Assembly (NCBI GenBank): GCA_015060445.1
Contig: SUYL01000010.1
Location: 1-39,712 of the forward strand
Source: Bacteroidales bacterium
GTDB lineage: Bacteria > Bacteroidota > Bacteroidia > Bacteroidales > UBA932
DNA: 39,712 bases
Direction of reading: 5' to 3'
The notes under the pieces are model-generated. The model searched no databases and was not told the DNA's origin. It saw nothing but the letters and a program-made list of their open reading frames with translations. Below are positions 1 through 39,712 of the stretch, piece after piece. Each line of letters begins with the position of its first letter. The first letter of the stretch is position 1. A program made the position numbers and the translations under genes.

Positions 1-2
1 AC

Positions 3-74
3 AAGCGAAGTGAGATTGAGCAAGCGTTGAAACGGGAGTACAACGGCAAGCATCTGATGAATAATAGTGGATAA
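3..74 (+). CDS. C-terminal tail of an unidentified protein (partial)
   Basis: Frame 3 is open from the window edge and ends at TAA 72-74, giving 23 residues ending in KHLMNNSG. The piece is charged and helical-looking (SEIEQALKREYNG). It is too short to place in a family. The next 470 bases hold no convincing gene, so this may be the last gene of an element ending near position 530. It could also be a chance open frame. Confidence 0.3.
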   Translation, partial: KRSEIEQALKREYNGKHLMNNSG

Positions 75-166
75 TTCCATCTATATTTTTGGAGGGAGTG
101 AAATTTACCGCTTGCCCTATATTCATCTGTTGCAAAATAATAGTGCCCTTATGGATAGAGACAAGA

Positions 167-213
167 ACAGCATACAAATGGGTTATCAATGTAAGAACCC
201 TTTTGTATGCTGT
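167..213. repeat. Inverted repeat, 18-bp arms
   Basis: Arms 167-184 and 196-213 are complementary at 17 of 18 positions around an 11-nt loop (185-195). The arms begin ACAGCATACAAA on the left and end TTTGTATGCTGT on the right. No clear T-run follows on either strand. It could be a weak terminator for the preceding gene or a protein-binding site of a mobile element. Confidence 0.6.
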
Positions 214-504
214 CTGTTTATCTTCTTCTACATTTTCGTCAGTCGCTCATTTCCGTTGCCGTCTGCATTTCTAAGTACAGACATTGAAAGGGGAAAGGTT
301 TTCGGGCTTAATACTCTCCGTAGGAGGAAGATTCCGACCGAAACGGCTTGCCGCCCGACCTTTCAACTTTCAAGGGCTATTGTACTACCTTCGCAGACGA
401 GCAAAGGAAAGGTGCGAATGACGGAATCGGGAAACTCATATATCGCAGATTTATGATAGACCAAATTCAAATACTACCCTGCAATAATGAAAAATGCACA
501 CCTT

Positions 505-536
505 TTTGCTCGTTCATAAAAAAAGTTGTACCTTTG
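505..536 (+). promoter_or_regulatory. Bacteroidetes-type promoter
   Basis: TTTG at 505-508, a 20-nt spacer and TACCTTTG at 529-536 match the primary sigma-factor consensus of Bacteroidetes. The only reading frame just downstream is the small one at 544-657. Confidence 0.5.
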
Positions 537-543
537 TTCCAAG

Positions 544-657
544 ATGAGTTGTACATCAATGCAAATCACGCAAGTATGTAGAAATCAGAACAGTTGCCAA
601 CTCATTACCTCGTTCTCAAACATTCCGCATAAATATTTTATTCTTAGCGGATTATAA
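544..657 (+). CDS. Small open frame, unidentified (37 aa)
   Basis: An ATG at 544 lies 7 nt after a good promoter -7 box and opens a 37-residue frame ending at TAA 655-657. The product starts MSCTSMQITQ and ends FILSGL. I do not recognise it. It has no membrane segment or motif, and could be a truncated gene start separated from its body, or chance. Positions 658-705 show nothing further. Confidence 0.2.
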   Translation: MSCTSMQITQVCRNQNSCQLITSFSNIPHKYFILSGL

Positions 658-705
658 GATTATTCCAAAAATACAATTTATCTCTCTTGCTGCAATCTCT
701 TTAAA

Positions 706-3123
706 CTACTCCTGCTGTATAATCTTGGCAGGGTTAATTTTAACTATTGCAGAGACTTTCCAGAAAATTGTAATCCCAACGAGTAGAGCCAGTACCATAA
801 AGAGAGAAATCCAGAACACCGGACCGCAGTTGAAGAACTGCACATACATCATGCTCCAGAAATGGAATACAAGGTAGAGCAACGGAAATGCAACCATGGC
901 ACTTGTTACAAGCAATATGGCGTAAAGCCTTGTAAATTTCCATGCAATATGCCGGCCCAAGGCTCCGTTTACCTTCATTATGGCAACCTCCTTCACCCTC
1001 TTGGCAGTATCCATGCTTATGCTTGAATACACTCCCAGCAGAGTTATTAAAATACATACCACAGCAAAGAACACAAATATCTTCCTCAAGCCATATTCTA
1101 TCACCTGTACTGCATATACATCCTCCATCAATGTTGAGGAATGGTAATCTACAGTAGAAGGGAGTTCCGCCTTCAAAATATCCTCAATGAATTTCTGCAC
1201 CTTTCTGGTTTCACCCGGTGTACATTTCAAATAACAATGTCCAATATAGTCACTCTCTTTGCGGGGGATAAATATGAATCCCACACCATCCTCATCATAT
1301 AATGAGTATGTGTATCTTTCACATATACCATTAATGGCATATGCCTCGCCGTCCATTAAAAATATTTTGCCAACCACATCCTCAGAAGAGTTCTTTGCAA
1401 ATCTTCCATCCACAACAACCTGATTGCCGGTATCAAATATTTTACCCTGGTCCAAATTCACGTTCATGAACCTGAAAAAATTGTCGGGAACAGTAAGAAG
1501 AAGTACCTGGAACCATTTTCCATAATCTTTTTCATCCCCTTCCCAGAATATATGTGAATTGCCGGAAAACCCTTCACATAAAGAACCGTCAGTTATCATA
1601 ATATCCTCTATAGAAGGATGTTTTGAAAACCGTTCTATCATTCCCCGTTTCCAGTCTTCATTAAGGAAAGAATAGTCCAAGTTGACACTTATAATGGAAT
1701 TTTTCATATCTTTTGTAAGTTCTGAGAACATTATTCCCGAACTCTTTCTGCTCTGCATATAAAGGCCACCCACCAGTCCTATAAATATCCAGCAAATAAA
1801 AATTTGCCACCAGAGCATAATATTCCTTCCTGTAACTTTATGTGTTGCAACTTTCTTCCTTATTCCTGTATATACAGATATTCTGTAGAGTCTTGCTGTT
1901 ATAACCAGACAAATCAATGCACATACAGCCAACAGCAATACTGTATATTGCAAAGCATGCAACATGAGAATCCGTTTGCTTACAAACAAGTTGAGTTCTA
2001 TCAGATCCAGTTGCAGAATTAATGAGTCTCCAATAACTTCAATTATAGACATCATAACAAGACAAGAGATCAATACCACCATAGATGCCTGTACATAAAG
2101 TTGCCTGAACAAATGCCAGAACTCTCCACCATACACCTTTCTCAAGGAGAACTCTTTGGTCTTGCTGTAAAATACAGATACAAGGAAATTGAAAAAATTC
2201 AATAAAGAAATGAACAGAATCAGCAGTCCTACTGTACCTGTTATAAATGATATAATATAAAACGAGTCTCTGACTCCAAGAGGAATTGTTCCAATAATGC
2301 AATCATAGCCAATGGTATTGAAGGAATAATCATTTTTCTGCAGCCACTGCTCAAGGTCATTGCCATCAAAACCGTCATTGAGCAGAATATATGTATTTGA
2401 GCCTGTAGTATTATGTTTTGCAGAAGCATTCCATTTCACATAATTGAACACACCCTCAGAACAGTTCAGCCTCAGCACATCCAGGGAATTCATGAAAAGG
2501 AGTGAATTGTTTGATGGAATATCCCTCATTACTGCTGCAACGGTGTATGGAATGCCACCAGTTTTAGGGGTTGATTTTGGAGATGACCACAACTTATGTG
2601 TCAATATCATATTCTTCCCAAGAGCATCCGATGCATTACCAAAAATCCTTATAGCAGAAGATTCAGACAATACAAGCGAATTCTGCATCTTTACCGCACT
2701 CTCCCAGGACCCTGCAAGTATCTCAGGGGTAAATACATCCAAAAACTCTCCCTCAGTTTCTATTGACTGGAGCGTATATGGCAGAACAAGATTATCTGAT
2801 ACCTGACAATTGAATACCATCTCTCTGGGATAAGCAACAGAGACAATATTTTTGATTTGAGGGACATTCATACTCCTCAATTCTTCTGCCATTGCAACAG
2901 AGGTTCCGGCAAAAGGGGTATGCTCACCCTTTGGGGTCATTTCAACTTGTACAATTTTCTCTTTATTTGTAAAGCATTCGTCAGCAGCAAGGACATAACG
3001 GGTACAATAAAAGCAGATTGTAAAACAAAGCACCCCCACAGCCAGTCCTAAAATGCAGATTAAATTCTGCACCTTATACTTGACAAGGTTCCTCAAAGCC
3101 AATGTAAAATAGTGTAAATACAT
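706..3123 (-). CDS. FtsX/MacB-type ABC transporter permease
   Basis: An 805-residue inner-membrane permease with the doubled FtsX layout. It has an N-terminal membrane segment (about 14-38), a large extracytoplasmic MacB-like domain, a first FtsX core with several segments, a central segment before a second extracytoplasmic domain, and a C-terminal FtsX core with three segments ending NPAKIIQQE. The Met at 3123 is chosen because MYLHYFTLALRNLVKYK is the usual start of this family; the open frame extends 24 residues further without looking like protein. There is no ATPase domain, so an ATPase must come from elsewhere. It diverges from an NtrC-like regulator and histidine kinase, an arrangement common in Bacteroidetes where the pair controls such permeases. 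The substrate is unknown; peptide or envelope-stress export is a guess. Confidence 0.88.
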   Translation of the reverse strand: MYLHYFTLALRNLVKYKVQNLICILGLAVGVLCFTICFYCTRYVLAADECFTNKEKIVQVEMTPKGEHTPFAGTSVAMAEELRSMNVPQIKNIVSVAYPREMVFNCQVSDNLVLPYTLQSIETEGEFLDVFTPEILAGSWESAVKMQNSLVLSESSAIRIFGNASDALGKNMILTHKLWSSPKSTPKTGGIPYTVAAVMRDIPSNNSLLFMNSLDVLRLNCSEGVFNYVKWNASAKHNTTGSNTYILLNDGFDGNDLEQWLQKNDYSFNTIGYDCIIGTIPLGVRDSFYIISFITGTVGLLILFISLLNFFNFLVSVFYSKTKEFSLRKVYGGEFWHLFRQLYVQASMVVLISCLVMMSIIEVIGDSLILQLDLIELNLFVSKRILMLHALQYTVLLLAVCALICLVITARLYRISVYTGIRKKVATHKVTGRNIMLWWQIFICWIFIGLVGGLYMQSRKSSGIMFSELTKDMKNSIISVNLDYSFLNEDWKRGMIERFSKHPSIEDIMITDGSLCEGFSGNSHIFWEGDEKDYGKWFQVLLLTVPDNFFRFMNVNLDQGKIFDTGNQVVVDGRFAKNSSEDVVGKIFLMDGEAYAINGICERYTYSLYDEDGVGFIFIPRKESDYIGHCYLKCTPGETRKVQKFIEDILKAELPSTVDYHSSTLMEDVYAVQVIEYGLRKIFVFFAVVCILITLLGVYSSISMDTAKRVKEVAIMKVNGALGRHIAWKFTRLYAILLVTSAMVAFPLLYLVFHFWSMMYVQFFNCGPVFWISLFMVLALLVGITIFWKVSAIVKINPAKIIQQE

Positions 3124-3307
3124 AATAAACAAGTCTTCAAATTTAACAATAAACAATAATCCTTCATGCAATTTATAGGACCAATTGCATGCCAAAAATG
3201 CAATAGCAAGAACCCCAGTAACTTACAAACATCAACACTTCAGAAACAAAGTGCCACTTCAAACATCCAAAGTGCGGAAACGCACATTTTCTGCAGCAAT
3301 TATATAT

Positions 3308-3315
3308 TATCTTTG
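3308..3315 (+). promoter_or_regulatory. Promoter -7 box for the regulator gene
   Basis: TATCTTTG matches TAnnTTTG and sits 28 nt before the chosen ATG at 3344. A good -33 TTTG is missing at the right spacing; the closest is the TTTTCTG around 3287-3293. Confidence 0.4.
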
Positions 3316-3343
3316 CACTCAAAAGCAAACAGCAGAAACAGCA

Positions 3344-4699
3344 ATGGAAAATCTTGGAAAAGTTCTGGTAGTGGATGACAACGAGGATGTCCTCTTCGCA
3401 CTCAATCTTCTGTTGGAACCTTACGCAGAGAAAATAAGGGTAGCCAAAACACCGGAGAAGATAGATTACTTCATGAAGGAGTTTCTTCCCGATATAATCC
3501 TCCTGGACATGAACTTCCGCAAAGATGCCATCAGCGGTCAGGAAGGTTTTGAGTGGTTGGGGAAAATACTGAAGACAGACAAGGATGCTGTTGTTATCCT
3601 TATGACCGCATACTCAGATACCGAAAAGGCGGTAAGGGCCATCAAGTCCGGGGCTACAGACTTCATCACCAAGCCATGGGAAAATGAGAAACTGCTGGCA
3701 ACCCTTTCGTCGGGAATAAAATTGAGAAGAAGCAGGAAAGAGGTGGATACACTGGAAGAACAGGTTGCTGCCCTCTCAAATGAAAAGGCTCCCCTGCCCC
3801 AAATCATTGGAGAATCTGAGGCAATAAATGAGATATTTTCCACTGCAGAGAAATTGGGAAACACAGATGCAAATGTGCTTCTGTTGGGGGAAAACGGTAC
3901 AGGGAAAGACCTTATTGCCCAACTGCTGCACAGTAATTCCTTGCGCAGCAACAGACCTTTTGTACATATAGACCTGGGAAGCATTCCAGAGCAACTCTTT
4001 GAGAGTGAACTCTTCGGCTATGAAAAAGGGGCTTTTACAGATGCAAAAAAGGCAAAACCTGGAAGGATGGAAATAGCCAATAAGGGGACACTGTTCCTAA
4101 ATGAGATAGGAAACCTTCCCCTTCAGGCCCAGGCCAAACTTCTTACCGCCCTTGAATCCAGAAGAATTACCCGCCTTGGTGGGACATCACCCATAGAAAT
4201 TGATGTGCGGGTAATCTGCGCTACAAATGCAGATCTTCCGGCAATGGTGGAGAACGGCACATTCAGGGAAGACCTCTTCTACAGGATAAATACCATTGAA
4301 ATAAATATCCCTCCCCTGAGGGAAAGGGGTAATGACATCATTCTCCTTGCCGAACATTTTACAGAGAAATACTCCCACAAATACGGGAAAAAAGTTCCCC
4401 GGATCACCCGCGAGGCAAAAGAGCAACTTCTCAAATACACTTGGCCGGGCAATGTAAGGGAACTCCAGCACATAATTGAGAGGGCTGTAATTTTGGGCAA
4501 CGGCCTCTCCCTTCTTCCCGACGACCTTGCCCTGAAACCCTCCCAGCGCAATAAAGGGAAACACCCCGCAAACCTAAATCTGAAAGAACTTGAACAGCAG
4601 GCAATAGACCGGGCAATGGAACTGAGCGACGGCAACATGAACAAGGCTGCAGAATTGCTTGGAATAACCAGGTATGCACTATACAGGAAACTCAAATAA
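3344..4699 (+). CDS. NtrC-family sigma-54 response regulator
   Basis: A 451-residue cytoplasmic regulator. The receiver domain (about 5-125) has the acidic pair D11/D12, phospho-acceptor D55, T88 and K110. The AAA+ domain (about 150-375) has Walker A GENGTGKD (182-189) and the sigma-54-contacting loop GAFTDA (229-234; usual form GAFTGA). A Fis-type helix-turn-helix closes the protein. Walker B reads TLFLNEIG, so Asn253 stands where most family members have the catalytic Asp. ATP hydrolysis, and hence classical sigma-54 activation, may be weakened. Start 3344 is used because MENLGKVLVVDDN is a typical receiver start; the open frame continues to 3185 without family likeness. The histidine kinase follows 10 nt later, and the permease diverges upstream. 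Confidence 0.92.
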   Translation: MENLGKVLVVDDNEDVLFALNLLLEPYAEKIRVAKTPEKIDYFMKEFLPDIILLDMNFRKDAISGQEGFEWLGKILKTDKDAVVILMTAYSDTEKAVRAIKSGATDFITKPWENEKLLATLSSGIKLRRSRKEVDTLEEQVAALSNEKAPLPQIIGESEAINEIFSTAEKLGNTDANVLLLGENGTGKDLIAQLLHSNSLRSNRPFVHIDLGSIPEQLFESELFGYEKGAFTDAKKAKPGRMEIANKGTLFLNEIGNLPLQAQAKLLTALESRRITRLGGTSPIEIDVRVICATNADLPAMVENGTFREDLFYRINTIEINIPPLRERGNDIILLAEHFTEKYSHKYGKKVPRITREAKEQLLKYTWPGNVRELQHIIERAVILGNGLSLLPDDLALKPSQRNKGKHPANLNLKELEQQAIDRAMELSDGNMNKAAELLGITRYALYRKLK

Positions 4700-4709
4700 G
4701 GAAAATGCA

Positions 4710-5666
4710 ATGAAAAGATACTCCATAACAGTAATCACCCACATCTGTGCCATCATTCTCCTCTCGGCCGCCGCATTCTATGCGTTCAGTCACAGAATGC
4801 CGTTTACAGGCATTCTCCTTGCGCTGTTCATTGCTGGAGCAGGGATAAATCTCTACAGGCTGCAGATGATCCAATTGCGCCTTATGAGACAACTCTCCCA
4901 GAACATCCGTTGCGGAGATACTGCCCTGAGTTTCAGGAGCAAGTACCGGAATGCCCAAATGGAAGAACTCATTGGGGAGTTGAGGGAAGCCATGAGGATG
5001 TACAAAAAACGGACAATGGAGGCCAACGAAATAGAATCGTGGCAAAAACTCATAAGGGTAATGGGGCATGAAATAATGAACTCCATCACCCCCATCATCT
5101 CCCTCTCTGAAACACTGAGCACAAGAGAGGTAGAATACAGCCGGATGCAACAGGGAATGCAGGTAATCCACAAACGGAGCAAAGGGCTTCTGGAATTTGT
5201 GGAAAACTACCGCCGCATAACCAGAATCCCAACCCCGGTAAAGGAAAAAGTCCGCCTGTCAGAACTGTTCAACGGAATTGCAGAACTGCTGCCTGAAGAT
5301 TCCATAAGTTTCACAACTCCTATTCCCGATATATCAATAAGAATAGACCGCACCCAAATTGAACAGGTACTGATAAACCTTATAAAGAATGCTCTGGAAG
5401 CATGTTCAGATATTCCCTCTCCGCAGATACAGGTAAAATCATCCGTATCTGAGACAGGAGCAGTATCCATAACCGTCTCAGACAACGGCCCCGGCATACT
5501 CCCCAATGTACTTGACAAAATATTCATCCCGTTTTTCACCACCAAGGAAAACGGCAGCGGCATAGGTCTGAGCCTTTGCAAACAGATCATGCACCTGCAC
5601 GGGGGCAACATCACCGCCCGCTCCACCCCGGAACAGGGCTCTCAGTTCACCCTCTTTTTCAACTGA
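4710..5666 (+). CDS. NtrB/NtrY-like sensor histidine kinase
   Basis: A 318-residue membrane-anchored kinase. Two hydrophobic segments (about 5-25 and 31-48) with almost no loop between them are followed by a short linker and the phospho-acceptor helix with His120 in GHEIMNSITPI. The ATP-binding domain shows the N box (QVLINLIKNALEA), G1 box (DNGPGI) and the FFTTKENGSGIGLSL region. It lacks a sizeable periplasmic sensor, so it probably senses membrane state or works through a partner. The HEIMNSITP box is typical of kinases paired with sigma-54 regulators, which matches the gene just upstream. ATG 4710 lies 10 nt after that gene's stop. Confidence 0.92.
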   Translation: MKRYSITVITHICAIILLSAAAFYAFSHRMPFTGILLALFIAGAGINLYRLQMIQLRLMRQLSQNIRCGDTALSFRSKYRNAQMEELIGELREAMRMYKKRTMEANEIESWQKLIRVMGHEIMNSITPIISLSETLSTREVEYSRMQQGMQVIHKRSKGLLEFVENYRRITRIPTPVKEKVRLSELFNGIAELLPEDSISFTTPIPDISIRIDRTQIEQVLINLIKNALEACSDIPSPQIQVKSSVSETGAVSITVSDNGPGILPNVLDKIFIPFFTTKENGSGIGLSLCKQIMHLHGGNITARSTPEQGSQFTLFFN

Positions 5667-5699
5667 CCGGGTATGTGATTATACACAATTATTATTTGC

Positions 5700-5807
5700 A
5701 AATCTGTTGACACCGTAAAAGCCTACAAACGTAGCATTTTCCAGAAAATGGATGTAAAAAACATTGCAGAAGCCCTAACCTACGCCCAGAACCACCAGCT
5801 GATATAA
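5700..5807 (+). pseudogene. Remnant of a LuxR-type response regulator (C-terminus)
   Basis: A frame ending at TAA 5805-5807 reads SVDTVKAYKRSIFQKMDVKN and then AEALTYAQNHQLI. This is the last half of a LuxR/NarL helix-turn-helix: recognition helix with TVK..KRSIFQKM, then the dimer helix N.AEAL.YA. The frame meets a stop at 5676-5678, and the receiver and the start of the DNA-binding domain are missing. It is best read as the tail of a deleted regulator gene. Confidence 0.6.
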
Positions 5808-5826
5808 CTGCATATTATGTGTAACC

Positions 5827-5900
5827 TTTTTTCTTTTTTAAAAAATTGCTGTTTTTAAAAAAAGAAAAATCTTTCACCCACACAAAAGATTTTTCTTTTT
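5827..5900. repeat. Three-arm A/T-rich inverted repeats before the RhuM-Fic gene
   Basis: Arm b (about 5852-5874) can pair with the upstream arm a (5827-5845, T6-C-T6-A6, one bulge). It can also pair with downstream arm c: 5859-5874 against 5885-5900 is a perfect 16-bp stem with a 10-nt loop. The two hairpins exclude each other. Such an arrangement fits an attenuator or a dimeric operator. The low complexity of the DNA lowers the weight of the a-b pairing. Confidence 0.55.
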
Positions 5901-5927
5901 CAAAAATAGAAACCATTCCCAATCCTC

Positions 5928-5935
5928 TACATTTG
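5928..5935 (+). promoter_or_regulatory. Promoter -7 box of the RhuM-Fic gene
   Basis: TACATTTG fits TAnnTTTG, 25 nt before ATG 5961 and 28 nt after the perfect hairpin. The -33 region is only a T-run. Confidence 0.45.
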
Positions 5936-5960
5936 TTCATAACCAAAATAATTTTTGAGT

Positions 5961-6941
5961 ATGAACAATTCTTCTATTGAAATTTACCGTTCTCCCGAAG
6001 GCACTGTGGAGTTGGATGTAAAACTGGAAAATGAGACAGTATGGCTGACACAAAGTCAAATGGCTTTGTTATTTGGAAGAGATCAATCCGTAATTGCCCG
6101 TCACATCAATAATATTTACAAAGAAGGAGAGTTGGATAAAAATAGTACATATGCAAAATTTGCATATGTACCTGATTTGAGAGAACGATCCTATGAAACA
6201 GCTATGTATAACCTCGATGTAATTATCTCTGTAGGTTATAGGGTCAAATCTGTCAATGGCACAAGATTCAGACAATGGGCCAATAAAATCCTGAAGGACT
6301 ATCTGATAAAAGGATATACCATAAACAAAAATATCACTGCAGAACGTTACAATGAACTTAAGGATATGGTACGCATTATGTCAAGGACCATATCCCTTCA
6401 AAGCAATGTAAGTAATGATGAATATAGCGGACTGTTTAATGTAATAAGCGACTATATATATGCATTGGATATTTTGGACGGTTATGATTACCAGAATCTG
6501 ACCATTGCCAAAACCACAAACGAGGAACCTTTCAAGATAACATATGAAAACGCCATGCAGGCAATCAATGCCCTCAAGGTAAAATTTGGAGATAGCCGCT
6601 GGTTTGCAAACGAGAAAGACAACTCCTTCAAAAGCAGTATCGGGCAGATCTATCAGACATTCGGAGGAAAAGAGCTGTACGCATCAGTTGAAGAAAAGGC
6701 AGCGATGCTGCTCTATCTGGTTGTAAAGAACCACTCATTCAGCGACGGAAACAAACGCATAGCAGCAATGCTCTTCCTGTGGTTTATGGAGAAAAATGGT
6801 ATCCTTTATGGTCCCGACAAAGAAAAACGCATAGCCGACAACACTCTCGTAGCCCTCACCCTGATGATAGCTGAAAGCCGCACGGAAGAAATGAGCATAA
6901 TGGTAAAAGTTGTAGTGAATCTTATAAACAGGGAAAATTAA
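5961..6941 (+). CDS. RhuM-family protein with C-terminal Fic/Doc domain
   Basis: 326 residues. The first half is RhuM-like (SPEGTVELDVKLENETVWLT, DQSVIARHINNIYKEGEL, DLRERSYETAMYNLDVIISV, GTRFRQWA) and looks DNA-binding. The second half is a Fic/Doc domain with HSFSDGNKRIAA at about 258-269. The Asp and Lys of this motif make it closer to Doc (a kinase of EF-Tu) than to AMP-transferring Fic enzymes (HxFxxGNGR). No separate antitoxin gene flanks it, so the N-terminal half may control its own expression through the inverted repeat upstream; that is inference. ATG 5961 is preferred to the TTG at 5955. The protein is widespread on Bacteroidetes mobile DNA, and here it stands alone between a broken regulator and the thi operon. 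Confidence 0.85.
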   Translation: MNNSSIEIYRSPEGTVELDVKLENETVWLTQSQMALLFGRDQSVIARHINNIYKEGELDKNSTYAKFAYVPDLRERSYETAMYNLDVIISVGYRVKSVNGTRFRQWANKILKDYLIKGYTINKNITAERYNELKDMVRIMSRTISLQSNVSNDEYSGLFNVISDYIYALDILDGYDYQNLTIAKTTNEEPFKITYENAMQAINALKVKFGDSRWFANEKDNSFKSSIGQIYQTFGGKELYASVEEKAAMLLYLVVKNHSFSDGNKRIAAMLFLWFMEKNGILYGPDKEKRIADNTLVALTLMIAESRTEEMSIMVKVVVNLINREN

Positions 6942-7054
6942 AAAAGATGTAAATTTTGTTGCCATTGTATCTGTCCATAGTTCCTGTAGTTTTTGTGCTG
7001 GCAAAATTAGAGCGAGTTTTTCAAACGGGCATAACACAAAAGTGTATTTCTATA
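6942..7054. other. Spacer between the RhuM-Fic gene and the thi riboswitch
   Basis: No gene is seen. An imperfect hairpin can form from AATTTTGTTGCCA (about 6952-6964) with TGGCAAAATT (about 7000-7009), which may end the upstream transcript. No T-run follows. Confidence 0.35.
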
Positions 7055-7086
7055 TTGCGCACATCCAAATATTTTTTCTACATTTG
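7055..7086 (+). promoter_or_regulatory. Promoter of the thi operon
   Basis: TTG at 7055-7057 and TACATTTG at 7079-7086, 21 nt apart, place the transcript start just before the riboswitch. Confidence 0.6.
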
Positions 7087-7092
7087 TACTTG

Positions 7093-7190
7093 AACTCGAA
7101 TGGTGGTGTCCGGTAATGCCTGAAGGCAACCGTGGCTGAGATTATACACATTGCACCAGTACAGATAATGCTGACGCTGGAAGTTTGGAG
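7093..7190 (+). ncRNA. TPP riboswitch (THI element)
   Basis: The conserved core is present: CTGAGAT at 7136-7142, the bulged joining region, then CAGATAATGCTGACG at 7162-7176. A variable stem with GCC/GGC (around 7118-7128) precedes the core. It lies between a good promoter and thiE, so thiamine pyrophosphate should shut the operon down. No strong terminator hairpin is visible before thiE, so control may act on translation. The exact ends are approximate. Confidence 0.9.
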
Positions 7191-7261
7191 TCCTCATCTT
7201 TGTCCGTTCCATGGACATTGCCGTACCAACCGTTCAAGTTGAACGAAAATTCAATGAAGGT

Positions 7262-7915
7262 ATGGCTAAAATTACAAATTCATCGGGATACAGATTACAG
7301 TTCATAACCCATTGTAACGGCAGGTATTCTTATTTGGATTCAGTACGTATGGCGCTGGAAGGCGGATGCCGGTGGATACAGCTCCGCATGAAAGATGCGG
7401 ATGAATCCCTGCTGGAGGAGACTGCCCTTGCCGCACAAAAGATGTGCAGGGAGCATGGGGCGACATTCATTATCAACGACAATGTGCTGCTCGCAAAAAG
7501 GATTGGGGCAGATGGTGTTCACCTTGGCAAAAATGACATGTCCATAGCCGATGCCAGGGATATTCTTGGCAGCAAATCCATAATTGGAGCCACAGTAAAT
7601 TCATTTGAGGATATCCGGGAGATTATCAGCAATTCTGTTCCCGACTATTTTGGATGCGGCCCATTCCGTTTTACCTCTACAAAAAGGAACCTTGCTCCCA
7701 CAATTGGTCTTGAAGGTTACAGGGAAATACTCAGCAGAATGGTTTCAGCCGGGACAGATATTCCCATTGTTGCCATTGGTGGTATCCGCATGGAGGATAT
7801 TGCAGCTCTGCTGGAGTGCGGCATAAGTGGAATAGCCCTGAGCGGAAGTGTGCTTAACGCGAGTGATCCTGTGGATGAGATGTCCAAAATTGTTGCAATA
7901 ATACATTCTGTATAA
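7262..7915 (+). CDS. thiE: Thiamine-phosphate synthase
   Basis: 217 residues, the usual size. The enzyme joins the pyrimidine (HMP-PP) and thiazole phosphate moieties to give thiamine phosphate. The TIM-barrel motifs are visible: LQFITH at the first strand, WIQLRMKDA, FIINDNVLLAKRIGADGVHLG with the pyrophosphate-binding Asp, GCGPFRFTSTK (in place of the usual GPVFPTxTK), and the end IPIVAIGGI...GISGIALSGSV. ATG 7262 gives the family length; an in-frame ATG at 7211 would add 17 atypical residues. It is the first gene after the TPP riboswitch and is followed by Thi4 and a TenI-like gene. Confidence 0.9.
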   Translation: MAKITNSSGYRLQFITHCNGRYSYLDSVRMALEGGCRWIQLRMKDADESLLEETALAAQKMCREHGATFIINDNVLLAKRIGADGVHLGKNDMSIADARDILGSKSIIGATVNSFEDIREIISNSVPDYFGCGPFRFTSTKRNLAPTIGLEGYREILSRMVSAGTDIPIVAIGGIRMEDIAALLECGISGIALSGSVLNASDPVDEMSKIVAIIHSV

Positions 7916-7942
7916 TAAATCAAACCACTAAAACACAAAATT

Positions 7943-8716
7943 ATGATTGAAAGAAAAGTATCACAAGGTATTATCAGTACCTATTTCAGCAAACTGGAAA
8001 GGAACCTGGATTTGGATGTTGCAATTGTAGGTGGAGGGCCATCAGGTATTGTTGCTGCTTATTATCTTGCAAAGGCCGGACTGAAAGTGGCCCAATTCGA
8101 CAGGAAACTCTCTCCTGGAGGTGGCATGTGGGGAGGTGCCATGATGTTCAACCAGATTGTTGTACAGGAGGAGGCTCTGCATATAATAAAGGAGTTTGAA
8201 ATCAATTATGAGCAGTACAACAGCAACCTGTATGTTATGGATTCTGTGGAGAGTACATCTGCACTGCTTTATAAAGCCGTTCACGCCGGTGCAACAATTT
8301 TCAACTGCTACTCTGTAGAAGATGTAATCTTCAAGAACAATGCTGTAAGCGGAGTGGTTGTAAACTGGACTCCAGTGTTGAGGGAGGGAATGCATGTGGA
8401 TCCCCTTAACATTATGGCCAAATGTGTCATTGACGGAACAGGACACGACAGTGAAATGTGCAGGACTGTAGCCCGCAAGAACGGTATACGCCTGGCTACA
8501 GAGACCGGAGACGTAATTGGAGAGCGCTCTCTGGATGTGATTTCAGGTGAGGAGGAGGTTGTAAACGGAACCAAAGAGATATACCCGGGCCTTTATGTAT
8601 GCGGAATGGCTGCGTCGGCTGTAAGCGGCACACCAAGAATGGGACCTATTTTCGGAGGAATGCTGTTGTCGGGGAAAAAAGTTGCAGACCTAATAATTGA
8701 CGCTCTGAAGAAATGA
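7943..8716 (+). CDS. thi4: Sulfide-dependent thiazole synthase (Thi4 family)
   Basis: 257 residues. The enzyme makes the adenylated thiazole from NAD, glycine and a sulfur source. The N-terminal Rossmann motif VAIVGGGPSG, LSPGGGMWGGAMMFNQIVV, DGTGHDSEMCR and the C-terminal GMAASAVSGTPRMGPIFGGM are all typical. Yeast Thi4 gives up the sulfur of an active-site Cys and is used once. Here that position is His151 in MHVDPLNI, as in archaeal enzymes that use free sulfide catalytically. This suits a sulfide-rich anaerobic habitat and takes the place of the ThiG-ThiH-ThiS route. It overlaps the next gene by 4 nt. Confidence 0.92.
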   Translation: MIERKVSQGIISTYFSKLERNLDLDVAIVGGGPSGIVAAYYLAKAGLKVAQFDRKLSPGGGMWGGAMMFNQIVVQEEALHIIKEFEINYEQYNSNLYVMDSVESTSALLYKAVHAGATIFNCYSVEDVIFKNNAVSGVVVNWTPVLREGMHVDPLNIMAKCVIDGTGHDSEMCRTVARKNGIRLATETGDVIGERSLDVISGEEEVVNGTKEIYPGLYVCGMAASAVSGTPRMGPIFGGMLLSGKKVADLIIDALKK

Positions 8717-9288
8717 AGGTCATTGCAATAACAACCCCAAAGGTTACGGATGAAGACCGGCACCTGATAGGGAGTCTGATTGAGAGCGGAATTGATACCA
8801 TACACCTGAGTAAGCCTGATTCCTGCATTGAAGAATGCAGGAATCTGCTTGCCCAACTCAACTCCGGTGCACGGGCAAAAATTATTGTCCATGATTATCC
8901 CCAACTTTATGAAGAGTTTTCGCTTAAAGGTATTCACATAAACAGGAACATAAGGGAGCTTCCCCACAACTACAGGGGATTCAGAACCCGCTCCTGTCAT
9001 ACCCTTGAGGAACTTGAAAGTTGTAAGGATAGATATGACTACCTCTTTCTGAGTCCGGTCTTTGACAGCATATCAAAGGCCGGATACAAATCCGGTTTTA
9101 CAGCAGAGCAGCTCATGCGTGCATCTGAAGAGGGTATAATTGACAACAAAACAATAGCCCTTGGCGGTGTTACCCTGGAACATATCCCCTACCTCAGGCA
9201 ACTCAATTTTGGCGGAGTTGCCATGATTGGCGGCATCTACAACCCTGAAGGGGTAGAAAAACTGAAAAACTACATCAGAAACAAATAA
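8713..9288 (+). CDS. tenI: TenI/ThiE-like protein, probable thiazole tautomerase
   Basis: 191 residues, a short ThiE-fold barrel: IDTIHLSKPDS, IIVHDYPQLYEEFSLKGIHINR, CHTLEELE, YDYLFLSPVFDSISKAGY, IALGGVT, GGVAMIGGIY. It lacks the ThiE-type RMKDA and INDNVLLA signatures, so it is closer to TenI, which aromatises the thiazole. Its start overlaps thi4 by ATGA (8713-8716), which implies translational coupling. Its stop codon lies at the left edge of the composite palindromic repeat. Confidence 0.8.
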   Translation: MKVIAITTPKVTDEDRHLIGSLIESGIDTIHLSKPDSCIEECRNLLAQLNSGARAKIIVHDYPQLYEEFSLKGIHINRNIRELPHNYRGFRTRSCHTLEELESCKDRYDYLFLSPVFDSISKAGYKSGFTAEQLMRASEEGIIDNKTIALGGVTLEHIPYLRQLNFGGVAMIGGIYNPEGVEKLKNYIRNK

Positions 9289-9400
9289 AAAGGAAAATAA
9301 ACCTATGAAAACTTAATCCCTCCCAAATCTGCGATTTGGGCCCCTCCCGTTCACGAGACCACGGGCGGTCACGGTTTTCAAGGGTTTATTTTCCTTTTTA
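9286..9400. repeat. Composite palindromic repeat, copy 1 (between convergent operons)
   Basis: Outer arms 9286-9313 and 9373-9400 match at 25 of 28 positions (AAAAAGGAAAATAAACC on the left). The core has CCCTCCC, a hairpin CCCAAATC-tgc-GATTTGGG (from about 9323), CCCCTCCC, a second stem CCCGT...ACGGG and the end CACGGTTTTC. The core resembles the reverse complement of 23152-23240. Placed between tenI and ilvE, it probably also ends both transcripts. Confidence 0.75.
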
Positions 9401-9418
9401 ATTATTATGGAAGCAGTT

Positions 9419-10447
9419 CTACAGGATTGTACACCATCCGTGCTTGTCCTCAATCTCACCATACTGGATTCCGGTAAGTGTCTCATACAGCTTTCGGCTC
9501 TTAGGTCCACACTCCTGGCTGTAAGCATATGAGGCAGTAACATTCTCTGCAGCAAGGGTCTCCTTGTCTTCAACAAGTTTTACAGGGGTAATTACCACAG
9601 CAGTACCGCACTGGCTTACCTCCTCAAATGTTGGAAGTTCATCTACCGGGATATCCCTCCGCTCAACCTCCATACCCAAATCCTCGGCAACCTGTCTCAA
9701 AGACTTGTTGGTAATTGAAGGGAGAACTGTCTTGGCATCAGGAGTTACATACTTGTTCCCTTTTATACCAAAGAAGTTGGCAGATGAGAATTCATCTATA
9801 TTCTTGGTTTCAGGGTTAAGGAACAACACATCTTTGTAGCCCTGTTTAACGGCAACTCCTGTTGCATACATTGCACATGCATAGTTTCCGCCTACCTTAA
9901 ACGAGCCGCTTCCGTTAGGGGCTGCACGGTCGTAATCCCTTGCAATTACAGTCTTTATAGGATCAAGCACCTTACCTGCGTATGAACCTACAGGGAGGGT
10001 AATTACCATAAAGAGGATACCGTCCTGCTGAGGTACAAGGTTGATTGAAGGGATTGTAGTGATAAGGATAGGACGGATATACAAAGATGCCCTCAATTCG
10101 TAAGGGGGCAAGAAATCCAGATTCTCCTGCACCGCCTGCTTGCACATTTTAACAAACAGTTCCTCAGAAGGACATGGGATTCCCAAGAACCCCGCAGAAC
10201 TCTGCAATCTCTTTGCGTTCTCGTCGGGACGGAAGATTCTCACTTTACCGTCTGCTCCACGGAAGGCTTTCAGCCCCTCAAAGCATGACATTCCATAATG
10301 CAATGATGGGGAGAATACTGTGAGGTTCAAAGAATCTGCACTCTGGCTCTCAATTGGCCCCCATTTGCCGTCTTTATACAAACAGGTAAGTATTGTATTT
10401 GTCTTGGAATATGAAAATGACAAGTTTGTCCAATCTTTCTTTTCCAT
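9419..10447 (-). CDS. ilvE: Branched-chain amino acid aminotransferase
   Basis: 342 residues, a PLP fold-type IV enzyme doing the last step of Ile, Val and Leu synthesis (and the first of their breakdown). It shows HYGMSCFEGLKAF near the N-terminus, RASLYIRP, the PLP lysine in GSFKVGGNYA, and NIDEFSSANFF. It is the last gene of the ilv operon, 17 nt after ilvC. Downstream lies the composite repeat and the convergent thi operon. Confidence 0.95.
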   Translation of the reverse strand: MEKKDWTNLSFSYSKTNTILTCLYKDGKWGPIESQSADSLNLTVFSPSLHYGMSCFEGLKAFRGADGKVRIFRPDENAKRLQSSAGFLGIPCPSEELFVKMCKQAVQENLDFLPPYELRASLYIRPILITTIPSINLVPQQDGILFMVITLPVGSYAGKVLDPIKTVIARDYDRAAPNGSGSFKVGGNYACAMYATGVAVKQGYKDVLFLNPETKNIDEFSSANFFGIKGNKYVTPDAKTVLPSITNKSLRQVAEDLGMEVERRDIPVDELPTFEEVSQCGTAVVITPVKLVEDKETLAAENVTASYAYSQECGPKSRKLYETLTGIQYGEIEDKHGWCTIL

Positions 10448-10464
10448 AACTGATCCTCCTCAAT

Positions 10465-11511
10465 TTAGTTGTTTTCAGGACGTAGAGACCTTACTGTTAC
10501 ACCGGCCTGCCACATCTCACTCTCACGCATCTCTTTCAATTCTGCTTCCAGTTTAACCCTGTAGTCAGGTTTGCTGTTAGAGTCAATTGAAATCTGGGCC
10601 TCATTACCGCTCTTCACCTCATTGTATAGTTCTGCAAATACAGGTTTGGTTGCATCGCGGAATTTCTTCCACCAGTCCAAAGCACCTCTCTGGGCAGTTG
10701 TAGAGCAGTTGGCATACATCCAGTCCATACCATTCTCTGCAATAAGAGGCATAAGGCTCTGGGAAAGTTCTTCTACGGTCTCGTTGAAAGCCTCAGAAGG
10801 GGTATGGCCGTTCTCCCTCAAAGTCTCGTACTGGGCTGCAAACAATCCCTGGATAGCACCCATCAAAGATCCGCGCTCACCGGTAAGGTCTGAGTAAACC
10901 TCCCTCTTGAAGGTTGTCTCAAACAAATAGCCGCTGCCAATACCTACACCCAAAGCAATTACCCTGTCGTATGCTTTTCCTGTAGCATCCTGATATATTG
11001 CGTATGAAGAGTTCAATCCCCTCCCCTCAAGGAAAAGTCTTCTCAATGAAGTACCTGAACCTTTAGGGGCAACCATAATAACATCAACGTCTGCAGGTGG
11101 TACAATACCTGTACGGTCATTGTAAGTGATACCAAAACCGTGTGAGAAATAGAGTGCCTTTCCTGCTGTAAGATGTTTTTTAACGGTAGGCCAAACTGCA
11201 ATCTGTCCTGCATCTGAAAGTAAGAACTCTATGATGGTAGCCTTCTGGCAAGCCTCTTCAATCTCAAAAAGGGTTTCGCCGGGAACCCAACCGTCAGCAA
11301 CTGCCTTGTCCCAGGTTTTTGAATTCTTTCTCTGTCCTACAATAACATTAAAGCCATTATCTTTCAGGTTCAGTGCCTGTCCTGGACCCTGTACACCATA
11401 ACCAATTACTGCTACTGTTTCATTTGCCAATACCTCTTTGGCTTTCTCCAATGTAAACTCGGCACGGGTAACAACCTGCTCCTCAACGCCGCCAAAATTC
11501 AATTTTGCCAT
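10465..11511 (-). CDS. ilvC: Ketol-acid reductoisomerase
   Basis: 348 residues. The enzyme isomerises and reduces acetolactate or acetohydroxybutyrate with NAD(P)H and Mg2+. The nucleotide-binding VAVIGYGVQGPGQALNLKDNG, APKGSGTSLRR, and the knotted all-helical domain with EVYSDLTGERGSLMGAIQG are present. The length fits the short class I form with a Bacteroidetes-type N-terminus. It lies between the acetolactate synthase subunits and ilvE. Confidence 0.96.
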   Translation of the reverse strand: MAKLNFGGVEEQVVTRAEFTLEKAKEVLANETVAVIGYGVQGPGQALNLKDNGFNVIVGQRKNSKTWDKAVADGWVPGETLFEIEEACQKATIIEFLLSDAGQIAVWPTVKKHLTAGKALYFSHGFGITYNDRTGIVPPADVDVIMVAPKGSGTSLRRLFLEGRGLNSSYAIYQDATGKAYDRVIALGVGIGSGYLFETTFKREVYSDLTGERGSLMGAIQGLFAAQYETLRENGHTPSEAFNETVEELSQSLMPLIAENGMDWMYANCSTTAQRGALDWWKKFRDATKPVFAELYNEVKSGNEAQISIDSNSKPDYRVKLEAELKEMRESEMWQAGVTVRSLRPENN

Positions 11512-11543
11512 TTCTTTATATCTTTAAATGTTTACAAATCAAT

Positions 11544-11783
11544 TTATGCTACTACGCAATATGCTCTCTTAATCTCAACAATATTGTTCATCTGGTTGAC
11601 AATACGGTCAATCACCTCTTTCTGGTCTGACCAGCAAGTAATCCTGTACTCACCCTGCTCGGGTGCAGTCCTTGAGAACTCAAAACTCTCCACTTCAATC
11701 CTTTTCTGCAGATACAGGGTTGATATCCTGTTAAGGACATCCAGTCTGTCCTTACCCTCTGCCATTACTGTAAATTTTTCCAT
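11544..11783 (-). CDS. ilvN: Acetolactate synthase small subunit (short, ACT domain only)
   Basis: 79 residues, a single ACT domain (FTVMAEGKDRLDVLNRISTLYLQKRIEVESFEF). Most IlvN/IlvH proteins are about 90 to 170 residues and carry a C-terminal regulatory domain; here it is absent, so the size is that of E. coli IlvM. It starts 5 nt after the ilvB stop. Valine feedback may be weak, which would fit control by the leader peptide. Confidence 0.85.
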   Translation of the reverse strand: MEKFTVMAEGKDRLDVLNRISTLYLQKRIEVESFEFSRTAPEQGEYRITCWSDQKEVIDRIVNQMNNIVEIKRAYCVVA

Positions 11784-11788
11784 ATAGA

Positions 11789-13489
11789 TCAGTCAAAAAT
11801 TATATCATTCAAAGTTTTTCCTGCAGGAATCATCGGGAATACATTTTCCTGCTCAATCATAGCCGCCTCCAGCAAGAACGGCCCGTCGTGTTCCATCATC
11901 TGTTTAACCGCAGCATCAAGTTCCCCAGGTGTGGTTACTTTTACAGATTTTATTCCGTATGCCGCTGCAAGCATCTGGAAATCCGGGTTGGCCAGGTGTG
12001 TAAAAGAATATCTCCGGTCGTAGAAGAGTTCCTGCCACTGCCTTACCATTCCCAGATATGAGTTGTTCATAAGTACCATCTTAACCTGCAGGCCGCTCTG
12101 GAGAATTGTCCCGAACTCCTGAATATTCATCTGGAATCCGCCGTCTCCGGAGAAAAGGACAACGTCACAATCAGGATTGCCAGCCTTTGCACCTATTGCT
12201 GCAGGGAGGCCATATCCCATTGTTCCAAGACCACCTGAGGTAGCCCATCCCATATTGCCCTCCAGTTTTGCATATCGTGCCGCAAACATCTGGTTCTGCC
12301 CTACATCTGTAACTAAAATCTTCCTTCTGTTTCCATTTCTGTTCACAGCATCCACCACCTGCGCCATTGTCAAGGAACTGCTCTCCAACTGCGGTTTCAT
12401 CACGTTCTCAAACTCAAAACTGCTCTTTTGTTTATGCAATGCAAACCAACTCTCCCTCTCCCTATATTCCAATTTGTCACAAAGAGTTTCAAGGAACATC
12501 CTTGCATCGCTCTGGAACGCAATATCTGCCTTAATATTCTTGTCAAACTCCGCCAAATCTATATCCACATGCACAATCTTTGCTTTTGGAGCATATCCCC
12601 TCACCTCTCCGGTCACCCTGTCGGAGAATCTCATTCCTACTGCAAGAAGCACATCCGCATTCTGTGTCATCACATTAGGGGCAACATTACCGTGCATTCC
12701 CACCATTCCAACATAATTGCTGTCACTCTGGTCAATTGCCCCCAAACCAAGCAGTGTAGCCGCTACAGGTATATTACCTTTATCTGCACACTCCTTCAAC
12801 TCTTTGCATCCTCCCGACAAAATCACGCCGTGACCTGCAATTATCAGAGGATGTTTTGCATTGTTGAGCAACTGTGCAATCTCATCCACCTTTGCATCAT
12901 ACCCTTCCGGTTTGCTGAAACTGCAGAAATCCAGTGAAGCAACCGCCTCCTCCCTGTTATAGCAGTAGTCCATCTCCTGAACCTGTGCCGTTCTGGTAAT
13001 ACTTACCAGTACCGGACCCGGTCTTCCACTTTTTGCAATATGGAATGCCTGGGCCATAACAGATGGAATCTCATCTGCAGAGGCAATCTGGTAACTCCAT
13101 TTGGTAATTGGAATTGTTATTCCAATCATATCTGCCTCCTGAAAGAAATTGGTACCCAATTTATCTGCATTAACCTGCGCTGTTACGCATACCAATGGGG
13201 TTGAATCCATCATTGCATCAGCAATGCCGGTTACAAAATTTGTTGCCCCAGGGCCTGCCGTAGCAAGACATACCCCCACTTTACCGGTTGTCCTTGCATA
13301 ACCTTCAGCCGCATGTACAGCACCCTGTTCGTGTCTTACAAGAATATGGTTCAACCTGTCTGTATAGTCGTACAATTTGTCATATACCGGCATTATTGCT
13401 CCGCCAGGATACCCAAAAATTGTATCTGTACCCTCATCCAAAAATGTATTCAATAGAGCCTCGGCTCCTGTCATTCTTCTTGTCTCCAT
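11789..13489 (-). CDS. ilvB: Acetolactate synthase large subunit
   Basis: 566 residues, a ThDP-dependent enzyme condensing pyruvate with pyruvate or 2-ketobutyrate. The N-terminal domain has IFGYPGGAIMPVYD with RHEQGAVHAAEGYAR (catalytic Glu). The central FAD-type domain follows, and the C-terminal domain has the ThDP motif GDGGFQMNIQEF...NNSYLGMVRQWQ. Full length, with no anomalies seen. It sits 9 nt after ilvD. Confidence 0.96.
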   Translation of the reverse strand: METRRMTGAEALLNTFLDEGTDTIFGYPGGAIMPVYDKLYDYTDRLNHILVRHEQGAVHAAEGYARTTGKVGVCLATAGPGATNFVTGIADAMMDSTPLVCVTAQVNADKLGTNFFQEADMIGITIPITKWSYQIASADEIPSVMAQAFHIAKSGRPGPVLVSITRTAQVQEMDYCYNREEAVASLDFCSFSKPEGYDAKVDEIAQLLNNAKHPLIIAGHGVILSGGCKELKECADKGNIPVAATLLGLGAIDQSDSNYVGMVGMHGNVAPNVMTQNADVLLAVGMRFSDRVTGEVRGYAPKAKIVHVDIDLAEFDKNIKADIAFQSDARMFLETLCDKLEYRERESWFALHKQKSSFEFENVMKPQLESSSLTMAQVVDAVNRNGNRRKILVTDVGQNQMFAARYAKLEGNMGWATSGGLGTMGYGLPAAIGAKAGNPDCDVVLFSGDGGFQMNIQEFGTILQSGLQVKMVLMNNSYLGMVRQWQELFYDRRYSFTHLANPDFQMLAAAYGIKSVKVTTPGELDAAVKQMMEHDGPFLLEAAMIEQENVFPMIPAGKTLNDIIFD

Positions 13490-13498
13490 AAAATAAGA

Positions 13499-15292
13499 TT
13501 ACTCTATTACTCTAACTCCACCTATATCTGCACTTCCCGCCAACGAAGCATATGCTTTAAGAGCCTTGCTTACCTCACGCACCCTTGCCTTTGGCCTGTA
13601 TCCCGTTCCCTCAGGTGACTCAAGCACCACTTTTCTCCTTTCAAGTTCATCAGCAGGTACTTCAACACCAATCTTTCTGGCAGGGATATCTATTGAAACA
13701 ACATCTCCATCCTTGAGCAGCGCTATTGGACCCTTGTTTGCCGCCTCGGGCGAAACATGTCCTATTGAGAGTCCACTTGTACCTCCTGAGAACCTTCCAT
13801 CAGTAATGAGGGCACAATCCTTATCCAGTTTCATACTCTTCAGGAAAGATGTTGGATAAAGCATCTCCTGCATTCCAGGTCCACCCTTAGGCCCCTCATA
13901 TCTTATCACCACACAATCCCCTTTCTTCACTTTACCTCCAAGGATACCGTTCACAGCATCTTCCTGGCTCTCAAACACAACTGCAGGACCCTGAAACTTC
14001 AAAATATTTTCAGCCACACCGGCAGTCTTTACTATGCATCCATTTGGAGCAATGTTACCATAAAGTACTGCAAGGCCACCATCTTTTGAATATGCATGCT
14101 CAAGATCCCTTATACATCCGCCGGCCCTGTCATTGTCCAATTCCTTATATACACTTTCATTTGCTCCCAACTCTACGGTGCGGAAACCGCAAGGGGCTGA
14201 ATAATAAAGTTCCCTGCTACAATTTGAAAGGGCATCCTCCAATGAGGCATAATCCACTCTCCCCACAGAAGTATCAAGAAGACCGCCTTTTGCAAGTTCC
14301 CTCATAATACCCATTACTCCTCCGGCCCTGTTCACATCCTGTATATGGTAATTGCAGTTGGGGGCAACCTTGCAAAGTACCGGAATCTCCCTTGAGAGCC
14401 TGTCTATATCCTTCATTGTAAAATCCACACCCGCCTCATGTGCTATTGCAAGGAGGTGAAGCACAGTATTTGTAGAACCTCCCATTGCAATATCAAGTTT
14501 CATGGCATTCTCAAAAGCAGCCTTGGTTGCTATTGAACGTGGAAGAACAGCCTCATTTCCATTGAAATAATATTCATTGGCCAATTCAACAACCAGTCTT
14601 GCCCCTTTCTCAAACAACTCCTTACGGCACTTATGGGTTGCAAGCACTGTTCCGTTACCAACCTGTGCAAGACCCAAAGCCTCTGTAAGACAATTCATTG
14701 AGTTTGCAGTAAACATGCCGGAACAGCAGCCACATGTAGGACATCCCATCTCCTCATATTTCTGCAGATTATCATCAGAGACCTCAGGGTCTGCACCTTT
14801 TACCATAATGTCAACCAGATCACAATCCTTTCCATCCACATTGCCGGCCTCCATTGGTCCTCCCGACACAAACACTGCCGGAATATTCAATCTCATGGCT
14901 GCCATTAGCATACCTGGGGTGATTTTGTCACAATTTGAAATGCAGATCATGGCATCTGCACAATGGGCATTGCACATATATTCTACACTATCTGCAATAA
15001 TCTCCCTTGAAGGAAGGGAATACAACATTCCGTTGTGTCCCATTGCTATACCGTCATCTATTGCTATTGTATTGAATTCTGCGGCAAAACACCCTGCCTT
15101 TTCTATCTCATTTTTAACTAATTGGCCTATCTCATGAAGATGTACATGGCCGGGGACGAACTGTGTAAATGAATTCACCACTGCAATTACAGGCTTCCCG
15201 AAATGCTTCTTCTGCATACCGTTTGCCCTCCAGAGCGCCCTGGCTCCAGCCATTTTCCTTCCCTCTAATGTTATACTGCTTCTTAGTCCCAT
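13499..15292 (-). CDS. ilvD: Dihydroxy-acid dehydratase
   Basis: 597 residues, an Fe-S enzyme making the 2-keto acids of Ile and Val. The cluster ligands lie in [11 protein letters not shown] and [18 protein letters not shown], and the substrate region in [17 protein letters not shown]. It is the first structural gene of the operon, preceded by an Ile-rich leader peptide and a terminator hairpin about 25 nt upstream of the start. Confidence 0.96.
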
Positions 15293-15315
15293 ATTACTTA
15301 CAAATTATATCCAAA

Positions 15316-15356
15316 TAAAAAAACCTGCTTAACAGACAAATCCATTAAGCAGGTTT
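15316..15356 (-). terminator. ilv attenuator hairpin
   Basis: Read on the minus strand, a perfect 12-bp stem AAACCTGCTTAA / TTAAGCAGGTTT (arms 15345-15356 and 15321-15332, 12-nt loop) runs into a T-run (complement of 15316-15323). It lies between the leader peptide stop (15386) and the ilvD start (15292). It should stop transcription when isoleucyl-tRNA is plentiful. Confidence 0.85.
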
Positions 15357-15385
15357 CAATTTATTACTTAAAGGATTTTACATTA

Positions 15386-15496
15386 TCACGGAATAATAAT
15401 CACGTTAATGGCAATAATAGCAGAAATAGCCACCTGAATAATTCCAGATGCGCTAATTCGCCCAATAATAATGCTCATATAACGGTTATTGTCCAT
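15386..15496 (-). CDS. ilv operon leader peptide (Ile-rich)
   Basis: A 36-residue frame from ATG 15496 to TGA 15386: it opens MDNNRYMSIIIGR and ends in NVIIIP. It has 13 Ile and 2 Val and no Leu, with Ile in runs of two and three, nearly all ATT. It sits about 38 nt inside the predicted transcript and 29 nt before the attenuator hairpin. This is the classical layout of ribosome-mediated attenuation, sensing mainly isoleucine. The conserved role of its sequence is the Ile codons, not the peptide itself. Confidence 0.85.
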   Translation of the reverse strand: MDNNRYMSIIIGRISASGIIQVAISAIIAINVIIIP

Positions 15497-15533
15497 ATTA
15501 AAATGTAAAATCGTTTGTTCAATTACGACACCG

Positions 15534-15541
15534 CAAATCTA
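15534..15541 (-). promoter_or_regulatory. ilv operon promoter -7 box
   Basis: On the minus strand TAGATTTG fits TAnnTTTG, 38 nt before the leader ATG. The -33 element is not clear. Confidence 0.5.
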
Positions 15542-15566
15542 TAAAACTTTTTATTACGTTGTTCTC

Positions 15567-15594
15567 CAAAAACCAACTTTTTTTGAAAAAAGTT
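15567..15594 (-). terminator. Possible terminator of the dipeptidase gene
   Basis: A 9-bp stem AACTTTTTT / AAAAAAGTT with a 2-nt loop (15575-15594) followed on the minus strand by GG and TTTTT. It lies just past the C69 stop at 15603 and just before the ilv promoter. The A/T stem makes it weak. Confidence 0.4.
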
Positions 15595-15602
15595 ACAATT
15601 TG

Positions 15603-17264
15603 TTATAAGCCCCTTGCAAAAATGGTCCATAAGTCTGCTTTCACATCTTCCCAAGTTTTTGCTGTTGCAGATGCAAGTTTCTGTGTAAACCTGTTCAGGA
15701 TCTCTGCCGCTTCCTCATTTTTTCCGTTCTCCAACAGTTTGGCCACCTCTTTCTCAACCAGGGCACACTCCTTCATCATCTGTTCCTGATAATACATAAC
15801 CTGAGGCTCTATAAGATGTCTGGTCTTGTCCCAATATATTGTAGCAATCCTGTTGCTCTCCCTGTAGGCCCAAATGGCAGCATCTTTGCGGTAACGCGCC
15901 TGTCCACAAACATCCCAACCTTTAGGAAGTTGTGTAGATCCTGCATAAACAGGAATTCTTGGACTCTGTGCAGGGTTGTCAAATGAGAAATATGCCACAC
16001 CGCCTATCTCGTCGGGAAGCCAGTCACGGCACTGAATAATATGTGAATATGAACACTGGATTGCCGCAATGTTCCTCATTCGTGGGGTAACGCCAGGTTC
16101 CAATTTATTCAAAAGGGCCCTCATGTCTCCCGACATGAATGTTGATACTGGATATACTACCTCTTTATAATATATTGTCTGGCCATTCTCCTTCTTCTTT
16201 CTGTCAACTTCTACAGAAAGGTTCTTTATCTGGTCAAATTCTGTACCTTCATAAGTTGCCCTGTAATAGGCAAACATATCCTCTGGAGATACCTTCTTGT
16301 CGGGTTTTACAGAGAAAGGAAGTTCAGAATCACTGAATTTGAGCCCCAATGACGGTGCCATTGTGCTCAAAACATAAAACTCCCTGTATGAAAAAGGTTT
16401 AGGTTCATCCGAAACAACCTTGTAAAATACAAAGTCGCCCTCTCCATCCCATAGTCCAAGGGCTTTTGCTCGCTCCTTCAGGCCGGTTGAATACATGAAC
16501 ATGTCGGGATTATTGAAATCCACAACTCCAATTCTTGGGATATTTGCAGATACACCTACATGGTCGTCCGGAATCCTCTGGGCAACCCACATTGCACCGG
16601 GTTTGTCTACAGGTGCCTTTCTGGATTTCTTGGCTTTGGGATCCACAGGAAGTGTTCCGTTGCCATAAATTTCAAAATGCCATACCTCTTTTTTATCTGC
16701 AATTGTAAGACACTCTCCCTCATCCAGATATCCATACTCCTCGGCAAGTGAACCGATAAGTGCAATAGCCTCCCTGGCTGTAGAACATCTCTCAAGGGCA
16801 AACCTCTCAAGTTCCTCAATCATAAAAATACCGTCAAGTCTTCTCAAAGACTTCTTTCCCACGGTTGTGGTCTCACCTATTGCCAACTGTTTCTCATTCA
16901 TGCATGGGTAAGCCACATTAAGGAATCTGTATGTGGGCCGGGTTGGAGCAGGTATCTCCCCTTTTTTCTCCACATTGCGCATATCATAAGGCTCCTCAGT
17001 ATGGAGAAGACCAAGATACACAGGCTGCATCTCTCCAGGCTTGAACGACTTGCTCTTTTCCATTGTAAGCCAAGTACGGTAATTTGAGTCACATGAATGG
17101 GCTGTCATTACAGATCCGTCTGTACTGGCCTTCTTGCCCACCATAATGGATGTACAACTCTCTGCATAGTTCTCGTCATCGGGATGCCACCCGTAACTCT
17201 GGGCAAAGACTGCAGTTGAAACCATAATGGAAACAACTGCCAAAAAGAAATTTCTGATTTTCAT
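15603..17264 (-). CDS. pepD: Secreted C69-family dipeptidase
   Basis: 553 residues. Start 17264 gives a clean signal peptide (MKIRNFFLAVVSIMVSTAVFA, then Q); the open frame continues 16 residues further without signal-like character. After the signal comes a short segment ending in AES and Cys37, the predicted N-terminal nucleophile (CTSIMVGKKASTDGSVM matches the family's CTTxLVGKKAS). The Ntn-hydrolase fold follows with AHSCDSN and IGETT. It would cut dipeptides in the periplasm, feeding amino-acid fermentation. A minus-strand TATATTTG (17302-17309) may be its -7 box. It diverges from the NfeD gene. Confidence 0.9.
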   Translation of the reverse strand: MKIRNFFLAVVSIMVSTAVFAQSYGWHPDDENYAESCTSIMVGKKASTDGSVMTAHSCDSNYRTWLTMEKSKSFKPGEMQPVYLGLLHTEEPYDMRNVEKKGEIPAPTRPTYRFLNVAYPCMNEKQLAIGETTTVGKKSLRRLDGIFMIEELERFALERCSTAREAIALIGSLAEEYGYLDEGECLTIADKKEVWHFEIYGNGTLPVDPKAKKSRKAPVDKPGAMWVAQRIPDDHVGVSANIPRIGVVDFNNPDMFMYSTGLKERAKALGLWDGEGDFVFYKVVSDEPKPFSYREFYVLSTMAPSLGLKFSDSELPFSVKPDKKVSPEDMFAYYRATYEGTEFDQIKNLSVEVDRKKKENGQTIYYKEVVYPVSTFMSGDMRALLNKLEPGVTPRMRNIAAIQCSYSHIIQCRDWLPDEIGGVAYFSFDNPAQSPRIPVYAGSTQLPKGWDVCGQARYRKDAAIWAYRESNRIATIYWDKTRHLIEPQVMYYQEQMMKECALVEKEVAKLLENGKNEEAAEILNRFTQKLASATAKTWEDVKADLWTIFARGL

Positions 17265-17347
17265 AGTATAATTTATTAGAACAATATTCATATGAACTCT
17301 ACAAATATACAAATAGAATCACTAACTTTATCCCAAATTGGATTTTC

Positions 17348-18742
17348 ATGAAACATTTTACAAGAATACTCATATATGCGGCAATTGCAACAATAGTATC
17401 ATTTGCCGGATACAGTAATCTGAGCGCACACACAATATCTTCAGACACAACAAGTTTCTATGTCATAAAACTTCACAAGGAGATAGATGCATCTTCTGCC
17501 AGGATGTTTACCGACGCACTCAGGGAAGCGGAAAAGCAAAATGCAGACTACTGCATCCTCAATCTGAATACTTACGGAGGGGCACTTGATGCGGCAGACA
17601 GCATCCGCTCTGCAATAATCCGCACCCCAATACCTGTAATTTCGTTCATAAACATACAGGCCGCCTCAGCCGGTGCCCTAATATCCATTGCCTGCGACTC
17701 AATCTACATGAGCAACGGAAGTTCCATAGGAGCCGCAACTGTAGTTGACGGGAGCGGAAATGTCCTTCCCGACAAATACCAGTCTTTCATGCGTGCAATG
17801 ATGCGCGCCACTGCAGAAAGCCACGGCAAAAAGGTGATCATAAATGGCAAAGACACCATTGAGGTATGGCACCGCGACCCTGCAATTGCAGAATCTATGG
17901 TAAGTGCAGACAGTGTATTGAGTTTTACTCCAACTGAGGCAATGGCAAACTCCTACTGTGAGGGTATGGCAGAGAACATAATGGAAGTGATACAAAATAT
18001 TGTCGGGAAGAGTATGGAATATACCATTACCGAACATAAGATTACTGCAACAAACCGAATAATATACTTCTTCCTCAATCCCGTGATACAGGGATTGCTG
18101 CTTATGCTCATTATGGGTGGAATCTATTTTGAGTTCCAGACGCCCGGAATAGGTTTTCCCCTTGCTGCGGCTGTGATGGGAATGGTTCTGTACTTTGTTC
18201 CTTTGTATCTTGAGGGTTTCGTACAGAATTGGGAGATAATATTCTTCTTCCTTGGAATACTCCTGCTTCTGATGGAAATATTTGTAATACCGGGGTTTGG
18301 GATTGCCGGAATATGCGGTATCCTGCTGATTGTAATCACCCTTGCATTTGCCATGATAGACAATGACATTGTATTTGAAGGGGGTACAATCAATTTCAGG
18401 CCAATGATAAAACCTTTTGCAATAGTACTTATCTCTTCCACTACGGTACTGTTCCTGTCAATATATCTTGCAAACAGGCTCTTCCCTACAAAGGCTTTTT
18501 CACATATTGCACTCAAGACACACCTTTCGTCGGGAAAAGAGGGGTTTGTGGGTGTAGAAAAAGAGGGACTCAATCTCCTTGCAGGAAAAAAAGGTTGTGT
18601 AGCAACAGATCTCAAACCGCAGGGAACCGTTGAAGTTGAAGGGAAGAGATATCCGGCACAAATGATTTACGGCTATGCCCAAAAGGGGGAAATTGTTGAA
18701 ATTTCCCATCACGAAGGGGGACGTCTGTATTGCAGAAAATAG
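17348..18742 (+). CDS. nfeD: NfeD-family membrane serine protease
   Basis: 464 residues. Signal/anchor (1-27), then a ClpP/SppA-like protease domain with catalytic Ser107 in QAASAGALIS and likely Lys143 in LPDKYQSF, four or five membrane segments (about 240-380) and a C-terminal OB-fold (GKKGCVATDLKPQGTVEVEGK). It is the long NfeD form that cuts stomatin-like partners and membrane proteins. No stomatin gene is adjacent here, whereas in many bacteria it follows directly. The carA promoter overlaps its last codons. Confidence 0.9.
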   Translation: MKHFTRILIYAAIATIVSFAGYSNLSAHTISSDTTSFYVIKLHKEIDASSARMFTDALREAEKQNADYCILNLNTYGGALDAADSIRSAIIRTPIPVISFINIQAASAGALISIACDSIYMSNGSSIGAATVVDGSGNVLPDKYQSFMRAMMRATAESHGKKVIINGKDTIEVWHRDPAIAESMVSADSVLSFTPTEAMANSYCEGMAENIMEVIQNIVGKSMEYTITEHKITATNRIIYFFLNPVIQGLLLMLIMGGIYFEFQTPGIGFPLAAAVMGMVLYFVPLYLEGFVQNWEIIFFFLGILLLLMEIFVIPGFGIAGICGILLIVITLAFAMIDNDIVFEGGTINFRPMIKPFAIVLISSTTVLFLSIYLANRLFPTKAFSHIALKTHLSSGKEGFVGVEKEGLNLLAGKKGCVATDLKPQGTVEVEGKRYPAQMIYGYAQKGEIVEISHHEGGRLYCRK

Positions 18743-18760
18743 TTTTTTTAACTAATTTTG
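18730..18760 (+). promoter_or_regulatory. carAB promoter
   Basis: TTG 18730-18732, a 20-nt spacer and TAATTTTG 18753-18760 fit the Bacteroidetes consensus. It overlaps the end of nfeD and precedes the carA ATG by 34 nt. Confidence 0.6.
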
Positions 18761-18794
18761 TCCGATTTTGTTAAACCCATACATATTTAAATAG

Positions 18795-19853
18795 ATGCAG
18801 TCAATTAAAAAAGCAAAACTGGTATTGGAAAATGGACTTGAATTTCAAGGATTTTCCTTTGGTTATGAGCAACCTGCATGTGGAGAGGTTGTATTCAGCA
18901 CCGCTATGGTTGGCTATCCCGAGAGTCTTACAGACCCTTCCTATTCAGGCCAAATTCTATGTGTCACCTACCCTATTATCGGTAACTATGGAGTTCCGGC
19001 CGATGAACATGAAAACGGTATTTCAAAATATTTTGAGTCAGATAAAATCCAGGTTAAAGCATTGGTAATATCTGACTATTCTTTTAATTACAGCCACTGG
19101 AATGCAGCCAAAAGTCTCGACCAATGGCTAAAGGAGAACCAGATTCCAGGAATTTTTGGAATAGACACAAGAGAACTTACCAAAACTTTGAGGGACAACG
19201 GTTCAATGATGGGCAAGATTGTACAGGAAGACTGCAATGCAGACCTTGCATGCGTAAACCCCAATGTTGTGAACCAGGTAGATGAAGTTAGTTGCAAGGG
19301 GGTTATCACATATAATGCAGGCAAAGGGAAGAAAGTGGTATTGCTTGATTGCGGTGTAAAGAACAGCATTCTCAGAACTCTTACCCAAAAGGATGTTGAA
19401 GTTATAAGGGTTCCATGGAACTATAACTTCAATGAGTTGGAGTATGACGGACTTATAATTTCAAACGGCCCGGGCAATCCTGACTTCTGCACAGAGGCAG
19501 TGGAGAACATAAAGACTGCAATGGCACAGGAGAAGCCTGTATTTGGAATCTGTATGGGTAACCAACTGTTGGGCAAGGCTGCCGGTGCCAAAACCGTAAA
19601 ACTCAAATTCGGGCACAGGACACAGAACCAGCCTGTAAGGAAAGTTGGTACAACAACTTGCTACATAACTACTCAAAACCACGGCTATGCCCTTGATGCA
19701 ACAACACGTGGTGCAGACTGGGAGCCTTCGTTTGTAAACCTCAATGACGGAAGCAACGAGGGTATCAGACACAAGAGCAAACCATTCTTCTCAATCCAGT
19801 TCCAGCCAGACGGAGTGGAGTTCCTTTTTGACGAATTCATTAAAATGTTGTAA
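18795..19853 (+). CDS. carA: Carbamoyl-phosphate synthase small subunit with altered glutaminase site
   Basis: 352 residues. In the family, this subunit splits glutamine and channels ammonia to CarB. The N-terminal domain (FSTAMVGYPESLTDPSYSGQ) and the class I glutaminase fold are intact, and the nucleophile Cys253 is present in GICMGNQ. The other two triad residues are not: where family members read QFHPEA plus a conserved loop, this protein reads QFQPDGVEF, with Gln337 for His, Asp339 for Glu and about six loop residues missing. The frame is clean, so this is an in-frame change. The subunit may be unable to hydrolyse glutamine and may serve as a scaffold for an ammonia-using CarB. carB begins 6 nt after the stop. 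Confidence 0.93.
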   Translation: MQSIKKAKLVLENGLEFQGFSFGYEQPACGEVVFSTAMVGYPESLTDPSYSGQILCVTYPIIGNYGVPADEHENGISKYFESDKIQVKALVISDYSFNYSHWNAAKSLDQWLKENQIPGIFGIDTRELTKTLRDNGSMMGKIVQEDCNADLACVNPNVVNQVDEVSCKGVITYNAGKGKKVVLLDCGVKNSILRTLTQKDVEVIRVPWNYNFNELEYDGLIISNGPGNPDFCTEAVENIKTAMAQEKPVFGICMGNQLLGKAAGAKTVKLKFGHRTQNQPVRKVGTTTCYITTQNHGYALDATTRGADWEPSFVNLNDGSNEGIRHKSKPFFSIQFQPDGVEFLFDEFIKML

Positions 19854-19859
19854 TATACA

Positions 19860-22800
19860 ATGGAGAAAATTAGCAAAGTACTACTTTTAGGTTCCGGAGC
19901 GCTTAAAATTGGCGAGGCCGGCGAGTTTGATTATTCCGGATCCCAGGCCATAAAGGCCATGAAGGATGAAGGGATAGAGACAATCCTCATCAATCCTAAT
20001 ATTGCAACAGTACAGACATCAGAAGGTGTTGCAGACAAAATATACTACCTGCCGGTTACCCCTTATTTTGTTGAGCAGGTAATAAAGAAAGAGAAGCCAC
20101 AGGGTATCCTTCTTGCTTTCGGAGGCCAGACAGCATTGAACTGCGGTGTGGAACTCTACAGGACAGGTATCCTTGAGAAATACAACCTTAAAGTTCTTGG
20201 TACACCAGTACAGGCTATCATGGACACAGAGGACCGTGAACTGTTTGTAAAGAAACTGGATGAGATTGATGTAAAGACAATCAAGAGCCACGCAGTTGAA
20301 AATATAGATGATGCAAAGGCTGCAGCGCAGGAGTTGGGTTATCCTGTAATTATCCGTGCAGCATATGCATTGGGAGGTCTTGGTTCAGGTTTCTGCAACA
20401 ATGAGGAGGAACTTGTAAAACTTGCAGAGAAATCATTCACATTCTCACCTCAGGTTCTTGTTGAGAAATCTTTGAAAGGCTGGAAAGAGATTGAGTTTGA
20501 GGTAGTAAGGGATAAATATGACAACTGCATCACAGTATGTAACATGGAGAACTTCGACCCTCTTGGAATCCACACCGGAGAGAGTATCGTAGTTGCCCCT
20601 TGCCAGACACTTACCAACTCGGAACTTCACAAATTGAGGGACATTGCAATCAGAATTGTCAGACACATTGGAATTGTAGGTGAGTGTAACGTACAGTATG
20701 CATTTGATACAGAGAGTGAGGACTACAGGGTTATTGAAATCAATGCCCGTTTGAGCCGTTCTTCTGCTTTGGCATCAAAGGCAACCGGTTATCCTCTTGC
20801 ATTCGTTGCTGCAAAGATCGGTTTGGGTTACGGTCTGTTTGAACTGAAGAACTCAGCAACAGGCACTACCCCTGCATTCATGGAGCCATCTTGTGACTAC
20901 ATTGTATGTAAAATGCCACGTTGGGACCTTTCAAAATTCCAGGGTGTAAGCCGTGAGATTGGTTCTTCAATGAAGAGTGTGGGTGAGATAATGTCTATAG
21001 GACGTACTTTTGAGGAGGTAATCCAGAAAGGTATCCGTATGATAGGACAGGGTGCACACGGTTTCGTTGCCAACAAGGAGATTGTTGTAAACGACATTGC
21101 AAAAGCTCTCAACCATCCTACCGACAACCGCATATTTGTAATTTCAAAGGCATTCAATGCAGGATATACAGTTGACCAGATTCACGATCTTACAAAGATT
21201 GACAAATGGTTCCTTGACAAACTCTACAATATCATCATAACAGGAAAAGAACTGATGGCTCTGAACAGCACTGAGGAGTTGGGCTATGACCTTCTAAAGA
21301 AGGCAAAACGCCAGGGTTTCTCAGACTTCCAGATTGCAAGGCTTGTACTTAAGGAACTTACTGCACAGGATTCGGACAAAGGTCTTCTTGAGATAAGGAA
21401 ATACAGAAAATCACTTGGTATCGTTCCTGTTGTAAAACAGATTGACACCCTTGCCGGTGAGTATCCTGCAAAAATCAACTACCTGTACCTCTCATATAGC
21501 GGAGACAAGCACGACATTGAGTTTGCAGATGACAAGAAATCAATTATTGTGCTTGGATCAGGTGCATACAGGATAGGCAGTTCAGTGGAGTTTGACTGGT
21601 GTAGCGTAAACGCCCTTACAACCATACAGAAATGCGGCTGGAGAGGTGTAATGATCAACTACAACCCTGAGACCGTATCTACAGACTACGACATGTGCGA
21701 CAGGTTGTACTTTGACGAGTTGACATTCGAGAGAGTACTTGATATCCACGACCTTGAGAACCCTCATGGAATGGTGGTATCTGTAGGTGGCCAGATTCCT
21801 AACAACTTGGCCCTCAAACTTGACGCAAACGGAATAAATATCCTTGGAACACAGGCAAAATATATTGACAATGCAGAGGACAGACACAAATTTTCTGCAA
21901 TGTTGGACAGCCTTGAGATTGACCAGCCAAAATGGAAAGAACTCTCTACAATGTCCGATGTTTACGATTTCGTGGACAAAGTTGGTTTCCCTGTTCTTGT
22001 AAGACCTTCATATGTATTGTCGGGAGCAGCAATGAACGTATGTTCAAATAAAGTTGAGTTGGAGCAGTTCCTTAACCTTGCAGCAAACGTTTCAAAGAAA
22101 CACCCTGTTGTTGTAACAGAGTTTATCCTTAATGCAAAGGAGATTGAGTTTGACGCAGTTGCAGACAAGGGTGAGGTTATTTCATATGCAATTTCTGAGC
22201 ATATTGAGTTTGCAGGCGTTCACTCAGGTGATGCTACAATCCAGTTCCCTCCGCAAAAACTTTACGTTGAGACAGCCCGCAGAATCAAGAAAATAGCACG
22301 CAAGATTGCTGAGGCTCTTCAGATTACCGGACCTTTCAACATCCAGTTCCTTGCAAAGGAGAATGACATTAAGGTAATTGAGTGTAACCTAAGGGCATCA
22401 AGAAGTTTCCCATTTGTATCAAAAGTACTTAAGATAAACTTCATTGAACTTGCTACCAAAGCAATGATTGGTGAGCCTTATGAGATTCCTCACAAGAGTG
22501 CATTTGACCTCGACTATGTAGGCATCAAGGCTTCACAGTTCTCATTTGCCCGTCTTTTGAAAGCAGACCCTGTACTTGGCGTTGACATGGCTTCTACAGG
22601 TGAGGTAGGATGCTTGGGTGATGATACAAACGAGGCAATCCTCAAATCAATGCTTTCTGTAGGATACAGGATTCCTGAGAAGAATATTCTGCTCTCTACA
22701 GGAGATGCAAAGAACAAGGCAGATCTTCTTGCTGCAGCAAAACTCCTTGCAAGCAAAGGTTACAACCTGTTTGCAACCGGCGGTTCACACAAATATCTTG

Positions 22801-23084
22801 TTGAGAACAATATCCCTGCAACCAGAGTTTACTGGCCAACTGAGCCTTCTATGGAGCCTCAGGCAATGGATATGCTTACCAACAAACAGATTGATATGGT
22901 GGTGAACATACCTAAGAACCTTACTCAGGAGGAGTTGGAGAACGGTTACAAGGTAAGGCGTGCCGCAGTGGACTTCAATATTCCGCTTATAACCAACGCC
23001 CGCCTTGCAAGTGCCTTCATCAGCGCATTCTGCAATGTTCCTCTTGACAAGATCCAGATCAAGAGCTGGGACGAGTATAAATAG
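19860..23084 (+). CDS. carB: Carbamoyl-phosphate synthase large subunit
   Basis: 1074 residues, full length. Two ATP-grasp halves are seen: LLLGSGALKIGEAGEFDYSG opens the first, IIVLGSGAYRIGSSVEFDW the second. Each has the metal/ATP residues (VIEINARLSRSSALASKATGYP; VIECNLRASRSFPFVSKV). The C-terminal MGS-like allosteric domain runs from about residue 940. It makes carbamoyl phosphate from bicarbonate, ammonia and 2 ATP for pyrimidines and arginine. No loss is seen here, in contrast to carA. An intrinsic terminator follows. Confidence 0.96.
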   Translation: MEKISKVLLLGSGALKIGEAGEFDYSGSQAIKAMKDEGIETILINPNIATVQTSEGVADKIYYLPVTPYFVEQVIKKEKPQGILLAFGGQTALNCGVELYRTGILEKYNLKVLGTPVQAIMDTEDRELFVKKLDEIDVKTIKSHAVENIDDAKAAAQELGYPVIIRAAYALGGLGSGFCNNEEELVKLAEKSFTFSPQVLVEKSLKGWKEIEFEVVRDKYDNCITVCNMENFDPLGIHTGESIVVAPCQTLTNSELHKLRDIAIRIVRHIGIVGECNVQYAFDTESEDYRVIEINARLSRSSALASKATGYPLAFVAAKIGLGYGLFELKNSATGTTPAFMEPSCDYIVCKMPRWDLSKFQGVSREIGSSMKSVGEIMSIGRTFEEVIQKGIRMIGQGAHGFVANKEIVVNDIAKALNHPTDNRIFVISKAFNAGYTVDQIHDLTKIDKWFLDKLYNIIITGKELMALNSTEELGYDLLKKAKRQGFSDFQIARLVLKELTAQDSDKGLLEIRKYRKSLGIVPVVKQIDTLAGEYPAKINYLYLSYSGDKHDIEFADDKKSIIVLGSGAYRIGSSVEFDWCSVNALTTIQKCGWRGVMINYNPETVSTDYDMCDRLYFDELTFERVLDIHDLENPHGMVVSVGGQIPNNLALKLDANGINILGTQAKYIDNAEDRHKFSAMLDSLEIDQPKWKELSTMSDVYDFVDKVGFPVLVRPSYVLSGAAMNVCSNKVELEQFLNLAANVSKKHPVVVTEFILNAKEIEFDAVADKGEVISYAISEHIEFAGVHSGDATIQFPPQKLYVETARRIKKIARKIAEALQITGPFNIQFLAKENDIKVIECNLRASRSFPFVSKVLKINFIELATKAMIGEPYEIPHKSAFDLDYVGIKASQFSFARLLKADPVLGVDMASTGEVGCLGDDTNEAILKSMLSVGYRIPEKNILLSTGDAKNKADLLAAAKLLASKGYNLFATGGSHKYLVENNIPATRVYWPTEPSMEPQAMDMLTNKQIDMVVNIPKNLTQEELENGYKVRRAAVDFNIPLITNARLASAFISAFCNVPLDKIQIKSWDEYK

Positions 23085-23104
23085 AAAATTATGACAATTC
23101 GAAG

Positions 23105-23139
23105 ACTCGGGGATAAAAATCAATATACCCCGAGTTTTT
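23105..23139 (+). terminator. carAB terminator
   Basis: Stem ACTCGGGG (23105-23112) / CCCCGAGT (23128-23135) followed by TTTTT. Confidence 0.8.
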
Positions 23140-23151
23140 GTTTTGATGGAT

Positions 23152-23240
23152 TGTATTGATTCCAAAACCGTGCTACCCCCCTGGCCGCAGGGGGAGGGGC
23201 CCGCACGAAGTGTGGGAGGGGTTGTTTTGGAATCAATACA
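23152..23240. repeat. Composite palindromic repeat, copy 2
   Basis: Perfect 17-bp outer arms TGTATTGATTCCAAAAC (23152-23168) and its complement (23224-23240). The GC-rich core (CGTGCTA, CCCCCTGGCCGCAGGGGG, GAGGGGCCC, GCAC..GTG, GGGAGGGG), read on the minus strand, lines up with copy 1: CCCTCCCA, hairpin, GGGCCCCTCCC, second stem, CACGGTTTT. The outer arms differ completely between the copies. Confidence 0.75.
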
Positions 23241-23264
23241 GTTCAGAAAATAAAAATTTGGAAT

Positions 23265-24236
23265 ATGATTGACATTTTATTATTGATTGTAGGACTTGTA
23301 CTGATTCTTACAGGTGCAAACTATCTGGTAGATGGAGCAAGTGCCATTGCAAAGAGAGCCGGCCTCTCAGATTTCATAATTGGAATGACCATTGTTGGAA
23401 TTGGAACATCAACTCCGGAGATGGTAGTCAGCTTTGCATCTGCAATAAAAGGGAACGCAGACATTGCTGTTGGAAACGTATTGGGCTCAAACATCTTCAA
23501 TACCCTTATGATTCTTGGAGCAACAGCACTCTTCTCCCCTATCAGGCTCACATCAAACAATATCAAAAAAGATATACCGTTTGCACTGCTTGCAGCATTT
23601 GTATTGTGCACCTTCGGATGCAGTACTTGGCTCGACGGAACGGCAGTAAATACAATAACCAGAGTCGGAGGCATATTGCTTCTCTCCCTGTTCGGAGTAT
23701 TTATGGCATATACAATCTATTCCAGCGGCTCCCAGGAGGCAAGCAATACTCCCGACGAATTGTCGGGAAGCAAGAAAACTGCACCAATCTGGCTTGCATC
23801 CCTCATGATCCTGGGAGGTCTTTGCGGACTCGTATTCGGAGGGGACATGTTTGTGAATGCTGCCTCTGCCATTGCCAAGAGTCTGGGAGTATCCGATGCA
23901 GTAATTGCCGTAACCATTGTTGCAGGAGGTACATCCCTGCCTGAACTTGCATCATGCCTTGTTGCTGCATACAAGAAAAACACAGACCAGGCACTTGGTA
24001 ATGTTATTGGCTCAAATGTAAGCAACATCTTCCTCATCCTTGGAGGCAGCGCAACCATCCACCCATTGGTAATGGCCGGCACAAAGCCATTGGATCTGAT
24101 TACACTTATGGTATCATCTTTACTGATATTCCTCTTTGCATTCACCTTCAAGAAAAAACAGATAGACCGCATAGAAGGCGCCCTGTTGGTTTGCCTTTAC
24201 ATTGCATTTGTAGTTTTGACATTGAAATCCCTATAA
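23265..24236 (+). CDS. Calcium/sodium antiporter (CaCA family)
   Basis: 323 residues, about ten membrane segments in two inverted halves. Each half carries the alpha repeat: GMTIVGIGTSTPEMVVSFASA with GNVLGSNIFNTL, and AVTIVAGGTSLPELASCLVAA with GNVIGSNVSNIFLI. These acidic-residue motifs bind the ion; the family (YrbG-like) exchanges Ca2+ for Na+ or K+. A terminator follows. The codons for SG in the middle loop carry an inverted pair of the enriched GTCGGGA heptamer. Confidence 0.9.
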   Translation: MIDILLLIVGLVLILTGANYLVDGASAIAKRAGLSDFIIGMTIVGIGTSTPEMVVSFASAIKGNADIAVGNVLGSNIFNTLMILGATALFSPIRLTSNNIKKDIPFALLAAFVLCTFGCSTWLDGTAVNTITRVGGILLLSLFGVFMAYTIYSSGSQEASNTPDELSGSKKTAPIWLASLMILGGLCGLVFGGDMFVNAASAIAKSLGVSDAVIAVTIVAGGTSLPELASCLVAAYKKNTDQALGNVIGSNVSNIFLILGGSATIHPLVMAGTKPLDLITLMVSSLLIFLFAFTFKKKQIDRIEGALLVCLYIAFVVLTLKSL

Positions 24237-24246
24237 TTATCATAGT

Positions 24247-24275
24247 AAAAGGGTGTAATCAGCACCCTTTTTATT
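24247..24275 (+). terminator. Terminator after the antiporter gene
   Basis: Perfect stem AAAAGGGTG (24247-24255) / CACCCTTTT (24263-24271), 7-nt loop, T-rich end. It abuts the -7 box of the next operon. Confidence 0.75.
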
Positions 24276-24282
24276 ATATTTG
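24275..24282 (+). promoter_or_regulatory. -7 box of the marR-hdr operon
   Basis: TATATTTG fits TAnnTTTG, 29 nt before ATG 24312. No TTTG is seen at -33; the terminator of the upstream gene occupies that region. Confidence 0.45.
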
Positions 24283-24311
24283 CAATTTAGTAAAACATTA
24301 TACTATCAAAT

Positions 24312-24878
24312 ATGATACTTAACAAACAGGTAGGTGTATTCCTGAATCTTGTACATAACCGCACAAAGCAGTATATATCAAGTATTTTCCAGGAGCACGG
24401 GTTCAACATTACCCCGGAGCAGTTCCTTGTAATGGATGCCCTATGGAATGAAGGGACAATGTCGCAACAGCAGATAGCCCATACAATTATGAAGGACAAG
24501 AATTCTGTAGTAAAACTGCTGGATGGCCTTGAGAAAAAGAATCTTGTTGTAAGGGTTGCCGACAAGAACGACCGGAGACAGAACCTCATAGAACTTACCC
24601 AATATGCATGGGACATTAAAGACAGCATTACAGAGGTGGCAATAAATGCAGTGGACCTTGTAATAAAGGACATCCCGCAGAATGAGATGTATATATTCAT
24701 TAAGGTGTTGAGCAAGATGGCCGAGAACATGAATGAGGATACAGACCTCCTTGCCCTGGCTGCAAATTCAGGGGTAAAACAATCATATAGCCAGCCAACC
24801 GAGACAACTGATATCCATGCTGAAACAACAGGAATACAGACAGAAACAATGGCGAACAAAGCAGAAGAGGAAGAATAA
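24312..24878 (+). CDS. MarR-family regulator with acidic tail
   Basis: 188 residues. The winged helix is clear: ITPEQFLVMDALWNEGTMSQQQIAHTIMKDKNSVVKLLDGLEKKNLVVRVADKNDRRQNLIELT. After about residue 140 a low-complexity, Thr/Glu-rich tail of roughly 50 residues ends in KAEEEE; MarR proteins usually stop near 150. The stop overlaps the ATG of hdrC (TAATG), so it is the first gene of the redox operon and probably its repressor. MarR regulators often sense ligands or redox state, and no sensing Cys is seen. What the tail does is unknown. Confidence 0.88.
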   Translation: MILNKQVGVFLNLVHNRTKQYISSIFQEHGFNITPEQFLVMDALWNEGTMSQQQIAHTIMKDKNSVVKLLDGLEKKNLVVRVADKNDRRQNLIELTQYAWDIKDSITEVAINAVDLVIKDIPQNEMYIFIKVLSKMAENMNEDTDLLALAANSGVKQSYSQPTETTDIHAETTGIQTETMANKAEEEE

Positions 24879-25573
24879 TGGGAAAACTATACGATAAACT
24901 CACAGAAGACTACAGGGTTAAGGAGGGTCTTAAGGCCTGTATAAACTGCGGCACATGCACTGCAATCTGCCCGGCTGCAGAGTTCTATAAATATGACCCA
25001 AGACAGATTGTAGATATAGTGCAAAGCCAGGACGATGCTGAAATAGAGAAACTCCTCAAGAGCGAAACCATCTGGTATTGTGGGGAATGCATGTCATGCC
25101 TTACCCGTTGTCCGCGCAAGAATGCTCCAGGAATGGTTGTAATGGCACTGAGGAATCTCTCAATGGAACTCGGATACTTTATAGAGAGCGAGAAAGGACG
25201 CCAGCAATATGCCCTTACAAAGATAATGAGCGAAAATATCCTCAATTACGGCTACTGCGTCTATGCCCGTACCTTCAAGTCTGAGGACCATCCGGAGGCA
25301 GGACCTGTATGGGAATGGATTGAGCAGAACATGGAAGATGTATATGAGCGCAACGGGGCAAATCTTGATGGAGAGGGGCCCGGAGCCCTTAGAAAGATTC
25401 CAAAAGAGGACCTGGATGAACTGCAGAAGATATTTGACATAACCGGAGCCACCCAAAGGATTGAAACCATAAACAAATACTCCATGGAGAAGGCAAAGGA
25501 GTTGGGAATGACACCCCAGGAGTATTTCAAGCATGTATTCAACGATACAGAAAAGAACCATTTGAACGATTAG
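24878..25573 (+). CDS. HdrC-like Fe-S subunit
   Basis: 231 residues, soluble. Two [4Fe-4S] motifs lie near the N-terminus: CINCGTCTAICP and CGECMSCLTRCP, the HdrC arrangement that passes electrons between HdrA and HdrB. A helical region of about 130 residues follows, longer than in archaeal HdrC. It overlaps marR by one base and is followed by hdrB after 6 nt. Family membership is clear, but the substrate cannot be read from it. Confidence 0.88.
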   Translation: MGKLYDKLTEDYRVKEGLKACINCGTCTAICPAAEFYKYDPRQIVDIVQSQDDAEIEKLLKSETIWYCGECMSCLTRCPRKNAPGMVVMALRNLSMELGYFIESEKGRQQYALTKIMSENILNYGYCVYARTFKSEDHPEAGPVWEWIEQNMEDVYERNGANLDGEGPGALRKIPKEDLDELQKIFDITGATQRIETINKYSMEKAKELGMTPQEYFKHVFNDTEKNHLND

Positions 25574-25579
25574 AAGATT

Positions 25580-26647
25580 ATGATATATCAGGGTAAACAG
25601 AAAATTTGGAGTGATTATCAGAAGGATATTCCCGACGACCATTACTTTTATGTACGCAGTTGCATACGCCAGAATCTCTTTCCTGCCAGCGAGAAGACCT
25701 TCCTGGACATAACCCGCAACAAGTTGGGAAAGGATTTCTTTGAGACAGAGCACCACACAACTTGCGGAGGTATAGCATACCACTGTGATGCCATTCCACA
25801 GGAGACCTCAATGACCATAATTGCAAGGCAATTTGCCCTTATGCACAAATATGGTTATGAGAATTATGTATGTTCTTGCATCACATCTTTCGGATTGTAT
25901 ACAGAAACTCTTGAGACCTGGAGGGAGTTTCCTGAACTGGAGGCAAAAATAAGGGAAAACCTATGGAAAACCTGCAAACTGGAGTTCGCAAAGCCAAAAT
26001 ACCTTGCCCACGCCAGTGACATCATATACAAATACCGGAATCTTATTGCCGCTCAGGCAAAATACAAACTCATAAACAGACACACAGGACAACCTCTGAG
26101 GATTGTGGAGCATATAGGGTGTCACTACGGCAAGATGTTCCCGAGCAAAAGTGTAGGAGGAGCAGAATACCCATATGTACTTGCAGGAATGATTGAAGCC
26201 TGGGGAGGGGAAGTCATTGATTATCCCGAAAGGAGGCATTGCTGCGGATACGGTTTCCGCCAGTACCACGTAAGGAGCAACAGAGGCTATTCTCTGGCCA
26301 ATACCCACAAGAAATTTGAGAGTATGGAGCCTTACAAACCTGATATGATAATTACAAACTGCCCCGGCTGTCCTTATTTCCTTGACCGCTGGCAATATGT
26401 AATATCTGAGATGGAAGGGAAGACATATGGCGAGAACGGACACGGAATACCTGTATTTACATACGAAGAGGTTGCCGGACTGGTAATGGGATACAACCCA
26501 TGGGACCTTGGACTTCAGATGCATCAGGTGGGTCCGGAACCTGTATTGGACAAAATAGGGATACCATATGACCCTGATGCAAAATACAAGGGGGTAAACA
26601 ACAAGGATCTCGGAAGGCCCCAGTTGCCAAGTTGCGGATGCCTGTAG
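25580..26647 (+). CDS. HdrB-like subunit with one intact CCG site
   Basis: 355 residues. HdrB holds two CCG domains, each binding a noncubane [4Fe-4S] cluster that splits the disulfide in methanogens. The C-terminal domain is intact: C181, C221-C222 (HCCGYGF) and C261xxC264 (NCPGC). The N-terminal one is altered: C28, then TTCGG (one Cys of the CC pair missing, C62 present) and VCSC (98, 100) instead of CxxC. The end SCGCL adds two more Cys. So it may carry one standard cluster, and its substrate may differ from CoM-S-S-CoB, which is not expected in this organism. Confidence 0.86.
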   Translation: MIYQGKQKIWSDYQKDIPDDHYFYVRSCIRQNLFPASEKTFLDITRNKLGKDFFETEHHTTCGGIAYHCDAIPQETSMTIIARQFALMHKYGYENYVCSCITSFGLYTETLETWREFPELEAKIRENLWKTCKLEFAKPKYLAHASDIIYKYRNLIAAQAKYKLINRHTGQPLRIVEHIGCHYGKMFPSKSVGGAEYPYVLAGMIEAWGGEVIDYPERRHCCGYGFRQYHVRSNRGYSLANTHKKFESMEPYKPDMIITNCPGCPYFLDRWQYVISEMEGKTYGENGHGIPVFTYEEVAGLVMGYNPWDLGLQMHQVGPEPVLDKIGIPYDPDAKYKGVNNKDLGRPQLPSCGCL

Positions 26648-26677
26648 AAATAATTGTCGGGAAGAAAAAATGCAATT

Positions 26678-27694
26678 ATGAAAAATATAGTGATAATTGG
26701 AGGAGGTCCCAGCGGACTGGAAGCAAGTGCCCAGCTTCATAAAATGGGCTACAATGTTATTCTGGTGGAGAAATCACCGGTCTTGGGTGGGCATCTTGCC
26801 AAATGGGACCGTCTGTTCCCTCAAGGAATATCGGCCAAAGAAGTGCTTGAGAAGATGATTTCCCAGATTAATGGAGTAAAATATTTTGTTGAGGCAAATG
26901 TGCAGAGCATAAACCTGCTCGACAAATCATACAATGTAATACTGGACAACGGAATTACAGTTCTTGCAGATGCAGTGCTGTTTACCACCGGCTTTGAACT
27001 GTTCAAGGCCCAAAAGAAGGAGGAATACGGCTACGGAATCTATGAGAGGGTAATTACTAATGCAGACCTTGAAAACTGGTTCAGGACTAAAGATGACAGG
27101 CGAATTATAGAAAGCCCCAAAAGGATAGGGTTTGTACACTGCGTAGGCTCAAGGGATGAAAAGGCCGGCAACAGATACTGCTCAAAGGTATGCTGTGCAA
27201 CAGCGGTAAAGCAGGCCTGCGAGATAAAGCAGGAGTTCCCCGATGCCCAGGTGTATTGCTTCTATATGGACTTGAGGATGTTCGGCCGCGGATTTGAAGA
27301 CATGTATCTCTCTGCGCAAAAAGACTACGGTGTAAGATTCATCCGCGGAAGAGTTTCAGAGGTTGCAGAAAACATTGATAAAGAACTTGTTGTAAAGGCT
27401 GAAGACACCCTCAGCGGCAAACCTGTTAAAGTTACCCTGGACCTGCTGGTACTTATGTCGGGAATGCAGAACTGTGCTGATGCAGTAAAAGTTGCAGCAC
27501 AGATTGGTGTAGCAGGAAGGGAGAATGACGGCTTCTTTGAGACAAAAGATTCAATCTATTCTCTCCAGAACAGTACAAAACCGGGGGTATTCTTTGCCGG
27601 TGCATGTACAGGGCCCAAGACCCTCCCCGACTCTCTCCATGAGGCCAGGGCTGCAGCACTTGCAATACACAATTATCTCATAGATAAAAAATAA
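26678..27694 (+). CDS. HdrA-like FAD protein (short form)
   Basis: 338 residues. It opens with the FAD-binding motif IVIIGGGPSGLEAS and has the HdrA signature with four Cys: HCVGSRD (C155), YCSKVCC (C168, C172, C173). It ends GVFFAGACTGPKTLPDSLHEARAAA, the second FAD motif. It lacks the ferredoxin-like inserts of the 650-residue archaeal HdrA and is close in size to QmoA. A separate ferredoxin gene follows 11 nt later. ATG 26678 is chosen over the upstream TTG. It could bifurcate electrons or simply transfer them; the sequence does not decide. Confidence 0.87.
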   Translation: MKNIVIIGGGPSGLEASAQLHKMGYNVILVEKSPVLGGHLAKWDRLFPQGISAKEVLEKMISQINGVKYFVEANVQSINLLDKSYNVILDNGITVLADAVLFTTGFELFKAQKKEEYGYGIYERVITNADLENWFRTKDDRRIIESPKRIGFVHCVGSRDEKAGNRYCSKVCCATAVKQACEIKQEFPDAQVYCFYMDLRMFGRGFEDMYLSAQKDYGVRFIRGRVSEVAENIDKELVVKAEDTLSGKPVKVTLDLLVLMSGMQNCADAVKVAAQIGVAGRENDGFFETKDSIYSLQNSTKPGVFFAGACTGPKTLPDSLHEARAAALAIHNYLIDKK

Positions 27695-27705
27695 AGGGAA
27701 CAGAG

Positions 27706-28026
27706 ATGGGAAAATTCGGATTCACCCTCAATCCAAGTTCCAGAATAGACCTGGACAAGGTTGACAGGGAAAAATTCAACAAACTGGTGGAAATAGAACC
27801 TGATGTACTCAAATGTATGGCTTGTGGAAGTTGTACAGCAAGTTGTACTGCCGGAAAGTTTGTAAAGACCAGCATGCGGAGCGCCATACTTGCCCTGCAG
27901 AACGGTAAGGAGGAAGATGCAAAAGAGTTCCTCAAGGGGTGCCTGTTGTGCGGAAAATGCACAATGGTATGTCCAAGGGCAATAAATACCAGACACCTTA
28001 TTTTGTCAATCCTAAAGATTTATTGA
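27706..28026 (+). CDS. Small dicluster ferredoxin-like subunit (second HdrC-like)
   Basis: 106 residues with two [4Fe-4S] motifs, CMACGSCTASC and CLLCGKCTMVCP, and little else. It resembles the HdrC core. It lies between the HdrA-like and membrane subunits (1-nt gap to the next ATG), so it probably wires the soluble HdrABC part to the membrane part. Confidence 0.85.
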   Translation: MGKFGFTLNPSSRIDLDKVDREKFNKLVEIEPDVLKCMACGSCTASCTAGKFVKTSMRSAILALQNGKEEDAKEFLKGCLLCGKCTMVCPRAINTRHLILSILKIY

Positions 28027-28027
28027 G

Positions 28028-29848
28028 ATGAGAGAGAGAATAGCAGGCGGATATGATGATTTTGTAATTCCTTTTATGATAGGAATGTGCTTCATCTTTA
28101 TATATCTGACAATAGCACTGATAAGACTTTTTACACATATACCGCCAAAAGACAGGATCAGATTCTTTAAATCGCTGGTAAACCCTGCCATAATGTTAAA
28201 AAATGCCAGAGATATCCTCTGCGACTGCCTTCTGCATATAAAGATATTCAAAAGGAACCTTCTGTTGGGCTATATGCATGCCAGCATTGCCTTTGGATGG
28301 TTCATGCTTATCCTTATAGGACACATAGAGGTAGCCCTTTATGTTCCCCAAAGGAACGGAGTCCTCTACTACCCTGTATTTTTCAGGTATTTTGTAAAAT
28401 TTGAAGGGGAAACCACCCTCAAGGGGTCATTCTTCTTCTTCCTCATGGATTTCTTCCTCCTTATGGTACTTACCGGAGTGGGGCTTGCCATGTACAAGAG
28501 GTTCCGCTCAAGGGCCCTTGGAATGAGGAGGACCACCAAACCATGTTTTGCAGACAGGGTTGCATTGGCATGCCTTTGGAGCATATTTCCTCTAAGACTC
28601 CTCGCAGAGAGTTTTACTGCAGGAATTGCCGGAGGAAGTTTCCTTACCAAACCTATGTACTGGCTCTTCAACAACTTCCTGAGCAATGACATGCACATCC
28701 TCCCTACCTGGTGGGCATACTCAACTGCCATAGGACTGTTCATGCTGGCACTGCCGTTCAGCAGATATATGCACATCCCTACAGAGGCATTCCTCATCCT
28801 GCTGCGCAATGCCGGGCTCAAAGTTACCAAGCCCCGGAAAGGATTTGCAGAGGCGGAAATCTACTCCTGCTCAAGTTGCGGAATATGTATAGATGCCTGC
28901 CCAATGAACATACAGAAAAAGAACCTTCCGTTCTCTTCCGTATATTTCATGAGGTTCCTCCGCAGGAACAACATCAAAAAGATGAACCAGATTGCAGACA
29001 AATGCCTCATGTGCGGCAAATGCGTGGCACTGTGCCCCGTAGGGGTTGAATCGTGCGGCATAAAGAGGGCACAGAGGGCAACTGTATACAATGACGTGAA
29101 ACATGACTACACATATCTGCACCAGGCACATCATACTCCCGACAACACCTCGTCGGGAGACAACGGCAAGGTACTCTATTTTGCAGGGTGCATGACACAC
29201 CTTACCCCTTCCATAATAAAGAACCTCACAGGAATCTTTGAATTGTCGGGAACAGAGTATGTATTCGCCGACAAGGATGGCGGGGTATGCTGCGGAAGAC
29301 CATTGATTCTCGCCGGAAGGGAAGATGCTGCAAAAGAGGTAATTGCCCGCAACTCACAGATGATACAGGAGAGCGGTTGCAGGAAGGTGGTCCTCTCCTG
29401 CCCTATCTGCCTTAAAGTGCTTAAGGAGGAGTACAATCTGAAGGGGATTGAACTGCTCCATCATACCCAATTCATAAATTCACTTATTGAGGAGGGAAAA
29501 ATTAAAGTAAAGAGAGGTAATGAGAGCCTCGTTTACCACAACCCTTGCGAACTTGGGCGCGGATGCGGAATTTATAAGGAGCCGCTGAATGTGCTGCAGC
29601 AGTTGGGAGAACTGAAAAAGGCTGAAAAAGAGGGTAAAGAGAGTATATGCTGCGGTGGCAGCCTTGGTAGCCTCACCCTCAGTTACGAAGACAGGGGCAA
29701 AATTACCCAGGGGTCACTGGATGCCCTTACCGTAAATAATCCCGACAAGATAGTTACAGCATGTCCTCTGTGCCTGAAAACATTTGCCGACAAAAGCGAC
29801 AGGCCGGTTGTTGACATAGCCCAAATAGTAAACGAAAACATTTGTTAA
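28028..29848 (+). CDS. Membrane HdrE-HdrD fusion (DsrM/DsrK-like)
   Basis: 606 residues. The N-terminal 260 residues hold about five membrane segments with His residues placed as in HdrE/NarI cytochrome b subunits (MHASIAFGW, LIGHIEV, SRYMHIPTEAF). Next are two [4Fe-4S] motifs (CSSCGICIDACP 281-292; CLMCGKCVALCP 326-337) and two complete CCG domains: C388, C421-C422, C458xxC461; and C507, C541-C542, C579xxC582. So one chain does the work of HdrE and HdrD, or DsrM and DsrK. It would link a cytoplasmic disulfide or thiol reaction to heme and menaquinone in the inner membrane. It is the last gene of the operon. Confidence 0.87.
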   Translation: MRERIAGGYDDFVIPFMIGMCFIFIYLTIALIRLFTHIPPKDRIRFFKSLVNPAIMLKNARDILCDCLLHIKIFKRNLLLGYMHASIAFGWFMLILIGHIEVALYVPQRNGVLYYPVFFRYFVKFEGETTLKGSFFFFLMDFFLLMVLTGVGLAMYKRFRSRALGMRRTTKPCFADRVALACLWSIFPLRLLAESFTAGIAGGSFLTKPMYWLFNNFLSNDMHILPTWWAYSTAIGLFMLALPFSRYMHIPTEAFLILLRNAGLKVTKPRKGFAEAEIYSCSSCGICIDACPMNIQKKNLPFSSVYFMRFLRRNNIKKMNQIADKCLMCGKCVALCPVGVESCGIKRAQRATVYNDVKHDYTYLHQAHHTPDNTSSGDNGKVLYFAGCMTHLTPSIIKNLTGIFELSGTEYVFADKDGGVCCGRPLILAGREDAAKEVIARNSQMIQESGCRKVVLSCPICLKVLKEEYNLKGIELLHHTQFINSLIEEGKIKVKRGNESLVYHNPCELGRGCGIYKEPLNVLQQLGELKKAEKEGKESICCGGSLGSLTLSYEDRGKITQGSLDALTVNNPDKIVTACPLCLKTFADKSDRPVVDIAQIVNENIC

Positions 29849-29872
29849 CCAAAGCAAAATAGAGTACTTTTG
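29841..29872 (+). promoter_or_regulatory. Promoter of the cysteate synthase-like gene
   Basis: TTTG 29841-29844, a 20-nt spacer and TACTTTTG 29865-29872. The -33 box overlaps the last codons of the preceding gene. Confidence 0.7.
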
Positions 29873-29891
29873 CACACCAAAAATTTCAACA

Positions 29892-31178
29892 ATGGAGATA
29901 AAACCCACTTCTTACAAACTGGAAAACTGCGCTACCGGACGCCAGTTCAATGATGAAGGATGGATGCTCGCAGATTCTGAGCACAAAGATCCTGCACTAG
30001 TCAGAGCAATATATGAGAAAAAACAGATAGAGTTCAAGGATAACTCATACGGACTATACAAGTTTGCAGACTGGATGCCTGTTTCACGTATGCTTGAGGG
30101 GTCATGTGCCCCTGTAACATATAAAAGTGAGGCATTGGCAAAAGAACTTGGTCTGGAGAACCTCTACATCACCTTCAGCGGATGGTGGCCAGAGAAGGGT
30201 GCCCAGATGCCAACCTGCTCATTCAAGGAGACTGAGGCATACTCTGTATGTGCAAGACTTCCAAAAGAGAATGACAGAATACTTGTAGTTGCATCTGCAG
30301 GAAACACAGCAAGGGCATTTGCACAGGTATGTTCAAACAACAACATTCCTATTGTAATTGCAATCCCTTACGACAACCTCAATGCCCTATGGTTCCGTGA
30401 GCCACTGAATGACTGTGTAAAAATCATCTGCACCCCTACCGGAACAGACTACTTTGATGCCATAGCCCTTGCTGCAAAACTCAACGGCAGCAAACGCTAT
30501 ATGGAAGAAGGCGGTGCAAAGAACGTTGCCCGCAGAGACGGAATGGCAACAACAGTACTCTCTGCAGCACAGGTAATAGGCCGTATTCCCGACAGTTACT
30601 TCCAGGCAGTAGGAAGCGGTACAGGCACCATTGCAGCATATGAGAGCAACCTGAGGCTCCTTGAGGACGGCCGCTTTGGAAGCCACCTTATGAAACTCAT
30701 CCCTTCACAGAACATACCATTTGTACCGATGTACGATGCATTCAAGGCCGACAGCCGCGCACTGCTCCCGTTTGATGAAGATGAGGCCCGCGTAAAGGCA
30801 CTTGAAATAAACGCAAAAGTACTCTCCAACCGCAAACCGCCATATGGCATAGTTGGAGGCTTGTATGATGTGCTCAAGGCTACAAAAGGTGATATGGAGA
30901 TTGTAACCAATGAAGAACTCGCAGCAGCATGCGACCTGTTTGAGAAACTTGAAGGGTGTGATATCAACCCGGCAGCAGGGGTTGCCGTTGAGAGTCTGCG
31001 CAAAGCCATTGCAAGCGGCAAAGTGAAGAAAGAGGAGGTAATAATGCTGAACATAACAGGTGGCGGCGAAAAACGCTTCAAGGCCGAGCACAAATGGATT
31101 TCCATTGAGCCTCACCTTGTAATGGACGCATCTACCCCGGCAGAAGAGGTAATTGCAGCAGTAGACAAACTATTCTAA
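29892..31178 (+). CDS. Cysteate synthase-like PLP enzyme (threonine synthase family)
   Basis: 428 residues, fold-type II. The PLP lysine is K112 in TCSFKETEA, the phosphate loop is AVGSGTGTIAA, and SAGNTARAFAQVC is the substrate loop. Several stretches (GLYKFADWMPVSRMLEG, SGWWPEKGAQMPTCSFKE, EGGAKNVARRDGM) are those I associate with archaeal cysteate synthase, not with true ThrC. That enzyme makes L-cysteate from phosphoserine and sulfite. In Bacteroidetes, cysteate feeds sulfonolipids. A sulfate-type transporter follows 45 nt later, which agrees. A threonine synthase role is the alternative. Confidence 0.8.
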   Translation: MEIKPTSYKLENCATGRQFNDEGWMLADSEHKDPALVRAIYEKKQIEFKDNSYGLYKFADWMPVSRMLEGSCAPVTYKSEALAKELGLENLYITFSGWWPEKGAQMPTCSFKETEAYSVCARLPKENDRILVVASAGNTARAFAQVCSNNNIPIVIAIPYDNLNALWFREPLNDCVKIICTPTGTDYFDAIALAAKLNGSKRYMEEGGAKNVARRDGMATTVLSAAQVIGRIPDSYFQAVGSGTGTIAAYESNLRLLEDGRFGSHLMKLIPSQNIPFVPMYDAFKADSRALLPFDEDEARVKALEINAKVLSNRKPPYGIVGGLYDVLKATKGDMEIVTNEELAAACDLFEKLEGCDINPAAGVAVESLRKAIASGKVKKEEVIMLNITGGGEKRFKAEHKWISIEPHLVMDASTPAEEVIAAVDKLF

Positions 31179-31223
31179 CCAGATCTAACCAATAACAAAA
31201 AATAACAACTAACTTGAACTGAA

Positions 31224-32936
31224 ATGAGCTTTAAATTTTATGAGGTATTCCAGCCAAAACTATTTGAGCTGTTCAAAAAAGGGAACTACAACAAGCAGAC
31301 ATTCACTGCCGACCTCATTGCAGGTATAATTGTAGGTATAATTGCCCTTCCGCTTGCAATTGCATTCGGTATTGCCAGCGGTGTCTCTCCACAACAGGGA
31401 CTTATAACTGCCGTTGTTGCAGGTTTCCTTGTATCATTCTTTGGAGGATCACACTTCCTCATTGGAGGACCTACCGGAGCATTCATCGTTATTGTTTACG
31501 GAATCGTAGCACAATACGGCATATCCGGACTTATCGTTGCCACAGTGTTGGCAGGTATAATCCTTGTGCTGATGGGTGTATTCAAACTTGGAAGCATAAT
31601 CAAATTCATCCCTTACCCTATTGTTGTGGGCTTCACCAGCGGTATTGCGGTAGTAATCTTCTCAACACAGGTAAAGGACTTCCTGGGACTTACAATTGAT
31701 AACCTCCCAAGCGAATTCATACCTCAATGGAGTGCTTACTTTGCACACCTTACCACATTCAAGTTGCACGAGTTCCTGTTGAGTCTCGGATGCCTCCTTG
31801 TAATCATCTTCTGGCCTAAAGTAACCAACAAGGTACCAGGCTCACTGATTGCAATCATCCTGGGAACAGCAGCCTCTATCCTACTTACAAAATTTGGAGT
31901 GGCAGAGTTCGCAACTATCGGGAGCAAATTCCCTGAATTGGCAAACGGCATAGAGGTGCCAAAACCTGTAGTGCCGCACATCACCTGGGATACAGTACAG
32001 AACATGTTCCAGCCAGCATTCACAATTGCCCTCCTTTGCGCAATTGAGTCATTGCTTGCAGCAATGGTGGCAGACGGTGTAACAGGCAAAAGGCACAACT
32101 CAAACACTGAACTTATTGGCCAGGGTATAGCAAACATCATCACCCCATTCTTTGGCGGTATCCCTGCAACCGGAGCATTGGCAAGAACAATGGCAAACAT
32201 CAACAACGGCGGAAAATCCCCTGTTGCCGGCCTTGTACATGCAGTAGTACTGCTCCTCATCTTCCTATTCCTCATGCCGTACGCAGTATATATTCCACTT
32301 GGTTGCCTTGCAGCAATCCTTGTAATGGTAGCATACAACATGAGTGAATGGAGAACCTTCAAATATCTGCTCAAAGGAAACAAGACAGACGTATCGGTAC
32401 TCCTTATCACCTTCTTCCTCACTGTAATCATTGACCTTACAGTAGCAATTGAGGTAGGACTTGTACTTGCAATCATCCTGTTTGTAAAACGTATCTCTGA
32501 AACCTCATCAATTAAAGTACTTGAGGGAGATACAGTGCCTGGAACAGAAAACGATGAAAAGGCAATGCTTGCAGACACCGAACACCTGGATGTTGCCCCT
32601 GCAGTAGAGATATATGAGATTGACGGACCTTTCTTCTTCGGACTTGCCAGCAAACTTGATGAAATAGACCGCGACCTGCGCAAACAGGGCATAAAAGTGC
32701 GTATCATCCGTATGAGAAAGGTACCGTTCATGGACTCAACAGGATTGAACAACTTGAGGAGCCTTTGGAAACGCTCACAGAAAGAGAACGTACAGATAAT
32801 CCTCAGCGGTGTAAACGACAATGTCCTTGCATACCTCAATAAAGTGGGATTTGCACAAGAACTTGGCAAAGAATACATCTTCCCTCACATCATCCCTGCC
32901 GTAGCCAAGGCAAATGAACTGAGCGAAAAGAAATAA
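31224..32936 (+). CDS. SulP-family anion transporter with STAS domain
   Basis: 570 residues. It has about 12-14 membrane segments (LIAGIIVGIIALPLAIAFGIASGV; GGPTGAFIVIV; IPYPIVVGFTSGIAVVIF; GGIPATGALART) and a C-terminal STAS domain (about 440-565) with MDSTGLNNL. The family moves sulfate, bicarbonate or other anions. The adjacent cysteate synthase-like gene favours sulfate, but bicarbonate or fumarate uptake cannot be excluded. A strong terminator follows. Confidence 0.9.
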   Translation: MSFKFYEVFQPKLFELFKKGNYNKQTFTADLIAGIIVGIIALPLAIAFGIASGVSPQQGLITAVVAGFLVSFFGGSHFLIGGPTGAFIVIVYGIVAQYGISGLIVATVLAGIILVLMGVFKLGSIIKFIPYPIVVGFTSGIAVVIFSTQVKDFLGLTIDNLPSEFIPQWSAYFAHLTTFKLHEFLLSLGCLLVIIFWPKVTNKVPGSLIAIILGTAASILLTKFGVAEFATIGSKFPELANGIEVPKPVVPHITWDTVQNMFQPAFTIALLCAIESLLAAMVADGVTGKRHNSNTELIGQGIANIITPFFGGIPATGALARTMANINNGGKSPVAGLVHAVVLLLIFLFLMPYAVYIPLGCLAAILVMVAYNMSEWRTFKYLLKGNKTDVSVLLITFFLTVIIDLTVAIEVGLVLAIILFVKRISETSSIKVLEGDTVPGTENDEKAMLADTEHLDVAPAVEIYEIDGPFFFGLASKLDEIDRDLRKQGIKVRIIRMRKVPFMDSTGLNNLRSLWKRSQKENVQIILSGVNDNVLAYLNKVGFAQELGKEYIFPHIIPAVAKANELSEKK

Positions 32937-32998
32937 TCCCACGCCTATCGGGAATACCATTCGGGAATATCACCCGGTTCTCCCGACAAAAAATGCAG

Positions 32999-33032
32999 AC
33001 GCCCCTCTCCCTCCCCGGAAAGGGGCGTTTTT
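32999..33032 (+). terminator. sulP terminator
   Basis: Stem ACGCCCCT (32999-33006) / AGGGGCGT (33021-33028), then TTTTT. Confidence 0.85.
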
Positions 33033-33290
33033 GTGGAGAAAAGTGTCTCTTTTGCGCCCGGAAGGCATTCCCTCGGCGCCCAGATGGCATTTCCTCCCCG
33101 AAACTGCCGCCAGATGGAGACAAAGTACTCTCCGGGATGCAGTTTCTCCCGGGAAGATACCTCTTTCGGGGACAAAAGTATCCTCTTCGGCGCATGCGTG
33201 GCAATTCATCCCGGAAACCGCCACCATTCGGGGACAAAGGACCCTCCGGAGTATGGTTTCTCCCGAAAAGACACCTTATTCGGGGACAAC
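33033..33290. repeat. GC-rich degenerate tandem repeat (about 114-bp period)
   Basis: The box TTCGGGGACAA recurs at 33165, 33227 and 33279, with weaker equivalents near 33113 and 33050. The spacing alternates at about 62 and 52 bp, so about 2.3 units of 114 bp are present. Other shared pieces are GTTTCTCCCG (before 33160 and before 33265) and CTTCGGCGC / CCTCGGCGC. The stretch is richer in G+C than its surroundings and open in several frames on both strands; it does not look like protein. No further function is seen between the terminator and the uraA start. Confidence 0.7.
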
Positions 33291-33307
33291 TTGTCATTTA
33301 TAATTCC

Positions 33308-33315
33308 TATCTTTG
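33308..33315 (+). promoter_or_regulatory. -7 box of uraA-upp
   Basis: TATCTTTG, 32 nt before ATG 33348; the -33 element is unclear because the repeat ends there. Confidence 0.5.
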
Positions 33316-33347
33316 TAAAAACACTAACCCTTCAACTTAATTCAGTT

Positions 33348-34553
33348 ATGGCTGACACTAGAAAACTTAATCCTGCGCAAAAGGCGGTGGTGGGTGTGCA
33401 GTTTCTGTTTGTTGCGTTTGGAGCAACAGTGCTTGTACCTCTGCTGGTTGGCATGGATCCGTCTGTGGCGCTGTTTACCGCCGGAATTGGAACCCTGATT
33501 TTTCATCTTATTACCAAGGGGAAGGTTCCCATCTTCCTGGGGAGCAGTTTTGCCTTCATTGCCCCAATAATAAAGGCTTCCGAGTTATACGGTCTGGCCG
33601 GCACTTTGTCGGGATTGGCAGCAGTTGGTGTTGTTTATGGAATAATGAGTGCGCTGGTGAAGTTCCGAGGGGTAGGTTTCATTTCCAAGTTGTTCCCTCC
33701 TGTTGTAGTGGGTCCTGTGATTATGCTTATTGGCCTTTCACTTGCCGGCACCGGCGTAGATATGGCAAAGGGCAACTGGCTCCTTGCACTGGTGGCCCTG
33801 GCAACAACTGTAGCGGTTTCACTTTTCGGGAAGGGGATGCTTCGTCTTATTCCAATATTTTCCGGAATAGTGGTGGGTTATGGCCTGGCAATTGCTTTGG
33901 GGATGATAGATTTCCAGCCTGTGGCTGACGCCCCTTGGTTCGCCCTTCCTGCATTTGTACGCCCGGAGTTCTCCTGGGAGGCAATTATCTTTATGGTTCC
34001 AGTTGCCATTGCCCCAGTTATTGAGCATATTGGTGATGTTTATGCCATCAACGAGGTTGCCGGAAAGGATTTTGTAAAGGATCCGGGGTTGCACCGCACC
34101 ATGTTGGGTGACGGTCTGGCCTGTATTGCCGCATCGTGCATTGGCGGCCCCCCTGTTACAACTTATTCTGAGGTTACAGGTGCCATTTCCCTTACAAAGA
34201 TTACAGATCCTGCAGTTATACGTATAGCAGCCGTTGTGGGAATCATATTCTCGGTTTTCGGGAAGATAAGTGCAATCCTCAAGACCATTCCAAGTGCTGT
34301 TCTTGGTGGCATTATGCTCCTTTTGTTCGGAACAATTGCTTCAGTAGGTATAAATACCCTAATAAAGAACAAGGTTGATATGGGGGATACCCGCAATCTT
34401 GTAATTGCATCCCTTATCCTCACTTTGGGCATTGGCGGTGCAGAGATGAACATAGGAAGCATCACAATTGGCGGTATAGGTTTGTCTGCACTTGTTGGTG
34501 TAATCTTAAACCTTATCCTCCCGAAAGGTAAAGAAACAAAAGAAGAGAAATAA
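33348..34553 (+). CDS. uraA: Uracil permease
   Basis: 401 residues, NCS2 family, about 12-14 membrane segments. Marks are VPLLVGMDPSVALFTAGIGTL, the half-helix region PIFLGSSFAFIAPI, the H-bonding motif in VPVAIAPVIEHIGDVYAINE, and GGPPVTTYSEVTGAISLTK. The ATG at 33348 (MADTRKLNPAQ) is the natural start. The frame is open 315 nt further through the tandem repeat, but that part is not like any permease. It imports uracil with protons. upp follows after 16 nt. Confidence 0.93.
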   Translation: MADTRKLNPAQKAVVGVQFLFVAFGATVLVPLLVGMDPSVALFTAGIGTLIFHLITKGKVPIFLGSSFAFIAPIIKASELYGLAGTLSGLAAVGVVYGIMSALVKFRGVGFISKLFPPVVVGPVIMLIGLSLAGTGVDMAKGNWLLALVALATTVAVSLFGKGMLRLIPIFSGIVVGYGLAIALGMIDFQPVADAPWFALPAFVRPEFSWEAIIFMVPVAIAPVIEHIGDVYAINEVAGKDFVKDPGLHRTMLGDGLACIAASCIGGPPVTTYSEVTGAISLTKITDPAVIRIAAVVGIIFSVFGKISAILKTIPSAVLGGIMLLLFGTIASVGINTLIKNKVDMGDTRNLVIASLILTLGIGGAEMNIGSITIGGIGLSALVGVILNLILPKGKETKEEK

Positions 34554-34569
34554 TTTAAAATAAAGAAAT

Positions 34570-35193
34570 ATGAGTTTGCATATAATAAACCACCCGCTGA
34601 TTCTGCATAAACTCAGCATTATGCGCAACAAGAAGACCTCTACAATGGAATTCCGCAAGATGCTAAAGGAGATCTCAATGCTTATGGGATATGAAATTAC
34701 CCGCGATTTTCCATTGGAGTACAAGACAATAGAGACACCTCTGCAAACCATGGAGGCTCCAAAACTTGCAGGCAAGAAGGTTGTTATTGCCCCCATCCTA
34801 AGGGCTGGCCTTGGTATGGTGGAGGGGCTGCTGAACCTTATCCCTTCTGCACGTGTGGGGCATATTGGACTCTATAGGGATGAAGTCACTTGCGAACCGG
34901 TATTCTACTACTACAAGATGCCTGCAAACAAAGACAGGCTGGTAATCCTTACCGACCCTATGCTTGCAACCGGAGGAAGTGCATGCGATGCAATAATGCG
35001 CCTTAAGAAAGACGGTTTCAAGAATATAAAACTTATGTGTCTTGTAGCCTCCCCACAAGGTGTAAAGAGGGTTGAAGAGACTTATCCCGATGTTGAAATC
35101 TACCTTGCATCCCTTGATGAAGGGCTGAATGAGAAGAACTATATCCTTCCAGGGCTGGGAGATGCAGGCGACAGGATTTTTGGAACAAAATAA
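34570..35193 (+). CDS. upp: Uracil phosphoribosyltransferase
   Basis: 207 residues. It converts uracil and PRPP to [16 protein letters not shown], the PRPP loop [14 protein letters not shown], and the uracil-binding end [17 protein letters not shown] are present. It works directly with the upstream permease as a salvage pair. The transcript ends in a hairpin shared with the converging atoE gene. Confidence 0.96.
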
Positions 35194-35240
35194 TTGCAAG
35201 GGAACAAAATTGTCTCAAGATGTTCCGCAAATGGAAAACA

Positions 35241-35288
35241 AATGCGGTTGGGGAACAAATCAGCGCTGAAATGTACCCCAACCGCATT
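35241..35288. terminator. Bidirectional terminator between upp and atoE
   Basis: Perfect 13-bp arms AATGCGGTTGGGG (35241-35253) and CCCCAACCGCATT (35276-35288). The 22-nt loop holds the palindrome CAGCGCTG. It lies between two converging genes. The T-runs on either side are short. Confidence 0.7.
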
Positions 35289-35320
35289 ATATATATGGCT
35301 ACTCCTTGAAAGGAAAACGC

Positions 35321-36712
35321 TTACACCAGGAACAAAAAGCCCAGAACCACAATTAAAGCCACTACAAAGAGATCTATAAGACAGTAGCCCATTATATCCT
35401 TTGCGTTGAGTTTTGCGATTGCAAGGGCCGGAAGTGCCCAAAACGGCTGTATAAGATTGGTCCAGGCATCTCCATATGCAATTGCCATTCCTGTAACTGA
35501 AGGATCAACTCCCAACTGTACACCGGCAGGTAGCATAATTGGAGCCTGTACTGCCCACTGCCCGCCACCGCTAGGTACAAATACATTTACAATACCTGCA
35601 CTGAGGAACGAAAGCATAGGGAATGTCTTTTCGTTTGAAATTGCCACACACGCCTCGCTTATCTGACCTGCAAGGGATATACCTTCTGCAGAAGATGAGG
35701 TCATGATGCCCATAATTCCCGCATAGAAAGGGAACTGCAGCAAAATGCCGGCAGCAGAAGAGGCAGCCTTGTTTACCGCCTTCACATATTTGATAGGAGT
35801 TTTATGGAGAACAATACCCAGGAACATGAAAAGCATTATCACATTGTTCAAATCCAGGCTCCCCCCATTTATCACAATCTTTATGAAGAGGTAACCCAAT
35901 CCCAGCAATGCTGTTATTCCCGACAATACCATACTGTTGTTCAACTTCTCGGAAGGGGTAAGTTTCCACTCCAATTTGCACTCCTTCTCACCTATTGCTC
36001 CGCAAAGTTCCCTCTCCTGAAGATCCTCCTCTTCTCCAAGAAGTGCAGGGTCAACTGAGAAAGTCTTGTCGGGAGACGGATGCATAAGGGTATTTACAAC
36101 AGTAAGGGCAATAATGATTGCAAAGGCAATGATAAGGTTATATGTTGCAAAAATTGTCTGCGAAATTGGAATTGCAGAGGTAATAGTTCCTCTGGAAACT
36201 TCAACCAATGATGCCCCCTCTGTTGCCATAGCCAAAGGAATAGATGCAGAAAGTCCTGAATGCCAAACAACAAAACCGCTGTATGCTGAGGCAATAAGGA
36301 GCCTGTAATCAACACCTTTTACAGCCCTGGCAATCTCTTTGGCAAAAATTGCCCCCACAATAAGTCCAAATCCCCAATTGATCCAGCATGCAATTGATGA
36401 AACCAAAGTAACCGTTGTAATGGCTGCAGCAGGCGTTTTTGGAAACGCAGCCATTTTGCGCAATCCCTTCTTTACAAGAGGTGCATCGGCAAGGGCAGAA
36501 CCGCACACAAGCACCAGTGCCATCTGCATTGAAAAGGCAAGGAGACTCCAAACTCCCCCACCCCAATTCTCCACAACTTCCAATGGCGACTGGCCTGTAA
36601 AGGCAATTGCAGCAACTGCCGCAAGGACAGTAAGTATAATTGCAAAAACAAATGGGTCGGGAAGAAATTTCCTTATAAACTTCACCGACAAATCTATAAG
36701 TTTACCTAACAT
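35321..36712 (-). CDS. atoE: Short-chain fatty acid transporter
   Basis: 463 residues with about 12 membrane segments; the AtoE/TIGR00366 signature is clear (RFLPDPFVFAIILT, WGGGVWSLLAFSMQMALVLVCG, CWINWGFGLIVGAI, FVPSGGGQWAVQAPIM, GDAWTNLIQPFWALPAL). It moves acetoacetate or butyrate-type acids. ATG 36712 (MLGKLIDL) is preferred to the TTG at 36733. Butyrate-type metabolism is also suggested by the Etf and acyl-CoA dehydrogenase genes 0.5 kb away on the same strand. Confidence 0.9.
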   Translation of the reverse strand: MLGKLIDLSVKFIRKFLPDPFVFAIILTVLAAVAAIAFTGQSPLEVVENWGGGVWSLLAFSMQMALVLVCGSALADAPLVKKGLRKMAAFPKTPAAAITTVTLVSSIACWINWGFGLIVGAIFAKEIARAVKGVDYRLLIASAYSGFVVWHSGLSASIPLAMATEGASLVEVSRGTITSAIPISQTIFATYNLIIAFAIIIALTVVNTLMHPSPDKTFSVDPALLGEEEDLQERELCGAIGEKECKLEWKLTPSEKLNNSMVLSGITALLGLGYLFIKIVINGGSLDLNNVIMLFMFLGIVLHKTPIKYVKAVNKAASSAAGILLQFPFYAGIMGIMTSSSAEGISLAGQISEACVAISNEKTFPMLSFLSAGIVNVFVPSGGGQWAVQAPIMLPAGVQLGVDPSVTGMAIAYGDAWTNLIQPFWALPALAIAKLNAKDIMGYCLIDLFVVALIVVLGFLFLV

Positions 36713-36735
36713 CTCAATTCTAATATTTATCAAAT

Positions 36736-36759
36736 AAAAATGAGAGGCTTAACCTCTCA
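36736..36759 (-). terminator. Terminator of the His/Cys-rich lipoprotein gene
   Basis: On the minus strand, stem TGAGAGG / CCTCTCA (36753-36759 with 36741-36747) with a 5-nt loop, then five T (36736-36740). It lies just before atoE, so atoE probably has its own start site or is reached by read-through. Confidence 0.75.
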
Positions 36760-36780
36760 CTTTCATTTGCTTTGCATTTA

Positions 36781-37056
36781 TTATTTCTGCTCAGCGGCTT
36801 TTTTTGCAGCAGCCTCTTTGCATTTGTCGCACTGCTGGTCAGCAGGTTTGTCACACTCCTCGCCCTCAGTATGGTTACACTCGTGGGTAGCAGTAGAATC
36901 TGCAGCATGGTTATGGTCACATTTATGCTCACCCTCATGATTATGGGTACACTCATGGGCAGCCTTAGTCTCGGCAGCAGCCTCTTTGTTTGAATTTGAA
37001 TTTCCACAAGCGGCAAAACAGAATGCCACAGCAGCCAACAACAATAGTTTTTTCAT
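36781..37056 (-). CDS. Small His/Cys-rich lipoprotein, probable metal binder
   Basis: 91 residues. A lipoprotein signal (MKKLLLLAAVAFCFAAC, lipid-bearing Cys17) is followed by a spacer and a region with eight His and six Cys: HECTHNHEGEHKCDHNH, HECNHTEGEEC and QQCDKC. It ends in a Lys/Ala helix. The clusters of HNH and HEC suggest binding of Zn, Cu or Ni at the envelope. I know no family name for it. It has its own promoter and terminator, so it is expressed alone. Confidence 0.8.
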   Translation of the reverse strand: MKKLLLLAAVAFCFAACGNSNSNKEAAAETKAAHECTHNHEGEHKCDHNHAADSTATHECNHTEGEECDKPADQQCDKCKEAAAKKAAEQK

Positions 37057-37102
37057 AATTTATAATGTATTAATGGTTTGTTTCCTTTAAATTACGTTTA
37101 TG

Positions 37103-37134
37103 CAAATCTATGAAATATGAAATACAATTACAAA
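37103..37134 (-). promoter_or_regulatory. Promoter of the lipoprotein gene
   Basis: On the minus strand TTTG (37134-37131), a 20-nt spacer and TAGATTTG (37110-37103), an exact consensus fit. The 5' leader to ATG 37056 is about 40 nt. Confidence 0.75.
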
Positions 37135-37164
37135 TTGTAAGGACAAAATACCACAAAAAAAGTA

Positions 37165-37209
37165 TAAAAAAACCGGATAATGTGTAAATGTCTCATACAC
37201 ACTATCCGG
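37165..37209 (-). terminator. Terminator after etfA
   Basis: On the minus strand CCGGATAGTGTGTA (37209-37196) pairs with TACACATTATCCGG (37186-37173), with one mismatch, then a run of T (complement of 37166-37172). Confidence 0.85.
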
Positions 37210-37239
37210 AAATATTATTTTACAGTATTAAACTATAAA

Positions 37240-38256
37240 TTATTTTTTAATCTCTTTTGCCAATCTCTCGGTTAGCATAGGAACAATCTTGTTAGCATCA
37301 CCAACAATACCAAGATCTGCTACCTGGAAGATAGGAGCAAATTTGTCTTTGTTGATAGCGATGATAAGTTCAGACTCCTCCATACCTGCCAAGTGCTGGA
37401 TAGCACCTGAGATACCGCAAGCCAAGTATAGGTCTGGACGTACAGTCTTACCTGTCTGACCAACCTGTCTGTCATGATCCATGATACCTGCGTCAACCAT
37501 TGCACGTGAAGAAGAAACCTCACCACCAATAACCTGAGCAAGAGCTGCAAGTTTCTCAAAGTTCTCTTTGTTACCTACACCTCTACCACCTGATACAAGT
37601 ACTTTAGCCTCAGTAATGTCAACAAGACCTTTCTCAGCTTTAACAGTCTCAAGCAGTTTAACGGCAAATTTAGATGAATCAAATGTTACAGCGAAAGGAA
37701 TAACGTTACCTTTTCTGTTGGTATCTTTCTCTTTCTTCTGCATAACGCCTGGACGTACTGTAGCCATCTGAACGCCATCTTTAGCAGCAACGATAGTAGC
37801 CATAAGGTTACCACCGAATGCAGGACGGGTCATCATAAGTTTTCTGGCCTCCAATTTAGGATCTGAGCCGTCTGAAATCTCCAATTTGGTACAGTCAGCT
37901 GTAAGACCTTTCTCCAATCTTGCAGAAAGTCTTGGAGCCAAGTCTCTACCGATAGTAGTAGCACCAAATAGAACGATATCTGGGTTCATAGCAGTGATTA
38001 CCTGGTAAACAGCCTGAGTATACTGCTCAGTAACATAATCTTTAAGTTCAGGAGCGTCAACTACGATAACATCATCAGCACCGTAAGCGATCAACTCGTT
38101 AGCCTGAGAAGCGATGTTGTGTCCAGCGAAAATAGCAACTACTTTATCGCCCAAAACATCTGCCAAATCTCTTGCTTTGCCAATAAGCTCTAGAGCAACA
38201 GGTTGGATTACACCCTCTCTCTGCTCTGCGAATACATATACGTTTTTATTATTCAT
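37240..38256 (-). CDS. etfA: Electron transfer flavoprotein alpha subunit
   Basis: 338 residues. The N-terminal ETF domain is followed by the FAD domain with LVSGGRGVG, SSSRAMVDAG, the GQTGKTVRPDLYLACGISG signature, and NKDKFAPIFQVADLGIVGD. With EtfB it forms the flavoprotein that passes electrons to or from acyl-CoA dehydrogenase. The end of the bcd-etfB-etfA set; a terminator follows. Confidence 0.95.
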   Translation of the reverse strand: MNNKNVYVFAEQREGVIQPVALELIGKARDLADVLGDKVVAIFAGHNIASQANELIAYGADDVIVVDAPELKDYVTEQYTQAVYQVITAMNPDIVLFGATTIGRDLAPRLSARLEKGLTADCTKLEISDGSDPKLEARKLMMTRPAFGGNLMATIVAAKDGVQMATVRPGVMQKKEKDTNRKGNVIPFAVTFDSSKFAVKLLETVKAEKGLVDITEAKVLVSGGRGVGNKENFEKLAALAQVIGGEVSSSRAMVDAGIMDHDRQVGQTGKTVRPDLYLACGISGAIQHLAGMEESELIIAINKDKFAPIFQVADLGIVGDANKIVPMLTERLAKEIKK

Positions 38257-38276
38257 TTCTTCTTAAGTTTTGGCGA

Positions 38277-39056
38277 TTAGATAATAAATTTCTCTTTAAG
38301 TTTGCTTACGATCAAGCCAACTGCCTGCTCTGCATCAACCTCGTGAACCTCACCTGCAGCTTTAACACCTTTGGTGAATGATTTGTAAACTCTAGTACCT
38401 GAGCCTTTCAAACCTAGCATCTCAAGAGGTAGATTAACTTTGTCTACACCCCAAACTGCAACTGGTTTGTCAAATGCATCAACGATACCAGCCACGTTCA
38501 TATAACGAGCTTTGAAACCGCTTGCAAGTGCAGTAAGAAGAACTGGACCAGCTACCTCCAACATCTGGTAACCCTCCTCAGTCTCTTTCTTAACAATGAA
38601 TTTACCATCTTTGTACTCAAGACCTGCAACGTATGAAACCTGTGGAAGACCAAGGTGCTCTGCAATCTGTGGACCTACCTGAGCGGTATCACCGTCAATT
38701 GCCTGTCTACCTGCAATGATAAGGTCATACTCCAAGTTCTTAAGAGCTGCAGCAATAGTGTGTGAAGTTGCCAAAGTATCAGCACCACCAAACTCTCTAC
38801 CGGTAAGAAGGATAGCCTCGTCTGCGCCCATTGCATATGCCTCTCTTAGGATAGCATCTGCCTGAGGAGGACCCATAGTAATAACGGTTACGTGTGCACC
38901 GTACTGATCTTTCAACTGAAGAGCCATCTCCAAGCCACCTTTATCATCTGGGTTCATAATGCTTGGAACGCCATCACGGATAAGTGTACCTGTTACAGGG
39001 TTAATTTTAATAACTGTAGTATCCGGTACTTGTTTAATACAAACTACTATTTTCAT
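38277..39056 (-). CDS. etfB: Electron transfer flavoprotein beta subunit, bifurcating type
   Basis: 259 residues. It begins IVVCIKQVPDT and has the motifs seen in anaerobe Etf that bind a second FAD and bifurcate electrons: TGTLIRDGVPSIMNPDDKGG, VTVITMGPPQA, MGADEAILLTGREFGGADT and AGRQAIDGDTAQVGPQIAEHL. NADH would reduce crotonyl-CoA and ferredoxin together. It starts 11 nt after the acyl-CoA dehydrogenase stop, and etfA follows after 20 nt. Confidence 0.93.
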   Translation of the reverse strand: MKIVVCIKQVPDTTVIKINPVTGTLIRDGVPSIMNPDDKGGLEMALQLKDQYGAHVTVITMGPPQADAILREAYAMGADEAILLTGREFGGADTLATSHTIAAALKNLEYDLIIAGRQAIDGDTAQVGPQIAEHLGLPQVSYVAGLEYKDGKFIVKKETEEGYQMLEVAGPVLLTALASGFKARYMNVAGIVDAFDKPVAVWGVDKVNLPLEMLGLKGSGTRVYKSFTKGVKAAGEVHEVDAEQAVGLIVSKLKEKFII

Positions 39057-39067
39057 ACTGTGTGATT

Positions 39068-39712
39068 TTACTTAAATAATTTTGCTGCAATTACCATTCT
39101 CTGAACCTCTGAAGTTCCCTCATAGATCTCTGTGATCTTAGCGTCACGCATCATTCTCTCTACAGGATACTCCCTTGTGTAACCGTAACCGCCGTGGAAC
39201 TGAACTGCTTTTGTAGTTACCTCCATTGCAGTCTCAGCAGCGAACAATTTACACATTGCTGCATCAGCAGAGAAAGGCATACCCATATCCTGTTTCCAAG
39301 CAGCAGACCTTACCAACAGACGTGCAGCCTGTACTTTGGTCTCAAGATCAGCCATCTGGAACTGGGTGTTCTGGAATGCAGAAATTGATCTGCCGAACTG
39401 TTTTCTCTCTTTAGTATATTTTACAGTCTCATCCATAGCACCCTGTGCAATACCTAGAGCCTGTGAAGCAATACCTATACGACCACCGTCAAGAGTCTTC
39501 ATTGCAACTTTGAAGCCCTCACCCATCTTACCAAGCATATTTGCTTTAGGAACACGGCAGTTCTCAAAAATCAACTCACAAGTAGCAGAACCTCTGATAC
39601 CTAGTTTGTGCTCTTTCTTACCAATTGAGAAACCAGGAGTACCGGCCTCAACAATGAAAGTGGTGATACCCTTGTTGCCAAGAGCTTTGTTTGTCATGGT
39701 AGCAACTACATA
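39068..39712 (-). CDS. Acyl-CoA dehydrogenase, C-terminal part (cut by the window)
   Basis: The last 214 codons; the gene continues past 39712. It shows GIRGSATCELIFENCRVP, FKVAMKTLDGGRIGIASQALGIAQGA, YTKERKQFGRSI, QFHGGYGYTREYPVERMMRDAKI and the catalytic Glu in IYEGTSEVQRMVIA. Its place before etfB-etfA suggests butyryl-CoA dehydrogenase (Bcd). The substrate specificity cannot be settled without the N-terminal half. Confidence 0.93.
   Translation of the reverse strand, partial: YVVATMTNKALGNKGITTFIVEAGTPGFSIGKKEHKLGIRGSATCELIFENCRVPKANMLGKMGEGFKVAMKTLDGGRIGIASQALGIAQGAMDETVKYTKERKQFGRSISAFQNTQFQMADLETKVQAARLLVRSAAWKQDMGMPFSADAAMCKLFAAETAMEVTTKAVQFHGGYGYTREYPVERMMRDAKITEIYEGTSEVQRMVIAAKLFK

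Follow-up and report, generated by a model that had tools for sequence, protein, structure and literature searches.

Hdr-like systems and the sulfonolipid pathway

Methanogens reduce the heterodisulfide CoM-S-S-CoB with HdrABC and HdrED, and the HdrB and HdrD families are associated with disulfide cleavage. In QmoABC, parts of the HdrA, HdrC and HdrE types are linked to quinone, with QmoC representing a fusion of HdrC and HdrE; the three qmo genes neighbour aprAB and sat. The sHdr system, which is tied to thiosulfate respiration, is encoded either as type I, shdrC1B1AHC2B2, or as type II, shdrC1B1AHB3 together with etfAB (PMC11582611). Hdr genes were also reported in a 2024 Black Sea study of marine isolates that include Bacteroidota, where sulfide detoxification is a possible role (PMC11129491).

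The sulfonolipid pathway consists of cysteate synthase, SulA/CFAT and 3-ketocapnine reductase. Its first enzyme, cysteate synthase, converts O-phosphoserine and sulfite into cysteate. Gut bacterial sulfonolipids reportedly influence immunity and inflammation (PMC11211663). Two papers on the pathway, PMC9304779 and PMC11211663, name no source of this sulfite, the word 'sulfite' being absent from the main text of each.

The locus described here belongs to a member of the Bacteroidales (GTDB lineage Bacteria; Bacteroidota; Bacteroidia; Bacteroidales; UBA932), and the window, meaning the whole stretch of DNA analysed, is 39,712 nt long. The preliminary description knew of no function for this exact gene set in gut Bacteroidales, and none appears in the titles and abstract openings searched. 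Its suggestion of a sulfur role is likely to be right. A cysteate synthase gene (cysS) is adjacent and the hdr genes are tied to those for sulfonolipids; this neighbour and this tie point most specifically to what the block does. The operon is a candidate source of sulfite for cysteate in strict anaerobes that lack sulfate assimilation. If this is true, Hdr chemistry would have a place in biosynthesis rather than respiration.

A conserved block of Hdr-like genes

Six genes for a MarR regulator, HdrC, HdrB, a short HdrA, a small Fe-S protein and an HdrE–HdrD fusion occupy positions 24312–29848 on one strand (Table 1). They are separated by -1, 6, 30, 11 and 1 nt, which bears out the tight packing, with gaps of at most 30 nt, that had been described. 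The unit had been delimited as 24275..29848; its six genes stand, but cysS, which starts 43 nt past hdrED, was overlooked together with the sulfonolipid tie. With cysS and, another 45 nt on, a SulP gene downstream, the transcription unit need not stop at 29848. The hairpin and promoter-like site upstream of the MarR gene are weak indications, because such sites occur near shuffle level in the scanned region (promoter-like, 16 versus 19.6 in shuffles; terminator-like, 16 versus 12.7).

Table 1. Features of the window, given as positions within it.
Feature	Position	Strand	Details
Window	1..39712	forward	SUYL01000010.1 positions 1-39,712; Bacteroidales bacterium, GCA_015060445.1
Intergenic region	24216..24311	+	terminator-like hairpin 24247-24271; promoter-like site 24216-24243
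MarR-family regulator	24312..24878	+	188 aa; Pfam PF01047, E 3e-13
HdrC-like protein	24878..25573	+	two [4Fe-4S] motifs; 67-92 bits with NCBIfam HdrC models, short of cut-off
HdrB-like protein	25580..26647	+	matched along almost its entire length by HdrB models (130 and 112 bits, both under cut-off); PDB 9sfi, 5odc HdrB
Short HdrA-like flavoprotein	26678..27694	+	338 aa; FAD motif; C155/C168/C172/C173
Small two-cluster Fe-S protein, HdrC2-like	27706..28026	+	106 aa; PF13183; best NCBIfam HdrC 36.9 bits, far below cut-off
HdrE-HdrD fusion	28028..29848	+	606 aa; PF02754 twice
Cysteate synthase (cysS), PLP enzyme	29892..31178	+	TIGR03844 458 bits, cut-off 324.9; PDB 9k3c 'Cysteate synthase' 570 bits
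SulP-family anion transporter	31224..32936	+	STAS domain; TIGR00815 402 bits, cut-off 380; DauA model 522, cut-off 614
EtfAB	37240..39056		beside acyl-CoA dehydrogenase and short-chain fatty acid transporter

The Pfam and NCBIfam domain calls agree with the Hdr labels, but none of the NCBIfam Hdr matches in the block reaches its curated equivalog cut-off. The parts of HdrABC and HdrE-HdrD do form a real conserved block. All 67 loci long enough to show it have the order C-B-A-Fd-ED (80 were fetched and 13 with too little sequence left out). The expectation that relatives would share the gene order holds for these loci but not everywhere. In family f72 (two loci) the genes are clustered and permuted to C-Fd-ED-B-A, and in family f2 (two loci) only hdrB and hdrA are together within the 16–18 kb read. 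Some genomes have an additional hdrC/hdrB pair. In a phylum-wide set of 392 Bacteroidota genomes, not split by order and at least 90% complete except for the source genome, hdr is high only in the source genome among the matches listed, with two further genomes matched at 144–147 bits; the family seems nearly absent outside the order.

The Hdr-like proteins

The HdrC-like protein has eight invariant cysteines (112 sequences) and scores 91.6 bits with the methanogen HdrC model (cut-off 270) and 52 with QmoC (cut-off 300). In the HdrB-like protein, which reaches 129.7 bits against a methanogen cut-off of 450, the second CCG motif is complete (C181, C221, C222, C261 and C264; 114 sequences aligned), and the first is reduced to three of five cysteines (C28, C62 and C100) in all 18 sequences compared. 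The small Fe-S protein again has eight invariant cysteines (94 sequences).

The HdrA-like protein, whose translation could also begin at an upstream TTG (26654), finds its best PDB chain in 6tjr (residues 1–329 of 338, 216 bits), which we take to be sHdrA of H. denitrificans. The main alignment of methanogen HdrA chains is confined to residues ~90–330, and the protein scores 246 bits against a methanogen HdrA cut-off of 1100. Pfam finds no ferredoxin (Fer4) domains in it, which leaves the earlier suggestion of ferredoxin coupling unsupported and leads us to reject a ferredoxin-coupled bifurcating complex.

The N-terminal half of the HdrE–HdrD fusion is hydrophobic, with four hydrophobic segments and invariant H70, H84 and H249 (103 sequences); we infer the label HdrE, because this half matched no model in the domain searches. 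The fusion also contains two [4Fe-4S] motifs and two complete CCG motifs (388–461 and 507–582), and its NCBIfam relatives are TfrB, LdhH, GlpC and DsrK, each below cut-off. A link of the Hdr complex to the membrane and quinone is likely.

The block shares HdrB, HdrC, HdrA and HdrE–HdrD parts with the methanogen systems, and HdrB is similar over nearly its full length. Unlike those systems, it combines pieces of HdrABC and HdrED in a single operon, its scores are far under the equivalog cut-offs, its HdrA has no ferredoxin domains and the first CCG motif of its HdrB is incomplete. The closest likeness in order is to sHdr, given the succession C-B-A-(C2-like)-(B2/HdrD-like), the short HdrA without ferredoxin domains that aligns nearly end to end with 6tjr, and sulfite as the proposed product. 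This HdrA match supports a role in sulfite supply. In contrast to sHdr, the window has no H, B2 or B3 gene and no adjacent etfAB, HdrD fused to membrane HdrE takes the place of B2, and the Bacteroidales block is tied to biosynthesis. The EtfAB genes of the window were rejected as partners of the sHdr type II kind, being 7–8 kb off and placed among genes of another kind (Table 1).

Cysteate synthase and co-occurrence with sulA

A cysS gene lies directly behind hdrED in 42 of 71 loci (the same 80, less nine with too little sequence), at a median gap of 12 nt to its first possible start; the other 29 have none there. A SulP gene behind cysS is confined to a few close relatives, and its link to the pathway, for which it might import sulfate, is uncertain.

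Of the 159 genomes sampled from the order, 61 have hdrB, and 60 of those also have sulA, which encodes the cysteate-specific acyltransferase. The ratio of genomes with and without sulA is 60/1 for hdrB-positive and 58/40 for hdrB-negative genomes (Fisher p=1.8e-9); by genus it is 53/1 versus 43/27 (p=2.2e-7), and in the 21 genera of the source family outside the source genus 10/0 versus 2/9 (p=2.2e-4), although these tests ignore kinship and are inflated by shared ancestry. The one hdr-positive genome without sulA, G080, carries a cysH-cysD-cysN-cysS-like cluster. A gene was called sulA at 379 bits or more, or as a split fragment of such a match, and weaker alpha-oxoamine synthase matches, none above 256 bits, were excluded, leaving 75 of 91 matched genomes in one sample. 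For hdrB, 57 of 60 were counted in one sample, with three matches of 21–33 bits left out and three contig-end fragments included; the two genome samples overlap. At the position of the SulA/CFAT marker Lys281, which is Ala in Spt (PMC9304779), AKSLP or AKALP was read in 30 of 30 SulA-class genes, including that of the source genome (contig C62); two alpha-oxoamine synthases at 30–31% identity were left out of this count.

The hdr genes and sulA share one cluster at four loci of the source family and four loci in three other families. Across the order sample, just 4 of 60 genomes with both have the two within 10 kb of each other (counted by eye), which, like the 29 loci without adjacent cysS, counts against sulfite supply. 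The 42 loci with cysS, the clusters with sulA and the tracking of sulA by hdrB support it. Together with the presence of sulA and an SDR gene in the genome or cluster, as in the known pathway, these patterns suggest that the block belongs to cysteate and sulfonolipid synthesis.

Cysteate synthase also begins the CoM route in Methanosarcina (PMC12713407). A sulfonate thiol resembling CoM might accordingly be made and then recycled from its heterodisulfide, as the methanogen enzymes do with CoM-S-S-CoB. Such a thiol is highly improbable here, as hdr co-occurs with SulA, which is already a user of cysteate.

Sulfate activation and other sulfur genes

The hdr genes are no simple replacement for cysH, since 40 of the 60 genomes with hdr and sulA have cysH as well, and a plain swap was rejected. 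In the 20 without a cysH match, CysD is missing from 18 and Sat from all, leaving those 18 without any recognised means of turning sulfate into sulfite, which favours sulfite supply by hdr. CysD was present in all ten hdr-negative, cysH-positive controls, which were picked by hand (seven for sulA-cysH linkage), and Sat was not found in any of the 30 genomes searched. For cysH, 24 of 28 matched genomes were counted in a 100-genome set, four with only 51–72 bits being dropped. Matches below the curated cut-off (147–162 versus 165.1 bits) make up 2 of these 24; in the order set, where matches were considered to E 1e-35, they account for 6 of 98.

In six genomes without hdr, cysH sits beside sulA, in two of them with cysD and cysN and in three with a DASS-like symporter; this, too, supports sulfite supply, the loci coming from a group of seven selected for sulA-cysH linkage. 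Against it count the 40 genomes with both hdr and cysH and the 8 of 118 sulA-positive genomes with neither, among them G058, which is 99% complete and has cysS and sulA.

These distributions also bear on a Qmo-like role, in which menaquinol electrons would reach an APS or PAPS reductase and sulfite would come from sulfate. QmoC is among the relatives of HdrC, SulP lies two genes downstream and cysH often coexists with hdr; QmoABC shares HdrA-, HdrC- and HdrE-type parts and a quinone link. The absence of CysD and Sat from most genomes lacking cysH nevertheless makes this very unlikely. The one-to-one match to Qmo that the preliminary description named as a refutation is not seen, HdrE being fused to HdrD here and HdrB being present.

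Dependence on LbpA and TusA, as in sHdr, found no support. Searches with the GCV_H model found no LbpA-like extra full protein in 18 hdr-positive genomes. A single full match occurs in 17 of these (G076 has none) and in 14 of 17 hdr-negative genomes, with a weak partial second in G124; in the 17 hdr-positive genomes it and hdrB are on different contigs or, in one case, 1.2 Mb apart. TusA turns up in 4 of 18 genomes with hdr, no more often than in those lacking hdr and sulA (5 of 17). These two results and the degenerate HdrB site count against sulfite supply by an sHdr-like complex. In G084 a second hdrB/hdrC pair lies amid TusA, DsrE-like, rhodanese and YeeE-type genes, and in G082 TusA is near the hdr operon, and such neighbours support sulfite supply.

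A general thiol/disulfide or redox-balancing complex, passing electrons from NADH or thiols to menaquinone, would make the sulfonolipid link a matter of shared lifestyle or ancestry. The loci without cysS, the coexistence with cysH and the disregard of kinship in the tests fit it; sulA in all but one hdr genome, that one having its own cys cluster, hdr inside sulA clusters in four families and the lack of a comparable association with TusA across 35 genomes render it unlikely.

A proposed route to sulfite

Judged from gene content and arrangement, a membrane-anchored, sHdr-like complex probably, though by no means securely, supplies sulfite to cysteate synthase, the likeliest reaction being oxidation of sulfane sulfur with menaquinone as acceptor. 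The five Hdr-like proteins would assemble into a complex that specifically serves the synthesis of cysteate and sulfonolipid (capnine), in which HdrB, HdrC, HdrA and the small Fe-S protein make up a soluble sHdr-type module and the HdrE–HdrD fusion acts as membrane anchor and exchanges electrons with menaquinone. Reduced sulfur at the sulfane level, such as cysteine- or CoA-persulfide or polysulfide, would be converted to sulfite, which cysteate synthase would join to phosphoserine, and cysteate would enter lipid via SulA, a ketoreductase and an acyltransferase, with the electrons leaving through the menaquinone pool. We infer complex formation, the sulfite product, the oxidative direction, the menaquinone acceptor and the identity of the sulfur donor.

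The potential of menaquinone is about -74 mV. Calculated from textbook potentials, the oxidation of S0 to sulfite lies at -39 mV under standard conditions and comes within the reach of menaquinone because 10 to 1 uM sulfite lowers it to about -113 to -128 mV. The same role could be served in reverse, with thiosulfate or an S-sulfo-thiol (R-S-SO3-) giving up sulfite on reductive S-S cleavage by means of menaquinol electrons driven by the membrane potential. The linkage and co-occurrence data fit this equally well, and it matches classical heterodisulfide reductase chemistry and the two complete CCG motifs of HdrD; the short HdrA, of the presumably sulfur-oxidising 6tjr type, and a potential for thiosulfate reduction far more negative than that of menaquinol make this direction improbable.

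The oxidative reading carries a wider, tentative proposal that falls somewhat short of an even chance, namely that anaerobic Bacteroidales oxidise reduced sulfur to sulfite anabolically and without O2, through a menaquinone-coupled Hdr system that works independently of lipoate-binding protein and TusA. It would serve cysteate and sulfonolipids only, replacing or backing up cysDNH, and would allow sulfonates to be made from sulfide or cysteine; hdr or cysH/cysDN would then provide the sulfite whose source those two pathway papers do not name. The operon suggests a role for the Hdr genes represented by hdrB in 61 of the 159 order genomes. The regulator supports sulfite supply as well, since relatives of MarR (40–48% identity) adjoin cysS or sulA at two loci where hdr was not found, one of them in G058, and at two further loci.

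The hdr block and its surroundings

The source assembly comprises 2179728 bases in 67 contigs and is 87% complete; the window is its contig C63. The six-gene Hdr block recognised in the preliminary description is real. Its role had been given there as a possible membrane-linked redox complex for disulfides, thiols or a sulfur carrier, but appears to be more specific than that, the block very probably serving cysteate and sulfonolipid synthesis.

Features of the window in and around the hdr block
Feature	Position	Strand	Details
Protein with RhuM-family N-terminal part and Fic/DOC domain	5955-6941		
Calcium/sodium antiporter	upstream of hdr block		
Putative carB	upstream of hdr block		ORF of 1074 aa; by reading of the ORF
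carA	upstream of hdr block		
hdr block	24312-29848	+	six genes including MarR; gaps ≤30 nt
MarR	first gene of block	+	
HdrC-like	within block	+	two [4Fe-4S] motifs
HdrB-like	within block	+	one complete CCG site; other site keeps 3 of 5 Cys
HdrA-like flavoprotein	within block	+	338 aa
Small Fe-S protein (fd)	within block	+	106 aa; two [4Fe-4S] motifs
HdrE-HdrD fusion (ED)	within block	+	606 aa; hydrophobic N-half; C-half with two [4Fe-4S] and two complete CCG motifs
Cysteate synthase	43 nt past HdrE-HdrD gene		TIGR03844 458 bits (cut-off 324.9); PDB 9k3c 'Cysteate synthase' 570 bits
SulP transporter	45 nt behind cysteate synthase gene		
Short-chain fatty acid transporter	35321-36733		
EtfA, EtfB, acyl-CoA dehydrogenase	37240-39697		

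Residues H70, H84 and H249 of the HdrE-HdrD fusion are invariant across 103 sequences and are possible heme ligands; a quinone is the likely partner of this protein. The EtfA, EtfB and acyl-CoA dehydrogenase genes are likely to belong to fatty-acid metabolism and to have no relation to hdr.

Conservation of the gene order

A scan of genome contigs gave at least 587 HdrB relatives, the best 80 of which were fetched as loci. These 80 are mostly animal-gut records titled Bacteroidales or Bacteroidia bacterium, alongside Candidatus Cryptobacteroides, Merdivivens and one record each of Alistipes, Bacteroidaceae and Lentimicrobiaceae; on the strength of these titles the order of the window is taken as Bacteroidales. 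The preliminary description had suggested looking for the same arrangement in Bacteroidales relatives, and the order hdrC-hdrB-hdrA-fd-hdrED is indeed kept in all 67 loci with room among the best 80. Within the same 80, 71 loci have at least 1.5 kb behind hdrED; cysteate synthase (cysS) is the next gene in 42 of them, with a median gap of 12 nt measured to the first possible start, and is not the directly adjoining gene in 29. The block is permuted in family f72, and in family f2 only hdrB-hdrA stand together within the stretch read.

Association with sulfonolipid genes

In an order sample of 159 genomes, selected with a 95% completeness filter and including the window's own genome (87%), hdrB was found in 61, sulA (the SulA/CFAT gene of the sulfonolipid route) in 118 and cysH in 98. 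Genomes with hdrB carry sulA in 60 cases and lack it in one, whereas those without hdrB divide 58 to 40 (Fisher 1.8e-9, ancestry ignored); by genus the figures are 53/1 against 43/27 (p=2.2e-7, ancestry ignored). The single genome with hdrB and no sulA, G080, holds a cluster of cysH, cysD, cysN and a cysS-like gene (L200). A second set of 100 relatives, which overlaps the order sample, gave 55/2 against 20/23, and the 21 genera of family f1 besides the window's own gave 10/0 against 2/9 (p=2.2e-4, again ignoring ancestry).

Several clusters join the two sets of genes. Four loci from the window's family or near it (L045, L187, L124, L134) encode, in this order, a VOC-like protein, an alpha-oxoamine synthase, an SDR, hdrC-B-A-fd-ED and cysteate synthase. 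An oxoamine synthase and a threonine-synthase-like (cysS-like) gene precede hdr in families f41 (L058, where an SDR follows) and f93 (L177), and in f72 (L175, L176) oxoamine synthase, cysS-like, SDR and VOC-like genes form one cluster with all five hdr genes. The L045 oxoamine synthase matches PDB 7u7h with 542 bits and 28eh ('Cysteate-C-fatty acyltransferase') with 540 bits, whereas its score for serine palmitoyltransferase is 232 bits. Lys281, which separates SulA from Spt according to PMC9304779, was found in all 30 SulA-class genes read, including that of the window's genome (L188). PDB 7u7h, whose chain shows the sequence motif containing this residue, is on that ground regarded as A. finegoldii SulA. 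Judged by sequence, the oxoamine synthase of the hdr clusters is SulA/CFAT. The window's genome has sulA and an adjoining SDR on contig C62.

The VOC-like protein (~360 aa) occurs near sulA in several families (L124, L134, L045, L175, L176, L180-L185); one copy matched lactoylglutathione lyase weakly (29.7 bits, cut-off 120), and another had no NCBIfam match at 1e-10. The threonine-synthase-like PLP enzyme lies beside or near sulA (L058, 6351-7583; L175-L181, L185, L186, L214) and also occurs in L200, there without sulA. Three copies scored about 109-121 bits against TIGR03844, and no match above cut-off was found in the genomes searched (G039, G051, G060, G080, G099). It is a candidate second type of cysteate synthase.

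Relation to sulfate reduction

In six hdr-less genomes (L178-L183), picked because the tables showed cysH-sulA linkage, cysH adjoins sulA; cysD and cysN accompany it in two of the six, and a DASS-like anion symporter does so in three (102 bits in the one copy scanned, cut-off 198.6). L184 likewise has cysH beside sulA, in a genome with hdr elsewhere. Counted by eye from tables, 9 of the 90 genomes holding both genes have cysH no more than 10 kb from sulA; for hdrB the count, again by eye, is 4 of 60 (G099, G131, G152, G207), all four lacking cysH. Of the 98 cysH-containing genomes of the order sample, 90 carry sulA (n=159, p=2e-10, ancestry ignored). In this order, then, cysH mostly accompanies sulfonolipid genes, and it looks as though the reduction of sulfate to sulfite were retained chiefly to make sulfonolipids.

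The hdr block fills the position occupied elsewhere by sulfate reduction. Among 20 genomes with hdr and sulA and without cysH, CysD was not found in 18 nor Sat in any of the 20, CysD being present in 10/10 chosen hdr-less control genomes with cysH; those 18 have no recognised sulfate-to-sulfite route. Cysteate synthase uses O-phosphoserine and sulfite, as described for the Methanosarcina enzyme in PMC12713407. The missing sulfate route, the sulfite-using synthase and the shared position therefore suggest that hdr probably supplies sulfite. Against a strict swap, cysH also occurs in 40 of 60 genomes with hdr and sulA, 8 of 118 sulA genomes have neither, and the hdr/cysH contrast among sulA genomes is weak (p=0.017). 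Over both samples, sulA genomes with neither hdrB nor cysH found are G058, G062, G078, G091, G108, G111, G151, G195 and G216.

Likeness to sHdr and possible mechanism

HdrA residues 1-329 of 338 align with PDB 6tjr, which we take to be sHdrA of Hyphomicrobium denitrificans; for methanogen HdrA chains the main alignment covers only the C-terminal two thirds of HdrA. Compared with shdrC1B1A(H)C2B2 of the sulfur-oxidising sHdr system, the order C-B-A-(small Fe-S)-(E)D is similar but lacks the H gene and has HdrD fused to membrane HdrE in place of B2. Release of sulfite by sHdr is described in PMC12423496 and PMC11582611.

In genome G084 (L056, 2-12316) an additional hdrB and hdrC, separated by a gene of 743 aa, are surrounded by YeeE-type Sulf_transp, two TusA, two DsrE-like, double rhodanese, FlpD and Crp-type regulator genes, a cluster possibly concerned with sulfane-sulfur trafficking. 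In G082 (L054, 34-6634), hdrCBA-fd-ED is preceded by TusA, FlpD, a GltD/HdrA fusion (916 aa), HdrA (657 aa) and a QmoC-like gene (151 bits, cut-off 300); G047 (L044) also has an extra hdrB/hdrC pair. The gene company in G084 and G082 suggests sulfane sulfur as the substrate. As a rule, however, TusA is not tied to hdr (4/18 hdr genomes, 5/17 genomes lacking both hdr and sulA). A search for the lipoate carrier gave one full GCV_H match each in 17 of the 18 hdr genomes, located either 1.2 Mb from hdrB or on a different contig, and no GCV_H match in the remaining one (G076). The sulfur donor may therefore be a small-molecule persulfide.

The hdr complex would oxidise sulfane sulfur to sulfite, passing electrons to menaquinone, and cysteate synthase would use the sulfite to make cysteate for sulfonolipid synthesis. 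Menaquinone has a potential of about -74 mV. By calculation from redox potentials, the S0/sulfite couple lies at -39 mV under standard conditions, at which menaquinone could not oxidise it, and at about -113 to -128 mV at 10 to 1 uM sulfite, low enough that menaquinone could take the electrons while cysteate synthase removes sulfite. Sulfite could possibly be released reductively instead, from thiosulfate or an S-sulfo-thiol; oxidation with menaquinone is itself put forward tentatively, as somewhat doubtful.

Previous reports

No paper joining heterodisulfide reductase with sulfonolipid, or sulfobacin and sulfite with biosynthesis, was found in a search outside which preprints and most subscription journals lay. 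PMC11129491 proposes that Hdr genes found in isolates from the Black Sea may serve to detoxify sulfide, and reports that cultures showed no sulfide oxidation. Ancylomarina and Labilibaculum are among these isolates, and the paper names both genera as producers of capnine lipids.
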